From Luteibacter aegosomaticola (GTDB taxonomy: Bacteria > Pseudomonadota > Gammaproteobacteria > Xanthomonadales > Rhodanobacteraceae): DNA of 64,000 nt. The DNA lies in NCBI RefSeq assembly GCF_023078475.1, contig NZ_CP095741.1:4496501-4560500 (forward strand). Reading direction: 5' to 3'. Position 1 is the first letter of the stretch. Every line of letters begins with the position of its first letter. The notes beneath the pieces were generated by a model. The model was not told the DNA's origin and ran no database searches. It saw nothing but the letters and a program-made list of their open reading frames with translations. Both the position numbers and the translations under genes were made by a program. This document shows, piece after piece, positions 1 to 64,000 of the stretch.

Positions 1-3974
<3,974 letters not shown>

Positions 3975-4165
3975 CTAACGCCTCCTGTGGCATACGGTTG
4001 TGCTGGGACTACAGAAGCGTGCACATGGCCCCGCGACCGAGAACCGGCCGACCATCACATGCACGCGAAGGGCATGACTCCGAAGGTACACACATTTGCC
4101 GCGTTGCGTCAAAGGCGTTTGGACGTCCGAACGAAAACCTCACGTCTCATGCCCCACCAGACCCC

Positions 4166-4309
4166 GTAGGAGCGCGCTTGCGCGCGATCAGCGGCAGGGC
4201 GGAGCGGCTTCCCCGCCCAGGCCCGGACGTCCGGGAAATCGCGCGCAAGCGCGCTCCTACACGGGGCGGGTCCGGTCGCCCGGCGGATCGCGCGCAAGCG
4301 CGCTCCTAC
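4166..4309. repeat. REP array, GTAGGAGCGCGC subtype (one direct, two inverted copies)
   Basis: Three copies of a ~24-bp element that starts GTAGGAGCGCGCTTGCGCGC lie at 4166-4189 (forward), about 4238-4260 and about 4286-4309 (both reverse). Each copy is internally palindromic and carries the GTAG tetranucleotide known from REP elements mobilised by RAYT transposases. The array fills most of the 384-bp divergent gap between gltB and envC; nothing else codes there. No RAYT gene is in the window. Confidence 0.85.
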
Positions 4310-4358
4310 AGGCGCCCGGTCACGGCGGAGGGGTATCGGGATGGGTCATAATCGGGCG

Positions 4359-5534
4359 ATGCGCCCATACCTCCGTCTTCACGCCCTCATCCTAGCCCTT
4401 GCCGCCGCCAGCCTCATTCCCGCCCTGCCCGCCCATGCGGCCCAGGATGGCAAGGCGCGCGCGGAGCAGGACGAGGCCCGGCAGAAGCTGCAGGGGGTCC
4501 GCGAGCAGATCGAATCGCTCACGAAGGATCAGCGGGATACCGCCAACACCCGGGATAGCGCCAATGCCAGCCTGGCGAAAAAGGCCGAGGAAGTCTCTGC
4601 GGCCGCCAAGGCCGTCCGGAATACCGATGGCGAGCTGGCCCAGCGCCAGCACGACCTGGACCAGCTGAACCAGCAGCGGGCCGGCATGCAGGCCGAGCTG
4701 GAGAAGCACAAGGGCGCGCTGGGCGACCTGCTCCGGGCGACGTACACCCTGGGCCGGGGCTCGGACCTCCAGTTGCTGCTCGGCGACGAGGACATCAACC
4801 GGATTTCACGCGCCCTCGCCTACTCGCGCTACTTCCAGGAAAACCGGCTCGAGCGGATCAAGGGCCTGCTCGCGGATCTTTCCCGCCTGCAGGATGTCGA
4901 AAACGCGATTACCGCCGAGCAGGAGAAGCTGGCGGCCACGAAGGCCGAGCGCGAAAAGCGCGCCGGCGACCTGGAACGCCAGCGTACGGAGCAGCAGAAG
5001 CTGGTGGCCCAGGCCGATGCGAAATACAAGGACCAGGCCCAGCGCATGGGTGCCCTGAAGCAGAACGAGCAAGACATGAACGCCCTGGTGGCGAAGCTGC
5101 AGAAGGTGATCGACGATGCCGCGAAGGCGGCCGAACCGGCGCCTGCGCCCAAGGGCGTACCGGCAGGCCCGGCGCTGGGCAACCTGCGCGGCAACCTGCC
5201 CTGGCCCGCCAACGGTCCGGTCCACGCCTTCGGCAACGGCGTGATCATCGTGGCGCCGCGCGGCAGCGAGGTGAAGGCGGTGGCACGCGGGCGCGTGGTC
5301 TTCGCCAACTTCCTGCGCGGCTACGGCATGATGATCATCGTGAACCACGGCAACGGCTTCATGAGCATGTACGGCAACAACGAAACGCTGCTGCACGGCG
5401 TGGGCGACATGGTGGAGGCCGGCGAAGCCGTCGGCACCGCCGCGGCGCCGGCCGGCGACAACGGCGCGTATTTCGAGCTGCGCCAGGGTGGCAAACCCAT
5501 TGATGCGCGCGGCTGGCTAGCGAAAAAGCATTGA
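4359..5534 (+). CDS. envC: EnvC-like murein hydrolase activator (degenerate M23/LytM domain)
   Basis: Periplasmic activator of the AmiA/AmiB-type amidases that split septal peptidoglycan, judged by family. The 391-aa product starts MRPYLRLHALIL with a signal peptide ending near AHA-A. Long Gln/Glu/Lys-rich coiled coil follows (roughly residues 35-240), then a C-terminal LytM domain from GNLPWPANGPV to the end. The M23 metal ligands are absent (no HxxxD or HxH), as in true EnvC, so it should act as an activator and not a hydrolase. The segment between PWP and the IIVAPRGSEV strand looks about a dozen residues shorter than in E. coli EnvC. An ATG at 4341 is an alternative start, but it would put six residues ahead of the signal peptide. 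It overlaps or abuts ctpA. Confidence 0.88.
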   Translation: MRPYLRLHALILALAAASLIPALPAHAAQDGKARAEQDEARQKLQGVREQIESLTKDQRDTANTRDSANASLAKKAEEVSAAAKAVRNTDGELAQRQHDLDQLNQQRAGMQAELEKHKGALGDLLRATYTLGRGSDLQLLLGDEDINRISRALAYSRYFQENRLERIKGLLADLSRLQDVENAITAEQEKLAATKAEREKRAGDLERQRTEQQKLVAQADAKYKDQAQRMGALKQNEQDMNALVAKLQKVIDDAAKAAEPAPAPKGVPAGPALGNLRGNLPWPANGPVHAFGNGVIIVAPRGSEVKAVARGRVVFANFLRGYGMMIIVNHGNGFMSMYGNNETLLHGVGDMVEAGEAVGTAAAPAGDNGAYFELRQGGKPIDARGWLAKKH

Positions 5535-5548
5535 CCACGGAGAAAGGC

Positions 5549-6895
5549 ATGCGCCAGCACCCCCTTCGCATCGCTCTTGCACTGGCCCTCGCCGGTGCGC
5601 TGGCGCTCCCCGCCCAGGCGCAGGAGAAGAAAGCGCCGGTGAAGCAGCCCGACGCGCCCGCCGCGTCCAGCACCACGGCGGCCGCCGTGTCGGCCAAGGC
5701 CGATGATACCGTCGATCTGGAAGACATCCGCAATTTCACGCGGGTGTACCACATCATCCAGCAGGCGTACGTCGAGAAGCTCGACAACAAGAAGATCATG
5801 AAGGCCGCCATCAGCGGCATGCTGCAGAACCTCGATCCGCACAGCGAGTACCTGGACAAGGAAGGCCTGGACGAACTCGACGAGGACACGACCGGCCAGT
5901 ACGGCGGCCTTGGTATCGAGGTGCTCCAGGTCGATGGGCTGCTGAAGATCGTGTCGCCGATCGACGACACACCGGCATCCCGTGCGGGCATCAAGCCAGG
6001 CGACACCATCCTGAAAGTGGACGGCATGGTCGTCGACCAGGAAAACATCGACGACGCGTTCAAAAAGCTGCGCGGCGACCCGGGTTCGAAGGTAGTCCTC
6101 ACCATCCTGCACGAGAAATCCGACAAGCCGATCGACATGCCGCTCACCCGTGAGCGCATCAATGTCACCTCGGTGAAGGTGCGCCAGCTCGACCCGGGCT
6201 ATGTCTACATCCGCCTGAGCCAGTTCCAGGAAGATACGGCGACCGACCTGGAGAAGAAGCTCGGCGATTACATCAAGAAGAACGGCGCGCCGCGTGGCGC
6301 GGTGCTCGACCTGCGCTCCAACCCGGGTGGCCTGCTGACCACGGCGGTGGGCGTAGCCGATGCCTTCCTCGATTCCGGCACCATCGTGACCACCAAGGGC
6401 CGCCTGCCGGATGCGAACCTGCATTTCGACGCGCACCCGGGCGATTTGCTCAACGGCGCGCCCATGGTGATCCTGGCCGATAACGGCACGGCCTCAGCGG
6501 CGGAAATCGTCTCGGGCGCGCTGAAGGATAACCACCGCGCGCTGATCATGGGCCGCCGTACGTTCGGCAAGGGCGTCGTGCAGACGGTGTTGCCGCTCGA
6601 CCAGGACAGCGCGGTGAAGATCACGACGGCGCGCTACTACACGCCGAACGGCACCTCGATCCAGGCCGAGGGCATCAAGCCGGATATCGCGCTCGCCGAT
6701 CTCGCGGTGAACAAGAGCGATACCGCGCCGTCACTGATCGGGTCAGAAGCCGACCTGCCGAACCATCTCGCGAACGAGAAAGCATCGACCGAGGCGAAGA
6801 CCGCCAACGACGATGACGGCAAGCTCGCGATCGAGGATTACGCCCTCTCCCAGGCGCTGAACGTGCTGAAAGGCCTCGCACTCAACCACCGCTAA
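5549..6895 (+). CDS. ctpA: S41 family carboxy-terminal processing peptidase
   Basis: Periplasmic serine protease of the CtpA/Prc type that trims C-termini of envelope proteins. 448 aa: signal peptide MRQHPLRIALALALAGALAL with cleavage after AQA, S41 N-terminal helix region (DLEDIRNFTRVYHIIQQAYV), PDZ domain (YGGLGIEVLQVDGLLKI to about residue 180), then the S41 core with the Ser nucleophile in NGTASAAEIVSGAL and the general-base Lys in RTFGKGVVQT. ATG at 5549 is preferred because GGAG sits 6 nt upstream and the signal peptide begins there; a TTG at 5531 is also open. It lies 14 nt after envC, an association common in proteobacteria, and the two are probably co-transcribed. Confidence 0.93.
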   Translation: MRQHPLRIALALALAGALALPAQAQEKKAPVKQPDAPAASSTTAAAVSAKADDTVDLEDIRNFTRVYHIIQQAYVEKLDNKKIMKAAISGMLQNLDPHSEYLDKEGLDELDEDTTGQYGGLGIEVLQVDGLLKIVSPIDDTPASRAGIKPGDTILKVDGMVVDQENIDDAFKKLRGDPGSKVVLTILHEKSDKPIDMPLTRERINVTSVKVRQLDPGYVYIRLSQFQEDTATDLEKKLGDYIKKNGAPRGAVLDLRSNPGGLLTTAVGVADAFLDSGTIVTTKGRLPDANLHFDAHPGDLLNGAPMVILADNGTASAAEIVSGALKDNHRALIMGRRTFGKGVVQTVLPLDQDSAVKITTARYYTPNGTSIQAEGIKPDIALADLAVNKSDTAPSLIGSEADLPNHLANEKASTEAKTANDDDGKLAIEDYALSQALNVLKGLALNHR

Positions 6896-6909
6896 ACCCC
6901 GCTACCCCT

Positions 6910-7004
6910 GTAGGAGCCCACCCTGTGGGCGACATCTTTCGCGAAAGAGCCACAGACCCTGTGGCGTTACCGCGAACGGCGTCGCCCACAGGGTGGGCTC
7001 CTAC
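6910..7004. repeat. REP doublet (REPIN), GTAGGAGCCCACC subtype
   Basis: Two copies of an element beginning GTAGGAGCCCACCCTGTGGG face each other across about 45 bp that contains TTTCGCGAA-type sequence. The same doublet recurs at 12774, 33976, 35697 and 40409. It sits between the convergent ctpA and orf203 genes and could fold into a long stem-loop. The right-hand GTAG supplies the TAG stop of the gene at 7001-7612. Confidence 0.9.
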
Positions 7005-7612
7005 CAAAATTTCCACCAGGGGCGGGCGGAGCGTGCCATGCGGCGGCGCAGCCGACGGGATGCGGCGCGGGGAATGGCTTCCTGGCCGACTTTCCATGCT
7101 TCAAACGCCGTTACGCCATAGGCACCGGCGCCCAGCTCGTACTCGAACCCGGTGACGGTTTCGGCCAGCTCGACGGGCAGCGCGTGGAAGCAATCGACGT
7201 CTTCGCCGGTGATATCCGCCGCATCCTGCTCGGTCTCGAAGCGGGCGTGCAGGATATCGAACGAGGGCGGCAGTTCGCCGCTGGTCACGAGGACGCGCAC
7301 GCCGCTTTCGCCGTTGTGCTCGACATGCCAGGCTGGTTTGCCGTCCACGTAGGCCGTGGCCACGCTGATCTCGCTTTCGTCCCATTGGACGCCGACCACC
7401 GTGCAGCCCCGCGACAGGGGCAGCAGGGAATCTTCCGTCAGCAACGGGGAGCCAAACCGGGTGATGACGACGAACCAGCCGCTGGGCAGCGCGATAAAGA
7501 GGCCGCGCTGGGCATGGGAGGCCGTCTCGCCGGTGCGGACAAGGTCCAGTTCGGCGAGTACCGCCTCGCCGGCCTTACCTTTTACCGCCAGCCAGCCGCG
7601 ACTCCCGGCCAT
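7001..7612 (-). CDS. Conserved-looking protein of unknown function, fourth gene of tat operon
   Basis: 203-aa soluble protein that I do not recognise. It has no signal peptide or membrane segment; it is acidic through most of its length and ends in an Arg-rich, Trp-rich tail (RRLRRRMARSARPWWKFW). It starts 3 nt after the tatC stop, so it is very probably co-transcribed with tatABC. The stop codon TAG is the first three bases after the G of a REP element's GTAG, so the basic tail may be an extension acquired when the repeat arrived. The coding call rests on length, tight spacing and strand agreement. Confidence 0.7.
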   Translation of the reverse strand: MAGSRGWLAVKGKAGEAVLAELDLVRTGETASHAQRGLFIALPSGWFVVITRFGSPLLTEDSLLPLSRGCTVVGVQWDESEISVATAYVDGKPAWHVEHNGESGVRVLVTSGELPPSFDILHARFETEQDAADITGEDVDCFHALPVELAETVTGFEYELGAGAYGVTAFEAWKVGQEAIPRAASRRLRRRMARSARPWWKFW

Positions 7613-7615
7613 GAC

Positions 7616-8368
7616 TTACTCCCGTTCGGGGGCCTTCAGCAGGAAACGTACCGCCAGCAGGCCCAGCTCGTAGAGCAGGCACATTGGCACAGCGAGCATC
7701 ACCATGGAAAGCAGATCGGGCGGTGTGATGAACGCGGAAATGGCAAAGGCGCCGACGATGGCGTAGCCACGGCCCTTGCTGAGCTTCTCGGCATCGACCA
7801 CGCCGATGGCGGCCAGGATGACCACGGCCACCGGCACCTCGAAGCAGAGGCCGAAGGCGAAGAACATCAGGGTGACGAAATCGAGGTAGTGCGTGATGTC
7901 CGTCATCATCTCCACGCCATCGGGGGTGACGGCGTTGAGGAATTTGAAGGCAGCCGGCATCACCACGAAGTACGCGAAGGCACACCCGGCATAGAACAGC
8001 ACCAGCGAGGCCACCAGCAGCGGCCGCGCCAGGCGCTTTTCATGCCGGTACAGGCCCGGGCTGATGAACGCCCACAGCTGGTACAGGATCATGGGCATGC
8101 TGATGAACAGCGCCACGAAGAACGCGAGCTTCAGCGGGGTGACGAACGGGCTGGCGACCTCGGTGGCGATGAGGTGCGCGCCGTTGGGCATCTTCTCGAC
8201 GAGGGGCCGGGCCAGTTCCGCGTAGAGGTGGTTGGCGAGCGGTACCAGTGCGAGGAGCACCACCAGCAGGACCACGATGGCCCGCATGAGGCGGCTGCGG
8301 AGTTCGACTAGATGGGAGAACAGGCCTTGTTCGAGCTCGTCTTCGGCCGATGGATCAGGTGCGGTCAT
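7616..8368 (-). CDS. tatC: Sec-independent protein translocase TatC
   Basis: Polytopic inner-membrane receptor of the twin-arginine translocation system, which exports folded proteins with an RR signal. 250 aa, the usual size, with six predicted membrane spans and the diagnostic N-terminal HLVELRSRLMRA helix followed by the periplasmic FVTPLKLAFF region and MPMILYQLWAFISPGLY. It overlaps the tatB frame by 14 nt. It works with TatB at the substrate-binding site; TatA forms the pore. Confidence 0.97.
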   Translation of the reverse strand: MTAPDPSAEDELEQGLFSHLVELRSRLMRAIVVLLVVLLALVPLANHLYAELARPLVEKMPNGAHLIATEVASPFVTPLKLAFFVALFISMPMILYQLWAFISPGLYRHEKRLARPLLVASLVLFYAGCAFAYFVVMPAAFKFLNAVTPDGVEMMTDITHYLDFVTLMFFAFGLCFEVPVAVVILAAIGVVDAEKLSKGRGYAIVGAFAISAFITPPDLLSMVMLAVPMCLLYELGLLAVRFLLKAPERE

Positions 8369-8777
8369 GCGGTTCGTTCCGGCCGGGCGCCTCGCCCGGG
8401 TTCAGCGGGAGCATGTCGCGCTCCGGGTCGGGCTCGCGGCGGCCCGCATGGGCGGACTGGGCCTCGCTATACGCATCGCGTACCTGGGCCTCGGTATCGC
8501 GGAACGCCCCGCTGACGCCCTGGCCCGCATCGCGGAAGTTCTTCTGCACATCGTCCTGGGCGGCGCGGGCGCTCTCGGCGGTCTCGCGCAGTGTGCGCTT
8601 GATCTCTTCCGCCTGGATCTCGCGCTCCACCTCGGATTTCACGCTATCCCAGCCATTGCGCACGCGGCGCAGCAGCGCGCCTGCCGTGCGGGCGGCATGG
8701 GGCAGCCGCTCGGGGCCGATGACGATAAGCGCCACCAGCGCGAGCAGCAGCAGTTTGCCGAAGCTGATCTCGATCAT
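8355..8777 (-). CDS. tatB: Sec-independent protein translocase TatB
   Basis: 140 aa. A single N-terminal membrane helix (MIEISFGKLLLLALVALIVIG) with the conserved GPERLP hinge, then a long amphipathic, charged helix (residues ~30-95) and a polar tail. The start MIEISFGKLL is the classic TatB form. It pairs with TatC to bind RR signal peptides. The 3' end overlaps tatC; tatA ends 15 nt upstream. Confidence 0.95.
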   Translation of the reverse strand: MIEISFGKLLLLALVALIVIGPERLPHAARTAGALLRRVRNGWDSVKSEVEREIQAEEIKRTLRETAESARAAQDDVQKNFRDAGQGVSGAFRDTEAQVRDAYSEAQSAHAGRREPDPERDMLPLNPGEAPGRNEPHDRT

Positions 8778-8792
8778 GGCGCGAAACGCCGC

Positions 8793-9035
8793 TTACGGGT
8801 TGCGGTCGTGGGTCTCGGTGCTATCGCGCCGGACATTTTCCTGGGAGGAGGCCGTGTTATCGGCGCGCAGCTTCTCGGCGTCGCGGCGGCGCTGCTCTTC
8901 CTCGTCGCCGCCATCCATGCCTTTCTTGAAGTCGCGCATGGCGCCACCCAGGTCCGAGCCGATGTTACGCAGCTTCTTCGTGCCAAAGATCAGCACGACG
9001 ACGAGCAGCAGGAGGACGATATGGGTAATGCTCAT
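8793..9035 (-). CDS. tatA: Sec-independent protein translocase TatA
   Basis: 80 aa. One membrane helix ([16 protein letters not shown]), the [14 protein letters not shown] hinge and amphipathic helix, and a short charged tail ([15 protein letters not shown]). These are textbook TatA features; the protein oligomerises in the inner membrane to let folded cargo pass. First gene of tatA-tatB-tatC-orf203; the promoter should lie in 9036-9111. Confidence 0.95.
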
Positions 9036-9111
9036 GGAAACCTCGGGGCACCCCCTGGGGCACCGTTTGGGACGGGAGCGGCACCTGGTTCAGGCGCCGC
9101 CCGGGAGGGAC

Positions 9112-9801
9112 TCACTTCTGAGTGTACTCCTCAAGTTTATCCCGGAATGAGACCACCTCGCTTGGTACATTCGTCACACCGCCCTCGAAGATGCGGCGGG
9201 CCGTGATGCCGGGGCCGTAAATCTCCTCGTTGGAATCATCATCGATGCTGATGCGGGAACCATCGAGGGAGATACCGGCAAACAGGCCCTTGGCGCGGGA
9301 ATAGGTGTAGATCTCCGCGTTCATCTTGCCATTGGTGGCAGCCATGGCCGAGCGGCCGACCGGGCCAGCGGCCGCGGAGGCACTGGCGCCCATGGTGAAC
9401 TGGCCATCGATGATCTGGTCGACGCCCTTGTGGGTACGGAACACCAGGATGACGTCGATCGACTGGATGCCGGCCTGGAAGCCCACGCCGGCGGCGGCCG
9501 TGGAGATGAAGTTGGGGTTCGACCACTCGCCGGTGCAGTCGCGGCGCTCGGCGATCACGCCCTCGCCCTTGGCGCCGGAGAAGACGAAACCGCCCTTGAC
9601 CATGCCCGGAATGATGGCCACGGCGCAGGCATTCTTAAGCAGGTCGCCCGGGATCGACTTGTCCGGTGCGTCATTCATCATTTCATCAAGGACGCGCACG
9701 GCCTCGCTGGCCTGCTTGCGCGGGGGATCGGCGGCCTGGGCAGCCATGGAGGGCAGCAGTGCGGCAAGGCCGAGGGCAAGCAGGGAAACGCGTGGGGTCA
9801 T
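9112..9801 (-). CDS. SYLF-domain (Ysc84-like) exported lipid-binding protein
   Basis: 229 aa with a Sec signal peptide (MTPRVSLLALGLAALLPSMA, cleavage near AQA-AD). The remainder fits the SYLF/Ysc84 family: early LLKNACAVAIIPGMVKGGFVFSGAKGEGV, then GFQAGIQSIDVILVF and GASASAAAGPVGRSA, and an SRAKGLFAGISLDGSRI end motif. Family members bind phosphoinositides or other lipids; the role of the bacterial exported version is not settled. It is a separate unit upstream of tatA on the same strand and divergent from hemH. Confidence 0.88.
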   Translation of the reverse strand: MTPRVSLLALGLAALLPSMAAQAADPPRKQASEAVRVLDEMMNDAPDKSIPGDLLKNACAVAIIPGMVKGGFVFSGAKGEGVIAERRDCTGEWSNPNFISTAAAGVGFQAGIQSIDVILVFRTHKGVDQIIDGQFTMGASASAAAGPVGRSAMAATNGKMNAEIYTYSRAKGLFAGISLDGSRISIDDDSNEEIYGPGITARRIFEGGVTNVPSEVVSFRDKLEEYTQK

Positions 9802-9907
9802 CGGTGGCTCCTTTTGAACGCTTTAGGCAGGATCCGTGACACTGTGTTCCGGGAGGCAGGCACCAGCGTATGGCAGACTGCATGGGTCCCCGCGAACACC
9901 GAATCCG

Positions 9908-11029
9908 ATGCCAGGTACCCCGAACTATACCGGCCTGAACGAGCATTCCCATGACCTTCCTGCGAAGGCAGCGGTGCTCCTGGTTAACCTTGGTACACCT
10001 GACGCGCCCACGGCGGCGGCCGTCCGGCCGTATCTCGCCGAATTCCTTGGTGATCCGCGCGTCATCGAGTACCCGCGCCTGCTCTGGAAGCTGATCCTGC
10101 ACGGCGTGATCCTGAGAATCCGCCCCAAGCGCTCGGCCCATGCCTACCAGCGGATCTGGACCACCGAGGGCTCGCCGCTGCGGGTGGGCAGCGAGGCGCT
10201 GGCGGCATCGCTGGGCGCTGAGCTCGCCCGGCGTCGGCCAGGTCCGGTCACCGTCGCGCTGGCCATGCGCTACGGCAAGCCATCGGTGGCCGACACCGTG
10301 GCGAAGCTGCAACGCGAAGGCGTACGCCGTCTGCTGGTGCTCCCGCTCTATCCCCAGTACTCCGGCACCAGCACCGGCAGCGTCTTCGACGCCGTGGCCG
10401 ATACGGTGAAGGGCCTGCGCTGGCCGCCCGAGCTGCGCCAGGTCAACGATTACCACGACGATCCGGCCTATATCGCCGCCCTCGCCGCCAGTGTGCGGGC
10501 TCACTGGGAAGCGAACGGCCGTGGCGAGAAGCTGCTGATGAGCTTCCACGGCATCCCCGAGCGCTACACCCGGGCCGGCGATCCGTATTACTGCCATTGC
10601 CATGCCACCGCGCGCCTGCTGCGCGAAGCGCTGGGCCTGTCCGAGGAAGAAGCCCTTTTCAGCTTCCAGTCTCGCGTGGGGCGCGAACGCTGGCTGCACC
10701 CGTACACCGATGAGACGGTGAAAGCGCTGGGCGCGAAGGGTATCAAGCGCATCGACGTGATCAGCCCAGGCTTCGCCGTCGACTGCCTCGAGACACTGGA
10801 AGAGATCGCCATGCAGAACGCCGATTTCTTCCGCGAAGCGGGCGGCGAGACGCTGAACTACATCCCCTGCCTCAATAGCGCCCCCGACCACGTGGCCGCG
10901 CTCGCCGATCTCGTCCTGAAGCACACCCAGGGCTGGCCGGAATTCGACCCTGCGTACGATCCCGCCGCCGAGGCGGTGAAACTGGCCGCCGCCCGCGAAC
11001 GCGCGCGAAAGGCAGGCGCCGGTGCGTGA
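9908..11029 (+). CDS. hemH: Ferrochelatase
   Basis: Inserts Fe(II) into protoporphyrin IX, the last step of protoheme synthesis. 373 aa. Key motifs: KAAVLLVNLGTPDAP at the N-terminus, active-site His in LMSFHGIPERY, and the catalytic Glu region SPGFAVDCLETLEEI. ATG at 9908 gives a normal ferrochelatase N-terminus; an ATG at 9836 would add 24 unrelated residues. The last 8 nt overlap the next gene, implying co-transcription. It lies close to the ctaA/ctaB heme A genes, a sensible neighbourhood. Confidence 0.95.
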   Translation: MPGTPNYTGLNEHSHDLPAKAAVLLVNLGTPDAPTAAAVRPYLAEFLGDPRVIEYPRLLWKLILHGVILRIRPKRSAHAYQRIWTTEGSPLRVGSEALAASLGAELARRRPGPVTVALAMRYGKPSVADTVAKLQREGVRRLLVLPLYPQYSGTSTGSVFDAVADTVKGLRWPPELRQVNDYHDDPAYIAALAASVRAHWEANGRGEKLLMSFHGIPERYTRAGDPYYCHCHATARLLREALGLSEEEALFSFQSRVGRERWLHPYTDETVKALGAKGIKRIDVISPGFAVDCLETLEEIAMQNADFFREAGGETLNYIPCLNSAPDHVAALADLVLKHTQGWPEFDPAYDPAAEAVKLAAARERARKAGAGA

Positions 11030-11858
11030 GCTGAAGGTTTCGATCCCCGGCATGGAGCTGGGCGGTCTCGCATGGGGTGAGCCGGATGCGGCGCCGTTGC
11101 TTATGGTGCACGGCTGGCTCGATAACGCGGCGAGCTTCGCGTTGCTCGCACCGAAACTCGCCGACCGGTTCCATGTGATCGCCCTGGACCTGCCTGGCCA
11201 CGGGCATTCGGATCACCTGCCCGAATCCACCATCTACCAGCACGTGGACTACGTGCGGGCCGTCCTTGCCGCGGCGGATGCACTCGCCCTGCCCCGGTTC
11301 CATCTGCTCGGGCATTCGCTGGGTGCAGGCGTGACCACGATGCTGGCGGTGGCGGCGCCGGAACGCGTGCGTGCCCTCGCTCTCATCGAAGGTCTTGGCC
11401 CGCTCGGTGACGATGGCTCGCGCACGCTCGATCGTTTCCGCGAGGCCATGGCACTAAAGACCACGGGCAACCGCCCGCTGCGGGTCTTCCCCAGTATCGA
11501 ATCCGCTGCGGACGCACGTGCGCTCGCGAGCGGCCTCGCGCCAGCACTCGGCCGGCACATCGTCGAGCGTGGCCTCAACGCCGTGGAAGGTGGTTTCAGC
11601 TGGCGCAGCGATCCGCGCCTCTCGCGCCCCACCGCTGTGCGCCTGGCGGAAACGCAGGTGATGGCCCTGTTGCTCGGGCTGGCCGCGCCGACGTCGTTGC
11701 TGCTCGCCAACCCCCACCCGCCGTATCTCGAACCGGACGGGCTCCAGGTCCGCATCGATTGCGTGGACAACATCCGCGTCACCCATATGGATGGTGGCCA
11801 CCACCTGCACATGGAACATCCGGACGCGGTGGCGAACTGGGTCCACGCGGCGTTCTGA
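11022..11858 (+). CDS. Alpha/beta-fold hydrolase
   Basis: 278 aa with a GTG start at 11022 inside the end of hemH. It shows the alpha/beta hydrolase landmarks: oxyanion-hole HGW in [24 protein letters not shown], nucleophile Ser in [10 protein letters not shown], and a catalytic His in [12 protein letters not shown] near the C-terminus. The substrate cannot be read from sequence; relatives include MhpC-like hydrolases and serine hydrolase-like proteins. It is followed 1 nt later by the transporter gene, so hemH, this gene and the transporter form one operon. Confidence 0.85.
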
Positions 11859-11859
11859 G

Positions 11860-12777
11860 ATGCTGAAGCACATCACGCGCCTGTTCCCGCTGTGGGCGGT
11901 CCTCGTCTCGCTGCTGGCCTATGCGCGGCCCGGTGTGTTCCTGCCCGCCGCACCATGGATCAGCCAGCTGCTGATGCTGGTGATGTTCGGCATGGGCGTC
12001 ACGTTGAGTGTTGGTGATTTCCGTCGCGTACTGCTGCGTCCCGCGCCTGTGTTAGCCGGCACGTTCCTGCACTACCTCGTGATGCCGCTGGCGGCGTGGC
12101 TGTTGGCGAAGGCGTTCCGCATGCCGCCTGACCTCGCGGCTGGCATGGTGCTCGTGGGAAGCGTAGCGAGCGGCACCGCTTCCAACGTGATCATCTACCT
12201 GGCCAAGGGTGACGTTGCGCTGTCGGTAACGCTGTCGTCCGTCTCGGCACTCGTAGGCGTGGTCGCCACGCCGCTGCTGACAAGCCTCTACGTCGACACC
12301 AGCATCAAGCCCGATACGCTTGGCATGCTCGTGAGCATCGTGGAATTGGTGGCGCTGCCGATCGGGCTGGGCCTCATCATCCACCACACGCTGGGCTCGC
12401 TCGTCCGGCGCATTGAACCCGGCCTGCCGCTCTTCTCGATGCTGTGCGTGCTGATCCTGATCGGCATCGTCGTGGCCGGCAGCCAGGCTTCGATCGCCAC
12501 GGTGGGCCTCGTCACCTTCGCCGCCGTGGTGCTGCACAACGCCATCGGCCTGGCCAGCGGTTATTGGGGCGGCAAGCTGTTCCGCTTCGACGAAAGCACC
12601 TGCCGCACGCTGGCTATCGAAGTCGGCATGCAGAACTCCGGCCTGGCCGCGACACTCGGCAAGCTGTACTTCTCGCCCCTCGCCGCGCTGCCCGGGGCGC
12701 TGTTCTCGGTGTGGCACAACCTTTCAGGCTCGTTACTCGCCGGCTACTGGTCCGGCAAACCCACGAAACCCTTGTAG
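11860..12777 (+). CDS. BASS-family (bile acid:sodium symporter-like) transporter
   Basis: 305-aa inner-membrane protein with about ten hydrophobic helices. Family marks: [21 protein letters not shown] in the N-terminal repeat, [24 protein letters not shown] (the crossing-helix and Na-site region) and [18 protein letters not shown] in the C-terminal repeat. Known BASS proteins carry bile acids, pantothenate, pyruvate or other organic anions with Na+; the substrate here is unknown. The ATG at 11860 follows the upstream stop by 1 nt. The stop codon TAG is part of a REP element (GTAGGAG at 12774). Confidence 0.88.
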
Positions 12778-12867
12778 GAGCCCACCCTGTGGGCGACATC
12801 TTTCGCCCCGCCGCGCAGGCCCTGCGGGTCTTTCGCGAACGGCGTCGCCCACAGGGTGGGCTCCTAC
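12774..12867. repeat. REP doublet (REPIN), GTAGGAGCCCACC subtype
   Basis: Inverted pair as at 6910-7004, but the spacer differs (GCCCCGCCGCGCAGG in place of GCGAAAGAG-type sequence) while the TTTCGCGAACGGCGTC part is kept. It lies between convergent genes. The left GTAG supplies the stop codon of the BASS transporter. Confidence 0.9.
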
Positions 12868-12892
12868 CATGTTGTGGATCGCGAGGCGCCGA

Positions 12893-13810
12893 TCAGACGA
12901 TCGGGTCGAACCGTACCGGCAGGTGCACCATCGGTTCCACCAGCCAGTGGTCGGCCAGCAGGAAGGCGAACAGCACCATCAGGTAGATGATGGAGTAGTT
13001 GAACATCTTCATCGGGAAGAAGTCGTCGGTGGACGTGAACAGCCGCACGGCGTACCAGAGGAACCCGATGCCCAGCACCACGGCGCCGAACAGGTAGATG
13101 AGGCCGTTCATGCCAGTGAGGAACGGCAGCAGCGTCACCAGGAACAGCAGCACGGTGTAGAAGAAGATGTGCCAGCGGGTGAACTTCACGCCATGGGTCA
13201 CCGGCAGCATCGGCACCTGGGCGCGCGAGTAGTCATCCACGCGGAAGATCGCCAGCGCCCAGAAATGCGGCGGCGTCCACACGAAGATGATGAGCAGCAG
13301 CTGCAGCGCGTACGGGTGCAGCGAACCCGTGACGGCCGTCCAGCCCAGCACGGGCGGCGCTGCGCCAGCGATACCGCCGATCACGATGTTCTGCGGCGTG
13401 GCACGCTTCAGGTAAGCGGTGTAGATCACCGCGTAGCCGATCAGCGAGAAGAACGTGAGCACCGCGGTGAGCATGTTCACGAGGAACACCAGCACCAGCA
13501 TCGACAGGATGCCCAGCGTCATCGCGAACACGAACACCTTCATCGGCGTGAGCTCGCCTGTGGCGAGCGGCCGGTGCGAGGTGCGCGCCATGATCTTGTC
13601 GATGCGCTGATCGATCAGGTGGTTGAACGCCGCCGCCGAAGCCGACGCCAGCCAGATACCCAGCGTGCCAAAGATGCCAGCATGCCAGGTGGGCAGCACG
13701 CGGTTCCCATCCGAATCCACGGCCAGGAACATGCCGATGACCGCGCAGAACACCAGCAGCGCGACGACGCGCGGCTTGGTCAGTTCCAGGTATTGCTTGA
13801 ACTTGGTCAC
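12893..13810 (-). CDS. ctaB: Protoheme IX farnesyltransferase (heme O synthase)
   Basis: Adds a farnesyl group to protoheme to give heme O, in the inner membrane. 305 aa with about nine membrane spans. UbiA-superfamily motifs are present: N-terminal LTKPRVV, the first Asp-rich motif [20 protein letters not shown] and the second motif [14 protein letters not shown]. The start overlaps the ctaA stop by ATGA. It works directly before CtaA in making heme A for the aa3 oxidase encoded at 18001-21611. Confidence 0.95.
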
Positions 13811-14952
13811 GGCGTCTCCGACGGCAGGCGTTGCGTGCTGGCCAACGCCGCGAGCAGGGTAAAGAGCAACAGCGCGGCCACGCCATTGTGCGCCGTCGCC
13901 ATCGGCAGCGGCAGGCCAAGGTGCACGTTACCGACACCGAGCAGCACCTGGGCGACCAGCACCACGGCGATGCCGATGCCGATCTTGCGCAGGCCGGCGC
14001 GGGCGAGCTTGTGCGAAAGCCAAGCGAGGTAAAGGAAGGTGATACCTGCACCGATGCGGTGGGCCATCTGGATCGCGCTACGCGCGGCCATATCCAGCAC
14101 GCCGCCTTCGTAGTTCACGCCAATGCCGCGCCACAGGATGAAAGCCTCGTGGAAATCGGTCTGCGGCCACCACTGGCCCAGGCACTTCGGGAAATCGGTG
14201 CCGCAGGCGAGCGCCGCGTAGTTCGTGCTGGTCCAGCCGCCCAGGGTGATCTGGCACACCAGCACCACGATACCGATGGCGACCGGCGTCCGCAGGGCGG
14301 CGAAGCGCTCATCGCGCGCGCCCACACCCCACCAGCGCAGCGCGGCCCAGGCGAGCAGCGCGAAGGTGGCGAGGCCGCCCAGCAGATGGCCCGTGACCAC
14401 GATGGGCTTCACCAGCAGGGTCACCGTCCACATGCCGAGCATGGCCTGGAAGATGATGACGGCCAGAGCCGCGACGCCGACGCGCCACGCACCCGGACGA
14501 TCAAGCACGGCGGCGGCGATGAGCGGCAGCGCAATGGCCAGCGCCGACAGTATCGACGACACCACGTACGCGCCACGCATGTACAGCACGACGCCGACGG
14601 CCGCGAACACAGCTGCCACGATGACGGCCACGACGGCCATCTTGCGGCGCCATGCGGCAATCAGCGCGATGGCCAGCACCATCACACCGAGGCTACCCGC
14701 GAGGAAGCGGTGTACCTGTTCACGCCAGGCCTTGTGGTCTTCGTACGGGCGATCGGGGAACGCCTGGTTGGCCTGGGCAATATCGTTCGCGTGGCCCGGC
14801 CAGGTCACCTTGCCGTAGCAGGTGGGCCAGTCCGGGCACGAAAGGCCGGCGTTCGAAAGGCGCACGAACGCGCCAAACATCACCACGCAGAACGCGAAAA
14901 TCGCGGCCAGCAGGGCCAGGGTGCGCAGGGCTTTCACGGCGCGGGGAGACAT
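13807..14952 (-). CDS. ctaA: Heme A synthase
   Basis: Oxidises the C8 methyl of heme O to a formyl group, giving heme A. 381 aa, eight membrane spans in two repeats, with conserved heme-ligating His residues in the HRFLAGSLG and MAHRIGAG contexts, VTGHLLGG and [15 protein letters not shown] near the N-terminus. It begins on the last base of the upstream stop (TGATG) and overlaps ctaB by ATGA, so translation is probably coupled along the operon. Confidence 0.95.
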
Positions 14953-15512
14953 CAGCGGATCACCTTCTGCAGATCCTTGCGCAGGCCGTTCGGGTCAAAT
15001 CCCGCCGGGTACCACGCAAGTGCGGTGGCGTTGGACTCGACCAGCACCAGCGCGACGCTGTCGGGGGTGGTCGGACGGAACGGGGCGAACGTATCGGCAG
15101 GCGCCGAGCCAATCGTGTAATCCGGCATGACGGCCTGCGCATCCGCGCCAGCCGGCGCCACGCCGAGATACAGCAGGCGCAGGCGATCGGCATTGCGATT
15201 CAGGACAATCCGGGCATTGCGCACGAGGCCCAGGGTCTTCACGCATTCGGAAGCACAGCTCGGCCCCGGCAGCACGACCAGCGTGAGCCGCGGCTCGCTA
15301 TCGCGCCAGGCCCAGGGCTTGCCCGCCACATCCACCTGCACGCCCTCGAACGAGCGCTGCGGCAGGATCGGCTGGCCATTGCCCTTGCCCTGCGGCTGCC
15401 AGCCGGTGAGCGTGAGGATGCCCGCCGCCACGATGGGCGCGAGAAACACCAGCATGATCAGCACCAGCTTCAGGCGGCCCGAGCGGGCGGGCGTGGCTTG
15501 CGATTCGCTCAT
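14952..15512 (-). CDS. Membrane-anchored thioredoxin-fold-like protein of the cytochrome oxidase operon
   Basis: 186 aa. One N-terminal membrane anchor (LVLIMLVFLAPIVAAGILTL), then a periplasmic domain carrying LVVLPGPSCASECVKTL, a CxxxC pair spaced as in Sco1/SenC. The protein contains no His at all, so the Sco copper-ligand His is missing; a thiol-disulfide or structural role is likelier than copper delivery. It sits between surf1 and ctaA with 1-4 nt overlaps on both sides, which ties it to oxidase assembly. Proteins in this position are often annotated only as cytochrome oxidase-associated membrane protein. Confidence 0.75.
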   Translation of the reverse strand: MSESQATPARSGRLKLVLIMLVFLAPIVAAGILTLTGWQPQGKGNGQPILPQRSFEGVQVDVAGKPWAWRDSEPRLTLVVLPGPSCASECVKTLGLVRNARIVLNRNADRLRLLYLGVAPAGADAQAVMPDYTIGSAPADTFAPFRPTTPDSVALVLVESNATALAWYPAGFDPNGLRKDLQKVIR

Positions 15513-16243
15513 GGGGCCTCGTTACGCGGGCGCTGCCGCTTGTTGCGATGAAGGAGGATGAAGATCACCACCGCGGCAAGCGCAAAGGTGAACCACTGGA
15601 AGGCATACGCGCGATGGCGTGCTGGCGGCATCACCGCCGGAGTCCACTCGCGCGCGTAGATCGTCGCCGGATCGGCATCGAGCAGAAGCACGCGAGGATA
15701 CAGCGAGTGGTGCAGGTCGGCGGCGATCTCGCCCACGTCCACATACACCACGGATTTGTCCTCGCCCTTCTGCGCCGGCAGGCGGTCGCCACCCAGCCGA
15801 ACGCCAACGCCCGGGGGCGGAACGTAAAGACCATGCACCGTCATCGGTGCGACGGGCACCGGCGGCAGGCGCGGCTGCGCACCGGCCTCACGCGGCAGGA
15901 AGCCGAGATCGACCAGCACGGCATGGTTGTCGCCGTTGGGCTGGAACGGGGCGTAGACGTGGACGCCGGCCTGTCCGGCCCGGGTCTGGTCATCCAGGAT
16001 GTAGCGATGGCCAGGCAGGAAGGCCCCCGTCACGGCGACCCTTGGGTAGCGCTCGGCCGGGGGCTGGGCGGCCACGCCGGCGAAATCCTCGAGCGGCGCC
16101 TCGCTGGCTGCGGCGTAGCGCCGCAGCAGTTCATCCTTCTCGGCCGCCCTGTCCAGCTGCCACACACCCAGGCGCACGAAAACGAGCACGCCCGCCACGG
16201 TAAGTGCGACAGCGAACCACGTCGGGCGGCGCAGAAAGCTCAT
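15509..16243 (-). CDS. SURF1 family cytochrome oxidase assembly protein
   Basis: Inner-membrane factor that helps place heme a/a3 in subunit I. 244 aa with the family's two terminal membrane helices: WFAVALTVAGVLVFVRLGVWQLDRAAEKDELL at the N-terminus and AYAFQWFTFALAAVVIFILL at the C-terminus. The family's GAFL and DQ patch is visible (VTGAFLPGHRYILDDQ). The ATG at 16243 is favoured over one at 16285, which would add 14 residues ahead of the transmembrane start. First gene of surf1-thiol protein-ctaA-ctaB. Confidence 0.92.
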   Translation of the reverse strand: MSFLRRPTWFAVALTVAGVLVFVRLGVWQLDRAAEKDELLRRYAAASEAPLEDFAGVAAQPPAERYPRVAVTGAFLPGHRYILDDQTRAGQAGVHVYAPFQPNGDNHAVLVDLGFLPREAGAQPRLPPVPVAPMTVHGLYVPPPGVGVRLGGDRLPAQKGEDKSVVYVDVGEIAADLHHSLYPRVLLLDADPATIYAREWTPAVMPPARHRAYAFQWFTFALAAVVIFILLHRNKRQRPRNEAP

Positions 16244-16284
16244 GCAAAGCCCCGCGTGCGCACCGCTATACTCGGATTGTCGCA

Positions 16285-16521
16285 ATGAAGCGGAACGGTC
16301 ACGTGGAAACCATCTACAAGTACGCGCTGGTGGTCCTGCTCCTGGTGGTGTTGTTCAACCTGGGCCAGGCGCTGTTTTTCATGATGACCGACAAGGGCCA
16401 GAGCAAGCGCACTGTCTGGGCGCTCACCCGCCGTATCGGCCTCTCCCTGTTGCTCATCGCCATGGTGGCGCTGGGCATCTTCATGGGGTGGCTACACCCG
16501 CACGACGTAGGCCAATTCTAA
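16285..16521 (+). CDS. DUF2909 twin-transmembrane protein
   Basis: 78 aa with two membrane helices (YALVVLLLVVLFNLGQALFFMM and IGLSLLLIAMVALGIFMGW) linked by the conserved TDKGQSKRTVWALTRR loop; this is the DUF2909 family found beside cytochrome oxidase genes. Its function is unknown; oxidase assembly is the usual guess. Here it is transcribed divergently from surf1 with only 41 nt between the starts, whereas in related genomes I would expect it in line with coxC and surf1, which suggests a local inversion. Confidence 0.85.
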   Translation: MKRNGHVETIYKYALVVLLLVVLFNLGQALFFMMTDKGQSKRTVWALTRRIGLSLLLIAMVALGIFMGWLHPHDVGQF

Positions 16522-16599
16522 CGCGGCCCCCCAGCCGACCAAGGCGCGGTGCGGCAAAGTGCGGCAATCGGTCCCATGCCCTTGCCGTCTGTGGCGAGC

Positions 16600-16887
16600 T
16601 CACCCCACCAGGGCGGCCATCACGTGCTGGGGATCGTTGCGGATAGCCCGCAACAACGCCCGGGCCGGGCCCGTCGGCTCCCGGCGCCCCTGCTCCCAGT
16701 TGCGCAAGGTGCCGACATCCACATCGAGCACCTTGGCGAAATTGGGCTGCGACAGCCCGGTGGACTCACGAATGGCCTTGATGGTGGCCGGATCCACACG
16801 GAACTCACGCGAGGGCGCGCGCTTGCCGCGGTGAATTTCGTCCATGTGCTGGACGCTTTCGAGCAGTTCATCGAAAAAGGTAGTCAT
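16600..16887 (-). CDS. HigA/NadS-type antitoxin with XRE helix-turn-helix
   Basis: 95 aa. An N-terminal toxin-binding segment (TFFDELLESVQHMDEI) precedes a helix-turn-helix domain (IKAIRESTGLSQPNFAKVLD, then DVGTLRNWEQGRREPTGPARALL). The WEQGRR.P.GPA signature is typical of the NadS/HigA2 group. It should neutralise the toxin encoded just upstream and, with it, repress the promoter at 17214-17243. The start overlaps the toxin stop by ATGA, the toxin-first order of higBA loci. Confidence 0.9.
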   Translation of the reverse strand: MTTFFDELLESVQHMDEIHRGKRAPSREFRVDPATIKAIRESTGLSQPNFAKVLDVDVGTLRNWEQGRREPTGPARALLRAIRNDPQHVMAALVG

Positions 16888-17207
16888 GGTGGTTGGTTCC
16901 AGTGTTCGACGATTTTTCGCAATGTGGCGCGTTGATCGGGGCTGAGATCATCTCGCTCGTTCTTTGCATAAATCAGGAGCATGGCGATGCGTGCCCGCTG
17001 CGCGAAGTAATAGTAGATGACCCGTGCGCCGCCGCGTTTGCCGCGGCCACTCGCACCCACCCGTACCTTGCGAAGCCCACCGGTACCTTCGATGAGGTCG
17101 CCTGCGTCGGGGTAGGCGGCAAGCGCGTGTTGAAGCCGGATGTATTGGTCATCGTCGAGGAGCTCACGAACCCGCCGCGTGAACAGCGGCGTCTCGACGA
17201 AGATCAT
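16884..17207 (-). CDS. HigB/RelE-family toxin
   Basis: 107 aa from ATG at 17207. Reads as a RelE/HigB-2-type ribosome-dependent mRNA interferase: N-terminal MIFVETPLFTRRVRELLDDDQY, central GLRKVRVGASGRGKRGGARVIYYYF, and YAKNERDDLSPDQRATLRKIVEHW at the end. Basic residues in the RGKRGGAR strand are the family's likely RNA contacts. ATG at 17207 is chosen over ATG at 17225 because a promoter with its -10 at 17219-17214 would start the transcript at or near 17207, giving a leaderless message. It is translationally coupled to the antitoxin. Confidence 0.88.
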   Translation of the reverse strand: MIFVETPLFTRRVRELLDDDQYIRLQHALAAYPDAGDLIEGTGGLRKVRVGASGRGKRGGARVIYYYFAQRARIAMLLIYAKNERDDLSPDQRATLRKIVEHWNQPP

Positions 17208-17213
17208 GGCGGG

Positions 17214-17243
17214 AAGATACGCCATTGACGCATATGTGTCAAT
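17214..17243 (-). promoter_or_regulatory. higBA promoter with overlapping palindromic operator
   Basis: On the minus strand TTGACA (17242-17237) is followed by a 17-bp spacer and TATCTT (17219-17214), a good sigma-70 promoter. A near-perfect 20-bp palindrome, ATTGACGCATATGTGTCAAT at 17224-17243 (18 of 20 positions symmetrical), covers the -35 and half the spacer, the expected position for autorepression by the antitoxin. The predicted transcription start coincides with the toxin ATG. Confidence 0.7.
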
Positions 17244-17410
17244 GACGTACCTCTCATGACAATGGTTTGGTTCATGGCAAGCCCTCCTGGCGACACACGA
17301 TGTGCCGGGCAGGAAAGGGTCGCCGATGCGCGGGTTGAGCCACAGTCGCCCAAGCCCACGACGATGTGTAGGAAATGCGCTGCGCTAGATCGACGCGTCA
17401 GCGCACGGGA

Positions 17411-17999
17411 TCAGGACCCGCCGCTCGCGTGCGGAGGCGCCGACTGCACGATCTGATCGAGAAGACGCTCATAGAAAGCCATCGCATCCGCACCATGGTC
17501 GATCACCGCATCCTCGCCCGCACGAAGCATCCGCGCGCGCGCCCGACATGAACAGCTGGCACGAGCCATCCATGATGCCTTCGTGCACGACACGGCGCTC
17601 GCCACTGACGACGGCCGCCAGAGCCGCCCGGATGGCCTTCTCCTCGCCCGCCGTTATCCAACGCTCATGCGTGCGCTCACCATCGTTGAGGCGCAGCACC
17701 GTGCCATCGGAGTCGTGGCGTAACGCCACGGGATAGGTGGACGTGAAGCCCACGCCCATCGCCACGTCGAGAAGTTCATCGTGGCCCACGAAGGCGTCGA
17801 TATCGCTCGCGCTGTCATGCAGGGCGGCGGCGCATTCATCGGCAACCCCCGCGCCACGTGCTGCGCGTAGCTCGGCAAGCGCACCATCTGCAACGACGAC
17901 CGGCACGGTGGCCGCATGAGCGGCGTTCAATGCGAAAGCCATGCCGACTGCAAGGCACGCGTGGATAAAAGAAACCCGCCTCGCGGCGGGTTTCAGCAT
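17411..17999 (-). pseudogene. Exported protein of unknown function, broken by a frameshift
   Basis: A signal-peptide-like start (RRVSFIHACLAVGMAFALNAAHA) leads into ~130 residues ending MDGSCQLFMSG. The frame then runs off into a short Cys/Arg-rich tail, while another frame continues naturally (RMLRAGEDAVIDHGADAMAF and on to a TGA at 17411). The switch falls in an alternating GC run at 17532-17542; one extra CG unit would restore a single ~195-codon gene. The cause may be a slippage mutation, phase variation or an assembly error. The in-frame ATG at 17999 lies in the coxC terminator; ATG at 17942 is an alternative. I do not recognise the family. Confidence 0.6.
17966..17994 (-). terminator. 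Rho-independent terminator of the coxBAC operon
   Basis: Just after the coxC stop on the minus strand, GAAACCCGCC-TCGC-GGCGGGTTTC forms a perfect 10-bp stem with a 4-nt loop, followed by TTTTA. Confidence 0.85.
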
Positions 18000-18000
18000 C

Positions 18001-18891
18001 TCAGAGCACATAGACAAACAGGAACAACGCCAGCCAGACCACGTCGACGAAGTGCCAGTACCACGCCACGGCCTCGAAGCCGAAGTGGTCGTCCTTCGTG
18101 AAGTGGCCCTTGGCGCAGCGGATCCAGATGATCGCCAGCATGATCGTGCCCAGGGTCACGTGCATGCCGTGGAAGCCGGTGAGCATGAAGAACGTGGCGC
18201 CGTAGACGCCGCTGCCCAGGGTCAGGTTGAAGTGTTCGTACGCTTCGGCGTATTCGTGCGCCTGGCAGAACAGGAAGGTCGCGCCCAGCAGCACGGTGAA
18301 GCCGAGGCCGATGAGCAACGCCTTGCGGTGACCCGCCTTTAGCGCATGGTGCGCAATGGTGATGGTCACGCCCGACGAGAGCAGGATCAACGTATTCAGC
18401 AGGGGCAGGCCCCAGGCCGCGATGGTGTGGAAGTTGCCACCGATCTTGTCCGGGCCACCGCCGCCCGATGCACCCCAGGCTGCGCTGTAGTTATCCCACA
18501 CGAACTGGTGGGTCAGCACACCGTGGCCTTCACCGCCGAGCCAGGGCACGGAGAAGATGCGAGCGTAGAACAGCGCGCCGAAGAACGCCCCGAAGAACAT
18601 CACCTCGGAGAAGATGAACCACATCATGCCCATGCGGAACGATCGGTCCACCTGGCTGTTGTAGCTGCCGGCCATCGATTCGTGGATGACCGAGCGGAAC
18701 CAGCCGAAGAACATGCCGAAGATCATCAGCACGCCGACCATGAACACGATCTTGCCGAAGCCGGAATCCCCCGGCTCCGCATTCAACCAGTGCGCGGCAC
18801 CGAACACGGTGACGAACATCGAGACCGCGGCCACGATGGGCCACTGGCTCTTGCTCGGTACGAAATAAGCGTCTTGTTGCTGGTGACCCAT
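18001..18891 (-). CDS. coxC: Cytochrome c oxidase subunit III
   Basis: Core membrane subunit of the aa3-type terminal oxidase. 296 aa with seven hydrophobic segments; diagnostic stretches are EVMFFGAFFGALFYAR, THTIAAWGLPLLNTLILLSSG-like helix III/IV sequence (written FHTIAAWGLPLLNT here), FMLTGFHGMHVTLGT with the conserved HGxHV, and the terminal WYWHFVDVVWLALFLFVYV. ATG at 18891 gives the normal N-terminus. It ends the operon, followed directly by a terminator. Confidence 0.96.
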   Translation of the reverse strand: MGHQQQDAYFVPSKSQWPIVAAVSMFVTVFGAAHWLNAEPGDSGFGKIVFMVGVLMIFGMFFGWFRSVIHESMAGSYNSQVDRSFRMGMMWFIFSEVMFFGAFFGALFYARIFSVPWLGGEGHGVLTHQFVWDNYSAAWGASGGGGPDKIGGNFHTIAAWGLPLLNTLILLSSGVTITIAHHALKAGHRKALLIGLGFTVLLGATFLFCQAHEYAEAYEHFNLTLGSGVYGATFFMLTGFHGMHVTLGTIMLAIIWIRCAKGHFTKDDHFGFEAVAWYWHFVDVVWLALFLFVYVL

Positions 18892-18923
18892 GCTGGTTTC
18901 CCGTGGAAGTCGCTTGTTGGCCG

Positions 18924-19052
18924 TTACAGCTTCAACATCTGCACGATCGACAGGACGAAGATGCCGAGCGCCACGCAGCCCGCGATCCACGCGGTGCGGC
19001 GGGCGCGCTTGCGCCGCTCATCAGTGCCGTTGTCGACCATGGCATTCATCAT
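18924..19052 (-). CDS. Cytochrome oxidase small assembly protein (42 aa)
   Basis: A 42-aa frame begins on the last base of the coxA stop (TGATG) and ends 32 nt before coxC. It has a basic head (DERRKRARRTAW) and one membrane helix (IAGCVALGIFVLSIVQML). Size, topology and location match the small single-span proteins annotated beside coxA in other proteobacteria. Those usually neighbour ctaG (cox11), which is absent here. Too short for most gene callers, but strand, spacing and composition support it. Confidence 0.75.
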   Translation of the reverse strand: MMNAMVDNGTDERRKRARRTAWIAGCVALGIFVLSIVQMLKL

Positions 19053-20671
19053 CAGTGATCCGTGTTGCCGTGGGCCAGCTCATCGTCATGGATGACCGGC
19101 GGCACGTCGAAGGTGTGGTGCGGAGCCGGCGACGGCACCGTCCACTCCAGGCCCTTCGCGCCTTCCCAAGAGCGGTCTGCGGCTTTCTTCTTCGAGAACC
19201 ACACGCAGTGCACGATCACGCCCAGGAAGATCAGCTGCGAGGCGCCGAACCAGAAGCCGCCGATCGAGCTGATCATGTTGAAGTTGGCGAAGGCCACGTT
19301 GTAATCGGGAATACGGCGCGGCATGCCGGCCAGCCCCAGGAAGTGCTGCGGGAAGAAGAGCACGTTCACCGAGATGACGCTGGACCAGAAATGGATCTTG
19401 CCCCACGTCTCGCTATACATGTGGCCCGACCACTTCGGCAGCCAGTAGTACGCGGCTGCCATGATCGAGAATGCCGCACCGGTCACCAGCACGTAGTGGA
19501 AGTGCGCCACCACGAAATAGGTATCGTGGTACTGGAAGTCGGCCGGGGCCAGCGCCAGCATCAGGCCGGAGAAGCCGCCGATGGTGAACAGGATGACGAA
19601 CGCGATGGAGAACAGCATCGGCGTCTCGAACGTCATCGAGCCGCCCCACATCGTGCTTACCCAGTTGAACACCTTCACGCCCGTCGGCACGGCGATGAGC
19701 ATGGTGGCGTACATGAAGAAGATCTCCGCACCCATCGGCAGGCCCACGGCGAACATGTGGTGGGCCCAGACGATGAACGAGAGGAACGCGATGGAAGCAA
19801 TCGCGAACACCATGGCCTTGTAGCCGAAGATCGGCTTGCGGGCGAAGGTGGGGATGATCTCCGAGATGATCCCGAACGCCGGCAGGATCATGATGTACAC
19901 CTCGGGGTGCCCGAAGAACCAGAAGATGTGCTGGTAGAGCACCGGGTCGCCGCCGCCGGCGGCATTGAAGAAGTTGGTGTGGAAGTACTTGTCGGTGAGC
20001 AGCATCGTCACCGCGCCCGCCAGCACCGGCATCACCGCGATCAGCAGGAACGCCGTGATCAGCCAGCTCCACACGAACACCGGCATCTTCAGCAGATCCA
20101 TGCCCGGGGCGCGCATGTTGAGAATGGTGGCGATGATGTTGATCGCGCCCATGATCGAGCTGATACCCATCAGATGCACCGCGAACACCACGTAGGCGAT
20201 CGATTCGCCCTGCAGTGAAAGCGGCGGGTACATCGTCCAGCCACCGGCAGGACCACCGCCCGGCATGAACAGCGTGCTGAGCAGCAGCAGGAACGCGAAC
20301 GGCATGATCCAGAACGAGAGGTTGTTCATGCGCGGCAGGGCCATGTCCGGCGCGCCGACCATGAGCGGGATCATCCAGTTCGCCAGGCCCACGAACGAGG
20401 GCATGATGGCGCCGAAGATCATGACCAGCGCGTGCATCGTCGTCATTTCATTGAAGAAATACGGCTGCACGAGCTGCATGCCCGGCTTGAACAGCTCCGC
20501 GCGGATCACCATCGCGAAGGCGCCGCCGATGAAGAACATCAGCAGGGCGAACACCAGGTAAAGGGTGCCGATATCCTTGTGGTTCGTGGACATCACCCAG
20601 CGCTGGAAGAATCCCTGCGGCGCGTGGTGATCATGATGATCGTGGTGGTCGTGGGTGGCTGCGTTCGCCAT
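19052..20671 (-). CDS. coxA: Cytochrome c oxidase subunit I
   Basis: Catalytic heme-copper subunit that reduces O2 to water and pumps protons. 539 aa with twelve membrane helices. Visible ligands and motifs: low-spin heme His in MTTMHALVMIFGAIMP, CuB and cross-linked His-Tyr region FWFFGHPEVYIMILPAFG, the HH pair in IVWAHHMFAVG, and HFHYVLVTGAAF with the heme a3 and heme a ligands. The N-terminus is His-rich (HDHHDHHDHH). Heme A for it would come from the ctaB/ctaA products. Confidence 0.98.
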   Translation of the reverse strand: MANAATHDHHDHHDHHAPQGFFQRWVMSTNHKDIGTLYLVFALLMFFIGGAFAMVIRAELFKPGMQLVQPYFFNEMTTMHALVMIFGAIMPSFVGLANWMIPLMVGAPDMALPRMNNLSFWIMPFAFLLLLSTLFMPGGGPAGGWTMYPPLSLQGESIAYVVFAVHLMGISSIMGAINIIATILNMRAPGMDLLKMPVFVWSWLITAFLLIAVMPVLAGAVTMLLTDKYFHTNFFNAAGGGDPVLYQHIFWFFGHPEVYIMILPAFGIISEIIPTFARKPIFGYKAMVFAIASIAFLSFIVWAHHMFAVGLPMGAEIFFMYATMLIAVPTGVKVFNWVSTMWGGSMTFETPMLFSIAFVILFTIGGFSGLMLALAPADFQYHDTYFVVAHFHYVLVTGAAFSIMAAAYYWLPKWSGHMYSETWGKIHFWSSVISVNVLFFPQHFLGLAGMPRRIPDYNVAFANFNMISSIGGFWFGASQLIFLGVIVHCVWFSKKKAADRSWEGAKGLEWTVPSPAPHHTFDVPPVIHDDELAHGNTDH

Positions 20672-20705
20672 GGGCCTTGCACCTCTACCTAAGACTTGTA
20701 CGGGA

Positions 20706-21611
20706 TCAGCCCTGCGGGGCCGTGGCGGGATTGGCCTGGGCGGTCTGCGCAGCCTGCTGCACCTTCGCCTCGTCCTGCTGGGTGGCCAGCCACTGTTCGA
20801 ATTCAGCCTTGGGCACGGCCTTCACCACGATGGGCATGAAGCCGTGGTCCTGGCCGCAAAGCTCGGCGCACTGGCCGCGATACACGCCAGGCTCCTTGAG
20901 CTTCGTCCACGCCGCGTTGGCGATACCCGGGATCGCGTCCATCTTCCAGCCCAGCGCCGGCACCCACCACGAGTGGATGACGTCGCCGCCGACGATGATG
21001 AAGCGGATCTTGACGCCTACCGGGACGACGAGCGGCTTGTCGACGTCGAGCAGGTAGGTCTTGTAACCGTCGACCTGGATCTTCTCCGGGTCGAGGTTGG
21101 AGCGGAGCTGGCGGGTGCGGTCGGAGCTTTCTTCCAGCTTGGACATGAAGCCCACGCGGTCGACCGGCTTGCCCTTGTATTCCACGTAGTCGTAGCGCCA
21201 CTTCCACTGGTACCCGGTGACCTTGATGGTCATTTCCGAGTTCGTGGTGTCGGCGAACGTGGTGAGGCCGCCCGTGGCGAGCTTGGCCAGGAAGATCAGG
21301 ATGATGACGGGGATGACCGTCCAGACGATCTCGAGCTTGGTGCTGTGGGTCCATTTCTCGGCGACGGCGCCGCGCGATTTACGGAAGCGGAACATCGCCA
21401 CGAACATGGCGCCAAACACCACGATGCCGATGACGACGCAGACCCACAGCGCCACCATGTGCATGCCATAAGGGGACCATTCCGCGGCACCCTTGGTCAT
21501 GTTGAGCTGGTCGGGTTCCGGGTTGGCCATTGCCGCCCCGCCCGAAAGGGCTAGTACCACGCCTGCCGTCCACGCCGAAACCAATCGTCGTCCGATGCCG
21601 CCAGATGTCAT
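20706..21611 (-). CDS. coxB: Cytochrome c oxidase subunit II
   Basis: Carries the binuclear CuA centre that accepts electrons from cytochrome c. 301 aa: signal-peptide-like N-terminus, two membrane helices (ALWVCVVIGIVVFGAMFVAMF and IVWTVIPVIILIFLAKLA), then the periplasmic cupredoxin domain with the aromatic GYQWKWRYDY patch, CuA His in DVIHSWWVP and the CAELCGQDHGFM ligand cluster. A Gln/Ala-rich tail follows. It lies 34 nt upstream of coxA. Confidence 0.97.
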   Translation of the reverse strand: MTSGGIGRRLVSAWTAGVVLALSGGAAMANPEPDQLNMTKGAAEWSPYGMHMVALWVCVVIGIVVFGAMFVAMFRFRKSRGAVAEKWTHSTKLEIVWTVIPVIILIFLAKLATGGLTTFADTTNSEMTIKVTGYQWKWRYDYVEYKGKPVDRVGFMSKLEESSDRTRQLRSNLDPEKIQVDGYKTYLLDVDKPLVVPVGVKIRFIIVGGDVIHSWWVPALGWKMDAIPGIANAAWTKLKEPGVYRGQCAELCGQDHGFMPIVVKAVPKAEFEQWLATQQDEAKVQQAAQTAQANPATAPQG

Positions 21612-21630
21612 GTTTGCACCTTTGTTGAAC

Positions 21631-22113
21631 CTACCTGCGCGGCTGATCCCTTGCTTCGGACAGCAGCACCATGAGTTTCCCTTTCACCTCGGCCCTCTCC
21701 TCTTCCCCAAGGAAGGCGCCGATTTCGAGCTCGTTACCGTGCGATGTAATCAAGAGCCGCTGGCGACCATCCCCCGGTGCCAGCCCGATGCGTACCCAAT
21801 ATGTCTGGAAACGAGACACCCGTCGACCCGGCAGGTGCCGCACCTCCAGCGTATCCGGGCCAATGGCAATGCGTTCACCCCTGTCGCCGGCCCGCCAGGC
21901 CGCGCCAAGCGCGAACCCCACGACGAACGCCTCGATCAGCGCAAACAGGGGGGCGAAGACGTTCCCCTGCCACGCGCCAAACGCCGCGGTCGCCAGGGCC
22001 AACGCCGAAAGCCCGATGATCAGCCGACTCAGGCCGCGCTGGTCCAAGGCGCGGTTAGGCTTAAGCCATACCACGCGCGGGTGACCCGCGACGGTCGGTC
22101 GAAGCACGAACAT
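21631..22113 (-). CDS. DUF2244 membrane protein
   Basis: 160 aa from ATG at 22113. Two membrane helices (LIIGLSALALATAAFGAW and LFALIEAFVVGFALGAAW) follow a short cytoplasmic head; the C-terminal half is soluble with RISRFQTYWVRI-like PH-fold strands (here RRVSRFQTYWVRIGL). This matches DUF2244, commonly the first gene of cytochrome oxidase operons; its function is unknown. It ends 19 nt before coxB. The longer frame upstream of 22113 is Pro/Arg-rich and unlikely to be translated. Confidence 0.85.
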   Translation of the reverse strand: MFVLRPTVAGHPRVVWLKPNRALDQRGLSRLIIGLSALALATAAFGAWQGNVFAPLFALIEAFVVGFALGAAWRAGDRGERIAIGPDTLEVRHLPGRRVSRFQTYWVRIGLAPGDGRQRLLITSHGNELEIGAFLGEEERAEVKGKLMVLLSEARDQPRR

Positions 22114-22345
22114 GGAAATCCGGCGTGCCTGGAACAGACCGATGATAGGGCGGAGGCACCTATGCAGCAAGGTTGGGAAGGGGCGCGATGTCGCAGGTGG
22201 GCCGCCCACGGGCAATAGGGGCCCCAATGACAGGGCATGGGGCACCCGGCGTGGCGGGGGCTGTAAGCGGCCGCTACGCCACCTCACCCCTACTCATGCC
22301 GCAACGCATCATGAAATTCTCGGGTAACGACCCGGAGCTACGCGA

Positions 22346-22387
22346 AACAGATACGATCCGAGAGCAACTTCGGACAAGGACATCTGT
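22346..22387 (+). repeat. Immunity-module leader, copy 1
   Basis: About 42 bp immediately before the first immunity gene. It shares the pattern ACA-R-TACGATCCGA...CAAC.TC.G.CAAGGACA.CTG with copies at 22895 and 23374. AAGGAC is the probable ribosome-binding site. The 230 bp upstream, back to DUF2244, shows no gene and should hold divergent promoters. Confidence 0.8.
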
Positions 22388-22762
22388 ATGTGGCCGCTGA
22401 ACCACCTCCCCCCGCCGCCCATGCCGCAGGGCGTCACAGAACACTTGAGCGACTACCCTGACTTGCTCGAAGAGTTGCAGCTCGCTTTAAACAACGTCGT
22501 ACTCAAGCCGGCGCTTTCGATACCCCCGTTCGAAGTTGCGATCTGGACGCTTAAGGACGGCCTTGGGGGCATCATGGGCGACGCGCAGGGTGAACTCCGC
22601 AAAGCTGAGGCCGCTGGCGATGCGCTGGCCGCCGCGCAAGCCGAGAAGAAACGGAAGGCCGCGAGTCTTGCCAGATCCAGTGCTTACGGGATGCAAGATC
22701 TCGACGACCTTCATCAGTACTTCGAGGAGAACCGAAGGGCACTGCGACGAGCAGCCCGATGA
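22388..22762 (+). CDS. Putative immunity protein, paralogue 1
   Basis: 124 aa, soluble, no signal peptide. It begins MWPLNHLPPPPMPQ, shared in form with two downstream paralogues, and keeps the family core YPDLLEELQLALNNVVLKP, PPFEVAIW.LKDGL, a Glu/Ala/Lys-rich helix and YGM.DL.....YFEENR. The family is unknown to me. The case for immunity is positional: the last paralogue overlaps a toxin-effector gene by ATGA, and this copy overlaps a toxin relic the same way. It may now be an orphan immunity gene protecting against related strains. Confidence 0.75.
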   Translation: MWPLNHLPPPPMPQGVTEHLSDYPDLLEELQLALNNVVLKPALSIPPFEVAIWTLKDGLGGIMGDAQGELRKAEAAGDALAAAQAEKKRKAASLARSSAYGMQDLDDLHQYFEENRRALRRAAR

Positions 22763-22887
22763 ACGGCGACGAAGGCCACCTCGATCCCATCACGCGTGCG
22801 CATGGTATTGCAGAGCAGGTCGCGCCAGTGGACGAGGCACTCATTGCGAAAATGCAAGTGCAGCCCAAGGCAATCATCCGAGCGTGA
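22759..22887 (+). pseudogene. N-terminal relic of a zeta-toxin effector
   Basis: A 42-codon frame overlaps immunity gene 1 by ATGA. Its product has DEGHLDPIT near the start and VQPKAII near the end, aligning with residues 7-45 of the intact effector at 23776 (DEGHQLDPIT ... VQPKAII), then stops exactly where the Walker A loop would begin. It looks like a decayed or recombined toxin copy. Confidence 0.8.
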
Positions 22888-22894
22888 CAGTCAG

Positions 22895-22936
22895 TACAAG
22901 TACGATCCGACATCAACATCAGCCAAGGACAGCTGC
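22895..22936 (+). repeat. Immunity-module leader, copy 2
   Basis: Second copy of the ~42-bp leader (TACGATCCGA, CAAC, CAAGGACAGCTGC) just before immunity gene 2. Confidence 0.8.
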
Positions 22937-23296
22937 ATGTGGCCTCTTAGCCCTCTCCCCCAGCCGCCTCTTCCTCAACGGATAAAAGAGTATCTGGACG
23001 AATATCCAGATCTTCTTGAACGGCTTCAGCAAGGTCTGAATGACGTTGTGCTCAAGCCATCACTGGCCACGCCCCCGTTTGAAGTCGCGATCTGGGCGCT
23101 AAAAGACAGTCTCGAAACCTTCTATATCGATGCGCAAGCCGAGCTCCATGCAGCCAGAGATGCTGGCGACGCCATGGCGATTACCCGGGCCGAAAAGAAA
23201 GAGATCGCGGTAGGGTATGCGGGATCAAGCGGCTACGGGATGCGGGATCTCAGAGAGCTCAGGCAATATTTTGAGGAAAATCGGCAAGTGCTGTGA
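22937..23296 (+). CDS. Putative immunity protein, paralogue 2
   Basis: 119 aa, MWPLSPLPQPPLPQ start, then YPDLLERLQQGLNDVVLKP, PPFEVAIWALKDSLE, a helix rich in Ala and charged residues, and SGYGMRDLRELRQYFEENR. By eye it is closest to paralogue 3. The ATG at 22937 follows AAGGAC by about 8 nt; an open frame extends further upstream but would read through the leader repeat. A toxin relic consisting of little more than a start overlaps its stop. Confidence 0.75.
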   Translation: MWPLSPLPQPPLPQRIKEYLDEYPDLLERLQQGLNDVVLKPSLATPPFEVAIWALKDSLETFYIDAQAELHAARDAGDAMAITRAEKKEIAVGYAGSSGYGMRDLRELRQYFEENRQVL

Positions 23297-23331
23297 TGAG
23301 TAGCACCGTCGCGTCGCGCCGGGTGAGCTAG
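23296..23331 (+). pseudogene. Minimal toxin-start relic
   Basis: ATGAGTAGCAC overlaps the stop of immunity gene 2 (TGATG) and resembles the true effector start (ATGAGCAGCCAC), but the frame closes after 11 codons (MSSTVASRRVS). It is a probable remnant of a second toxin copy; the similarity is short. Confidence 0.5.
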
Positions 23332-23373
23332 CTACAAGCGTTGCGCATGCTAGCTCACGGCAGCGATCCTGCA

Positions 23374-23416
23374 GAACAGGTACGATCCGAAAACAACCTC
23401 AGACAAGGACAGCTGC
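23374..23416 (+). repeat. Immunity-module leader, copy 3
   Basis: Third copy of the leader (AACAGGTACGATCCGA, CAACCTC, CAAGGACAGCTGC) immediately before immunity gene 3. Confidence 0.8.
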
Positions 23417-23779
23417 ATGTGGCCGCTTAGCCCCCTTCCTCCGCCGCCTATTCCGCAACTCATAAAAGAGTACCTTGGTGATTACCCGGATCTCCTGGAG
23501 AAGCTGCAACTCGCATTAAATGATGTCGTGTTGAAGCCAGTTCATTCGGAGCCACCTTTCGAAGTTGCAATTTGGGCGCTCGAAGATGGTCTTTCGGGAT
23601 TCTTTTGTGATGCACAAGACAGACTCCGCGCAGCCATCGCGACTGGAGATGCAGCTGCCATCGCACAGGCGGAAAGAAGAGAGAGCGCAACCGGGTACGC
23701 GAGGTCCAGCGGACATGGGATGAAAGATCTTAGAGAGATCGAGAGATACTTCGAGGAGAACCGGGGGGCCCTGCGATGA
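23417..23779 (+). CDS. Putative immunity protein, paralogue 3 (cognate to the intact effector)
   Basis: 120 aa: MWPLSPLPPPPIPQ, YPDLLEKLQLALNDVVLKP, PPFEVAIWALEDGLSGFF, an Ala/Glu/Arg-rich helix, and GHGMKDLREIERYFEENR. It overlaps the zeta-toxin effector by ATGA, so the two are translationally coupled and immunity is made first, the usual arrangement for antibacterial effector pairs. Its cytosolic character suits a toxin acting in the cytoplasm on nucleotide-activated sugars. It shows no resemblance to the epsilon antitoxin that I can see. Confidence 0.8.
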   Translation: MWPLSPLPPPPIPQLIKEYLGDYPDLLEKLQLALNDVVLKPVHSEPPFEVAIWALEDGLSGFFCDAQDRLRAAIATGDAAAIAQAERRESATGYARSSGHGMKDLREIERYFEENRGALR

Positions 23780-26121
23780 GCAGCCACATCAGGGACGAAG
23801 GACACCAGCTCGATCCAATCACGCACGAACGCATTTTTGCTGAGCGAATTGTTCCCAGAAGCGGAATCCCGGAAGCTACGTCGCATGTGCAGCCCAAGGC
23901 GATCATCCTTGCGGGTCAGCCAGGTGCTGGTAAGGGCGGCCTTGCAAGTCAGGCTACAACTGATCTTCGCCGCGATGTCGTCAAGGTGGATCCCGATGAG
24001 CTGCGAGACTACCATCCCGGAGCCACGCGTTTCAGGGCTGAGCATCCGTACACCTGGCCGACTCAGACTCACCCCGATGCGAGCCAGTGGGCGTCAGAGT
24101 TGCGCGACGCCGCAATCTCCCAAAAGAAAAACCTAATTATCGACACCACGCTCGGCAACGGCGATGCCGCCGTTGGCATGATTCGGAACCTGCAAGCAAA
24201 CGGCTACGAGGTAGAGATTCGTGCTGTGGCCACGCATCGTCTGCAGAGCGAGGCGGGCGTCGATAGTCGCTTCACGCAAGGACTCGATCGCAATGGCTTT
24301 GGCCGCTATGTACCTGCGGAAGTACGCGAGCACGTCTACCGCGGACTTCCTTCAAGCCTCGATAAGGTTCAGGCACAGACCGATGCCCCCATCCGTATCT
24401 TCAACCGCCAGGGCCAGGAACTCTACGACAGCCGCACCGATGCACGCCGTGCGGGCGACGCGCTGACCGAAGCGCGCGAGCAGCCGCTGACCAGTTTGCG
24501 GCACACCCGCGAGGTTCGCGACCAGTATCGCCAGCAGCTCAGCTGGCATGACGACCTCGCCAAGAACCTGCCGGAACACACCAAGGTCCCCGCCGACGCG
24601 CGCGCCCCGCTGCTGCAAGAACGCGAAAGCCTCCACGTCGTCAAAAGCCTCACCGAAAACGCCGTGCACGCCGAGCGGGGCTACAACACGGCGGCGCGTG
24701 GGCTGGCTATGAAAGGACTCGGTGCTGCTGGCGTCGCCACCATGGCCTACGACGCCGCGCATACGAGCCTCCAGGCGCGTGACTTGCTGCAACAGGAAAA
24801 CGTGACAGGCGCCCAGTCGGGCGTGCTGCACTTCGGCACGCGCACGCTGGGCATGGCTACCGGCGCGGTGGTCGTTGGTGGCATCGGCGCGGCGGCCGGC
24901 ATCGAGACCGGCCCCGGTGCGTTCGTGACCGGTACGGTGGGTGCGATCGCCGGTGGTATCGGTGGTGACAAGATCGCCGATGCGGTCGACAACTATCGGA
25001 TTTACCACCAACGCGATCCACAAGGCCTGCCCTGGCGCTATGACCCGGAGAAGCCCGAGCAGGGCTGGGTGTCCGATCTTCCGCCGCTGCCGAACGTCAA
25101 GCCGCCGATTGCCGAAGCGGCGTTGCAGAACCGGCTCGATTACCAGGCCTCGGGGCGGGCGACCGAGCTACGCATGGCGCAGCCCGGGGAGTTGCCCGAT
25201 CCCTACAAACAGCCTGCCAGCGCGCAGGATCCCGCGCGCGTGCAGGCCGAGCCCTGGTCGCGCGATCCGCGAACGCACGCGTGGACGCGCGAGGTCGTCA
25301 CCGATGTCGTTGATCGTGCGGTGATCCGGCAAACCGAAACGGCCTCACCATCCCGCGCCACAGAACTCGACAAGGCGGCCGAGCAGACGATCGCGCAAAA
25401 CCGGATGCATTCACCGCAGGGCGTGGCCGCGGCCTACCAGGCGATGTATCAAGAGCGCGGGTGGGACAAGCTCGGCCCCATGCCCGATACGGTGAGCAAG
25501 ACCTTGAAGGAGGCCGAGCGGACGGTGCGCGCCTCCGACGGTCACGCTTACACCCAAGCCGCCGATGGCCAGTGGAGCACGCCCGGCATGCTCTACGGGC
25601 GCAACGCAGCCGAAGGCAACGTGCGCGACGAGCTCAACGCGACGCAACGGCAGACCCATGCCGCCCCGGCTCCCGAGTCGGCGAAGCCGGTGCCGGCGGC
25701 ACCCCTGCCGCCAGCGCGGCTGGATGACCCGAACCATCCGGACCACGCGTTCTACCTGCAAACCCGTGAGAAGGTTCACCAGCTCGACCGCAGCATGGGC
25801 CGTACGCCCGACCAGCACAGCGACCAGGTCGCCTCCGCCCTGACGGTCCAGGCCCGGGCCGACGGCCTGAACCGCATCGACCAGGTCGCCCTGGGCAAGG
25901 GCGGGGAAACCCTTTGGGCGGTCCAGACGCCCCCAGGACGTACCGACCACCTTTTCGACCAGCGGACCAGCGTGCCCACCGCCACCGCCAACACGCCCAT
26001 GGAGCAGAGCGCGGCCCAGTGGCCTCAGGCCATGCAGCAGTTCCAGCAAAGCCAGCAGGAAAGCCAGGCAAAAGCCCAGACACAACAGCAGGCCGCCCAC
26101 ACCCCCGCCATGAGCCACTAG
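23776..26121 (+). CDS. Zeta-toxin effector with XVIPCD, type IV secretion substrate
   Basis: 781 aa, three parts. Residues ~40-215 form a zeta-toxin kinase domain: P-loop AGQPGAGKG (46-54), VDPDELRDYHP with the family Asp/Arg (71-81), LIIDTTLGN and the GYEVEIRAVATH strand. Zeta toxins phosphorylate UDP-N-acetylglucosamine and block wall synthesis. The P-loop has Gly54 where Ser/Thr is normal. Residues ~305-410 are a Gly/Ala-rich hydrophobic segment of possible membrane-active character. From ~647 the tail fits the XVIPCD signal (PDHAFYLQTREKVHQLDRSMG, GLNRIDQVAL, WAVQTP, Gln-rich end), recognised by VirD4 of Xanthomonas-type killing T4SSs. No T4SS genes are in the window, so it is an orphan effector locus. 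Confidence 0.88.
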   Translation: MSSHIRDEGHQLDPITHERIFAERIVPRSGIPEATSHVQPKAIILAGQPGAGKGGLASQATTDLRRDVVKVDPDELRDYHPGATRFRAEHPYTWPTQTHPDASQWASELRDAAISQKKNLIIDTTLGNGDAAVGMIRNLQANGYEVEIRAVATHRLQSEAGVDSRFTQGLDRNGFGRYVPAEVREHVYRGLPSSLDKVQAQTDAPIRIFNRQGQELYDSRTDARRAGDALTEAREQPLTSLRHTREVRDQYRQQLSWHDDLAKNLPEHTKVPADARAPLLQERESLHVVKSLTENAVHAERGYNTAARGLAMKGLGAAGVATMAYDAAHTSLQARDLLQQENVTGAQSGVLHFGTRTLGMATGAVVVGGIGAAAGIETGPGAFVTGTVGAIAGGIGGDKIADAVDNYRIYHQRDPQGLPWRYDPEKPEQGWVSDLPPLPNVKPPIAEAALQNRLDYQASGRATELRMAQPGELPDPYKQPASAQDPARVQAEPWSRDPRTHAWTREVVTDVVDRAVIRQTETASPSRATELDKAAEQTIAQNRMHSPQGVAAAYQAMYQERGWDKLGPMPDTVSKTLKEAERTVRASDGHAYTQAADGQWSTPGMLYGRNAAEGNVRDELNATQRQTHAAPAPESAKPVPAAPLPPARLDDPNHPDHAFYLQTREKVHQLDRSMGRTPDQHSDQVASALTVQARADGLNRIDQVALGKGGETLWAVQTPPGRTDHLFDQRTSVPTATANTPMEQSAAQWPQAMQQFQQSQQESQAKAQTQQQAAHTPAMSH

Positions 26122-26232
26122 GCCGGGGCATTTACGGGCACAGGAGGATGCCGGGCACCTGCCGCACAGCAACACGCACGGTGGCCCGGCCTCCCCTACA
26201 ATAGGCGGTCTTCCCCAACCCCACCCGTCCCC

Positions 26233-29200
26233 GTGAATCCGTCCATCCTCAGTCCCGAACTCCCCGCCGGTGCCGAGCCGGCGCGCGCGCGCATCACAGC
26301 CGCCTGGCTGCGCGACGAAACGGAGGCCGTCAACGACCTCCTGGCCCAGGCCACCCTTCCGCCCACCGAGCGTGAGCACGTCATCGACGTGGCCGCCGGC
26401 CTGGTCACCCGTGTGCGCGCCCGCGCCAAGGACCAGAGCGCCGTCGAGTCCTTCATGCGCCAGTACGACCTCTCCTCCGAGGAAGGCGTGCTGCTCATGT
26501 GCGTGGCCGAAGCCCTGCTCCGCATCCCTGACAAGGCCACGGCCGACAAGCTCATCCGCGACAAGCTGGGCGATGCCGACTGGAAGAAGCACCTGGGCCA
26601 GAGCGAGTCCGTGTTCGTCAACGCCTCCACCTGGGGCCTGATGCTCACCGGCCACCTCGTGAACCTGGCGGAAGAAACCCGCCACGACTTCACCTCCGCC
26701 CTGCGCCGCCTCGTCGGCCGCGCGGGTGAGCCGGTCGTGCGCCTCGCCGTGCGCCAGGCCATGCGGATCATGGGCCACCAGTTCGTGATGGGACGCACGA
26801 TCAAGGAAGCCCTGGACCGCTCCGAGGAGAAGGAACACTCGGTGTACCGCTATTCGTACGACATGCTCGGCGAATCGGCGCTCACCCAGGCTACAGCCGA
26901 GCGTTACCAGCAGGATTACCGCGACGCGATCAACGCGCTCGGTGCCCGCGGCCCGTTCAAGAGCAACGTCGAAGCGCCGTCGATCTCGGTGAAGCTCTCG
27001 GCCCTGCACCCGCGCTACGAAGTGGGCAACCGTGCCCGCGCCCGCGTGGAGCTGGGCGCCAAGCTGCTCGAGCTCTCGCAGCTGGCCTACAAGAACGGCA
27101 TCGCCCTCTCGGTGGATGCGGAAGAAACCGATCGCCTCGAGCTTTCGCTCGACATCATCGGCGATGTCTTCGCGCACCCGTCGCTGGAAGGCTGGAACGG
27201 CCTCGGCATCGTGATCCAGGCCTACCAGAAGCGCGCACCGTTCGTGATCGACTGGGTGGTCGAAAAGGCCCGCGCCACCGGCCGCCGCTGGTTCGTGCGT
27301 CTGGTGAAGGGCGCCTACTGGGATGCCGAGATCAAGCGTTCGCAGGAAAACGGCCTGAGCGGCTACCCGGTCTACACGCGTAAGCCGAACACCGACGTCA
27401 GCTACCTCGCCTGCGCGCACCGTCTGTTCAATGCCGGTAGCGACCTGGTCTACCCGCAGTTCGCGACGCATAACGCGCACACCATCGCGGCGATCAACCA
27501 TATCGCCAAGGGCCGTCCGTACGAGAACCAGCGCCTGCACGGCATGGGCGCCGACCTGTACGCGGAAGTGATCGGCAAGGACAAGCTCAACGTCCCCTGC
27601 CGCGTCTACGCCCCCGTCGGTACGCATGAAGACCTGCTGCCCTACCTGGTCCGCCGCCTGCTCGAGAACGGCGCCAACACCAGCTTCGTCAATCGTGTGG
27701 TGGATGAATCCGTGCCGGTCCGCGACCTCGTCGCCGACCCGTGCGAAACCGTGCGCGCCTTCGCCTCCATCCCCCACCCCCGCATTCCCCTGCCGGTCAA
27801 TCTGTACGGCGAACTCCGGAAGAACTCCATGGGCATGAACTTCGCAAACGACAACGAGCTCAACGAGCTCGCCGACGCCGTCAACCGCCACTCGGGCCCG
27901 TGGACGGCCGCGCCGCTCGTCGCCGGTGGCGCCACCGGTGGCAGCAAGGTCGAAGTGACCGACCCGTCGGATCGCCGCCGCATCATCGGCACCGTCGAAA
28001 ACGCCTCGGAAGGCCTCGTGGACCAGGCGCTGCGCGCCGGTGTCGCCGCCCAGCCGGGCTGGGACCGCCTGCCGGCCGCCAGCCGCGCCGCGATCCTCGA
28101 GCACGCCGCTGAGCAGCTCGAGCACAACCGCGCCGAGTTCATCGCCATGTGCGTACGTGAAGCCGGCAAGAGCCTGCCTGACGCCATCGCGGAAATCCGC
28201 GAAGCGGCCGACTTCCTGCGCTACTACGCCACGATGGCCCGCCGCCTGTTCGGCCAGCCGGAACAGCTCCCGGGTCCCACCGGCGAGAGCAACCAGCTGT
28301 TCCTCAACGGCCGCGGCGTGTTCGTCTGCATCAGCCCGTGGAACTTCCCGCTGGCCATCTTCCTGGGTCAGGTCGCTGCTGCCCTTGCCGCCGGTAACGC
28401 CGTGATCGCCAAGCCGGCCGAGCAGACCTCGCTCATCGGCTACGCCGCGGTGAAGCTGCTGCACGCTGCCGGCGTGCCGGCGGATGTGCTGCAGTTCCTG
28501 CCGGGCGACGGCGCGACCGTCGGTGCCGCCCTCACCCGCGACCCGCGCGTGGCTGGCGTGGCCTTCACCGGCTCGACCGACACCGCCTGGGCAATCAACC
28601 GCGCCCTCGCCGCCCGTAACGCTCCGATTGCCGCACTGATCGCCGAGACCGGCGGCCAGAACGCGATGATCGCCGACTCCTCGGCGCTGCCCGAGCAGAT
28701 CGTGAAGGACGTGATCAACTCGGCGTTCCAGTCGGCCGGCCAGCGTTGCTCCGCCGCGCGCATCCTGTTCGTGCAGGAAGACATCGCCGACAAGGTGATC
28801 GGCATGCTCGCCGGCGCCATGGCCGAGCTGAAGGTCGGCGACCCCGGCCTGCTCTCGACCGACGTCGGTCCGGTGATCGACGAAGACGCCCGCCAGATCC
28901 TCGTCGACCATGCTGCACGCATGGATCGTGAAGCGAAGAAGATCGGTGAAGTCGTGCTGCCGGAAGGCACGGTCAACGGCACGTTCTTCGCGCCGCGCGC
29001 CTACGAAATCCCGTCGCTCGAAACGCTGACCCGCGAAATCTTCGGCCCGGTGCTGCACGTCATCCGCTGGAAGGGTTCCGACCTGGCCAAGGTGGTCGAG
29101 CAGATCAACGCCACCGGCTTCGGCCTCACCCTCGGCATTCACAGCCGTATCGACGACACGATCGAGTACATCTCGTCGCGCGCGAAGGTCGGCAACTGCT

Positions 29201-29385
29201 ACGTCAACCGCAACCAGATCGGTGCGGTGGTCGGCGTGCAGCCGTTTGGCGGCGAAGGCCTCAGCGGCACCGGCCCCAAGGCCGGCGGCCCGCACTACCT
29301 GCTCCGCTTCGCGGGTGAGCGCACGCTCACGATCAACACCACGGCGGCGGGCGGTAACGCTTCGTTGCTGACGATCGGCGAGTAA
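26233..29385 (+). CDS. putA: Bifunctional proline dehydrogenase / L-glutamate-5-semialdehyde dehydrogenase
   Basis: Oxidises proline to glutamate in two steps with FAD and NAD+. 1,050 aa from a GTG at 26233. The proline dehydrogenase barrel covers roughly residues 80-480 (SVKLSALHPRYE, RLVKGAYWDAEIKRSQE, FATHNAHT). The aldehyde dehydrogenase half follows (ISPWNFPLAIFLGQVAAALA, ETGGQNAMIADSSA, nucleophile Cys in FQSAGQRCSAARILF). The N-terminal ribbon-helix-helix repressor domain of E. coli PutA is missing, so this is an enzyme-only PutA, as is usual outside enterics. A strong terminator follows. A 1,344-codon antisense frame is a shadow. Confidence 0.96.
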   Translation: MNPSILSPELPAGAEPARARITAAWLRDETEAVNDLLAQATLPPTEREHVIDVAAGLVTRVRARAKDQSAVESFMRQYDLSSEEGVLLMCVAEALLRIPDKATADKLIRDKLGDADWKKHLGQSESVFVNASTWGLMLTGHLVNLAEETRHDFTSALRRLVGRAGEPVVRLAVRQAMRIMGHQFVMGRTIKEALDRSEEKEHSVYRYSYDMLGESALTQATAERYQQDYRDAINALGARGPFKSNVEAPSISVKLSALHPRYEVGNRARARVELGAKLLELSQLAYKNGIALSVDAEETDRLELSLDIIGDVFAHPSLEGWNGLGIVIQAYQKRAPFVIDWVVEKARATGRRWFVRLVKGAYWDAEIKRSQENGLSGYPVYTRKPNTDVSYLACAHRLFNAGSDLVYPQFATHNAHTIAAINHIAKGRPYENQRLHGMGADLYAEVIGKDKLNVPCRVYAPVGTHEDLLPYLVRRLLENGANTSFVNRVVDESVPVRDLVADPCETVRAFASIPHPRIPLPVNLYGELRKNSMGMNFANDNELNELADAVNRHSGPWTAAPLVAGGATGGSKVEVTDPSDRRRIIGTVENASEGLVDQALRAGVAAQPGWDRLPAASRAAILEHAAEQLEHNRAEFIAMCVREAGKSLPDAIAEIREAADFLRYYATMARRLFGQPEQLPGPTGESNQLFLNGRGVFVCISPWNFPLAIFLGQVAAALAAGNAVIAKPAEQTSLIGYAAVKLLHAAGVPADVLQFLPGDGATVGAALTRDPRVAGVAFTGSTDTAWAINRALAARNAPIAALIAETGGQNAMIADSSALPEQIVKDVINSAFQSAGQRCSAARILFVQEDIADKVIGMLAGAMAELKVGDPGLLSTDVGPVIDEDARQILVDHAARMDREAKKIGEVVLPEGTVNGTFFAPRAYEIPSLETLTREIFGPVLHVIRWKGSDLAKVVEQINATGFGLTLGIHSRIDDTIEYISSRAKVGNCYVNRNQIGAVVGVQPFGGEGLSGTGPKAGGPHYLLRFAGERTLTINTTAAGGNASLLTIGE

Positions 29386-29390
29386 TCGCC
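29352..29390 (+). repeat. putA 3'-end direct repeat, copy 1 (native)
   Basis: The last codons and stop of putA (GTAACGCTTCGTTGCTGACG, then ATCGGCGAGTAA) recur at 30748-30786 with two or three changes, and more loosely at about 29950-29980. Confidence 0.8.
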
Positions 29391-29406
29391 CTTCGGGATG
29401 GCACCC

Positions 29407-29438
29407 AACCGCGCTCCTTCGGGGGCGCGGTTTTTTTT
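29407..29438 (+). terminator. Rho-independent terminator of putA
   Basis: CCGCGCTCC-TTCG-GGGGCGCGG stem with a run of eight T residues, 22 nt after the putA stop. Confidence 0.9.
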
Positions 29439-29887
29439 CGCCCACGCACAGGATCGGCCCGGCTTATGCCGGCCTCGATCAGGTCACCCAGACGCCGGCC
29501 TTACTGGCGTGACTGGGCGAGCTTGCCGGCTTCGACGACATGCTGTTCGGTCCGTTCTATCAGCGAGCGATGGCATCGCCGCGTAAACTTCATCGTGCAT
29601 CTCAACCACAAATGGGAAGAAAGCTGGGGCGATCTATCTGAGCACCTGAGCCACAGCCACACGCTGAGTCAGGTGGGCGTTGCTTCGCTGCGGGAGATGA
29701 TCGATCCGCGGGACAACCAGTTGAAGACGCATTACGACAAGAACAATAAATGCTTCATGCGCAGAACAAGGGATTCAGCGGACACGTGCTGTACTTTATA
29801 AGGCGGCTTTATATACGGTATAGGAAGCACACGACGGGCTGATCCAGCCACCTAATTGCTTCGCGGGGGGGACCTCGGCGTTCATCC
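29439..29887. other. Non-coding or decayed stretch after putA
   Basis: About 450 bp with no convincing gene. Short protein-like pieces appear in different frames (GYAGLDQVTQTP-like then GELAGFDDMLFGPFYQRAM; HLNHKWEESWGDLSEHLSHS in a third), interrupted by stops, as expected of degraded genes. GC content looks lower than in the flanks. Homology is unknown. Confidence 0.45.
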
Positions 29888-30067
29888 ATGCTGGACGACA
29901 ATGACATGTTCTCGCCCAGTACCGCGGACGATCACGATCAGCACCGCGGTGGCGGATGGCAACGCTACGTTGCTGACGACCCTCTGGATGCGCGGTTTTT
30001 TGCCTACCGGAAACTGAAGGACTGGTGGGACAATCGCTCAATCGATAAGCAAATACAGCAGGAATGA
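29888..30067 (+). CDS. Small acidic protein of unknown function (59 aa)
   Basis: A 59-codon frame, MLDDNDMFSPSTADDHDQ at the start and AYRKLKDWWDNRSIDKQIQQ near the end; hydrophilic, no signal peptide. Its first ~45 bp resemble the 5' region of the gene at 31046 (CTGGA.GACA..GACATG.TCTCGCCC.GTACCGCG), so it may be the head of a duplicated gene, but the rest diverges. No good ribosome-binding site is visible. Either a real small gene or a remnant. Confidence 0.35.
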   Translation: MLDDNDMFSPSTADDHDQHRGGGWQRYVADDPLDARFFAYRKLKDWWDNRSIDKQIQQE

Positions 30068-30131
30068 GGCTCAGTGTCTGATCTCCAGGGAATTCGCCTT
30101 GTTTGCGTCCAGAAGCGGAGCGATCGGTGAA

Positions 30132-30175
30132 CAGTTATTTTTGTGCCGTCGCCAGCACGCGACAAAAAATAACTT
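30132..30175. promoter_or_regulatory. AT-rich inverted repeat upstream of the 30201 gene
   Basis: AGTTATTTTTGT and ACAAAAAATAACTT arms of about 12 bp, with one bulge, enclose ~18 bp. It ends 25 nt before the start codon at 30201 and would form a stem-loop in the 5' leader or act as an operator. Confidence 0.4.
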
Positions 30176-30200
30176 TCATCACGCTGAAAGGAGTCACGCC

Positions 30201-30704
30201 ATGCTAAACGCCAGCCTTTGCCACCTCGCTACGCCCGCGCCTCACGGGCACAAGTCGGCCACATTGCCCGGATTCAAGAAGGTCGACTTCAGCAAGCTTC
30301 CCATCGGTCACGCATTCTTCAATGGAGGCTTTCTCGACGATGCATCGCCAAAAATCGCGACGCAAGCCGCGAACACAACCGCGATCATTGGCGAAGACGG
30401 TGGGTCCCCAGCCGTACTCCTTATCTGCCAGGAAGACGGCGGGGTGATTTTTAACTTTGGCTTCCCTGTAAAGGGAGCCGTTTTTACCTATAAGAATAAC
30501 GACCGGTATGCCGTCACTATTTCGGTCGTCAATGGCGGCAGCATGACACTAGTGGAGTTTGTCATTCCCGGAGGGGAGTCAGCGAATATTCCGGTAACCA
30601 AAGAGTCCATGGGGCCTGGTTTCACGCCCAGTCCCGTGATCGTTGTCATTTTTGGGAAGCAACCCGCAGCACTCACACTTACCGGGATCCAATACGAGAG
30701 CTAA
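30201..30704 (+). CDS. Unknown protein, beta-rich
   Basis: 167 aa with ATG at 30201 and a clear AAGGAG ribosome-binding site 8 nt upstream. No membrane segment or Sec signal is evident. The sequence is Gly/Val/Thr-rich with alternating hydrophobics (GVIFNFGFPVKGAVFTYKNN, AVTISVVNGGSMTLVEFVIP), suggesting a beta-sandwich. I do not recognise a family. Lower GC than putA and the flanking duplicated putA ends suggest it arrived by recombination. Confidence 0.65.
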   Translation: MLNASLCHLATPAPHGHKSATLPGFKKVDFSKLPIGHAFFNGGFLDDASPKIATQAANTTAIIGEDGGSPAVLLICQEDGGVIFNFGFPVKGAVFTYKNNDRYAVTISVVNGGSMTLVEFVIPGGESANIPVTKESMGPGFTPSPVIVVIFGKQPAALTLTGIQYES

Positions 30705-30747
30705 CCAGAACATTGCGTTGCTCCGCATCAGGACGACATGGCAACGA

Positions 30748-30786
30748 GTGGTAAAGCTTCGTTGCTGACGATCGGTGAGTAACGCC
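30748..30786 (+). repeat. putA 3'-end direct repeat, copy 2
   Basis: GTAAAGCTTCGTTGCTGACG then ATCGGTGAGTAA repeats the putA terminus 1.4 kb downstream of it, and is again followed within ~25 bp by a GC-rich hairpin (30809-30832) like the putA terminator. Confidence 0.8.
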
Positions 30787-30808
30787 TCACCAGCGGAACC
30801 AGCCACAG

Positions 30809-30832
30809 GCCGCGCCCATCGGGGGCGCGGCT
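30809..30832 (+). terminator. Duplicated terminator-like hairpin
   Basis: CCGCGCCC-ATCG-GGGGCGCGG copies the putA terminator stem but is followed by CTTACTTTG, with no T-run, so it is probably weak. It is the only feature, together with the repeat at 30748, in the 341-bp gap 30705-31045. Confidence 0.55.
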
Positions 30833-31045
30833 TACTTTGTTTTCATCCATGGCAATCGCGTAAATCGATAGGCCGATCTGGCACGCGCGAAGGCATGCTC
30901 ACGTTTCTCCGGGAGGATGCTCGTTTCTGGCCGATGCGAGGACTACAACGAAAGTTATATTGCAGTCGCGCACCGGCCGGTCGAGTCTGTAAGAACAACC
31001 TCGCCGGCCGGTACCCGGCGTCCACCCTAGCTGGAGGACAGCGAC

Positions 31046-31633
31046 ATGATGTCGCCCGGTACCGCGCACGCATCCCTGAAAGTTGGTTTCCCTTCCGTTT
31101 CGTGCAGGACCCTGCCGAAACCATGCCCCCGGCTTCTCGCCGATCATCCCGAGATGCTTGATCACATCGAGCCGCGACGGCTGGGCCCGCATGCGGTCAC
31201 GGTGGATTTCGCACGGGCTGCCTTCCACAACATTCCAGCCGGTTCGGCTGAAACGTTCGAGGAACTGGTGATCTTCACCGGAAAAACAGGCCTCGTCATC
31301 AGCAGCACCGCAGACGGCAGGCATCAGTTCCTCACGGGCATCAAAGGCCGTGAGAACGATTGCCTGATCCTGTTTCGCCACGCTTACGGCAAGGTATCCG
31401 TCCGCCTCGGCGTCGGCAGCCTTGGCGCCGATGCCCATGTCGGCTTCCTGACGCACGGCACCTTCAAGGAAGCCTGGCACGCCACCTACGGCAAGCAGCT
31501 AGAGATGCGCATGCCCGATGACAAGGGCTTCTGGACCGACCTGCCTTACGAGGCCACGCAGCTCAATGAGTTGCAGGGCATCGTGTGGCGCGGTGGCACA
31601 CTGTGTATCGAGCGCATCACCCTTGAGCCTTGA
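31046..31633 (+). CDS. Unknown protein (about 195 aa)
   Basis: 195 aa from an ATG at 31046; a GTG or later ATG would also give a plausible product. Largely hydrophilic, no signal or membrane helix; ends LQGIVWRGGTLCIERITLEP. The most regular part is residues ~45-180 (PHAVTVDFARAAFHNIPAGS, ELVIFTGKTGLVISSTADGR, KEAWHATYGKQLEMRMP). I recognise no family. It ends 18 bp before a strong terminator shared with the convergent peptidase gene. Confidence 0.6.
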   Translation: MMSPGTAHASLKVGFPSVSCRTLPKPCPRLLADHPEMLDHIEPRRLGPHAVTVDFARAAFHNIPAGSAETFEELVIFTGKTGLVISSTADGRHQFLTGIKGRENDCLILFRHAYGKVSVRLGVGSLGADAHVGFLTHGTFKEAWHATYGKQLEMRMPDDKGFWTDLPYEATQLNELQGIVWRGGTLCIERITLEP

Positions 31634-31650
31634 GGGGATTACGCGCAATG

Positions 31651-31677
31651 AAAAAGGGCCCCTTTCGGGGCCCTTCT
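31651..31677 (-). terminator. Rho-independent terminator (peptidase gene; partly bidirectional)
   Basis: AAGGGCCCC-TTTC-GGGGCCCTT perfect stem; the minus strand runs into TTTTT, 8 bp past the M3 peptidase stop. The plus-strand side has only CTC after it. Confidence 0.85.
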
Positions 31678-31684
31678 CGGGGGC

Positions 31685-33874
31685 TTACTTCAGGCCACGA
31701 TCCTTAAGCATCGGCTCGATGCTCGGCTCCTTGCCGCGGAAATCGCGGTAGAGCTTGCCGAGCTCTTCGGTGTTGCCGCGCGAAAGGATCTTGTCGCGGA
31801 AGATCTGACCGTTTTCGCGGGTCAGGCCGCCGTGCTCCTTGAACCACTCGAACGCGTCGGAATCGAGCATCTGGGTCCACAGGTACGCGTAGTAACCCGC
31901 AGCGTAGCCGTTACCCCAGATGTGCTGGAAGTAGCTGGAGCGGTAGCGCGGCGGCACCTGCGGCAGGGTGAAGCCCACCTTCTTCAGCGCGTCGGCTTCG
32001 AACTTGTCCACGTCCTGCTTCGGCGCGTCGGCCGGCAGCATGTGCCACTGCATGTCGAGCAGTGCGGCTGAGATGAGCTCGCTCATCGCATAGCCCTGGT
32101 TGAAGCTCGACGCCTTCTTGATCTTCGCGACCAGCTCGGCCGGCATCGGCTCGCCAGTCTTATAGTTCTTGGCGAAGTTGGCGAACACCTTCGGATCCGA
32201 TGCCCACTGCTCGTTGAACTGCGACGGGAACTCGACGAAGTCGCGTGCGGTGTTCGCACCCGACAGCGACGGGTACTTCGCGTTCGAGAACATGCCATGC
32301 AGCGCGTGGCCGAACTCGTGGAACATGGTGGTCACGTCATCCCACGACAGCAGCGCCGGCTGGCCCGCCACCGGCTTGGTGAAGTTGGCCACGTTGAACA
32401 CGACCGGCTTGGTGCCCATCAGGTGGGACTGGCCCACCAGATTGTCCATCCAGGCGCCGCCGTTCTTGTTATCACGCTTGAAGTAGTCGCAATAGAACAG
32501 CGCCAGCGAGGTGCCGTCCTTGTCGAACACTTCGAACACGCGGACATCCGGCTGGTACACCGGGATATCCTTGCGCTCCTTGAAGGTGATGCCGTAGAGC
32601 TGGTTGGCGGCATAGAACACGCCATTCTGCAGCACGTTATCCAGCTCGAAGTACGGGCGGACCTGCGACTCGTCCAGGTCGTACTTCGCCTTGCGCACCT
32701 TCTCGGCGTAGTGGTCCCAATCCCAGGCCTGTACCTGGAAGCCACCCTTCTCCTGGTCGATCACATCCTGGATGTCCTTCGACTCGGACTTGGCGCGCGC
32801 GACGGCGGCCGGCACCAGGCGCTCCATGAACTTTTCGGCGGCTTCCGGCGTCTTCGCCATCTGGTCGTCGAGCTTCCACGCAGCGTAGTTCTTGAAGCCC
32901 AGCAGCTTGGCGCGCTCGGCGCGCAGCTGCGCGATGCGCGCGGCGGTGTCACGCGTGTCGTTGGCGTCGTTATGCTCGGCGCGTTCCCACGATGCCTTGA
33001 ACAGCTTCTCGCGCGTGGCGCGATCGTTCATCGGCTGCAGCTCTGGCTGCTGCGTGGTGTTCTGCAGCGGGAAGACGTACTTGCCTTCCAGGCCACGACC
33101 CTTCGCGGCATCCGCCGCGGCAGCGATGTCGGCATCCGACAGGCCATCGAGCGCGGCCTTGTCGTCGACCACCAGCGCGGCGGCCTTCGTCGCAGCGAGC
33201 AGCTTGTTGGTGAACTGCGTGCTGAGCGTCGATTCTTCCTTGTTGATCTCCTTCAGGCGGGTCTTGTCCGCTTCGGAGAGCTTGGCGCCGGCGTGCACGA
33301 AATCCTGATACTTCACTTCGAGCAGGCGCTTCGACTCGGGATCGAGGTTCAGCGAATCGCGCTTGTTGTAGAGCGTCTCGATGCGCTTGAAGAGCTTGTC
33401 GTTGAGGTAGATGGCGTCGCTGTGCTCGGCGAGCTTCGGCGCTTCGTCCTCTTCCACCTTCTGCAGGGTGTCGTTGGTGTTCGCGCCGGTGAGCGCGCCA
33501 AAGACCATCTGCGCGCGGGTGAGCAGCACGCCGGACTTTTCGAGGGCGACAACGGTGTTGTCGAAGGTCGGTTCATCGGCCGAATTGGCGATGGCGTCGA
33601 CTTCGGCCAGCTCCTGCTTCATGCCTTCTTCGATCGCTGGCTGGAAATCGGCATCGGTGATCTTGTCGAACGGCGGCGCCTGGAACGGCAGCGTACTCGC
33701 GGTGAGCAGCGGGTTCTCGTGGGCGACAGGGGCGGCAGCGGCGGTACCGGCGGCCGCAGGTGCGGGCGCGGTGCTGGCGGGGGCCGGGGCGGCGGCCTTG
33801 TCGGCGTCGTTGGACTGCGAGCAGGCAGTGGTGAGGGCGATCGAGGTGGCGATCACGAGCGTGCGTACCTTCAT
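31685..33874 (-). CDS. M3 family zinc metallopeptidase, lipoprotein (Dcp-like)
   Basis: 729 aa. N-terminal lipoprotein signal with lipobox LTTAC (Cys about residue 18), then an Ala/Pro-rich linker, then the all-helical M3 fold. The active site is VTTMFHEFGHALHGMFS (HEFGH), with the downstream Glu expected around 28 residues later. Related to peptidyl-dipeptidase Dcp and oligopeptidase A, but the lipid anchor places it in the periplasm or outer membrane. ATG at 33874 is chosen because the signal peptide starts there; 24 extra codons lie upstream. Confidence 0.92.
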   Translation of the reverse strand: MKVRTLVIATSIALTTACSQSNDADKAAAPAPASTAPAPAAAGTAAAAPVAHENPLLTASTLPFQAPPFDKITDADFQPAIEEGMKQELAEVDAIANSADEPTFDNTVVALEKSGVLLTRAQMVFGALTGANTNDTLQKVEEDEAPKLAEHSDAIYLNDKLFKRIETLYNKRDSLNLDPESKRLLEVKYQDFVHAGAKLSEADKTRLKEINKEESTLSTQFTNKLLAATKAAALVVDDKAALDGLSDADIAAAADAAKGRGLEGKYVFPLQNTTQQPELQPMNDRATREKLFKASWERAEHNDANDTRDTAARIAQLRAERAKLLGFKNYAAWKLDDQMAKTPEAAEKFMERLVPAAVARAKSESKDIQDVIDQEKGGFQVQAWDWDHYAEKVRKAKYDLDESQVRPYFELDNVLQNGVFYAANQLYGITFKERKDIPVYQPDVRVFEVFDKDGTSLALFYCDYFKRDNKNGGAWMDNLVGQSHLMGTKPVVFNVANFTKPVAGQPALLSWDDVTTMFHEFGHALHGMFSNAKYPSLSGANTARDFVEFPSQFNEQWASDPKVFANFAKNYKTGEPMPAELVAKIKKASSFNQGYAMSELISAALLDMQWHMLPADAPKQDVDKFEADALKKVGFTLPQVPPRYRSSYFQHIWGNGYAAGYYAYLWTQMLDSDAFEWFKEHGGLTRENGQIFRDKILSRGNTEELGKLYRDFRGKEPSIEPMLKDRGLK

Positions 33875-33975
33875 GGACAGGCGGTCCCCTGGCGTGTTCG
33901 AAAGCGAGGACTCTAGCGGTGGCGGCACACCGGGGACAACCGCCACAGGTCCCGGAAAGATTGTTGCGATGCACG

Positions 33976-34070
33976 GTAGGAGCCCACCCTGTGGGCGACA
34001 TCTTTCGCGAACACGCCACAGATCCTGTTGCTCTTTCGCGAACGGCGTCGCCCACAGGGTGGGCTCCTAC
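33976..34070. repeat. REP doublet (REPIN), GTAGGAGCCCACC subtype
   Basis: Inverted pair with the TTTCGCGAA...TTTCGCGAACGGCGTC spacer, upstream of the M3 peptidase and downstream of the gene at 34077. Confidence 0.9.
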
Positions 34071-34076
34071 GGGGGG

Positions 34077-34415
34077 CTATTGGGTGTCGCGCAGTTCCCA
34101 GCTGTTGCCGATGAGCAGGTTGAGGCGGTGCTTCACCAGGCGCATGGGCAGGCTGGTGGTGAGCTTCACGTCGTGGCGGTCGCCGGCGGAGAGCTCGCCC
34201 GTGGCCGTGGCGCCGGGATCGGTGGCACCCAGGCTGGGATCCACCTCGTCCGGTTCGGGCTGTTTGGCGCGCCAGCGCTGGAACAGGCTGTCGCTGCGCA
34301 TCGCGTCGGCGATATCCGCCGCCAGCTTTTCCGGGCCAATGCCTTCGAAGGAGAGCTCCGGGTCCGGACCCTTCGCCTTCGCCATGTCTTTTACCGAAAG
34401 AAAGTACGTCGTCAT
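34077..34415 (-). CDS. Small conserved-looking protein of unknown function
   Basis: 112 aa, hydrophilic: MTTYFLSVKDMAKAKGPDPE at the start, a helix-prone middle (EKLAADIADAMRSDSLFQRW) and a basic C-terminal third (MRLVKHRLNLLIGNSWELRD). No motif I can name. It lies 36 nt after bioD on the same strand and may be co-transcribed with it. Confidence 0.6.
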   Translation of the reverse strand: MTTYFLSVKDMAKAKGPDPELSFEGIGPEKLAADIADAMRSDSLFQRWRAKQPEPDEVDPSLGATDPGATATGELSAGDRHDVKLTTSLPMRLVKHRLNLLIGNSWELRDTQ

Positions 34416-34451
34416 GGGTATCCGTTTAAGTCCGGCGCCGTGAAGAGCCCG

Positions 34452-35123
34452 TCAGCCCAGCGGTGAAAGGTCCAACAACATGGCGGCGTCGGCCGGCCCA
34501 ACGCGGAACGGCAGCACCCCCAGGCACGGAGCTGGGAGCAGACGGCGCAGGGTCTCGACGTTCTCGTCGCGCAGCAGCATGTCCGGTTCGACGAGGTTGG
34601 CGATCCACCCGGCGAGGCGGCAGCCGTCAGCTTGGATCGCCCGCGCGGTCAGGCGAGCATGGCTGATGCAGCCCAGGCGAATGCCGACCACCATCACCAC
34701 CGGGAGGTCCCAGCGCTGCGGGATCTGCTCGGCGGACATCGTCTCGGAAAGCGGGACCATCCAGCCGCCGACGCCCTCCACCACCACCCGGTCGTAATCC
34801 TGGCCGAGGGTAGCGAACGCCGCATCGAGGGGTTCCCAGCCCATCGCCACGCCCTCGCGGGCGGCCGCCAGATGGGGCGACACCGCCTCCTCCAGGGCCA
34901 GCGGATTCACCAGCGCGTACGGCGGAGGCGGGTTGCTGGCGGCCTGCAGGTCCAGGGCATCCTGGTTGCGCAGGCCCTCCCGGGTGCGGCCCGAGCCGCT
35001 GGCGACGGGCTTCATGCCGGCCACCCTCTCCCCGGCCTGGCGGAAGGCGTGGACCAGCGCCTGGGCGCCATGGGTCTTGCCGATGCCGGTGTCGGTACCG
35101 GCCACGAAGAGGTGTCGCGGCAT
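34452..35123 (-). CDS. bioD: Dethiobiotin synthetase
   Basis: Closes the ureido ring of dethiobiotin from 7,8-diaminopelargonate, CO2 and ATP, the penultimate step of biotin synthesis. 223 aa. P-loop GTDTGIGKT near the N-terminus, MKPVASGSGRT, the VVVEGVGGWMVPLSE motif and GWIANLVEP. ATG at 35123 starts a normal BioD; the same frame stays open for 195 codons upstream but there runs antisense to the next gene. Other bio genes are not in the window. Confidence 0.93.
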   Translation of the reverse strand: MPRHLFVAGTDTGIGKTHGAQALVHAFRQAGERVAGMKPVASGSGRTREGLRNQDALDLQAASNPPPPYALVNPLALEEAVSPHLAAAREGVAMGWEPLDAAFATLGQDYDRVVVEGVGGWMVPLSETMSAEQIPQRWDLPVVMVVGIRLGCISHARLTARAIQADGCRLAGWIANLVEPDMLLRDENVETLRRLLPAPCLGVLPFRVGPADAAMLLDLSPLG

Positions 35124-35198
35124 GGGATGGCAGCCTTGCGGAAGCGGGGACGTGGCACCATACACGGCTTCGATCCCCCGTTGAATGCAGGACCTGCC

Positions 35199-35687
35199 AT
35201 GTACGAAGCCCGCGCCATCGCCACCGACGACAAGGCCACCCTCTACGCCGACCTGGTGGAGCAGGCCGGGGGCCTCATGCACGGCGAGCCCAATATGATC
35301 GCCAATGCCGCCAATTTCGCGGCGCTGGTGTACGACGTGCTGCCCGACCTGAACTGGGCCGGGTTCTATCTGTTCGATGGCGATGAACTGGTCGTCGGCC
35401 CGTTCCAGGGCAAGCCGGCCTGCATCCGCATCGCGCTCGGCCGTGGCGTGTGTGGCACGGCCGCGCAGACGGGCCAGACCCAGCTCGTGCACGACGTGCA
35501 CGCCTTCGACGGCCACATCGCCTGCGATGCGGCCTCCAACTCGGAAGTGGTCGTGCCGCTGTTCCGCGCCGATGGCAGCCTGTTCGGCGTGTGGGACGTG
35601 GATAGCCCGCTGGTCGGCCGCTTCGACGACGAGGACAAGCGCGGCATGGAAGCGCTCTGCGCAGCCTTCATGAAAACCCTGGGCTAA
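35199..35687 (+). CDS. msrC: GAF-domain free methionine-(R)-sulfoxide reductase
   Basis: Reduces free methionine-R-sulfoxide in the cytosol. 162 aa, one GAF domain (NWAGFYLFDGDELVVGPFQG to the end). Three Cys at 75, 85 and 109 have exactly the 10- and 24-residue spacing of the catalytic/resolving Cys of E. coli fRMsr (84, 94, 118), in KPACIRI, GRGVCGTA and HIACDAASNSE. That supports reductase activity, not just a sensory GAF. It is divergent from bioD with 75 nt between. Confidence 0.9.
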   Translation: MYEARAIATDDKATLYADLVEQAGGLMHGEPNMIANAANFAALVYDVLPDLNWAGFYLFDGDELVVGPFQGKPACIRIALGRGVCGTAAQTGQTQLVHDVHAFDGHIACDAASNSEVVVPLFRADGSLFGVWDVDSPLVGRFDDEDKRGMEALCAAFMKTLG

Positions 35688-35696
35688 CCAGATCGC

Positions 35697-35811
35697 GTAG
35701 GAGCCCACCCTGTGGGCGACGCCGTTCGCGAAAACGCCACAGGGCTTCAGAAAGCTTCGAATACCTTGAATACCCTCGCGAAAAGCTGTCGCCCACAGGG
35801 TGGGCTCCTAC
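35697..35811. repeat. REP doublet (REPIN), long-spacer variant
   Basis: Inverted GTAGGAGCCCACC pair between convergent msrC and engB. The spacer is ~20 bp longer than in the other doublets and carries an unrelated AGAAAGCTTCGAATACC segment. Confidence 0.88.
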
Positions 35812-35815
35812 GCGG

Positions 35816-36460
35816 TTAGAGCTCGTGCGCGCGCGGCGTGTGCAGCAGCTCGATGACGCGGGCCCGCGCCTCATCCACGCCGGTCTTCGCGAGCGACGAG
35901 AACATCTGCACCGTGCCCGGGACCTTGTTCTCGCGGAACTGCTTGCGCAACGCCTCCAGCGCCTTGGAACCCTCACCACGCGAGACCTTGTCGGCCTTGG
36001 TCATCAGCACGTGGCACGGCAGGTCGGTATCGGCGCAGAACTCGATCATGGTGCGGTCGAAATCCTTCAGCTCATGGCGGATATCCACGATAAGCACGAT
36101 GCCGCGCAGGCTGCGGCGCATCTTCAGGTAAGCATCGATCTCGCGGCGCCAGTGCGCGCGCATGGCATCGGGCACCTTGGCATAGCCGTAACCCGGCAGG
36201 TCGACCAGGCGTGCCGTCAGCGGCTCTTCGCCTTCGCGCTTTAGCGGCGGCAGGTCGAACACCACCATGAGCTGGGTGCGGCCCGGCGTCTTCGAGGTGC
36301 GGGCCAGGGCGTTGTGACCCGTCAGGGCGTTCAGCGCACTGGACTTGCCGGCGTTCGAACGGCCTGCGAATGCCACTTCGGCGCCCGTGTCATACGGCAG
36401 CTGGGTAATTTCGTTGGCGGCAAGGTTGAAGCGCGCGCCATTGAGGATATTCGACGTCAT
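35816..36460 (-). CDS. engB: Ribosome biogenesis GTP-binding protein EngB/YsxC/YihA
   Basis: Essential GTPase of large-subunit assembly. 214 aa from ATG at 36460 (MTSNILNGARFNLAANE). G1 GRSNAGKSS, G2 region SKTPGRTQ, G3 DLPGYGYAKV, G4 TKADKVSRGE, G5 MFSSLAKTG. An upstream ATG (36478) would add six residues. It is divergent from the cytochrome c4 gene. Confidence 0.95.
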   Translation of the reverse strand: MTSNILNGARFNLAANEITQLPYDTGAEVAFAGRSNAGKSSALNALTGHNALARTSKTPGRTQLMVVFDLPPLKREGEEPLTARLVDLPGYGYAKVPDAMRAHWRREIDAYLKMRRSLRGIVLIVDIRHELKDFDRTMIEFCADTDLPCHVLMTKADKVSRGEGSKALEALRKQFRENKVPGTVQMFSSLAKTGVDEARARVIELLHTPRAHEL

Positions 36461-36636
36461 GGGACCTGGCTTGCCCATGGGGCAGCGAAAACGGAGGCCC
36501 GGCAGTGTATGCGATGTGGCGCCACGCCGCCCGCGACGGCCGGTTTGACCGAATCTCAACCAGCCATTCATAATCGTTTGAATGAGGCGCGGGGGGAACG
36601 CGCCCGGTCCGGAAGTAACCCTTTGTGGAGAAACCC

Positions 36637-37446
36637 ATGACGTTTCGGCACGCCGCCGCTGCCATTACCGCGATGCTCGTTATGAGCACCGTGGCCGCTC
36701 AGACCGCTACTCCTGCCAAGCCGGCTACCGCCGCGCCCGCACCCGCCGCCTCCACCGCGAAGGCCGGGGCCAACCCCGCGACCGATACCGCTACGCCCGG
36801 CATGCCCAAGGCCGAGACCCCGACGGTGGCCGCCAACGCATCCCCCGCCGGCACGGCCAAGCCGGGCGAAGCCACGGCGGGCCAGGGCAAGGCTGCCGCC
36901 TGCGGTGCCTGCCACGGCATCGATGGCAACTCCACCGATGCGCAGTACCCGCGGCTGGCCGGCCAGAGCGAGCAATACATCGCCGCGCAGCTGGAAGAGT
37001 TCAAATCGGGCAAGCGCGTGAATCCGATCATGCTGGGCTTCGCCAGCTCGCTGTCCGAGCAGGACATGCACGACATCGGCGCCTACTTCGCGACCCAGAA
37101 GCCGCTCCCGGGCGTGGCCGACCAGGCCCTCGTCGAGCAGGGCGAGACCCTCTACCGCCAGGGCGACACGGCCCGCGGCATCCCGGCGTGCATGGCTTGC
37201 CACGGCCCGTCGGGCGCCGGTAACCCGGGCGCCCACTACCCGCGCCTCACCAGCCAGCACAGCCAGTATGTTGAGGCACGGCTCAAGGCCTGGAAGGCAT
37301 CGACCGAGCCCTCGACCGATCCGCATACGAAGATCATGATGCCCATCGCGCAGAAGCTCGATGACAAGGACATCGCCGCAGTGGCCAGCTACATCGAGGG
37401 CCTGCACAGTAACGAACCGACGCAGGCCGCACCCGCGGGCCCGTGA
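36637..37446 (+). CDS. Diheme cytochrome c4-type protein
   Basis: Periplasmic electron carrier, probably donating to the terminal oxidases. 269 aa: signal peptide (MTFRHAAAAITAMLVMSTVA), an unusually long Ala/Pro/Thr-rich linker (~residues 25-80), then two class I cytochrome c domains with heme sites CGACHG and CMACHG, each followed by a distal Met region (KRVNPIMLGFASSL; HTKIMMPIAQKL). GGAG 6 nt before ATG 36637 decides the start. A terminator follows directly. Confidence 0.92.
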   Translation: MTFRHAAAAITAMLVMSTVAAQTATPAKPATAAPAPAASTAKAGANPATDTATPGMPKAETPTVAANASPAGTAKPGEATAGQGKAAACGACHGIDGNSTDAQYPRLAGQSEQYIAAQLEEFKSGKRVNPIMLGFASSLSEQDMHDIGAYFATQKPLPGVADQALVEQGETLYRQGDTARGIPACMACHGPSGAGNPGAHYPRLTSQHSQYVEARLKAWKASTEPSTDPHTKIMMPIAQKLDDKDIAAVASYIEGLHSNEPTQAAPAGP

Positions 37447-37468
37447 AGGCGTTAAAGTTGACGGAATC

Positions 37469-37498
37469 GAACGGGCCTTCGGGCCCGTTCGCTTTTTT
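37469..37498 (+). terminator. Rho-independent terminator
   Basis: GAACGGGCC-TTC-GGGCCCGTTC-type hairpin followed by CTTTTTT, 22 nt after the cytochrome c4 stop. Confidence 0.9.
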
Positions 37499-37522
37499 AA
37501 GAACGCAAGAAAAGGACCCACG

Positions 37523-38401
37523 ATGCGACTGCGCCTTCCCCTGCTCTGCGCCGCCCTGATCGGCCTTGCCGCCTGCGGCGGTGGTAACAACGACGCCACC
37601 CCGGCTGCCACGCCGGCCCCGGCGCCCGCAGCGACCGCACCGGCCACCGCGCCTGCGACCCCGGCGGCTTCGGGCACGGCAGCTGCCACGCCCGCCGCCA
37701 CCGACGCGACAGCGGCAGCACCGGCTGCGGCCCCGGCCGACGACGCCAATGACACCCGCCCCGCCCCGAAGCCCTTCGTCGATGAAGGCAAGTGGGTCGA
37801 AGGCAAGCATTACTTCCGCATCGATCCGGCCCAGCCGACCAGCAGCCCGGGCAAGATCGAGGTCACCGAGGTGTTCTCCTACGGCTGCCCGGCCTGCTTC
37901 CAGTACCACGGCGTGGTCGACGACCTGGCCAAGGCCCTGCCCCGCGGCACGGTCATGACCTACACCCCCGCTTCGTTCCGCCCGGATGAGAACTGGCCGC
38001 TGCTGCAGCGCGCCTACCTCACCGCGCAGGCCTTCGGCGTGGACAAGAAGAGCCACGATGCAATGTTCGACGCCGTCTTCAAGAGCGGCGAGCTGGGCAT
38101 CATCGACCAGCAGACCAACAAGCCCAAGCCGGAATCGGCCTGGCCGACGATCAACGACGTCGCCAAGTTCTACGCCAAGTTCGGTGTGAAGGCCGACGAA
38201 TTCGCCGCCACCGCCAACTCCTTCACCATCAACACCAAGATGAAGCGCGCCGATGAACTGATTCGCGCCTACGAGGTCGATAGCACGCCGACCATCGTGG
38301 TGAACGGCAAGTACCGCCTCACCCCGAACAGCGCCGGCGGTTACGCCCAGTCGGTGGAACTCGTCCAGTGGCTCATCAGCAAGGAGGCCGCGGGCAAGTA
38401 A
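37523..38401 (+). CDS. DsbA-family thiol:disulfide interchange lipoprotein (CPAC active site)
   Basis: 292 aa. Lipoprotein-type signal (LLCAALIGLAACGGG), then ~65 residues of Ala/Pro/Thr linker, then a DsbA fold: EVFSYGCPACFQYHGVVDDL with the CPAC dithiol, a helical insert and the cis-Pro loop STPTIVVNGKYRL. CPAC differs from the CPHC of E. coli DsbA, which should alter redox potential. A second DsbA-like gene follows 27 nt later; the pair probably arose by duplication. Confidence 0.88.
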   Translation: MRLRLPLLCAALIGLAACGGGNNDATPAATPAPAPAATAPATAPATPAASGTAAATPAATDATAAAPAAAPADDANDTRPAPKPFVDEGKWVEGKHYFRIDPAQPTSSPGKIEVTEVFSYGCPACFQYHGVVDDLAKALPRGTVMTYTPASFRPDENWPLLQRAYLTAQAFGVDKKSHDAMFDAVFKSGELGIIDQQTNKPKPESAWPTINDVAKFYAKFGVKADEFAATANSFTINTKMKRADELIRAYEVDSTPTIVVNGKYRLTPNSAGGYAQSVELVQWLISKEAAGK

Positions 38402-38428
38402 CCCGCGTTCCTCAATACGGAGATTTCG

Positions 38429-39115
38429 ATGATCAAGCGTCTTCCCTTCCTGTTCCTCGGCCTCGCCATGGCCACGGCCTGCTCGGCCGGCGGCAATGGC
38501 AGCGGCGCACCTGCCGGCGAGCCGGCGGCGGCCGCCACGGCAGCCGCCGCCACCACGCCCACCGAGGGCCAGGAATATGTAGCCACCACCACCCCCGGCC
38601 GCTACGCGCCGAAGGACAAGGTGGAAGTGGTCGAGGTGTTCTCGTACGGCTGCATCCATTGCGCCCACTACGAACCGTACGTGGAACAGCTGCAGAAGGA
38701 ACTGCCGAAAGGCGTGACCTTCCACGCCGTGCCGGCCGCGTTCAACGACGCGTGGCTGCCGTACGCGCAGGCCTACTACGCCGCCAAGAAGCTCAATGTT
38801 TCGCCGGAAGCGCACGCCGCGCTGTTCAAGGCGATCCATACCGACCATTACCCGCTGGCCACCATCGAAGAGCTGGGCGACTGGTATCACCAGCACTACG
38901 CGGTCGACGCAGCCAAGTTCGTGGCTGCTGCCAAGAGCGACGAGGTGAAGAACCAGATCCTGGCCGATGTGAAGCTGTTCCAGGGCTGGGGCATCGACGG
39001 CACCCCGACGATCGTGGTGAACGGTAAATACCGCAGCAACCAGATCAAGACCTTCGACGAGCTGAACGCAACGGCGAAGTTCCTGGTCAATCGCGAACTC
39101 AACGGCGGCAAGTAA
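38429..39115 (+). CDS. DsbA-family thiol:disulfide interchange lipoprotein (CIHC active site)
   Basis: 228 aa, lipobox ATACS, short linker, DsbA core with EVFSYGCIHCAHYEPYVEQL (CIHC) and cis-Pro loop GTPTIVVNGKYRS, nearly identical to that of the preceding gene. It probably forms or shuffles periplasmic disulfides. The linker is shorter than its neighbour's. The active-site dipeptides of the two (PA and IH) differ, which hints at division of labour. Confidence 0.9.
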   Translation: MIKRLPFLFLGLAMATACSAGGNGSGAPAGEPAAAATAAAATTPTEGQEYVATTTPGRYAPKDKVEVVEVFSYGCIHCAHYEPYVEQLQKELPKGVTFHAVPAAFNDAWLPYAQAYYAAKKLNVSPEAHAALFKAIHTDHYPLATIEELGDWYHQHYAVDAAKFVAAAKSDEVKNQILADVKLFQGWGIDGTPTIVVNGKYRSNQIKTFDELNATAKFLVNRELNGGK

Positions 39116-39127
39116 GCTGCCCCCGAC

Positions 39128-39160
39128 GGATGCCCCCCGTTCACGCGGCGGGGGGCATCC
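39128..39160 (+). terminator. GC-rich hairpin after the dsbA pair
   Basis: GGATGCCCCCC and GGGGGGCATCC arms (11 bp) around an 11-nt loop; no clean T-run follows, so it may work as a weak terminator or 3'-end protector. Confidence 0.6.
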
Positions 39161-39198
39161 TCTGGCCCCTGTGGCCGCATGAGTAGCCCCCTATCCCC

Positions 39199-40002
39199 AT
39201 GAACCGCGCCCCCAACGCAACGCCCGCTGCCGAGCGCACCCTGCGCCTCCTGAGCTGCAACATCCTCGCCGGCGCCAGCGTGCAGCGGTACAGCGACTAC
39301 TTCACCCGCAGCGTCAACGCCGTGCTGCCGGGCCCCTCGAAACTCGCGAATCTCGATTCGCTGGCCGAATTGCTGCACGAATTCGACGTGGTGGGCCTGC
39401 AGGAAGCCGACGCGGGCAGCCTGCGCTCGGGCTTCCTCAACCAGACCCGCTACATCGCGGAAGCGGCCGGCATGCCCTTCTGGAGCCACCAGCCGAACCG
39501 GCCGATGGTGCGCGTCGCGCATTCGGCCAACGGCCTGCTCAGCCGCATCGAGCCCACCGAAGTCATCGACTACCCGCTACCGGGCCGGATCAAGGGCCGT
39601 GGCGCGCTGTTCGTGCGCTTTGGGCATGGCACGGAAGGCCTCGTCGTGGTCATCGCGCACCTTTCGCTCGGCGCGGCCGCCCGCCTGGGCCAGCTCGCCT
39701 TCATCGCGGAGCTGCTCGCGCCCTACCCGCACGCCGTGCTCATGGGCGATCTGAACACCGAGCCGTCCAGCCCGGAAATGCGCCTGCTGTTCGACAAGAC
39801 CTCGCTGCAGCCGCCGAAGATCCTGACGCCCACCTTCCCCAGCTGGAAGCCGCGGCGCGCGCTGGACCACATCCTGACCTCGGCCGATATCCAGCTCGAC
39901 CGCACGTGGACATTGCCCCGTGCGTTCTCCGATCATCTGCCGCTCGCCGCCGAAATCCGGCTCCCGCATAGCCTGGCCAGCGCGGCCGGCGCGACGCCTT
40001 AG
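39199..40002 (+). CDS. Endonuclease/exonuclease/phosphatase family protein
   Basis: 267 aa, cytosolic. EEP-fold landmarks in order: LRLLSCNILAG, VVGLQEADAGS (metal Glu), VVVIAHLSLG (His), HAVLMGDLNTEPSS (Asp/Asn), RALDHILTS, and the final SDHLPLAAEI His. The substrate could be nucleic acid or a phosphoester; the sequence does not decide. It is followed 14 nt later by a small membrane-protein gene. Confidence 0.88.
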   Translation: MNRAPNATPAAERTLRLLSCNILAGASVQRYSDYFTRSVNAVLPGPSKLANLDSLAELLHEFDVVGLQEADAGSLRSGFLNQTRYIAEAAGMPFWSHQPNRPMVRVAHSANGLLSRIEPTEVIDYPLPGRIKGRGALFVRFGHGTEGLVVVIAHLSLGAAARLGQLAFIAELLAPYPHAVLMGDLNTEPSSPEMRLLFDKTSLQPPKILTPTFPSWKPRRALDHILTSADIQLDRTWTLPRAFSDHLPLAAEIRLPHSLASAAGATP

Positions 40003-40016
40003 AGGTAAACCGCTCC

Positions 40017-40403
40017 ATGAAACCGAGCCTGCGCGCCGCCCTGCCCTGGGCCATCATCGTCATCGCCGCCGTCGCGGCCGCGCTGCTGCGCTTCCAGTTC
40101 ATCGAGCCGCAGCACATGCAGCACGCCTGCGAAGGCAGCACGAAACTCTGGTGGTGCAGCACCCGCGAGCTGGTCGTGCAGGGCTTCCTCTCGTACGGCT
40201 ATGGGTATGCGGCCATCGTGGCGGCCCTGGTGGCGCTGTTCTGGCGTAGCGTCGGCATCGCCACGCTCGCGGCGTGCATCGGCGTGCTCGCGCTGCAGCT
40301 GTATTGCTATGAAGGCGGTGCGCTCGCGTTGCTGATCGGCGTGCTCCGCCTGGTCCGCGTGCAGTACGACCGGCAACAAGACGTCTCGCCGATCACCGCC
40401 TGA
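40017..40403 (+). CDS. Small membrane protein of unknown function
   Basis: 128 aa with three to four hydrophobic segments (ALPWAIIVIAAVAAALL, YGYAAIVAALVALFW, IATLAACIGVLALQLY, ALALLIGVLRLV) and a short loop with paired Cys (HACEGSTKLWWCS). It is probably co-transcribed with the EEP gene; no family recognised. Confidence 0.7.
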   Translation: MKPSLRAALPWAIIVIAAVAAALLRFQFIEPQHMQHACEGSTKLWWCSTRELVVQGFLSYGYGYAAIVAALVALFWRSVGIATLAACIGVLALQLYCYEGGALALLIGVLRLVRVQYDRQQDVSPITA

Positions 40404-40408
40404 TCACC

Positions 40409-40505
40409 GTAGGAGCCCACCCTGTGGGCGACATCTTTTCGCGGTGAACCGACAAGACCCTGTGGCGTTTGTACGAACGGCGTCGCCCACAGGGTGGGCT
40501 CCTAC
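40409..40505. repeat. REP doublet (REPIN), GTAGGAGCCCACC subtype
   Basis: Inverted pair between convergent genes. The right-hand GTAG provides the TAG stop of the GH17 gene (plus-strand CTA at 40502-40504). Confidence 0.9.
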
Positions 40506-42136
40506 CTGCGGGATGCCCGCCGCCACGCGCTCAGCACCGGCAACGCCAGCGCAAAGCCCAGCACCATCCAGCCCCACGACACGAGATTCGCGCCGAGCTC
40601 CTGCACGACCACCGCTACGCCCAACCCAGCGATGAGGATGGCCAGCAGACGCTCCTCGACGAGCGGCATCAGCACGTCTTCGCGCGTACGCAGCAGCGAG
40701 AGCAGGAAGAACCCGATGCACGGCAGCGCGAACAGGCCGATCGGGAAATCGCGGTAGCGGCCGTTGAACACCATGAGGATGGCGTAGAGCGCCAGCACGA
40801 ACATCCAGAAGAAGCGCTGGGGCGTGAACGCATCCGAGTAAGTGATACCGAGGCGGCGGCGCTCCGCCGGGCGCGGCGCGACCGCCGCAGGGTTCACCGG
40901 TGACGCCAGTCGCGAAGCCACCGCGCGCGCCAGCGACAACGCGGTGAACAGCGCGATGGCGCCAATCACGATTCCCGTGCCCCACTCCAGCGTGTTGCGG
41001 CACGAGAACAACAGCAGCCGCGCGTGTGCAGCCAACGCCGTGCCCGAGGCAAACCCGGCAAGCGCCAGGGCGAACCAGCCGGGCGCACCATGCCAGCGGC
41101 GGCGCACGGCGCCGACGGCGAGGAACAGCAGCGTGCCCACGCCACCTGCGGCGAGGGCCCATGTCCAGCGCGGCTCTTCGACGATCGGGCCCGTCATCGC
41201 GAACTTGGGCTTCGCGTCCACATCGAAGATGCCCCAATAGCCACCGACGGTGCCTTCGAGATCACGCTTCCACGGCTGGTCGAACGCTTCGATCACGTTG
41301 TACGGCATGTCGACCGTTGCCGCGTAGTTGAGGAACTCGCGGATGTAACGGGCTTCGTTGACCAGGCTAGCGCTGGCATCGCGGCGCGTGCGGCCCTGGC
41401 TGGGCCAGCCGGTCTCGCCGATCATGATCTGCTTGCCGGGAAACTGCGCCTTCATGTGCTGGTACACATCAGCCACGTGGCGAACCGCCTTTTCGGGCGC
41501 GACCGGCTCATCTTCCCAGTACGGCAGGATGTGGATGGTGAGGTAATCCGTGGCCTTCGCCAGCGCCGGGTGCCTCTCCCAGAATTCCCAGACGTCGGCG
41601 TAGGTCACCGGTACGTCGGTGGCATCGTTCACGCGCTGGATGTAGGCGGCGAGCGCTTTTTCAGAAAGTTCTCCACGCAGCATCACCTCGTTACCCACGA
41701 CGATGCCCCGCAGGCTGGCGTGGTCGCGCTTGGCCGCGGCGATACCCAGTTCGATTTCGCGCTCGTTCGCGACCGGGTCGCGGCCCAGCCAGATGCCCAT
41801 CAGCACCTTCATGCCGTAGCGGCCGGCGATATCCGGCACCGCGCCCAGTCCCTGGCCCATCGAATACGTGCGCACGCAATCGAAGCGCTGGGAAAGCGCC
41901 TGCAGGTCGGCTTCGATGCGCTCGGGCGGGATAAAGGCGTGCACATCGAACGGCGTCTCGCCCTTGAGGCGGAACGGCGCATAGGACACGCACGCGATCT
42001 TTGCCGTAGGTGAATCCGGCAAGGCCACGGGGCGGCCCAGGAGGTACCAGTAGCCGGCGCCGAACACGGCGGCGGCGATAAGGACGATCCAGGCGAGCGG
42101 GCGCGCGAATCGCGCTAGGGCGGTTTGGGGCGGCAT
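40502..42136 (-). CDS. Membrane-anchored GH17-family glucan hydrolase/transglycosylase
   Basis: 544 aa. An N-terminal membrane helix (LAWIVLIAAAVFGAGYWYLL), then a GH17 barrel with proton donor in GIVVGNEVMLRG and nucleophile in MIGETGWPSQG, then a C-terminal block of about seven hydrophobic helices. Bacterial proteins with this layout are annotated as beta-(1,6)-glucan synthase/NdvC-like, acting on periplasmic glucans. ATG at 42136 is the likelier start; the frame is open to 42193. It ends within a REP element and is divergent from slt. Confidence 0.85.
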   Translation of the reverse strand: MPPQTALARFARPLAWIVLIAAAVFGAGYWYLLGRPVALPDSPTAKIACVSYAPFRLKGETPFDVHAFIPPERIEADLQALSQRFDCVRTYSMGQGLGAVPDIAGRYGMKVLMGIWLGRDPVANEREIELGIAAAKRDHASLRGIVVGNEVMLRGELSEKALAAYIQRVNDATDVPVTYADVWEFWERHPALAKATDYLTIHILPYWEDEPVAPEKAVRHVADVYQHMKAQFPGKQIMIGETGWPSQGRTRRDASASLVNEARYIREFLNYAATVDMPYNVIEAFDQPWKRDLEGTVGGYWGIFDVDAKPKFAMTGPIVEEPRWTWALAAGGVGTLLFLAVGAVRRRWHGAPGWFALALAGFASGTALAAHARLLLFSCRNTLEWGTGIVIGAIALFTALSLARAVASRLASPVNPAAVAPRPAERRRLGITYSDAFTPQRFFWMFVLALYAILMVFNGRYRDFPIGLFALPCIGFFLLSLLRTREDVLMPLVEERLLAILIAGLGVAVVVQELGANLVSWGWMVLGFALALPVLSAWRRASRR

Positions 42137-42279
42137 GCCGTTCCAGATGAGCGCGGGAAAACCCCGCAAGCTTAGCCGCCGGGGCGCTTCCACGCGATGG
42201 TGGGCGCGTTCATCCGTTCATCCGGCTTGCGCACGTCCTTCCCTTACAATGATGGGGACGTCTACGTGAAGGAATCCCG

Positions 42280-44367
42280 ATGGCCCACGCGTTCCGCCGC
42301 CTGGCCGGCCTTGTCCTCGCCGCCTGCACCCTTGGCGCGACCCATGGTGCCCTTGCCGAGGGCACCGAGGCCCAGCGCACGCAGTTCAGGCAGGCCTATG
42401 CCACCGCCGCGCAACAGGGTGGCGATGCATGGCGCGCCCAGGCCACCGGTCTGGAGAAGTACTCGATCTACCCGTACATCGAGCAGGCCGCGCTGGAACA
42501 CGACCTGCGCACGCTGGATAGCATCCGCGTGCAGGATTACCTGCGCCGCTACCCGGGGATGATCCCCGCCGCCGACCTGCGCCGCGATTTCCTGGGGGAA
42601 CTGGCACGGCGCAAGGACTGGGCGTCATTCACCGCCATGTACCAGCCGGGCCTGGGCGACTCGCTGACCTGCTTCAACCTGCAGGCCAAGCTCGCACGCG
42701 GCGAGAAGCTGGTGTTCGAAACCGACATGGCCGACCTGTGGCGCAAGGCCAGCCTGCCGAACAGCTGCGATCCGGTGATCGCCGCGGCCCATGACCAGGG
42801 CCTGCTGACCAACGACCGCCTCTGGGCGCGCATCGATGTGGCCGCCAACGCAGGCAAAGGTGGCACCGTCGCATCGCTGGCCGCGTGGCTCTCGCCTTCC
42901 GATACGGAGGCTGGGCAGCACCTGGGCCAGGCCCTGAACGACCCCGCCAACGCGGCACGCGATGCCGCGACCTGGCCCGATTCGCCGCGTAACCGGCAGG
43001 CCGTGACGCTGGCGCTGCAGCGGCTCGCCCGCAAGCAGTCCGCCGCCGCCGATAGCGCGTGGTCGCAGCTTGGTTCGCGCTTTGCGCTCACCGAGCAGCA
43101 GCGCGGCGCGATCCTCAATGCGATCGCCCTGTTCCATGCCACGGATTTCGACGAGACCGCGCTGGATCGCCTCGCTGCGCTGCCGCCGGGCGCGCAGACC
43201 GACGCGACCCGCGAGTGGCGTGTACGCGTGGCCCTCGCACGACAGGACTGGACGGCCGCGCTCGCCGCACTGGATGCCCTCGGCACCGCGCAGAAGGACG
43301 ACGGCGAGTGGCGCTACTTCCGCGCCGTGGTCCTCGCGCACCTGGGTCGCCAGAGTGAAGCCGCCGCGTTGCTGCGCCCTGTGTCGCAGGAAGCCACGTA
43401 CTTCGGCTTCCTCGCCGCCGACAAGCTCAACACCTCGTATGCCATCTGCCCGTCGAGCATGGCGACCGACGATGCGCGTGAGGCACAACTGCTCGCCGAG
43501 CCCGGTCTCGATCGCGCGTTCGAACTCTACGCCGTCGGCCTGCAGAAGCTGGCGCGCCGCGAATGGACGGCCACGCTCAACGGGCGCGATGCCGACACGC
43601 AGCGCCTCGCCGCCGACCTCGCCTTCCGCAAGGGCTGGTACGACCGCGCGGTGTTCACCCTTTCGTCGGGCGATGCCCTGCGCCTCTACGAGCAGCGTTT
43701 CCCGCTCGCGCGCCAGGATGGCGTGGTCGAGCAGGCCTCGCAGGCCGGCATCGAAGCCCCGTGGGCCTACGCGATCATCCGCGCGGAGAGTGCGTGGATG
43801 AGCGATGCGCGCTCCGGCGCCGATGCACGTGGCCTCATGCAGCTGCTGCCTGGCACGGCTGCCAACGTGGCAAAACACAACGGCCTCAGTTGGGCAGGCG
43901 GCGAGAGCCTGTACGACCCATCCACCAACATCGTGCTGGGCACGCGCTACCTCGCGGAGATGGCGCAGCGCTTCAATGGCGCCCCGTGGCTTGCCAGCGC
44001 GGCCTACAACGCCGGCCCGTACAAGGTCGACCAATGGGTGGAAGCGCGCGGCACGCTGGATCCCGATCTTTTCGTCGCCAGCATCCCGTTCAAGGAAACC
44101 CGCGAGTACGTGGCGCGGGTGATGGCGTTCGCGGTGATCTACGACTGGCGCCTCAACGGCAATGCCCTGCCGCTTAGCTCGCGGATGACGCGCATCGGCT
44201 CGTCCTACGCGCTCCCGTCGCCGGGCGCCGTGCGTAAGCAGGTGACCTGCCCGGCGCCTGCGATCGCGAAGCCCGCGCCGCAGAGCGCACCGGCGGCGCT
44301 TGAGCCCGCACCAGCCGCCGCCTCGTCGGCACCAGCGGCACAGGATCCGAAGGATTCCCAGCCATAA
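42280..44367 (+). CDS. slt: Soluble lytic murein transglycosylase
   Basis: Periplasmic enzyme that cleaves MurNAc-GlcNAc bonds with 1,6-anhydro formation. 695 aa: signal peptide (MAHAFRRLAGLVLAACTLGA), a long superhelical U/L domain of alpha-solenoid character, and a C-terminal lysozyme-like domain with catalytic Glu in AIIRAESAWMSDARSG, followed by ARGLMQLLPGTA and SAAYNAGPYKVDQW. The Ala/Pro-rich tail after residue ~655 is longer than usual. 19 nt separate it from the next gene. Confidence 0.94.
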   Translation: MAHAFRRLAGLVLAACTLGATHGALAEGTEAQRTQFRQAYATAAQQGGDAWRAQATGLEKYSIYPYIEQAALEHDLRTLDSIRVQDYLRRYPGMIPAADLRRDFLGELARRKDWASFTAMYQPGLGDSLTCFNLQAKLARGEKLVFETDMADLWRKASLPNSCDPVIAAAHDQGLLTNDRLWARIDVAANAGKGGTVASLAAWLSPSDTEAGQHLGQALNDPANAARDAATWPDSPRNRQAVTLALQRLARKQSAAADSAWSQLGSRFALTEQQRGAILNAIALFHATDFDETALDRLAALPPGAQTDATREWRVRVALARQDWTAALAALDALGTAQKDDGEWRYFRAVVLAHLGRQSEAAALLRPVSQEATYFGFLAADKLNTSYAICPSSMATDDAREAQLLAEPGLDRAFELYAVGLQKLARREWTATLNGRDADTQRLAADLAFRKGWYDRAVFTLSSGDALRLYEQRFPLARQDGVVEQASQAGIEAPWAYAIIRAESAWMSDARSGADARGLMQLLPGTAANVAKHNGLSWAGGESLYDPSTNIVLGTRYLAEMAQRFNGAPWLASAAYNAGPYKVDQWVEARGTLDPDLFVASIPFKETREYVARVMAFAVIYDWRLNGNALPLSSRMTRIGSSYALPSPGAVRKQVTCPAPAIAKPAPQSAPAALEPAPAAASSAPAAQDPKDSQP

Positions 44368-44386
44368 CCCACAGGAGGCAGCCGCC

Positions 44387-45328
44387 ATGAATCCCCAGCG
44401 CATCGTGATGCTTGGCGGCACCGGGTTCGTCGGTACGGCGCTGGTGCCGCGCCTGGCCGCTGATGGCCATGACATACGCCTGCTCACGCGCAATCGCCAG
44501 GCACACCGCCACGCGAGCATGGGCCGTAACGTGACCCTGCTGTCGGCCGACGTCCACGACCCGGCCGCACTGCGCAAGCACTTCGCTGGCGCCGATGCGG
44601 TGATCAACCTCGTCGGGATATTGAACGAGGGCGGCCGCAATACGTTCGACCGCGTGCACGTGCAGCTGACGCGCTCGGTCATCGAGGCATGCCGGGACAC
44701 CAGTGTGCATCGCCTGCACCAGATGAGCTCGCTGAAGGCCGGCCAGGGCGCATCGAAGTACCTGCGCACTCGGGGCCAAGCGGAAGCGCTGGTGAAGGGC
44801 TCCACGCTCGACTGGACCCTGTACGAACCGAGCACGCTGTTCGGCCCGGGCGATGGCCTGGTCACACGTTTCGACACGCTGCTCCGCGTCGCGCCGGCCA
44901 TGCCGTTGCCTCGCCCCAACGCGAAGATCACGCCGGTCTACGTGGGCGATGTGGTCGAGGCGATCGCACGTTGCGTCGCCAATCCTGCCGAGTCGCTGCT
45001 GCAGACCTTCGAGCTGTACGGGCCGGAGGTGTGGCGACTGGTGGACCTGGTGCGCGCGATCCGCGACACGCGGGGGCGGCGGCGCGCCATCCTGCCCATG
45101 CCCGATGCGCTGGGCCGGCTGCAGGCCGCGGTGGCCCAGTTCGCCCCCGGAAAGCCGTTCACCCCGGATAACTTCCTCACCCTTCGCACGGATTCCGTCG
45201 GCACGGTTGACGGCCTCGCCCGGCTCGGTATCGTGCCCCAATCGCTCTCGGCATGGCTCCCACGCCTGCTGGGCCCGCCGGCACGCCAGCGCCGCCTCGA
45301 TGAGGCCCGCAGCCGCCGTCGCCCCTGA
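44387..45328 (+). CDS. NAD(P)-binding NDUFA9-like (atypical SDR) protein
   Basis: 313 aa with N-terminal Rossmann motif IVMLGGTGFVGTALVPRL and the SDR-a5 pattern (INLVGILNEGG, MSSLKAGQ, YLRTRGQAEALVK, YEPSTLFGPGDG). Homologues are related to the NDUFA9/39-kDa subunit of complex I and to sugar-nucleotide epimerases; the bacterial role is unclear. AGGAGG 8 nt before ATG 44387 fixes the start. It lies in the slt-this-cca plus-strand run. Confidence 0.88.
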   Translation: MNPQRIVMLGGTGFVGTALVPRLAADGHDIRLLTRNRQAHRHASMGRNVTLLSADVHDPAALRKHFAGADAVINLVGILNEGGRNTFDRVHVQLTRSVIEACRDTSVHRLHQMSSLKAGQGASKYLRTRGQAEALVKGSTLDWTLYEPSTLFGPGDGLVTRFDTLLRVAPAMPLPRPNAKITPVYVGDVVEAIARCVANPAESLLQTFELYGPEVWRLVDLVRAIRDTRGRRRAILPMPDALGRLQAAVAQFAPGKPFTPDNFLTLRTDSVGTVDGLARLGIVPQSLSAWLPRLLGPPARQRRLDEARSRRRP

Positions 45329-45349
45329 TTCCACGAACGCAAGGCACCC

Positions 45350-46576
45350 ATGGAGATCTACCTCGTCGGCGGCGCTGTCCGTGACCAACTGCTCGGCCGC
45401 CCGGTCGTCGATCGCGACTGGGTGGTCGTAGGCGCCACGCCGGAGCAGATGCTGGCGAAGGGTTACCGCGCGGTCGGCAAGGATTTCCCGGTATTCCTCC
45501 ACGGCGATAGCAAGGAGGAATACGCGCTGGCCCGCACCGAACGGAAAACCGGCCGCGGCTACCACGGGTTCGCCTTCCACGCGGAACCGACCGTCACGGT
45601 CGAGCAGGATCTGGAACGGCGCGACCTCACCATCAATGCCATCGCGCAGCACGACGATGGACGGCTGGTCGATCCGTACGGCGGTGTGGCGGATATCGAG
45701 GCGCGTCTGCTTCGGCATGTCTCTTCTGCGTTCGTGGAAGATCCGGTGCGCGTATTGCGCGTCGCACGCTTCGCCGCACGTTACGCGCCGCTCGGCTTCC
45801 GCGTGGCCGATGAAACCATGGCGCTCATGCAGCGCATGGTCGAAGAAGGGGAAGTGGATCATCTGGTACCCGAACGTGTCTGGGCGGAAACGCGCAAGGC
45901 GCTCGCCGAGCCGATGCCAGATGTGTTCGTTCGCGTACTGCGCGACTGCGGCGCGTTGCGCGTGCTGTTCCCCGAAGTGGATGCGCTGTATGGCGTACCG
46001 CAGCGGGCCGAATTCCATCCCGAGGTGGATACCGGCATCCATATTGAAATGGTGCTGCGCGCCGCGGCGACGATCGCGCCAGGCGATGCGCTGGTCGGCT
46101 ACTGCGCCCTCACCCACGACCTCGGCAAGGCCCTCACGCCGGCAGATGTCTTGCCACGGCACATCATGCACGAGCAGCGCGGCATCGAACCGGTGCAGGC
46201 AATGTCAGCGCGCCTCAAGGTGCCTTCGGACTACGCCTTCATGGCGGAAATGGTGTGCAGGCACCACCTCAATGCGCACCAGGCCTTCGAGCTGAAGCCG
46301 ACGACGGTGCTGCGCCTGCTCGAAGCCCTGGGCGCGCTACGCCGCCCGGAGCGGCTGGAGACCTTCCTGCTCGCCTGCCTCGCCGACAAGCGCGGCCGCC
46401 TGCACCACGAACACGATGCCTACCCGCAGGCGGACTACCTGCGCGCCTGCCGCGAGGCCGCGGCGGCGATCACGTCAAAACCCTTCACCGACCAGGGCCT
46501 GCAAGGCCCCGCCATTGGCGAGGCGATGAAAAAAGCGCAAGCCGCAGCCATCGCCAGCGTTTCGAAGCCCCTGTAG
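45350..46576 (+). CDS. cca: CCA-adding tRNA nucleotidyltransferase with HD domain
   Basis: Adds or repairs the 3' CCA of tRNAs. 408 aa, class [21 protein letters not shown] and [15 protein letters not shown] (metal Asp pair), [25 protein letters not shown], and a C-terminal HD phosphohydrolase domain with [10 protein letters not shown]. This is the long gammaproteobacterial form that also has phosphatase and phosphodiesterase activity. The stop TAG is the end of a REP-derived GTAG at 46573. Confidence 0.95.
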
Positions 46577-46590
46577 GAGCGCGCTCCTAC
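46573..46590. repeat. Minimal REP palindrome
   Basis: GTAGGAGCGCGCTCCTAC is a perfect 18-bp palindrome: two GTAGGAGCGC half-elements fused without spacer, the same subtype as the array at 4166. It overlaps the cca stop codon and lies between convergent genes. Confidence 0.85.
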
Positions 46591-46602
46591 AAAGGCGTTC
46601 GT

Positions 46603-47796
46603 TTAGAGACGGGCGCCCTGGTCGGCGGACATCACGCCTTCGGGCAGCGCGGCCTCGTCGATTTCCTTCGCGAACATCATTACCTGGAAGCGCTCGCCCA
46701 TCTGGTCGGGCAGTGTGAGCTTCTTCACTTCCTGCGCCAGGCGGTAACGGGCGGCTTCGTCGGTAAGGGCCAGGTAGTCTTCTTCAAAGAACTCCTGCAT
46801 GCCGGCAGCGATGAGGAACTGCGCCTGCGGCATGTATGCCGCCACGCCGAACCCTGCGCTGTTGCCCGCTTCCGCCAGTGCGGTGAAGTCCACCGAGGCG
46901 GTGAGGTCCTGCAGGCCCGGCAGGAAGAACGCGTCGCCATGCGCGCGGTGGCGATAGAAGGCGCGCAGCGTGCCGTCGGTGCGCTCGGGCATGTAGAACT
47001 CGCTACGCACGTAGCCGTAATCCGCGAAGATCATGGCGCCCTTGCGCAGGGTGCCCGCCACCGCCTGGATCCAGTACGGCAGCTGCGGCAGCACCTCGGT
47101 GCGGTAGCCGGCTTCGAACTCGCGGCCCAGGTCGCGCTCGAGGTGACGGACGGCGCCATTCACCAGCACATCGGCCGGACGGTCGGTGCGCATGAAGCGC
47201 CCGTCGCCATCCAGCACCACGTATTCCTCGTACACCTCGCCATCGCGCGTGGTGAAGCGCGTGGTCGGGAGCGCATCGATCACTTCGTTGGCGAAGAGCA
47301 CGCCATCCCACGGCTCTTCCAGCGGTGCATCGAGCCACACCGCACGCTGCGCCACCTCGGGCGGCAGGTTCGCGTGCAGGCGCGTGCGCTGACGGTCGCG
47401 CAGGTCGGCGCTCGGTTCGAGGATCATGTAGCGGCGCGGCAACTTGCCGGCCGCATCGAGGGCACGCAGGGCTACTTCAGCGAAGGCGCCGCTGCCGCCG
47501 CCGATCTCGAGGAAATCGGCATCCGGGCCGAGCGAGGCAAGCACGGGTTCGAAGGCGCGGACCACGCAGCGGGCGAACAGGGTGCCCAGTTCGGGAGCCG
47601 TGACGAAATCACCTTTCGCACCGAACTTGGCCTTGCCGGCGCTGTAATAGCCGAGCCCCGGCGTGTACAGGCAGCGCTCCATGAAGCGCGAGAACGGCAT
47701 GGGGCCGTGCGCAGCGATCTCTTCGCGGAGGAGACCGGTGAGGTGGTCGGAGTGCGCGCGCTCGTCGGCGCCGGGTTCGGGGAGGCGATCGTTCAT
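46603..47796 (-). CDS. MidA/NDUFAF7-like SAM-dependent methyltransferase
   Basis: 397 aa. Family pattern: N-terminal GPMPFSRFMERCLYTPGLGYYSAG and GDFVTAPELGTLFARCV, SAM-binding DFLEIGGGSGAFAEVAL, then VLFANEVIDALPTTRF and GAMIFADYGYVRSEFY. The eukaryotic relative dimethylates an Arg of complex I subunit NDUFS2; the bacterial substrate is not established. It follows the TauD-like gene by 37 nt on the same strand, so it may receive read-through from the RiPP operon. Confidence 0.88.
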   Translation of the reverse strand: MNDRLPEPGADERAHSDHLTGLLREEIAAHGPMPFSRFMERCLYTPGLGYYSAGKAKFGAKGDFVTAPELGTLFARCVVRAFEPVLASLGPDADFLEIGGGSGAFAEVALRALDAAGKLPRRYMILEPSADLRDRQRTRLHANLPPEVAQRAVWLDAPLEEPWDGVLFANEVIDALPTTRFTTRDGEVYEEYVVLDGDGRFMRTDRPADVLVNGAVRHLERDLGREFEAGYRTEVLPQLPYWIQAVAGTLRKGAMIFADYGYVRSEFYMPERTDGTLRAFYRHRAHGDAFFLPGLQDLTASVDFTALAEAGNSAGFGVAAYMPQAQFLIAAGMQEFFEEDYLALTDEAARYRLAQEVKKLTLPDQMGERFQVMMFAKEIDEAALPEGVMSADQGARL

Positions 47797-47833
47797 GCCG
47801 CCTAGGATACCAGCCCCCCGACCCGGCCACTCG

Positions 47834-48769
47834 TCAGGCTATGGGCGCCGCCCCCGCATCGAAGCGTGTGCTGAACGAGCAGAGCATCACCAGATCGCGC
47901 TCCGGGTCGCTGGTCTGGTTCCTGCCATGCAGCACACGGTAGTTGTCGATCAGAACGAAATCGCCGGTTTGCCAACGTATGCCACGCGTGATGGACCGGG
48001 CGGCCAACCGAAGCTCATCTAACAAGCCCGCATCAATCTCGCTGCCGTCCTCCCAGGTCACCTGGGTACTGAAGGATCCTTCGGCGTCCTCATGATCGGG
48101 GCGCTTATAGGCTTGGGTGAACACGTTCTGGCTAACCGCCTGCTGCCCCGAGTCGTGCACGGGGGTCAGGGCCTCCACGGCGAACTCAAAGACGACACGG
48201 CGATCGCTACGCTCCGTGATACTGACGCCGCGGCTAGCCAGGGCAGGCTCCACGTCGCCACCGAGCAACGCATGCACCACGGAATTTCCCGTGAGGATCG
48301 CATCGAACGCTTCCGGCGGAACGTAGTTGCGGAAGCGGATGCGACGCCGCGCCAGGATGGCACGCGCTTCGGGCGACAGCTTTTCAAGAATGGCCGCACC
48401 ATCGGCTACCAACGTTTCCCCGCCGGTGCCCTCGCGCGGGGCGCGGCGGCAGTAGAACCAGAGAAGGTCGGGCCGCAACGGGCTGTTTCCGTACTCGAAG
48501 TGCAGATCGAGGGCGGCCTGGCCAACGGTGACGGTCTGCAGCTCGTTGCGGTCGCTGGCAGGCTTCCTGTCACCGAAGGGTGAGAGCAGGAAGCCACGGC
48601 TGAAGCGGGACGCGTAGGCATGGAATGCGTCCGCGTCGACTCCGAACCCCCGAAAGAGCACGGCACCATGCCGCGCAAGGTCACTCCAGACCGTATCGTC
48701 GTCGATCTCACCAAGCGACCGACCTGATGCCGCGAGAAGCCTGGGGCGATCACTGATAGCTGTATTCAT
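47834..48769 (-). CDS. TauD/TfdA-type Fe(II)/2-oxoglutarate oxygenase
   Basis: 311 aa, last gene of the putative RiPP operon. The metal site reads LHFEYGNSP (His90-x-Glu92) with a distal His in NYRVLHGRNQ, that is, HxE...H. HxE is the form used by clavaminate synthase-like hydroxylases of free or carrier-bound amino acids, whereas TauD itself uses HxD. RNYVPPEAF and the final RDLVMLCSFSTRF (2-oxoglutarate Arg region) fit the superfamily. The start overlaps the ATP-grasp gene by 20 nt. Predicted role: hydroxylation of a residue in the peptide or of a building block joined by the ATP-grasp enzyme. Confidence 0.8.
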   Translation of the reverse strand: MNTAISDRPRLLAASGRSLGEIDDDTVWSDLARHGAVLFRGFGVDADAFHAYASRFSRGFLLSPFGDRKPASDRNELQTVTVGQAALDLHFEYGNSPLRPDLLWFYCRRAPREGTGGETLVADGAAILEKLSPEARAILARRRIRFRNYVPPEAFDAILTGNSVVHALLGGDVEPALASRGVSITERSDRRVVFEFAVEALTPVHDSGQQAVSQNVFTQAYKRPDHEDAEGSFSTQVTWEDGSEIDAGLLDELRLAARSITRGIRWQTGDFVLIDNYRVLHGRNQTSDPERDLVMLCSFSTRFDAGAAPIA

Positions 48770-49931
48770 GCGTCATCCGCTCCGTCTGGTGGGAATATCC
48801 AATGGCTGCAAGCAGGGCTTCGCGTCTCTCGGCAACCTGGGAAAGCGTGTCACCACGCAACACCGCCTTGAACTGGCCGTCCGCGCAATGGCTACTCTGG
48901 CTTCGTTCGCCAGCATCATCGACAAAGCACTCGACGATCCACGGAAGCGTACGGATATAGGCCTGGTCCACTGACAGCGGGACCCCATGGGGCACAAGCA
49001 GCCACGAGGTCTCCGCGAGTCGGATCGCGGGAGGGGCCGGTGCCGCGCCGCATTGCGCCGCGTAAGAAGCCTGGTACAGGTTGATCCCGTAGGCCGCCTC
49101 GATGGCCGCCACGATGCCGATGCCGCCAGGACGGCTGGCTATCTCGCAGAAATAGAGTTCGGTCTCGGAATAAAACATCTCCAGATGGAAGGCGCCGTCC
49201 TGGAATGCGGGCAGCAAACGGAATACTTCGCGCATTGCCGCTTCCACGCGCCGGTTGAGCGCCGCGTCATGGGAGAACTCACTACCAACGTAGGTGAACT
49301 CGGTAAACGAGAGGCAGAAATTGAGGTAGCGCGATACAGCGAAGAAGCTGACCTCGCCATCCACGACCAATCCGTCGACGTGAAGCATCGGAAGGTCGAT
49401 GAATGCCTCAAGCATTTCATCCTGTGCGACCGCGTCAACGCTTGCGATATCCGGGAAGATACGTACCTCGATACCACCCGAGCCCAACAACGGCTTGCGA
49501 ACGATGGACACGATCCCGTCCGGGGAAAACACTTCCTCCTGTGCACGCCGCTGAAGGGGCGACCAGAAAGCGGGCAGCTTGAACGTCCCTGCCGTACGAA
49601 GATATTCCTTCATGAACAGCTTGTTGCGGAACGCGCGCGCGCTCATGAATGATTGCCCCGGCAACCCTAGCGCTTCGCGGATCTTCGCCGCCAGCAGCAC
49701 ATATTGCTCATCCATGCAGGCCACGCGGGTGATCAGTTGGCGCACACCGGCCTGGTCGAGGGCCGCCAGTACACCGCCAAGCGTCATCTCATCGGCGTGG
49801 ATGGCTTCCATATCGCCCTCGGCCTCGACGGTCGGCGCGGCGCCTGAAGGCTTGATGACAATCAGCCGGCGTGTCGCCGGTACTTTCACTGGTTCCGCGC
49901 CCGCTACAAGCAAAACAGTTTGCTCGATCAT
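48750..49931 (-). CDS. ATP-grasp family ligase
   Basis: 393 aa. ATP-grasp signs: SFMSARAFRNKLFMKEYLRTAG, IVRKPLLGSGGIEVRIF (nucleotide lysine and glycine loop), and the metal-binding FHLEMFYSETELYFCEIASRPGG. The fold activates a carboxylate as acyl-phosphate for amide or ester bond formation. It is not a recognisable graspetide macrocyclase; it looks nearer to amino-acid/peptide ligases and carboxylases. ATGA overlap with the cupin gene upstream and 20-nt overlap with the oxygenase downstream bind it to the operon. It may couple an amino acid to the peptide, or the core to another acid. Confidence 0.8.
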   Translation of the reverse strand: MIEQTVLLVAGAEPVKVPATRRLIVIKPSGAAPTVEAEGDMEAIHADEMTLGGVLAALDQAGVRQLITRVACMDEQYVLLAAKIREALGLPGQSFMSARAFRNKLFMKEYLRTAGTFKLPAFWSPLQRRAQEEVFSPDGIVSIVRKPLLGSGGIEVRIFPDIASVDAVAQDEMLEAFIDLPMLHVDGLVVDGEVSFFAVSRYLNFCLSFTEFTYVGSEFSHDAALNRRVEAAMREVFRLLPAFQDGAFHLEMFYSETELYFCEIASRPGGIGIVAAIEAAYGINLYQASYAAQCGAAPAPPAIRLAETSWLLVPHGVPLSVDQAYIRTLPWIVECFVDDAGERSQSSHCADGQFKAVLRGDTLSQVAERREALLAAIGYSHQTERMTHEYSYQ

Positions 49932-51004
49932 GCTGCCCCCCGCATGGCCAGGTCATCGAGATGGCGAAGATACGATGCGCGGACGGCCGCTAGCTGACCA
50001 TCACCATCCGTCGCCAGCGACGATGCGAGTACCGCCCGCATGACTTTCCGCCCGAGTTCCACCGGGGGTAGCGTCGCGATATCCGTGCTCCGAAGGTGGC
50101 TCGAAAGCTTCTGCAGGAACGTGTCGGGGCGGGCCTTCACTCGCTGGCCGAGCACGGTTGCCCAGTCCGGGGATATGGCGTAGTCCGCAAGGTTGCTCTC
50201 GTCGACGAAATCGAAGCTGACCGAGACCGATGTCTCGAGTGTGCGTACATGGTGGGCCCATTCCGTCCCTACGTAGAGCACCTGCCCCGGCAAGAGCTCG
50301 GCATGCCAGGGGGTGGCCTCTCGCCACGTCGGAAATTCAGTGTCGTCGGGCGCCTCTGGATCCATGAAACCGATACCTGCCTGGTAGACATGCGCCAGGT
50401 CACGAGGGGCATAGAGCGTCGCACGCTTGCGCCCTCGTAGCTGGGCGATCATGGCGATGGTGCCGTTGTTATCCACATGCAGCGGCGTCAATGCGCCGGG
50501 CAGGCTTACCAGCAGCCACAGGTGGTTGAACAGCGAGTAGTAATAGGGAAGCGCATGGTTAACCGGTTGCAGCGGTGCAGGGACGAGCGGAAATACTTCC
50601 GCGAAGGTCGGATCGTCTGCGCGGTGTACGAAGCGCAAAGTGCCGCAGTACAAGGGAAGGTCCTGCGCAGCGAAGGCCTCGTACGATCCCTCGAGCCAGC
50701 GCCCTTCGTAGAGCTCCCTGGCGCGGTCCGGCTGCTCGATGTAATCGAGGTAACGGGCGAAATCGGTCTCGACGCTCACAAGACTGGCGCTACGATGCGT
50801 GACGAAGTTGGGTGCTTTCGCGAACGCGCCTATGTGGCCAAAACGTTCCCTCAACACGCCGAGGTCCTGCCACGCCGCGTAGCTCGGCCAGTCTTGTATG
50901 TAGCCACTGATGATCCACGGGCTGTCATGGAGAACCCTCGGGTTTTCGCGATACAACCGGGCAAACTCAGCGACGTCGATCACGGGAATGGCACGGGCCT
51001 TCAT
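49928..51004 (-). CDS. Cupin_8/JmjC-like Fe(II)/2-oxoglutarate oxygenase, cassette B
   Basis: 358 aa from ATG at 51004. The JmjC/cupin_8 core carries the metal triad: LTPLHVDNNG (His, Asp) and EWAHHVRTLE (distal His), with KRATLYAPRD between. N-terminal IPVIDVAEFARLYRENP and SPWIISGYIQDWPS are typical of tRNA-Tyw5/FIH-type peptide hydroxylases. It is clearly paralogous to the gene at 53076 (GYVEQWPAW, LRERFGH, TDFA.YLDY, LPLYCG, PYYY are shared). It probably hydroxylates a residue of the precursor core. ATGA overlaps on both sides. Confidence 0.85.
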   Translation of the reverse strand: MKARAIPVIDVAEFARLYRENPRVLHDSPWIISGYIQDWPSYAAWQDLGVLRERFGHIGAFAKAPNFVTHRSASLVSVETDFARYLDYIEQPDRARELYEGRWLEGSYEAFAAQDLPLYCGTLRFVHRADDPTFAEVFPLVPAPLQPVNHALPYYYSLFNHLWLLVSLPGALTPLHVDNNGTIAMIAQLRGRKRATLYAPRDLAHVYQAGIGFMDPEAPDDTEFPTWREATPWHAELLPGQVLYVGTEWAHHVRTLETSVSVSFDFVDESNLADYAISPDWATVLGQRVKARPDTFLQKLSSHLRSTDIATLPPVELGRKVMRAVLASSLATDGDGQLAAVRASYLRHLDDLAMRGAA

Positions 51005-51900
51005 GCGTAAGCTCCCTGGCAACGGTGCAAAAACGGATCGCCACCGGCGCGCGCCTGCGCGGCAACGAGCACGGTGACGTGGGCGAGGATGGTGGCAGCC
51101 GCACGCGCGGTCATGCCATCGTGATCAAGCAGGGGGTTCACCTCGGTCAGGTCGAACCCCACGATCTGCCGCTGCGCGGCGATAACCTGGATGCACCCCA
51201 CCACATCGGCGATCGTCAGGCCGCCGGGAACCGGGTGGCCCGTGCCGGGAGCGATGTTGGGATCGAGCGCATCGATGTCGACCGACACATAGACAGGCGC
51301 GCCCGGCCGCAACCACGCGTGCGGGAGGCCCGCAATGCCACCGTCCACCGGGACGACGTCCAGACGCGGATCCTGGGTGGACTCGTCGAAGTACGTCATG
51401 CCCCGATGCCCCACGACGAGGATCCGATCCACCCCGGGTACTGTCGCTACGCGGCGAAGTACCTGCTTGTGGTTGTGCGGAAGTCCGACGTCCCACGGGC
51501 AAAAATCGGTATGCGCGTCGAACCACACGATGTCGATCGGTGTGCGCGAGGCGATGGCCGCGATCGCACCATAAGACACGGCGTGGTCGCCGCCGATGAC
51601 CAGCGGAATATCCCCGGCGAGATGACGCGTGAGAACGGCATCCTGCGTTCGCGCCACGATGCCTGGCCAGTCCACGCCATCGTCGACGACGATATCGCCA
51701 TGGTCGGTGCCGGCATCCATCGGCACGTCCAGGCCGAGGCTGGCGCCACGTATAGCGGCCGGCCCCTGGCGGCCACCCGATACGTACGCGTTGCCGTAGT
51801 CGGATGGTACGCCTACGACGGCAACCGCCGCGCCCCCTCCCTGGCGCGCGTCTCGCGGCCAGCCAAAGAGCGTCGTTGGATGCGAGGGCGGGATCGTCAT
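51001..51900 (-). CDS. Ureohydrolase (arginase/agmatinase family), cassette B
   Basis: 299 aa. All dimanganese ligands are present: IGGDHAVSYG, WFDAHTDFCPW and SVDIDALDPNIAPG, then the EVNPLLD end motif. In this setting the likely reaction is hydrolysis of an Arg side chain in a peptide to ornithine plus urea, as known for the peptide arginase OspR of landornamide biosynthesis; that is an inference. ATG at 51900 is coupled by ATGA to the RRE-like fusion gene upstream, which may present the substrate. Paralogue of 54160. Confidence 0.87.
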   Translation of the reverse strand: MTIPPSHPTTLFGWPRDARQGGGAAVAVVGVPSDYGNAYVSGGRQGPAAIRGASLGLDVPMDAGTDHGDIVVDDGVDWPGIVARTQDAVLTRHLAGDIPLVIGGDHAVSYGAIAAIASRTPIDIVWFDAHTDFCPWDVGLPHNHKQVLRRVATVPGVDRILVVGHRGMTYFDESTQDPRLDVVPVDGGIAGLPHAWLRPGAPVYVSVDIDALDPNIAPGTGHPVPGGLTIADVVGCIQVIAAQRQIVGFDLTEVNPLLDHDGMTARAAATILAHVTVLVAAQARAGGDPFLHRCQGAYA

Positions 51901-53075
51901 GAAGAACCCCTGGCAGCTGATACCGCCGCGACAAGGAGGTGGAGCGCGGTCATCGCGAGCGCGCCCCAGCACGGGTGCGCCGGATTCAAGCCGCACACAT
52001 CGATCGAGATGACCCGCCGGTTGCGGGCAACACTGGTTACGATGGCGCGCACTGTCCGATAATCGAAACCCGTCGATGTCGCCGATGCCAGCGCCGCCAT
52101 GTCGATGCCAAGGTGAACCGGCACATCCGCCTCATCCAGCCACGAAGCGTCACCACCCTGGGGCGTCACCTGGCGATACCGGCCTGCGCCGGGCCATGGC
52201 CGTTGTTCGGGTCGCCCCGCTGGTACGAGGTCGTAGTAATGCCGTACACCGGACAGGGCAAGTGCATGCGAAGCGAGCGTGTTGGCCGTTGGCAGCGCAT
52301 CGCCTTGCGCGGTCTTGCCGCCACCCGTGCACACGCGTATGACATCGACCTCGCCAGGCCCTGCGCACGCGCTGATGGGGACGAAAGCGGCGCTGCTATC
52401 GCCGCCCAGCACGATGCCCGTGGCACCGCCGCTGGTCAGGATGCGCCACGCCTCGCGCCCACGCTCGAACACATGCCTGGCCGGCTCGCCATGGCGGACA
52501 AGCACATCGCCGGCATCGGCGATCGCGACGCCTTGCAGGATCGGACGGCGTTCATCGGCATCGAACCAGCCCGCCGCGCGCCCGGTGATGGGGTCCACGC
52601 TGTAAAGCAACTGCAGGGATGTCTCGCGCAGGGCCAGCGGCCCGCGTCTCGCGCCCGCGGCGGCGGGATCGCCAAAATCCCAGGGAAACCCGACGACAAC
52701 GATATCCGCTTCGCTGGCGACGAGCTTCGCGGCGGGGCCGTCGAACAGCCGGACTGGCGGGTCTGTCAGCAATCGCGCGACAGGCGGTGTCCCCGGTGGA
52801 ACCAGAAAGCCGCGTGCACGCAGTTGGTCCAGGGCACGCCAGGCGGCCGAGCCCAGCGGCTCCGCCACGGCAGCCAGCAGGGAGGGCCGCATGAACCGCA
52901 TGAGTGCGGCGTGCAACGCTTTGGGTAGGCGCAGGCGCGTGCCTACGCCTTGCAGGCAGATCGTAACCTGCCTGTCGTCAAGCGACTCCACCACGAACCC
53001 CGGTGCAAGGACGAGGTAGTCCCCGGCATCCACGTCGGCGTGCCCAGGGGGTGCACTGTTCGCGCTACTGCTCAC
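51897..53075 (-). CDS. RRE-like domain fused to a degenerate ureohydrolase, cassette B
   Basis: 392 aa with a GTG start directly after the cupin stop. Residues ~15-100 (YLVLAPGFVVESLDDRQVTI, then a helical LDQLRARGFLVPPG) resemble a PqqD-like RiPP recognition element. The rest has the arginase fold pattern with ligands lost: LGGDSSAAFV (His to Ser), no DAHxD, and HLGIDMAALAS for SVDIDALDP. It should be catalytically dead and is probably a substrate-binding partner of the intact enzyme at 51001, with which it overlaps by ATGA. The domain assignment is by eye. Confidence 0.75.
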   Translation of the reverse strand: MSSSANSAPPGHADVDAGDYLVLAPGFVVESLDDRQVTICLQGVGTRLRLPKALHAALMRFMRPSLLAAVAEPLGSAAWRALDQLRARGFLVPPGTPPVARLLTDPPVRLFDGPAAKLVASEADIVVVGFPWDFGDPAAAGARRGPLALRETSLQLLYSVDPITGRAAGWFDADERRPILQGVAIADAGDVLVRHGEPARHVFERGREAWRILTSGGATGIVLGGDSSAAFVPISACAGPGEVDVIRVCTGGGKTAQGDALPTANTLASHALALSGVRHYYDLVPAGRPEQRPWPGAGRYRQVTPQGGDASWLDEADVPVHLGIDMAALASATSTGFDYRTVRAIVTSVARNRRVISIDVCGLNPAHPCWGALAMTALHLLVAAVSAARGSS

Positions 53076-54143
53076 TCACGCCACCGCCTGTGCGTCGAGG
53101 GCATCCAGCAATGCCTGCTTCGTCGCGCGCGAACGCGCCGACAGGTCGCCCTTGAGGGCGTTGGCGAGTACAACCGCCATCAGGCTCTGGCCGATGTCAT
53201 CCAGCTCGCCATCATCAAGCAGTGCGTGGAGTCGTTTATCCTGGGTGCGCGCACGCACGAGGTCGGCGTGCTTTCGCGCGAAATGACCCAATTCGCCGCG
53301 CCAGTCTGCCGATCCGGCGTACTCGGCCAGGTTGAGCATGCTAACCATGTCGTGGCTTACCGTGATCGAGTCGGATAGCGTCACCACGTGGTGTGCCCAG
53401 TTCGGCCCCCATATCAACAGGTCGCCCGGCCCCAGGCGCCCTCGCCAGGGCGTGGCCTTTCGCCAGGTGGGAAAATCGACGTCGTCCGGGTTGAGCGGGT
53501 CCAGGTAACCAACCCCAGCAGAGTAAAAATGCGCCCTGTCGGTGGGCGAATAAAGGATCGCCTCCTTCTCACCCTGCAGCTGGCCAAGGTACGCGATGAC
53601 CGCGTTGTTATCCTGGTGCAGGGGCGTCAACGCGCCACGCAGGCTGACGTAGAGCCACACGTGGTTGCCTGACTGATAGTAGTAAGGGATCTCATCATTC
53701 AGGCAGCCCAGGCCGGGTGGAACCGAAGGCGAGATCTCATCGAACACGGCGTCACGCGCATGCCGGACAAGCTGGAGGTTGCCACAGTAGAGCGGCAAGC
53801 CGAGCTCTTTCAGCAGGGTTGAATCACCGCGCGTCCAACGCCCGGCAAAAAGCTCATCGATAGCGGCGGGGTCGGCGACGTAGTCCAGATAGGTCGCGAA
53901 ATCGGTGCGCACCTGGCACATCCGGGTATCTCGGTGCGTCGTGAACTGCGGCGCTCCGGCGGTGACGGGAAGGTGACCAAAACGCTCGCGCAACAGCCCG
54001 TGGTCACGCCAGCGCGTCCAGGCCGGCCACTGTTCTACATAACCTTTGATGATGAAAGGCGTAGAGGCCAGAACGGTGAAATCCCGCTCGATCAGTTCCT
54101 GGAACGTGGCAGCGGAACAAACAGGGATCTCTTTCGCTTCCAT
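53076..54143 (-). CDS. Cupin_8/JmjC-like Fe(II)/2-oxoglutarate oxygenase, cassette A
   Basis: 355 aa. Metal triad in LTPLHQDNNA (His, Asp) and NWAHHVVTLS (His), with EAILYSPTDR between and PYYYQSGNHVWLYVSLRGA before. Paralogue of the oxygenase at 49928 but clearly diverged, so each may hydroxylate a different residue. It lies 16 nt after ureohydrolase A and abuts the fusion gene of cassette B (TGA then GTG), which joins the two cassettes in one transcript. Confidence 0.85.
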   Translation of the reverse strand: MEAKEIPVCSAATFQELIERDFTVLASTPFIIKGYVEQWPAWTRWRDHGLLRERFGHLPVTAGAPQFTTHRDTRMCQVRTDFATYLDYVADPAAIDELFAGRWTRGDSTLLKELGLPLYCGNLQLVRHARDAVFDEISPSVPPGLGCLNDEIPYYYQSGNHVWLYVSLRGALTPLHQDNNAVIAYLGQLQGEKEAILYSPTDRAHFYSAGVGYLDPLNPDDVDFPTWRKATPWRGRLGPGDLLIWGPNWAHHVVTLSDSITVSHDMVSMLNLAEYAGSADWRGELGHFARKHADLVRARTQDKRLHALLDDGELDDIGQSLMAVVLANALKGDLSARSRATKQALLDALDAQAVA

Positions 54144-54159
54144 GGCCGTGCTTCCTTCG

Positions 54160-55017
54160 TTAGGCGCGGGCGGATGAGTGTTCGGCGGTGTCCGCCACGG
54201 CGTGGAGCACGGTTGCGGCGATGGCCGATGTCATGCCGCCCACATCCAAACGGGGGTTAACCTCGACGACGTCCGCTCCGCAAACCCTTCGGTGCCGGGC
54301 GATCGCCGTGACAAGTTCAATGAGGCGTGCAGGCGTGAGGCCACCAGGCACCGGCGCGCTGGTACCCGGCGCCTCGAACGGTTCGACGACATCGATGTCT
54401 ACCGATACGTACCACGGCAGCTGGGCATCCATGAGCCGCAGCAAAGCGGGCAGGTGCATCGTCGCCGCTTCGACGGCCGGGATCACGTGCGCTTTGCTCC
54501 CGAGGCAGGTCTCGTCGTCCGCGGTAAAGCCGCGGTAGCCCACCTGCACGATGCGTTGCACGCCAGGCAGTGCTTCCACGCGGCGCAGGACCTGCTTGTG
54601 GCTGTGCCCGCGCGTGCCCTGCCAAGGGCTGAAATCGGTGTGCGCATCGAACCACACCACGCCCATCGGGTGCCGCTGCTGCAGGGCGTCGATGGGTGCG
54701 AAGGTCAGGGAATGATCGCCGCCGATCAACAACGGACGGTGTCCGTCATCGAGGCAACCGGTGACAGCCTCGTAAACGCGTTCGACCAGGCTGCCCACGG
54801 AGAGGCCGGCGGGGACGAGGACGTCTCCACCATCGCAGCCCACCTGCCGCCGGGTGGCCAGGCCGTGCGATGCACGACGGATGGCGGCAGGCGCGAGTGC
54901 GGCGCCGCGGGAAACGCCGTTGCCGTGATCCGACGGCACGCCGAGCACGCGAAAGCTATCGCTCCTGGACAAGGCTTCCCCGTGGATGGGCCAGCCAAAG
55001 AGGGTCGCTGCGCTCAT
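54160..55017 (-). CDS. Ureohydrolase (arginase/agmatinase family), cassette A
   Basis: 285 aa from ATG at 55017 (ATGA overlap with the fusion gene). Metal motifs: IGGDHSLTFA, WFDAHTDFSPW, SVDIDVVEPFEAPG (both Asp kept, final DP changed to EP), then EVNPRLDVGG. GHSHKQVLRRVEALPGV matches HNHKQVLRRVATVPGV in the cassette B enzyme, showing common origin. Proposed peptidyl-arginine to ornithine conversion. An upstream start is open but would run into the fusion gene. Confidence 0.87.
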   Translation of the reverse strand: MSAATLFGWPIHGEALSRSDSFRVLGVPSDHGNGVSRGAALAPAAIRRASHGLATRRQVGCDGGDVLVPAGLSVGSLVERVYEAVTGCLDDGHRPLLIGGDHSLTFAPIDALQQRHPMGVVWFDAHTDFSPWQGTRGHSHKQVLRRVEALPGVQRIVQVGYRGFTADDETCLGSKAHVIPAVEAATMHLPALLRLMDAQLPWYVSVDIDVVEPFEAPGTSAPVPGGLTPARLIELVTAIARHRRVCGADVVEVNPRLDVGGMTSAIAATVLHAVADTAEHSSARA

Positions 55018-56144
55018 GCGCGCCTCCGCGAGGCCACCGCGCGGTGCATGGCACGCAGGATCACGTGGCATGCGGCAACCGCTGCGAGGGGAGCCTCGGG
55101 GCGGTCCATGTCCAGCCCCGTGACGTTCATCCCCACGAGCCGGCCGGATACCGCAACGGCCGCCACCAACGCGTCTGTCTCGTCGATGGTTAGTCCCCGG
55201 CCTTGTCGGGGTACGGCAAGATCCAGGGCACCGAGGTCGAGTGCCAGGAAGACGTTGCCGCTGGGAAGTGCTCCGCGCGCGGGCAGGCCCTGCAGGGTCT
55301 GTACCCTACGCACCCCGCCAAGGCGTGCGAGCTGGCGATCGAGGTTCTCGACACATACCAGTTCGTCATCCGGAACCACTCCCGCGGGATGGGCTGCGAT
55401 ACGTACGACGCTCAGTGGCCCCGACAGCGCCGCGTGCCGCGCGGCGGCGTATGTGGATGTGGCATCGCCACCAAGGATGACGGGAAGCGAGGCCACTCCA
55501 GGCAGGGTCGCAAGCGCCGCGCCAATGCGGTCCATCGTCTCCGCTTGTTCTTCGCCGAAATGCACGGGCACGTCGCCCGCGTCGCACAGGCTTACTCCAG
55601 CCATGATCCGATGCCCTGCCGCTCCGTCATGCCAACCCAATGGCAACCGCGAATCGAAATCCACCAGATACACATAGTCTTGCGACTTCGTCCGTATCAG
55701 AGAGGGGGCATCACGGTGGTTACCCGTGCCGCCGAGGTCGTACGGGACGCCCAGCACGGTGATATCCGGCTCATCGCCGGGAGCTGCGGCCGGTGCATGG
55801 CAGAAGCGCAGCGGCACGGCCCGTCGTGGCGCCACGGCATGTACGGGGGGATTCGCGGCATCCACAAGGAGCCCACGCTCGAGCAAAGCCCGCACGCCCC
55901 GCGCCCACCTGCCATCGGCATCGCCCGTGGTGCCGGCCTCCAGGGTGGTGGGCTCGGCGAAACGGCATAGCAACTGGTAAGCACCGCGGCCAATGCGGGC
56001 ACGCCGCCCTGACGTCGTATCCACGATCAGCACGTGTAGCTCGCCCTGGGCTTCGATCATCAGGCCGCGCGCCTGAACGATCAGCCGGGGCGTCGGTTCG
56101 GTGGGTTCTGATGGCGCGGCGGCGCCCAGCGCATCCAGCGTCAT
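55014..56144 (-). CDS. RRE-like domain fused to a degenerate ureohydrolase, cassette A
   Basis: 376 aa. The N-terminal ~100 residues (LIVQARGLMIEAQGELHVLI, ALLERGLLVDAANPP) look PqqD-like; the C-terminal ~260 keep the arginase scaffold with dead sites: ILGGDATSTYA (His to Ala), IAAHPAGV for DAHTD, LALDLGALDLAVP for SVDIDALDP. Paralogous to the gene at 51897. The start is 1 nt after the M50 stop and the end overlaps the intact ureohydrolase. It probably recruits the leader peptide to the active subunit. Confidence 0.75.
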   Translation of the reverse strand: MTLDALGAAAPSEPTEPTPRLIVQARGLMIEAQGELHVLIVDTTSGRRARIGRGAYQLLCRFAEPTTLEAGTTGDADGRWARGVRALLERGLLVDAANPPVHAVAPRRAVPLRFCHAPAAAPGDEPDITVLGVPYDLGGTGNHRDAPSLIRTKSQDYVYLVDFDSRLPLGWHDGAAGHRIMAGVSLCDAGDVPVHFGEEQAETMDRIGAALATLPGVASLPVILGGDATSTYAAARHAALSGPLSVVRIAAHPAGVVPDDELVCVENLDRQLARLGGVRRVQTLQGLPARGALPSGNVFLALDLGALDLAVPRQGRGLTIDETDALVAAVAVSGRLVGMNVTGLDMDRPEAPLAAVAACHVILRAMHRAVASRRRA

Positions 56145-56145
56145 C

Positions 56146-57444
56146 TCAAGCCACCCTACCCGGCATGTCCTGAGGAGCGGTGAGCCGGCGCAAGGCCCTC
56201 AGCAGGCCCCTTCCGATATTCCAGAAGGTCATGGTGGCACCGACGATGACCAGCAATCGCCAACCTGTCTCGAGGAAGGCATGGGCCACATTGAGGGCCG
56301 ATGGCGTCGTACTGATCACGCGCACATGCTCGTCAACGAATGCCGGCAGGTTGCGCAACACGTTAAGCACGACCACCTGGAACATGGTCTTGAGCACGAA
56401 CGCGATGAACAGGGTGCCAGCCACCGTGTACAGGGAAAGCACCCAACGCGCACGGCGGCTCAATGTCGTACGCGTCGGCCCACGCGCACCACGCACCCGG
56501 GCTGCCAGCTCCTGCCACCACGCTTCCTGCTGCTTGCGCAGGTTGACGATCCCGAACAGGTCACTGACGAGCCAGTAGCCATCCATGCGTAGGAACGGAT
56601 TGAAGGTATTCGCGATGGAAAGATCGACGAAGACGAACCCGAACAGGAACAGCGGATGGTGGGTCGCGAGGTAAGCCGCCACCAGCGCGGCCAGGAAAAA
56701 CGATTCGAAGTAGACGCCGCCGATATCAATGATGGCGCGTTGACGCCGGGGCAGCTTCCACGCATCGGAGACATTGGTCCACAGTACCGTGTAGACGAGG
56801 TAAACCCCCCAACCTATGGTCATGTCGCGACAGCCGAAATGCGACGCGGCGCTGGCGTGGCCGAACTCATGGCATAGCGTGGCGAGTGTCGAGATGAGCA
56901 TCAACAGCAGGATGCTGGTGATGTCGAGCTGGTTGAAATCGAACTGGCTACCCTTGAGGAGGAATGCATACACATAGACGTGCATGGCGACGAACATCAG
57001 CAGGCCGGCGAGCATGGCCTGCCCGCGAAACAGGAATGAGAGCCGGCGCGCCACGGGCGCGACCACCGAAGCCTTGATGATGGGCAACTTGATATGCAGG
57101 AAGGATCGGGTCGATTGGGCACTGGTCGCCGCCCTTGCAGGATCCTGGCCAGGGCCAACAAGAATGCCGCTGGGCAGCAGCGATTGCTCAATGAGTTTAC
57201 GCAACCATTCCACGTCGCGCGGCGTATCCTGCTGCGCGCGGTACACGTCGATCGCCTCGACGATGGTCCGTTCGCCGTCGAAACTACCGGCCAATGCCAG
57301 GTAGTCGGCGGGGACCGCAAAGCGTACATCACCCTCCCCGTCTGCGCGGGGCAGCACGCACAACTTCATCGGCCGGCTGGCATCGGAATCGAAATCCGAT
57401 ACCTCGAGCAGGGGGTTGACGATAAGTGTCATCGCATCGCTCAT
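56146..57444 (-). CDS. M50-type membrane metalloprotease with N-terminal RRE-like domain
   Basis: 432 aa. Residues ~40-95 (VRFAVPADYLALAGSFDG, then VEWLRKLIEQSLLPSG) look like a small winged-helix/PqqD-type domain. A membrane protein with about six helices follows, bearing HEFGH (192-196) in a hydrophobic segment and NTFNPFLRMDGYWL, whose Asp288 is the third zinc ligand of site-2-type proteases. Such proteins occur in RiPP and peptide-export clusters and could remove the leader at the membrane. It is the first gene after the precursor peptides, behind a strong hairpin. Confidence 0.82.
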   Translation of the reverse strand: MSDAMTLIVNPLLEVSDFDSDASRPMKLCVLPRADGEGDVRFAVPADYLALAGSFDGERTIVEAIDVYRAQQDTPRDVEWLRKLIEQSLLPSGILVGPGQDPARAATSAQSTRSFLHIKLPIIKASVVAPVARRLSFLFRGQAMLAGLLMFVAMHVYVYAFLLKGSQFDFNQLDITSILLLMLISTLATLCHEFGHASAASHFGCRDMTIGWGVYLVYTVLWTNVSDAWKLPRRQRAIIDIGGVYFESFFLAALVAAYLATHHPLFLFGFVFVDLSIANTFNPFLRMDGYWLVSDLFGIVNLRKQQEAWWQELAARVRGARGPTRTTLSRRARWVLSLYTVAGTLFIAFVLKTMFQVVVLNVLRNLPAFVDEHVRVISTTPSALNVAHAFLETGWRLLVIVGATMTFWNIGRGLLRALRRLTAPQDMPGRVA

Positions 57445-57460
57445 GTCATGGCGTACCCGG

Positions 57461-57490
57461 GTGCCCCGCCAGCTCGCACCGGCGGGGCAC
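57461..57490 (-). terminator. Perfect hairpin between precursor genes and the modification operon
   Basis: GTGCCCCGCC and GGCGGGGCAC are exact 10-bp arms around a 10-nt loop. No T-run follows, so it is likelier to be a partial terminator or a 3'-stabilising stem. Either would make precursor transcripts more abundant than the downstream enzyme genes, as in many RiPP operons. Confidence 0.7.
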
Positions 57491-57510
57491 GTTCGGCAAG
57501 CAGGCGCGCT

Positions 57511-57639
57511 TTACTGCGCCTTGCTCTTATCACAGCGGCCGTTGCAGCGGTCCGCCAGTTCGAGACGATCCTCCAGTTCGATGATTTCGAACTCGTCGAT
57601 CAACAGGGTCTCGTCCTTTGCTTCGATGTTGTTGCTCAT
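57511..57639 (-). CDS. Putative RiPP precursor peptide 1 (42 aa)
   Basis: AAGGAG 7 nt before ATG 57639. The product is 42 aa: an acidic, helix-prone leader (LLIDEFEIIELEDRLEL) and a short C-terminal region beginning Asp30, with RCNGRC at 31-36 and a basic/polar tail (DKSKAQ). Leader and RCNGRC are nearly identical to those of precursor 2, while the tails differ, the signature of precursor peptides under selection. R31 and R35 are obvious targets for the two ureohydrolases, and the Cys pair for the radical SAM enzyme. Confidence 0.82.
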   Translation of the reverse strand: MSNNIEAKDETLLIDEFEIIELEDRLELADRCNGRCDKSKAQ

Positions 57640-57665
57640 GGTGATCTCCTTGTCAGTGAATGGAA

Positions 57666-57803
57666 TTACGCGGACGGCGAGCTGCTCTTGCCGTTGCAAC
57701 GGCCGTTACAACGATCGGAGAGCTCAAGGCGGTCTTCCAGCTCGATGATTTCGAACTCGTCGATGAGCAACGATTCTTCCTTCGTCTCGATGGTGTTGGA
57801 CAC
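57666..57803 (-). CDS. Putative RiPP precursor peptide 2 (45 aa)
   Basis: A GTG start at 57803 with GAGG about 9 nt upstream gives a 45-aa product: leader with LLIDEFEIIELEDRLEL, then SDRCNGRCNGK and a Ser/Pro tail (SSSPSA). It differs from precursor 1 mostly at the very ends (N33-G34 repeated as N37-G38). The short length and GTG start make it easy for gene finders to miss. 26 nt separate the two genes. The 128-bp gap upstream (57804-57931) may hold a dedicated promoter; I see no consensus one. Confidence 0.8.
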   Translation of the reverse strand: MSNTIETKEESLLIDEFEIIELEDRLELSDRCNGRCNGKSSSPSA

Positions 57804-57931
57804 GATACGTTTCCTCTGTTGGTTGAGCATTCAACGCAGCAGGCCTCCCCCGCCGCGCGCGTGATGTACTCGACAAGCAACGACCACCACCCGGTACATC
57901 GACAGGTGGCAATTCCCATGTTCAAGGCCGA

Positions 57932-59164
57932 TCAGGCCAGGGCACCCGACCGGACGGGAATGACGGCATGGCGGCTGGCGAGCATGCGCAGAAGCTTCAA
58001 GGCCTTTTCGCGTCGTGCGCCATCACATCCATCAAGCCATGCCTGGTCGATGCCCACGGGGCCAGTGATCTGCTCCATGAAGGCATCGTCGTCCTGGGCG
58101 AATCGGTAGCAGCGTGTGGACTGCACATCGACGAGGATCCGTTCTCCATTACCCGGCAGTTCCATCACGCGCGATGCATCGAGGGCCAAGCCGTCTCCTC
58201 GGCCGAGGGCATGGACCAGGTCGTCCTCCACGTCGACCGCCGGGCGCTCGGGCTGCCGGCGCGGCAGGCGCCACTGGTGAAAGAGGTCGCCGCCGCACCA
58301 CTCCCCAGCAGACTCGAGAAGAACTTCGCCAAACCAGGCGTATACATGTGCTGTGGTCGCCTGCACGAAGGCAGCGGCGGCATCGCCCTGCAGGGGGCGA
58401 CCGGGATCAAGCAAGGGCAGGCACTGGCAGGTGGGCCTGCCATCACGCGTGACGGCAACCACCGGGAGGATAGCCGCCCCGAAACGAGCTGCCATCGCGA
58501 TCAGGCCATTCTTCACCTTTACGTCGGTATCGAGCATGCCAACCGCTTGCCGGCGATCACTGCCGCGCGGCCCATCAATGCCCGTGTTTCCATCGATCGT
58601 GGAAACCACGCAAGCCCCACGCGCAAGGCCACGCGCCAGCACCAGGGCTCCGCCCCGCACCTCCACGCATACGTGCCTGAAGTGCTTCCAAAGCGCGGCT
58701 TCGGGGTTGGCCTGGCGCGCGGACTCGTAGTTGCCGAAGGCATCCGCGGCAAGGGGCACCAGCACCTCTATCCCTGCGTGAGCGAGGTCGGAAGGTAGCT
58801 GCCGCATGTGGCCAAGGTGAAAGGTAACGACCACGATCCCGCGACCCGCAGCCTGCATATCGCGGATGGTCTGCAAAGGGAGGCCAGTGACGGCCGGCGG
58901 CCGCGCCTCTGATGTCAGCCTGGGCAGCGTGTGATGGTGGTACAGCCAGCCGAGCCAAAGTTTGCTCAATGCCGCCTCGCGCGCAAGACGCATGATTTCC
59001 GCCGTGCTTCGCCTACCGCCCAGGAGCGCCAGGAGGTTCATCCGATAGGCGCGAAGCCCGTAGTGGCAGAGCTCCTCGTCAGACAACGCCTCCAGCCGCT
59101 GCTTCATAGCCTCCGGCTCGATGGCATCCGAACCTAACCACGCGCTGAGCGAAGACGCGCTCAC
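57932..59164 (-). CDS. LpxL-like lysophospholipid-acyltransferase family protein, RiPP operon
   Basis: 410 aa. The middle (~residues 90-290) fits the LpxL/HtrB acyltransferase superfamily: GIVVVTFHLGHMRQLPSDLA, then GDVKVKNGL-like VKVKNGLIAMAARFGAAILP and VVAVTRDGRP. The catalytic HX4D/E is not canonical (His followed five residues on by Arg). The last ~100 residues (ERILVDVQSTRCYRFAQDDD, then a helix) look like a weak PqqD-type domain. ATGA overlap with the radical SAM gene. In some RiPPs (selidamides) ornithine side chains are fatty-acylated by GNAT enzymes; an analogous job with an unrelated enzyme is a testable guess. Confidence 0.7.
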   Translation of the reverse strand: MSASSLSAWLGSDAIEPEAMKQRLEALSDEELCHYGLRAYRMNLLALLGGRRSTAEIMRLAREAALSKLWLGWLYHHHTLPRLTSEARPPAVTGLPLQTIRDMQAAGRGIVVVTFHLGHMRQLPSDLAHAGIEVLVPLAADAFGNYESARQANPEAALWKHFRHVCVEVRGGALVLARGLARGACVVSTIDGNTGIDGPRGSDRRQAVGMLDTDVKVKNGLIAMAARFGAAILPVVAVTRDGRPTCQCLPLLDPGRPLQGDAAAAFVQATTAHVYAWFGEVLLESAGEWCGGDLFHQWRLPRRQPERPAVDVEDDLVHALGRGDGLALDASRVMELPGNGERILVDVQSTRCYRFAQDDDAFMEQITGPVGIDQAWLDGCDGARREKALKLLRMLASRHAVIPVRSGALA

Positions 59165-60630
59165 GGTACGAGCTCCGCAACGGCCGCCGCTTGCGGCCCA
59201 TCACTACCCGCCACGGCTGGCCGGGAGGCTTCGAAGAAAGCGACCATTTCCTGCTTCGCCGTCCTCCGGATACCCGGGCACGGTCGCTCGCCGGAATCAA
59301 TGCGGATCTTCGGACAGTGCACGCCCTGGCAAGCCGCGAGCATGTGGCAGCCCTGGCAGCCGGTATCGCGCTCGAACGCTGGCTCCGTCCATAGGGCCAT
59401 CTTGTCGGTATCGAGATCAAGCGTGCCATCCGGCCGGATCTTCCCGACCATGTTGTGATCGGCCTTGTCCAGGTCGATCGTGCACTTCATAAGGTCACCG
59501 TGGGCGCCCACGATGAAGTTGTAGGGACGCGCGGCATAGCACACCTCCTCACCGGCGCCGAGCCCTGGCCGCCACCCTCCCGTGACGTGGAGCCCAAGCT
59601 TCCGCGCGGCGGCCGTCAGCTTTTTGCGCACCGCGTACGATTCATCCGTACCGCATACCGCCAGGTTCGCGTCATTGGCACCGCCCCACTGGCCGACCGC
59701 ATGGAATGCAAGGATGAAGCGGTCATCGTGGGCGAACCGCTCCTCAAGCATCAGCAGGAAGCGCTCGAGACCCGGCGCATTCTGCTGGTCAAAGTTGACC
59801 CGGATCACGACAGTGAAATGGTCATTCCGCGCCGCCAGGGTGCACAGGTTATCGAAGATCACCTGGAACGTGCCGCTGCCATCGCGGCCGCCACGATGAC
59901 GATCGTGGTCATCAGGCAGCCCGTCGAGGGTGATCTGGAAGTCATTGATCTTCCAGGCGAGCAACTTGTCGGCCACCTCTTCGGTAAGAAGATAGCCATT
60001 GGTCGTCATGTGGGTGTCGTAACGCAGGCCCGCTTCGGCAGCCACTTCGGCAAAGAAGGGCCCGAGGTCGTCTATCGCATCCATGCCGTAGAGGGGCTCG
60101 CCACCAAACCATGAAACGCTTAGTTCCCGCAGGGAACCCAGGCGCGACCTCACCAGGTTCTTGATACCTTCCCGCACGTCGGGCTGCATCGTGCCGCGGC
60201 GGAAATCTTCGTAACAGTACGTACAGCGGAAGTTGCAATCCTCCGAGGCGAGGAGAATGAACTCAAGCCTGTCCGTTCTGTGGATGTCCGAACCGAACGC
60301 CATCTGCACACGCCTGAGTTCGTCAGCCGCCGCAGGAACGAGGAAGCCGCGTTCAGCCAGGTAACGCGCGATCTTCGATGCGTCGCTCGCCGTGGTCTTC
60401 TGGCTGATCAGGTCCCGTACCGCGTCGTGTTGCTCGGGACGAAAGGCATTCATCGATCCGCTGTAGGTATTCCAAAGCAGGAGCCATCCTTCGCTGGTCG
60501 TGGCCTGCACGTTAAAGCGCGACGGCTTGAACGACAGGCTGGCCTTCGACGGCACCGAACTACCATCAATCAACCTGATCGGAATGCGGTCCAGTGGGGA
60601 CCTGGCCAGAATATCGGTACTCGAAACCAT
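59161..60630 (-). CDS. Radical SAM/SPASM peptide-modifying enzyme
   Basis: 489 aa from ATG at 60630. Residues ~35-100 (RFNVQATTSEGWLLLWNTYS, then IARYLAERGFLVPA) resemble an RRE domain. The radical SAM 4Fe-4S motif is CNFRCTYC (Cys132/136/139), followed by SWFGGEPLYG and TTNGYLL. The C-terminal SPASM region has CYAARPYNFIV, LMKCTIDLDK, CQGCHMLAACQGVHCPK and CPGIR, giving about two auxiliary clusters. This architecture is that of thioether- or C-C-crosslinking RiPP maturases. It is the first gene of the tight operon, 113 nt after the ABC permease stop. Confidence 0.92.
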   Translation of the reverse strand: MVSSTDILARSPLDRIPIRLIDGSSVPSKASLSFKPSRFNVQATTSEGWLLLWNTYSGSMNAFRPEQHDAVRDLISQKTTASDASKIARYLAERGFLVPAAADELRRVQMAFGSDIHRTDRLEFILLASEDCNFRCTYCYEDFRRGTMQPDVREGIKNLVRSRLGSLRELSVSWFGGEPLYGMDAIDDLGPFFAEVAAEAGLRYDTHMTTNGYLLTEEVADKLLAWKINDFQITLDGLPDDHDRHRGGRDGSGTFQVIFDNLCTLAARNDHFTVVIRVNFDQQNAPGLERFLLMLEERFAHDDRFILAFHAVGQWGGANDANLAVCGTDESYAVRKKLTAAARKLGLHVTGGWRPGLGAGEEVCYAARPYNFIVGAHGDLMKCTIDLDKADHNMVGKIRPDGTLDLDTDKMALWTEPAFERDTGCQGCHMLAACQGVHCPKIRIDSGERPCPGIRRTAKQEMVAFFEASRPAVAGSDGPQAAAVAELVP

Positions 60631-60720
60631 CACAACCTCCCATGTCGCTGGAATCAACGCTGGCTACCGTGGGCGCGCCGCTGCTAGTGGCGCGAGGTGG
60701 ATACTCTTTCGTTTTCCCCT

Positions 60721-60738
60721 GCGCGCCCTCGGGCGCGC
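60721..60738 (-). terminator. GC hairpin between ABC permease and radical SAM gene
   Basis: GCGCGCCC and GGGCGCGC arms around a 2-nt centre, within 22 nt upstream of the permease stop codon region on the minus strand reading direction; followed by AGGGGAAAAC without a T-run. It may attenuate read-through into the RiPP genes. Confidence 0.4.
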
Positions 60739-60742
60739 GCCA

Positions 60743-61999
60743 TCAGGCGTCCCTGATGGCTATCGCGGGATCGACGCGCGATGCCTTGCGCGCAGGAACC
60801 CACGTTGAAACCTGGCTAAGTACGACGACGACAACCAACCCGAGCAACGCATACGAGATAGGCAGGCGTGCCATTTCGTAACGCGCGATCAGTGCCATGT
60901 TCAACGCCACCGCCATCACAAGACCAAGCGTCGCGCCTGCGGAGACGATCAGCAGGTTCTCGATCTGGAAATAGCGCAGGATGTCACGTCGCCGCGCCCC
61001 AAGCGCACGGCGGATCCCTATCTGGCGTTTGCGCTGTTCGACCCAGAAACTGGTGAGCGCAAAAATGCCTGTAGCGGTCACCACGAGGAGGATGAGCGAT
61101 ACACCTCCCATCAGCGCCGCCATGCCGACATCGGCTCGATAAGCCTGCTGGCGTATATCGTGGAACGTCTGGATGCCGTCATCCGCGATGACACGCGCGG
61201 CGTTCGTGTGGTACAGCGTGTCGGGTACGGCGTGCAATGCCGCGGCGAGCCTGCCGGGGCGTGCCCTTATGACATACCGGGAGAAGGTCGCATTGATGCG
61301 TGAAGGTACCAGTATCGCGTTATAGGCGAAGCTGGAACTGAATTCGTTGGTTCCCGGTGTCTGCAAGCGCGGAATCACCCCCACGATGGTGCTAGGCGCC
61401 CCTGCACCGTCGAGGTACACGGGCTTACCAAGCGCATCCCCGGCTGGGAAGAGTTTGCCGGCCACGGCATCCGTCACGATGATGGCCGGCGGCGTCGCGG
61501 GATCGCCCATGGCGACGTGCCCCACGTCCGGCGCGGCAAACTGCCTGCCCGCACTGAGCTGGATGCCTAGCGTCGCCAGGGCCGTCTCATCGGTGAAGTA
61601 GTAACTGACGCGCGCCGACGGCTCGGGTTGCGATGGGGCCAGGCCCAGGCCGCCGTTCCACGCCGCGGAGTTCATCAACGGGAGGGAATTCATCGGCGTC
61701 GCGGAGAGCACATCGGGTAACCCGCGGATAGCCGCGAGATCTTCGCGCTGCATGGCATCCAGCACATTGATCGCATCCGCCTTGCTCGTATCGACACCCG
61801 ACCACTGTTGGGTCACCACGAACAGATCGTCCTCCGCGATGCCCGTGGGGCGCGTTACCCGATCCATGCGCGTGCCGATGATGAAGACGGCATTGCACAC
61901 GATCGCCAGCGTGATCGCCACCTGCAGCACGATCAGGACGACGCCGGCCTTGTGCTTCGCGAGCGCCGAAATAAGCGGGTGCACGGAAGGATTCTTCAT
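60743..61999 (-). CDS. MacB/FtsX-type ABC transporter permease
   Basis: 418 aa from ATG at 61999. An N-terminal membrane helix (AGVVLIVLQVAITLAIVCNA), a large periplasmic MacB_PCD-type domain (~residues 45-280), and three C-terminal helices with the family's WVEQRKRQIGIRRALGARRRDILRYF coupling region (seen as RKRQIGIRRALGARRRDIL). ATGA overlap with the second permease. Such pairs expel peptides, lipoproteins or antibiotics, so it may protect against or export the RiPP. The stop is 113 nt from the radical SAM gene on the same strand. Confidence 0.87.
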   Translation of the reverse strand: MKNPSVHPLISALAKHKAGVVLIVLQVAITLAIVCNAVFIIGTRMDRVTRPTGIAEDDLFVVTQQWSGVDTSKADAINVLDAMQREDLAAIRGLPDVLSATPMNSLPLMNSAAWNGGLGLAPSQPEPSARVSYYFTDETALATLGIQLSAGRQFAAPDVGHVAMGDPATPPAIIVTDAVAGKLFPAGDALGKPVYLDGAGAPSTIVGVIPRLQTPGTNEFSSSFAYNAILVPSRINATFSRYVIRARPGRLAAALHAVPDTLYHTNAARVIADDGIQTFHDIRQQAYRADVGMAALMGGVSLILLVVTATGIFALTSFWVEQRKRQIGIRRALGARRRDILRYFQIENLLIVSAGATLGLVMAVALNMALIARYEMARLPISYALLGLVVVVVLSQVSTWVPARKASRVDPAIAIRDA

Positions 62000-63312
62000 G
62001 TCGACTTCAACTGAAGGGTGGGCTGGACGAGGGTCGCCCGGAAGGTCGGATAGGCACCTGCGGCGACCGTGGACACGATGGCCAGAACGATCGTGGCAAG
62101 GAGCAGGCTGCCATCGAAACGTGCCAGTGACGCTATCTCCGGCGGGAGCAAAGCGTGCACACACGCCACGCCAGCGAACGTGAGCAACAGCCCGGCGATC
62201 CCACCCGCGGCACCCACCATGCCCGATTCGATAAGGAACTGCGCGTAGATATCCTTGCGTGAGGCGCCTATCGCGCGACGGACGCCGATCTCCGCGCCAC
62301 GCCGCTGGAACTTGGCCAACAGAAGGCCTGCCGTATTCACCAGGCAAACCAGGAGCAGGCCCATGGCGACAAGCAACGAAACGCCGGTATCCGGTGGAAC
62401 GACATGGCGCGCATCGAGCCAGTGGGGAAGATCCTGCAGGCGCACCGCGGGTTGCCATGCGATTGCGCCGCTCGCCTGCAGCTGCGCGGCATATCCCTGG
62501 AGGTATTGCCGATAGGCATCCTCACGCGCGTGGTCGGTCAGTAGCACCATGTAGCTCAACCACGCACAGTTCGAACCGACGAGGCCGCGGATCCCGGAGT
62601 CTTCGGGGCTTTTCACGCAATCGGTGTTGCCGGTATTCATTATTCCGGCATCGATCGCGGTGGCGAAGGGGACGAAGATATCCTCGCTTGCCGTCGAGAA
62701 TCCCCCGGTATTCACCACATCGTAAAATCGCGGCTGGGGATTCCACGGCCGCGTAACGCCGACGACGCGATAAGACCGCCCGTCCATGCCGATTTCCCGG
62801 CCTATCGCGCTCTCCCCACGGAAGAGCTTGCCAGCAAGCCGTGCACTTATGACGGCCACGTTGGCATGCCGCGCATCGTCCTCGCGGCTCCAACCGGCTC
62901 CGTCCTGAAAGGGCACATCGAACATGCCGAAGAAATCCGAAGACACCGCGTGGCCATCGACATTGGCGGGATGCGTGCCTGCGGTCGCTGAAGACACCGC
63001 GGGCGAGATCTTGTACATAGCCGCCTGGGCGTCGCCACGGGCATCCCTGAGCAGGTCGGTCGCAGTGCGGTAGTCCAGAGCTACCGGTGGCTCAGTGCGG
63101 GCACCGCGCTGGTCCGGGCCCCACGTATCGAGTTGCGGCACGAACAGGGAGCCCGACTTCCAGGGTATCGGATCACCGGATACGGCGCGAAACACGGCGT
63201 ACGTCGTCATGGAAGCAGCCACCCCGAAGGCGACGGTGAGCACCATGAGCACAGTCATGCCGATGTTGCGGCGAAAGCTACGAATCGCGAGCGCGAGATA
63301 ATAGGCGAACAC
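61996..63312 (-). CDS. MacB/FtsX-type ABC transporter permease
   Basis: 438 aa from a GTG at 63312 with GGGAG upstream. Same architecture as its partner: helix IGMTVLMVLTVAFGVAASM, a periplasmic domain with YRVVGVTRPWN, then GLLLVCLVNTAGLLLAKF and RRGAEIGVRRAIGASRKDIY coupling helix, LIESGMVGAAGGIAGLLL. First gene of the minus-strand permease pair; the ATPase is encoded divergently across a 332-bp gap. Confidence 0.87.
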   Translation of the reverse strand: MFAYYLALAIRSFRRNIGMTVLMVLTVAFGVAASMTTYAVFRAVSGDPIPWKSGSLFVPQLDTWGPDQRGARTEPPVALDYRTATDLLRDARGDAQAAMYKISPAVSSATAGTHPANVDGHAVSSDFFGMFDVPFQDGAGWSREDDARHANVAVISARLAGKLFRGESAIGREIGMDGRSYRVVGVTRPWNPQPRFYDVVNTGGFSTASEDIFVPFATAIDAGIMNTGNTDCVKSPEDSGIRGLVGSNCAWLSYMVLLTDHAREDAYRQYLQGYAAQLQASGAIAWQPAVRLQDLPHWLDARHVVPPDTGVSLLVAMGLLLVCLVNTAGLLLAKFQRRGAEIGVRRAIGASRKDIYAQFLIESGMVGAAGGIAGLLLTFAGVACVHALLPPEIASLARFDGSLLLATIVLAIVSTVAAGAYPTFRATLVQPTLQLKST

Positions 63313-63520
63313 GTGATCTCCCTGTCCCTGGGCAAAAGCATCGTGGCGTTCTCCCCACCGCGACGGCATCCATCACCCGAGCTTAGAGAAATACGCCTCG
63401 CCGATTGAAGCTGTCAACCGTGTGTTTTCGTTGTCATCAAACATTCGTTGACGCGCGGGGCCGCTGAAGGTATCGCAACCCATTGAATATGCTTGGTGGT
63501 GCAGTTCAACGCCACTTATG

Positions 63521-63538
63521 TGTAGGTTATCACCTACA
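63521..63538. promoter_or_regulatory. Perfect palindromic operator-like site
   Basis: TGTAGGT-TATC-ACCTACA has exact 7-bp arms and lies centrally in the 332-bp divergent gap (63313-63644) between the permease and ATPase genes. It fits a dimeric repressor, perhaps of the GntR/YtrA kind that often controls such transporters. The gap holds no gene. Confidence 0.6.
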
Positions 63539-63644
63539 AGGAAATGCGGATGCGCTCACACATAAACGGCAACAGATACGAGCGTCATGGCACCGACAAG
63601 CGCTTTGCGTTATGTATGCAAGGCGATTACCGGAGGCTCGCGAT

Positions 63645-64000
63645 ATGCTCAGGATGCACAATTTAGGCAAGGTCTATCGGACGGCATCGGTGGAAACGAC
63701 AGCGCTTCGCGCATTCGACATCGACGTTGCCGAAGGCGAGTTTGTCGCCGTCACGGGGCCGTCCGGGTCGGGGAAGAGTACGTTCCTTACGGTTGCCGGC
63801 CTGCTCGAGTCTTTCACAAGCGGCGATTACGTCATTGACGGGATTAACGTGCGCGATCTCGACGATGATGCGCGCTCGGTCATTCGCAACGAGAAAGTCG
63901 GTTTCATTTTCCAGGCGTTCAACCTGATCCCCGACCTTTGCGTGTTCGATAACATCGATGTGCCGCTCCGCTATCGCGGCATGAAGGCTCCGGAGCGCGC
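63645..64000 (+). CDS. ABC transporter ATP-binding protein (MacB/LolD type), 3'-truncated
   Basis: 118 codons to the window edge. GGAGG 8 nt before ATG 63645. Walker A GPSGSGKST, Q-loop VGFIFQAFNLIPDLCVFDNI and the LolD/MacB-type VETTALRAFDIDVAEGEF start are visible; the signature motif and Walker B lie outside. It should power the two permeases encoded divergently at 60743-63312. Confidence 0.93.
   Translation, partial: MLRMHNLGKVYRTASVETTALRAFDIDVAEGEFVAVTGPSGSGKSTFLTVAGLLESFTSGDYVIDGINVRDLDDDARSVIRNEKVGFIFQAFNLIPDLCVFDNIDVPLRYRGMKAPER

Follow-up and report, generated by a model that had tools for sequence, protein, structure and literature searches.

Gene content and organization of the locus

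The window analysed here, a stretch of 64,000 nucleotides from Luteibacter aegosomaticola, carries on its minus strand (47834-60657) eleven enzyme-like genes, rather than the ten counted in a preliminary description of this DNA, together with two precursor genes (Table 1). The host of the cluster is a soil bacterium; the conserved gene set is rare and very probably makes an extensively modified natural product from a tiny Arg-Cys peptide. Gene families were assigned with Pfam and NCBIfam, and all genes named in the preliminary description lie on the minus strand, at or a few bases from the places it had given them. The genes had also been described as mostly joined by ATGA overlaps; exact 4-base overlaps occur at just two junctions (radical SAM/LpxL-like and cassette B oxygenase/ATP-grasp), the remaining junctions being gaps of 0 to 128 bases or longer overlaps that vary with the choice of start. 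Upstream of the operon are two MacB-type permease genes (60743-63369), and a divergent ABC ATPase gene (L007:3983-4867) extends past the end of the window. The first permease gene (perm1) likewise precedes the radical SAM gene in three Rhodanobacteraceae relatives, and the true start of the second (perm2) is probably closer to 61990, because relatives align from residue 158. Membership of an upstream TonB receptor in the cluster is not supported, since the sequence read around the clusters of Luteibacter and Fulvimonas contains no match to one.

Table 1 Features of the cluster and its flank, in window positions
Feature	Position	Strand	Evidence or remark
perm1, MacB/FtsX-type ABC permease	61996..63369	-	PF12704 81 bits, PF02687 54.5 bits
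perm2, MacB/FtsX-type ABC permease	60743..62458 (longest frame)	-	PF02687 67.5 bits, PF12704 48.6 bits
Radical SAM/SPASM maturase	59161..60657, likely start 60630	-	PF04055 59 bits
LpxL-like protein, HLGHMR replaces H-x4-E	57932..59164	-	Remote homology
Conserved H-type pseudoknot RNA	57863..57912	-	Upstream of precursor 1
Precursor 1	57666..57803	-	GTG start, 45 aa, core ...SDRCNGRCNGKSSSPSA
Precursor 2	57511..57639	-	ATG start, 42 aa, core ...ADRCNGRCDKSKAQ
M50-type metalloprotease, kin of daptide and YydH/LiaK proteases	56146..57444	-	NCBIfam, below cut-offs
Cassette A fusion: N-terminal domain + pseudo-arginase	55014..56144	-	PF00491 47.8 bits, 2/6 metal ligands
Cassette A ureohydrolase (arginase)	54160..55071	-	PF00491; 6/6 metal ligands
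Cassette A Cupin_8/JmjC oxygenase	53076..54143	-	Cupin_8
Cassette B fusion: N-terminal domain + pseudo-arginase	51897..53075	-	PF00491 54.4 bits, 1/6 metal ligands
Cassette B ureohydrolase (arginase)	51001..51996	-	PF00491; 6/6 metal ligands
Cassette B Cupin_8/JmjC oxygenase, missing from Fulvimonas	49928..51022	-	Cupin_8
ATP-grasp ligase, peripheral	48750..49931	-	ATP-grasp_3
TauD-type 2-oxoglutarate oxygenase, peripheral	47834..48769	-	PF02668 110 bits

Nine clusters were found, in Rhodanobacteraceae, sphingomonads, Erythrobacter, and myxobacteria, and all nine keep the precursor, the radical SAM enzyme, the LpxL-like protein, the M50-type protease, both fusion/arginase pairs, and the cassette A oxygenase. 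This joint occurrence supports, as the best reading, a so far undescribed RiPP cluster that relies on arginine chemistry, as proposed in the preliminary description; the loss of precursor frames where the enzymes persist, which it had named as counter-evidence, is seen in none of the nine. The ATP-grasp ligase and the TauD-type oxygenase, which it had counted among the cluster's enzymes, are present at the locus, but their patchy occurrence across clusters makes them peripheral rather than core members. Within clusters, TauD is confined to the four from Rhodanobacteraceae; no match at E<=0.001 was obtained in the genomes of S. gei, M. vastator, and Sphingomonadales, and the sole match in the Erythrobacter genome (30%) lies outside the cluster locus. 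No ATP-grasp gene was found in Fulvimonas, nor past the cassette B oxygenase gene in the non-Rhodanobacteraceae loci L121, L122, and L132, while in L033 and L035 the sequence stops 492 and 808 bases, respectively, past the match to that gene. The sole solved-structure match of the ATP-grasp protein is an L-amino acid ligase (4wd3). TauD resembles GntD, ClavSyn, VioC, and other models only weakly, with every score far short of the cut-off.

Precursor peptides and core motif

A precursor occurs in each of the nine clusters with RCNGRC in its core, which confirms the Arg-Cys-rich core noted earlier. Ten aligned precursors share 21 invariant columns across leader and core; the leader contains a near-invariant LLIDEFEIIELEDRLEL, and the core follows the short pattern R1-C2-N3-G4-R5-C6-[D/N]7. 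In the codon comparison of the stretch from LID to RC, which covered all 12 gene copies known in these loci, two to five codons encode a single amino acid at 17 of 24 positions, and pairwise differences over the same 24 codons comprise 563 synonymous versus 72 non-synonymous changes, the latter number being biased low by the choice of the stretch on its protein pattern. The precursor frames are thus more than chance.

These frames bear directly on a non-peptide pathway, in which the ureohydrolases, oxygenases, and ligase would synthesize or degrade a small guanidino compound, with the short frames being incidental or regulatory. The best NCBIfam models of the cassette B and cassette A arginases, agmatinase and formimidoylglutamase respectively (both below cut-off), fit such a pathway, as do the paired ureohydrolases described for metformin breakdown in the available part of one report (PMC11271267). 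It is nevertheless very improbable, given the precursor frames in 9/9 clusters, the 254 database proteins that match the precursor at E<=0.01 with the leader/core pattern, and the presence of a maturase-type radical SAM enzyme and a RiPP-type protease. For a peptide found in unrelated bacteria, the core varies unusually little, which points to a fixed target of the product and away from a fast-changing antibiotic. Searches of viral contigs with the precursor and the LpxL-like protein returned no relatives.

The variation that does exist is concentrated in the second half of the core. R1, C2, and N3 are kept in all 120 precursors listed from the database, and N3 is followed by a Cys after two residues in 118 and after three in 2. 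R5 is lost in 15 of the 120, mostly jointly with D/N7: 100 precursors with R5 have D/N7 and 5 do not, compared with 2 and 13, respectively, among those lacking R5. Two-Arg-unit cores therefore predominate among the precursors listed, the second unit varying as a block, and no cluster with a one-Arg core was found in the genome searches.

This pattern also bears on the site of the thioether. According to the parts of the reports available, the PF00491 arginase KgrD of the enteropeptin pathway acts after, and requires, formation of a thiomorpholine at G-R-C (PMC12703449, PMC12395415). By analogy, the product could be an enteropeptin-like sactipeptide in which the radical SAM enzyme links each Cys to its preceding Arg at the alpha carbon, giving two thiomorpholines on which the arginases then act; both Args do adjoin a following Cys, the second site is G-R-C (cf. 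G-Orn-C in enteropeptin), and the arginases here belong to the same family as the thiomorpholine-dependent KgrD (PMC12703449). However, Cys is retained at position 6 (one residue later in two) in all 15 listed precursors lacking R5; therefore, R5 is probably not the partner of the second-site Cys. The operon proteins scanned also include no recognised methyltransferase, a further point against this reading, which we regard as rather unlikely.

Paired arginases and pseudo-arginases

Both arginases match the PF00491 ureohydrolase family strongly (198 and 180 bits), and PF00491 is the sole arginase family matched at E up to 1. The two fusions match it more weakly, although their 48 and 54 bits exceed the cut-off of 22. 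All six metal ligands are present in 15/15 arginases aligned, whereas 15/15 fusions aligned keep at most two of six, which bears out the duplicated arginase pairs of the preliminary description. Each cassette thus has the adjacent genes of a MetCaCb-like pair, one with all metal ligands and one with most of them lost. The two Cupin_8 matches score 71 and 66 bits; LHQDNN and WAHHV occur in 8/8 aligned cassette A oxygenases, whose nearest solved structures are JMJD5 and then FIH, and LHxDNN and WAHHV in 6/6 aligned cassette B oxygenases.

The N-terminal domain of the fusions has a strand/helix pattern that is PqqD-like by eye only; no known leader-binding model matches it, and the PqqD model itself gave no match in 20 fusions or in the operon proteins. 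When its profile was compared with those of the putative docking domains in the M50-type protease, the LpxL-like protein, and the radical SAM enzyme, the values were weak (8-20%), and those three compared with each other gave under 0.1%, so that a common origin of the docking domains in the four kinds of protein is at most suggestive. A profile search of the protein database with the fusion found at least nine proteins from the 8000 candidates scored, and plasmid records contained no cassette A fusion.

In the trees of arginase, fusion, and oxygenase, the cassette A sequences of all included lineages group together, and so do those of cassette B, indicating that cassettes A and B were already separate before the split of the lineages examined. 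Whole-cassette duplication is probable; the placement of the two arginases as each other's nearest kin rests on one long outgroup (82/56). The persistent distinctness of all three gene pairs, together with the two-unit cores described above, weighs against the reading that the cassettes of this RiPP family are not dedicated to sites, acting instead successively on one Arg, or with both arginases on both Args, the second set serving dosage or different intermediates. On the other side, Fulvimonas has both arginase pairs and a single oxygenase, making the cassettes separable, and two peptide arginases, FlmR and OhkR, are each described as converting two Args in the available text of the source (PMC12703449). 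On balance we consider non-dedicated cassettes unlikely. The link of oxygenase B to R5/D7 is itself not strict, since Fulvimonas, the one cluster of nine that lacks this oxygenase, keeps both residues.

Radical SAM enzyme, LpxL-like protein, and protease

The radical SAM enzyme carries CNFRCTYC in 8/8 aligned sequences; its best NCBIfam model is TIGR04463 (199.8 bits, short of the cut-off of 525), and its identity to Rhodanobacteraceae relatives is 78-81%. Plasmid carriage was considered for this gene and rejected, as each of the 43 plasmid records is under 60% identity. The M50-type protease scores 97.7 bits against daptide_HExxH (cut-off 300), and its HEFGH and DGYW motifs are present in 8/8 aligned sequences.

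Lipid A acyltransferases of the LpxL type (PF03279) use a catalytic His-x4-Glu motif. The LpxL-like protein matches no Pfam family, and hhalign relates it to the Lip_A_acyltrans proteins of the same genome (92%, 6e-7). H116 and R121 are invariant in the 75 aligned sequences, with Arg at the Glu position, whereas the genome's own LpxL homologues (L123-L125) retain the Glu. The earlier assignment as an LpxL-like acyltransferase thus holds as remote homology and fails at the catalytic residue, and acylation is doubtful because Arg replaces the Glu.

A conserved pseudoknot RNA

An H-type pseudoknot precedes the precursor gene in identical a-b-a'-b' order in 9/9 clusters, with covariation in stem P2. 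A genome search with it gave one strong match. In Rfam, the whole window contains no family at gathering score for the pseudoknot, and the sole match in the 401 bases around it is to a miRNA on the opposite strand, attributable to chance (E=4). The element is a new candidate regulatory RNA.

Proposed pathway

From the gene set and its conservation, the state of the metal ligands, the separateness of the cassettes in all lineages examined, and the covariation within the core, we infer the following reactions, their order, and their sites. The locus would represent a new radical SAM RiPP family (probability about 0.6) in which two Args become (hydroxy)ornithines, one cassette for each, and a thioether is added. 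The leader LLIDEFEIIELEDRLEL would dock the maturases, and the radical SAM enzyme would form the thioether, most likely between N3 and C6 (NxxC type) or, alternatively, between Cys and the adjacent Arg (enteropeptin type). Each cassette would then act on one Arg-Cys-Asn/Asp unit: the inactive ureohydrolase paralogue, with its probable leader-binding domain, may hold and feed the active one; the catalytic PF00491 ureohydrolase would convert Arg to ornithine; and the JmjC/cupin_8 oxygenase would hydroxylate the new ornithine (or the adjacent Asn/Asp). One cassette would serve R1 and the other R5, the allocation of A to R1 and B to R5 being a guess. The LpxL-like protein might attach a further group, perhaps an acyl, before the M50-type protease cuts off the leader and the MacB-type pump exports the product.

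If this is correct, the family brings together two pseudo/active arginase pairs and JmjC oxygenases that act on an Arg-Cys core; no such combination came up in our searches. It would provide a test bed for studying how pseudoenzymes make a hydrolase of small molecules accept a peptide and how one cassette per residue could evolve. We further suggest, tentatively and at somewhat less than even odds, that this is the first RiPP pathway with a three-gene cassette per arginine (leader-binding dead arginase, live arginase, and oxygenase), yielding a strictly conserved mini-peptide that resembles a cofactor or metallophore and is produced under the control of the pseudoknot.

Comparison with known systems

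As judged from sequence, the systems closest to the cluster are enteropeptin, biphenomycin, and metformin hydrolase, and landornamide chemistry is excluded. The preliminary description had pointed to OspR; its reading of peptidyl arginine chemistry stands, as landornamide/OspR-type peptide arginases (PF12640) also convert peptidyl Arg to ornithine, and the kinship does not, since the arginases here are PF00491 with an inactive partner and the precursor types differ. The preliminary description knew of no described cluster with this gene set, and we found the pseudo/active arginase pairing in no described peptide pathway.

Enteropeptins (KGR subfamily RaS-RiPPs of Enterococcus cecorum) share with the cluster a radical SAM enzyme, a GRC motif, and a PF00491 arginase that produces ornithine in a short peptide. 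Their pathway has one arginase, which is not known to carry a fused pseudo-arginase, and an Fe-S-dependent N-methyltransferase for ornithine that has no counterpart among the operon proteins scanned; the present cluster differs in its two pseudo/active pairs, two cupin_8 oxygenases, LpxL-like protein, other leader, and Gram-negative hosts. Selidamides (kamptornamide, phaeornamide) are RiPPs in which peptide-made ornithine can be fatty-acylated, by a GNAT-type acyltransferase, whereas the candidate here is a distant relative of LpxL in which the catalytic Glu is missing.

In the NxxC RaS-RiPPs of Streptococcus, an N-x-x-C core acquires a thioether from the Asn beta-carbon to Cys (PMC13361665). 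The spacing is the same in 118/120 listed precursors here, where the thioether is predicted, and the available part of that source does not mention arginases or oxygenases. For the biphenomycin-like pathway (pbs), the accessible text describes an arginase followed by cupin hydroxylation of ornithine (PMC12257519) and, as a further likeness, a separate recognition-element partner protein. It describes no Arg-Cys core or doubled cassette, and that pathway employs an MNIO, a B12 radical SAM enzyme, and an FHAFRF core, all absent from the operon. Metformin hydrolase (MetCaCb/MefH), as far as the available portions of the reports go, pairs, within one heteromer, an active ureohydrolase with a paralogue that has lost metal ligands (PMC11271267, PMC11399263); a similar complex is predicted here, whereas metformin hydrolase acts on a small molecule, depends on Ni, and lies outside the RiPP enzymes.

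Gene cluster and its surroundings

According to reading frames, translations and domain scans, the minus strand carries eleven enzyme-like genes along with two for precursors, in the order radical SAM/SPASM maturase (rSAM), LpxL-like, precursors 1 and 2, M50-type metalloprotease (M50), fusion A, argA, cupin8a, fusion B, argB, cupin8b, ATP-grasp and TauD. Here, fusions A and B join an N-terminal domain to a pseudo-arginase, argA and argB are PF00491 ureohydrolases, and cupin8a and cupin8b are Cupin_8/JmjC oxygenases. The one-strand set with two precursors in the preliminary description is thus retained, with its count of ten enzymes corrected to eleven. The own genome is a single 5.09 Mb contig, in which a TonB-dependent receptor gene beyond the window adjoins the divergent ABC ATPase gene; the receptor had no match in the stretches covered around the Luteibacter and Fulvimonas clusters.

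Coordinates of the features considered (L numbers are genome stretches; L007 is from the own genome, at the window end)
Feature	Coordinates	Strand	Remark
Cluster	47834-60657	-	
MacB-type permease 1	61996-63369	-	ahead of cluster genes; domain scan
MacB-type permease 2	60743-62458	-	ahead of cluster genes; domain scan
Covarying H-type pseudoknot RNA	57863-57912	-	between LpxL-like gene and first precursor; same position in L022-L024, L029-L035, L121
ABC ATPase, divergent	L007:3983-4867		across window's end
TonB-dependent receptor	L007:4872-6983	-	PF00593, PF07715
Sigma-54 type response regulator, HlyD, histidine kinase, ABC ATPase	L034:4448-9379		Sphingomonadales, upstream of cluster
Sigma-54 type response regulator, HlyD	L035:1394-4069		Erythrobacter, upstream of cluster
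MacB/FtsX permease	L034:17016-19457		between argA and cupin8a
Cys-rich GG-type short frames	L038:11522-11983; L039:11513; L040:9096; L041:11401		Polyangium
Short frames with GNCSC/GNCGC motifs	L036:11492-11713; L037:6958-7092		Acidobacteriota

Distribution and transfer

The cluster is rare. Within the family, 4 of 197 genomes had fusion A matches, the own genome being one of them, and the precursor was found in 4 of 398 genomes of the order, 1 of 398 of the phylum (the own only), 1 of 397 of the family of Sphingomonas gei (S. gei alone), 2 of 145 of the order of Myxococcus vastator (M. vastator and G1369) and 1 of 385 of the class of the uncultured Sphingomonadales genome (that genome alone). 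A scan with an rSAM alignment, using one genome per species, yielded 125 confirmed relatives and retained 80 of them; a search of the first 25 of the 80 (L029-L053) with the window's proteins showed the cluster in seven, and an order-level search added genome G1369 (L121). The nine clusters belong to the own genome, Luteibacter jiangsuensis, Luteibacter sp. SG786, Fulvimonas soli, S. gei, M. vastator, G1369, the uncultured Sphingomonadales and an Erythrobacter MAG. All nine contain precursor, rSAM, LpxL-like, M50, fusion A, argA, cupin8a, fusion B and argB genes, so that no cluster keeps the enzymes without precursor frames, as the proposal of a RiPP cluster had implied. Fulvimonas alone lacks cupin8b, and its cluster is also without the ATP-grasp gene.

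MacB-type permeases adjoin the cluster in Luteibacter and Fulvimonas as well as in S. gei and the Sphingomonadales genome, and tblastn indicates the same for G1369; in the Sphingomonadales cluster a permease gene also lies between argA and cupin8a. The HlyD and sigma-54 type response regulator genes at the Sphingomonadales and Erythrobacter loci point to regulated export.

The nine rSAMs form one group in the tree (support 82/96), within which Myxococcus rSAMs group with those of S. gei and Erythrobacter (98/93). Since, in addition, the genes that flank the own cluster did not turn up near those of Luteibacter and Fulvimonas, spread by horizontal transfer is suggested.

The more distant rSAMs of L036-L041 accompany other Cys-containing precursors. 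In Polyangium species, the gene of an rSAM relative (51-54% identity) precedes short Cys-rich frames of GG type, which look like a distinct and so far unstudied RiPP family; in Acidobacteriota, rSAM relatives are likewise followed by short frames.

Precursor core and candidate crosslinks

In an alignment of ten precursors, without the second SG786 copy (same protein as the L. jiangsuensis one) and G1369 (same core), 21 columns are invariant, including those of RCNGRC, numbered R1 to C6. A profile search of 5.8 billion proteins yielded 254 precursor relatives at E<=0.01 among 5231 candidates. Core counts rest on the 120 listed of these, which lean to close relatives, so the other 134 may vary more. 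R1, C2 and N3 are present in all 120 and RCNGRC in 102; the next Cys comes after a gap of two residues from N3 in 118 precursors and of three in the other 2. Of the 120, 105 have R5 and 15 lack it, and D/N follows that Cys in 100 of the former and 2 of the latter (Fisher p about 1e-11, a value that assumes independent rows, which these are not). The core can accordingly be read as two R-C-[N/D] repeats, the second of which tends to go as a block, its Cys staying.

Two thioether links by the rSAM are candidates. An R5-C6 link has an Arg-Cys precedent in the enteropeptin (KGR) subfamily, according to part of PMC12395415, and an N3-C6 link has an NxxC precedent in part of PMC13361665. Because the Cys of the second repeat is kept when R5 is lost, and hence does not depend on it, the sequences favour the N3-C6 link.

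Arginase and oxygenase cassettes

Alignment with the genome's own canonical ureohydrolase, leaving out the B copies of L034 and everything from G1369, showed all six metal ligands in 8/8 argA and 7/7 argB and at most two in 8/8 fusion A and 7/7 fusion B; the duplicated arginase pairs originally described, one member degenerate, are borne out. In maximum-likelihood trees argA, argB, fusion A and fusion B (ligand-table rows), as well as cupin8a (8 rows) and cupin8b (6 rows), each form one group, indicating that the two cassettes were separate before the examined lineages split. They likely arose by doubling of one cassette. This is less firm than their early separateness, since support for joining argA and argB, with a single long outgroup, is no more than 82/56 and the oxygenase tree lacks an outgroup; the fusions group together at 100/99.

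The HxD...H motif is kept in all aligned oxygenases (cupin8a 8/8, cupin8b 6/6). The nearest solved structures to cupin8a are JMJD5, some entries of which are named arginyl-hydroxylase, and then FIH, an asparaginyl hydroxylase.

Candidate docking domains and the LpxL-like protein

The first 110 residues of fusions A and B are alike in profile comparison (98%), have no counterpart in argA or argB, and did not match the PqqD recognition-element model. By eye, they comprise three strands followed by three helices, the arrangement of recognition elements; comparable patterns can be made out in M50, rSAM and the C-terminal part of the LpxL-like protein. Compared by profile with these three, the fusion domain scored 8%, 13% and 20%, against 0.04% and 0.07% in two controls with argA; among themselves, the three gave <0.1%. 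We infer that the N-terminal domains, and possibly similar ones in the other three proteins, may serve in docking.

Scoring of 8000 candidates gave the LpxL-like protein at least 81 relatives (38% to 100% identity to the window's protein) without a remote tail (worst E 1e-95). Among 75 members searched against Pfam, no family matched more than one (best E 0.04), and the best match to solved structures had an E of 0.06. Set against three Lip_A_acyltrans proteins encoded in the own genome, its profile reached 92% probability (E 6e-7 for a single comparison), and HLGHMR fell opposite their HFSHLE. His and Glu are catalytic in that family, and the Glu to Arg change is seen directly in the alignment. 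Remote homology to acyltransferases thus holds, as initially proposed, but the catalytic Glu is replaced; the protein may transfer acyl groups to form amides, transfer some other group, or bind without catalysis.

A pseudoknot RNA before the precursor

All nine clusters contain two interleaved stems in the order a-b-a'-b', without a match in Rfam. Of 300 dinucleotide shuffles per row, between 0 and 4 attained the observed score in eight of the nine rows (two of them the same sequence), and 13 did so for S. gei. Random 64-base stretches of the G+C-rich window reached the own score of 34.5 in 49 of 6000 cases and the weakest three scores (27, 30.5 and 31) in 793, 254 and 212. Singly, therefore, the rows are not all striking, but their agreement in place and order is.

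Stem P2, counted on the eight distinct rows of alignment A9, from which it was itself defined, pairs in 96.4% of cells, with both sides changed in 3 of 7 pairs. Its covariation score was reached by 0 of 500 shuffles, whereas its five further pair types are unremarkable, 436 of 500 shuffles having as many. Stem P1 varies by lineage yet still pairs (TTCGACCT/GGGTCGAA, ATTACCA/TGGTAAT, TTGCCGCC/GGCGGCGA); it was left out of alignment scoring because the aligner does not hold it in register. A model that combines P2 with sequence has one strong match in the own genome (2.3e-9; next 0.08), matches every cluster copy searched, as expected of a model built from them, and, up to E 1, matched none of ten loci that carry other rSAMs. 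Candidate roles are translation control, transcript protection and ligand sensing.

Comparison with known systems

The titles and abstract openings of the searched literature, a scope largely outside subscription journals, contained no description of this system. Its parts have precedents. Metformin hydrolase, according to part of PMC11271267, is a case in which a ureohydrolase needs an inactive paralogue as partner: neither subunit is active alone, and the metal pair lies in MetCa only. In a biphenomycin-like pathway, as described in part of PMC12257519, an arginase makes Orn, which a cupin-like enzyme then hydroxylates. Set beside these systems, the cluster is rated as a RiPP cluster with an architecture of its own.
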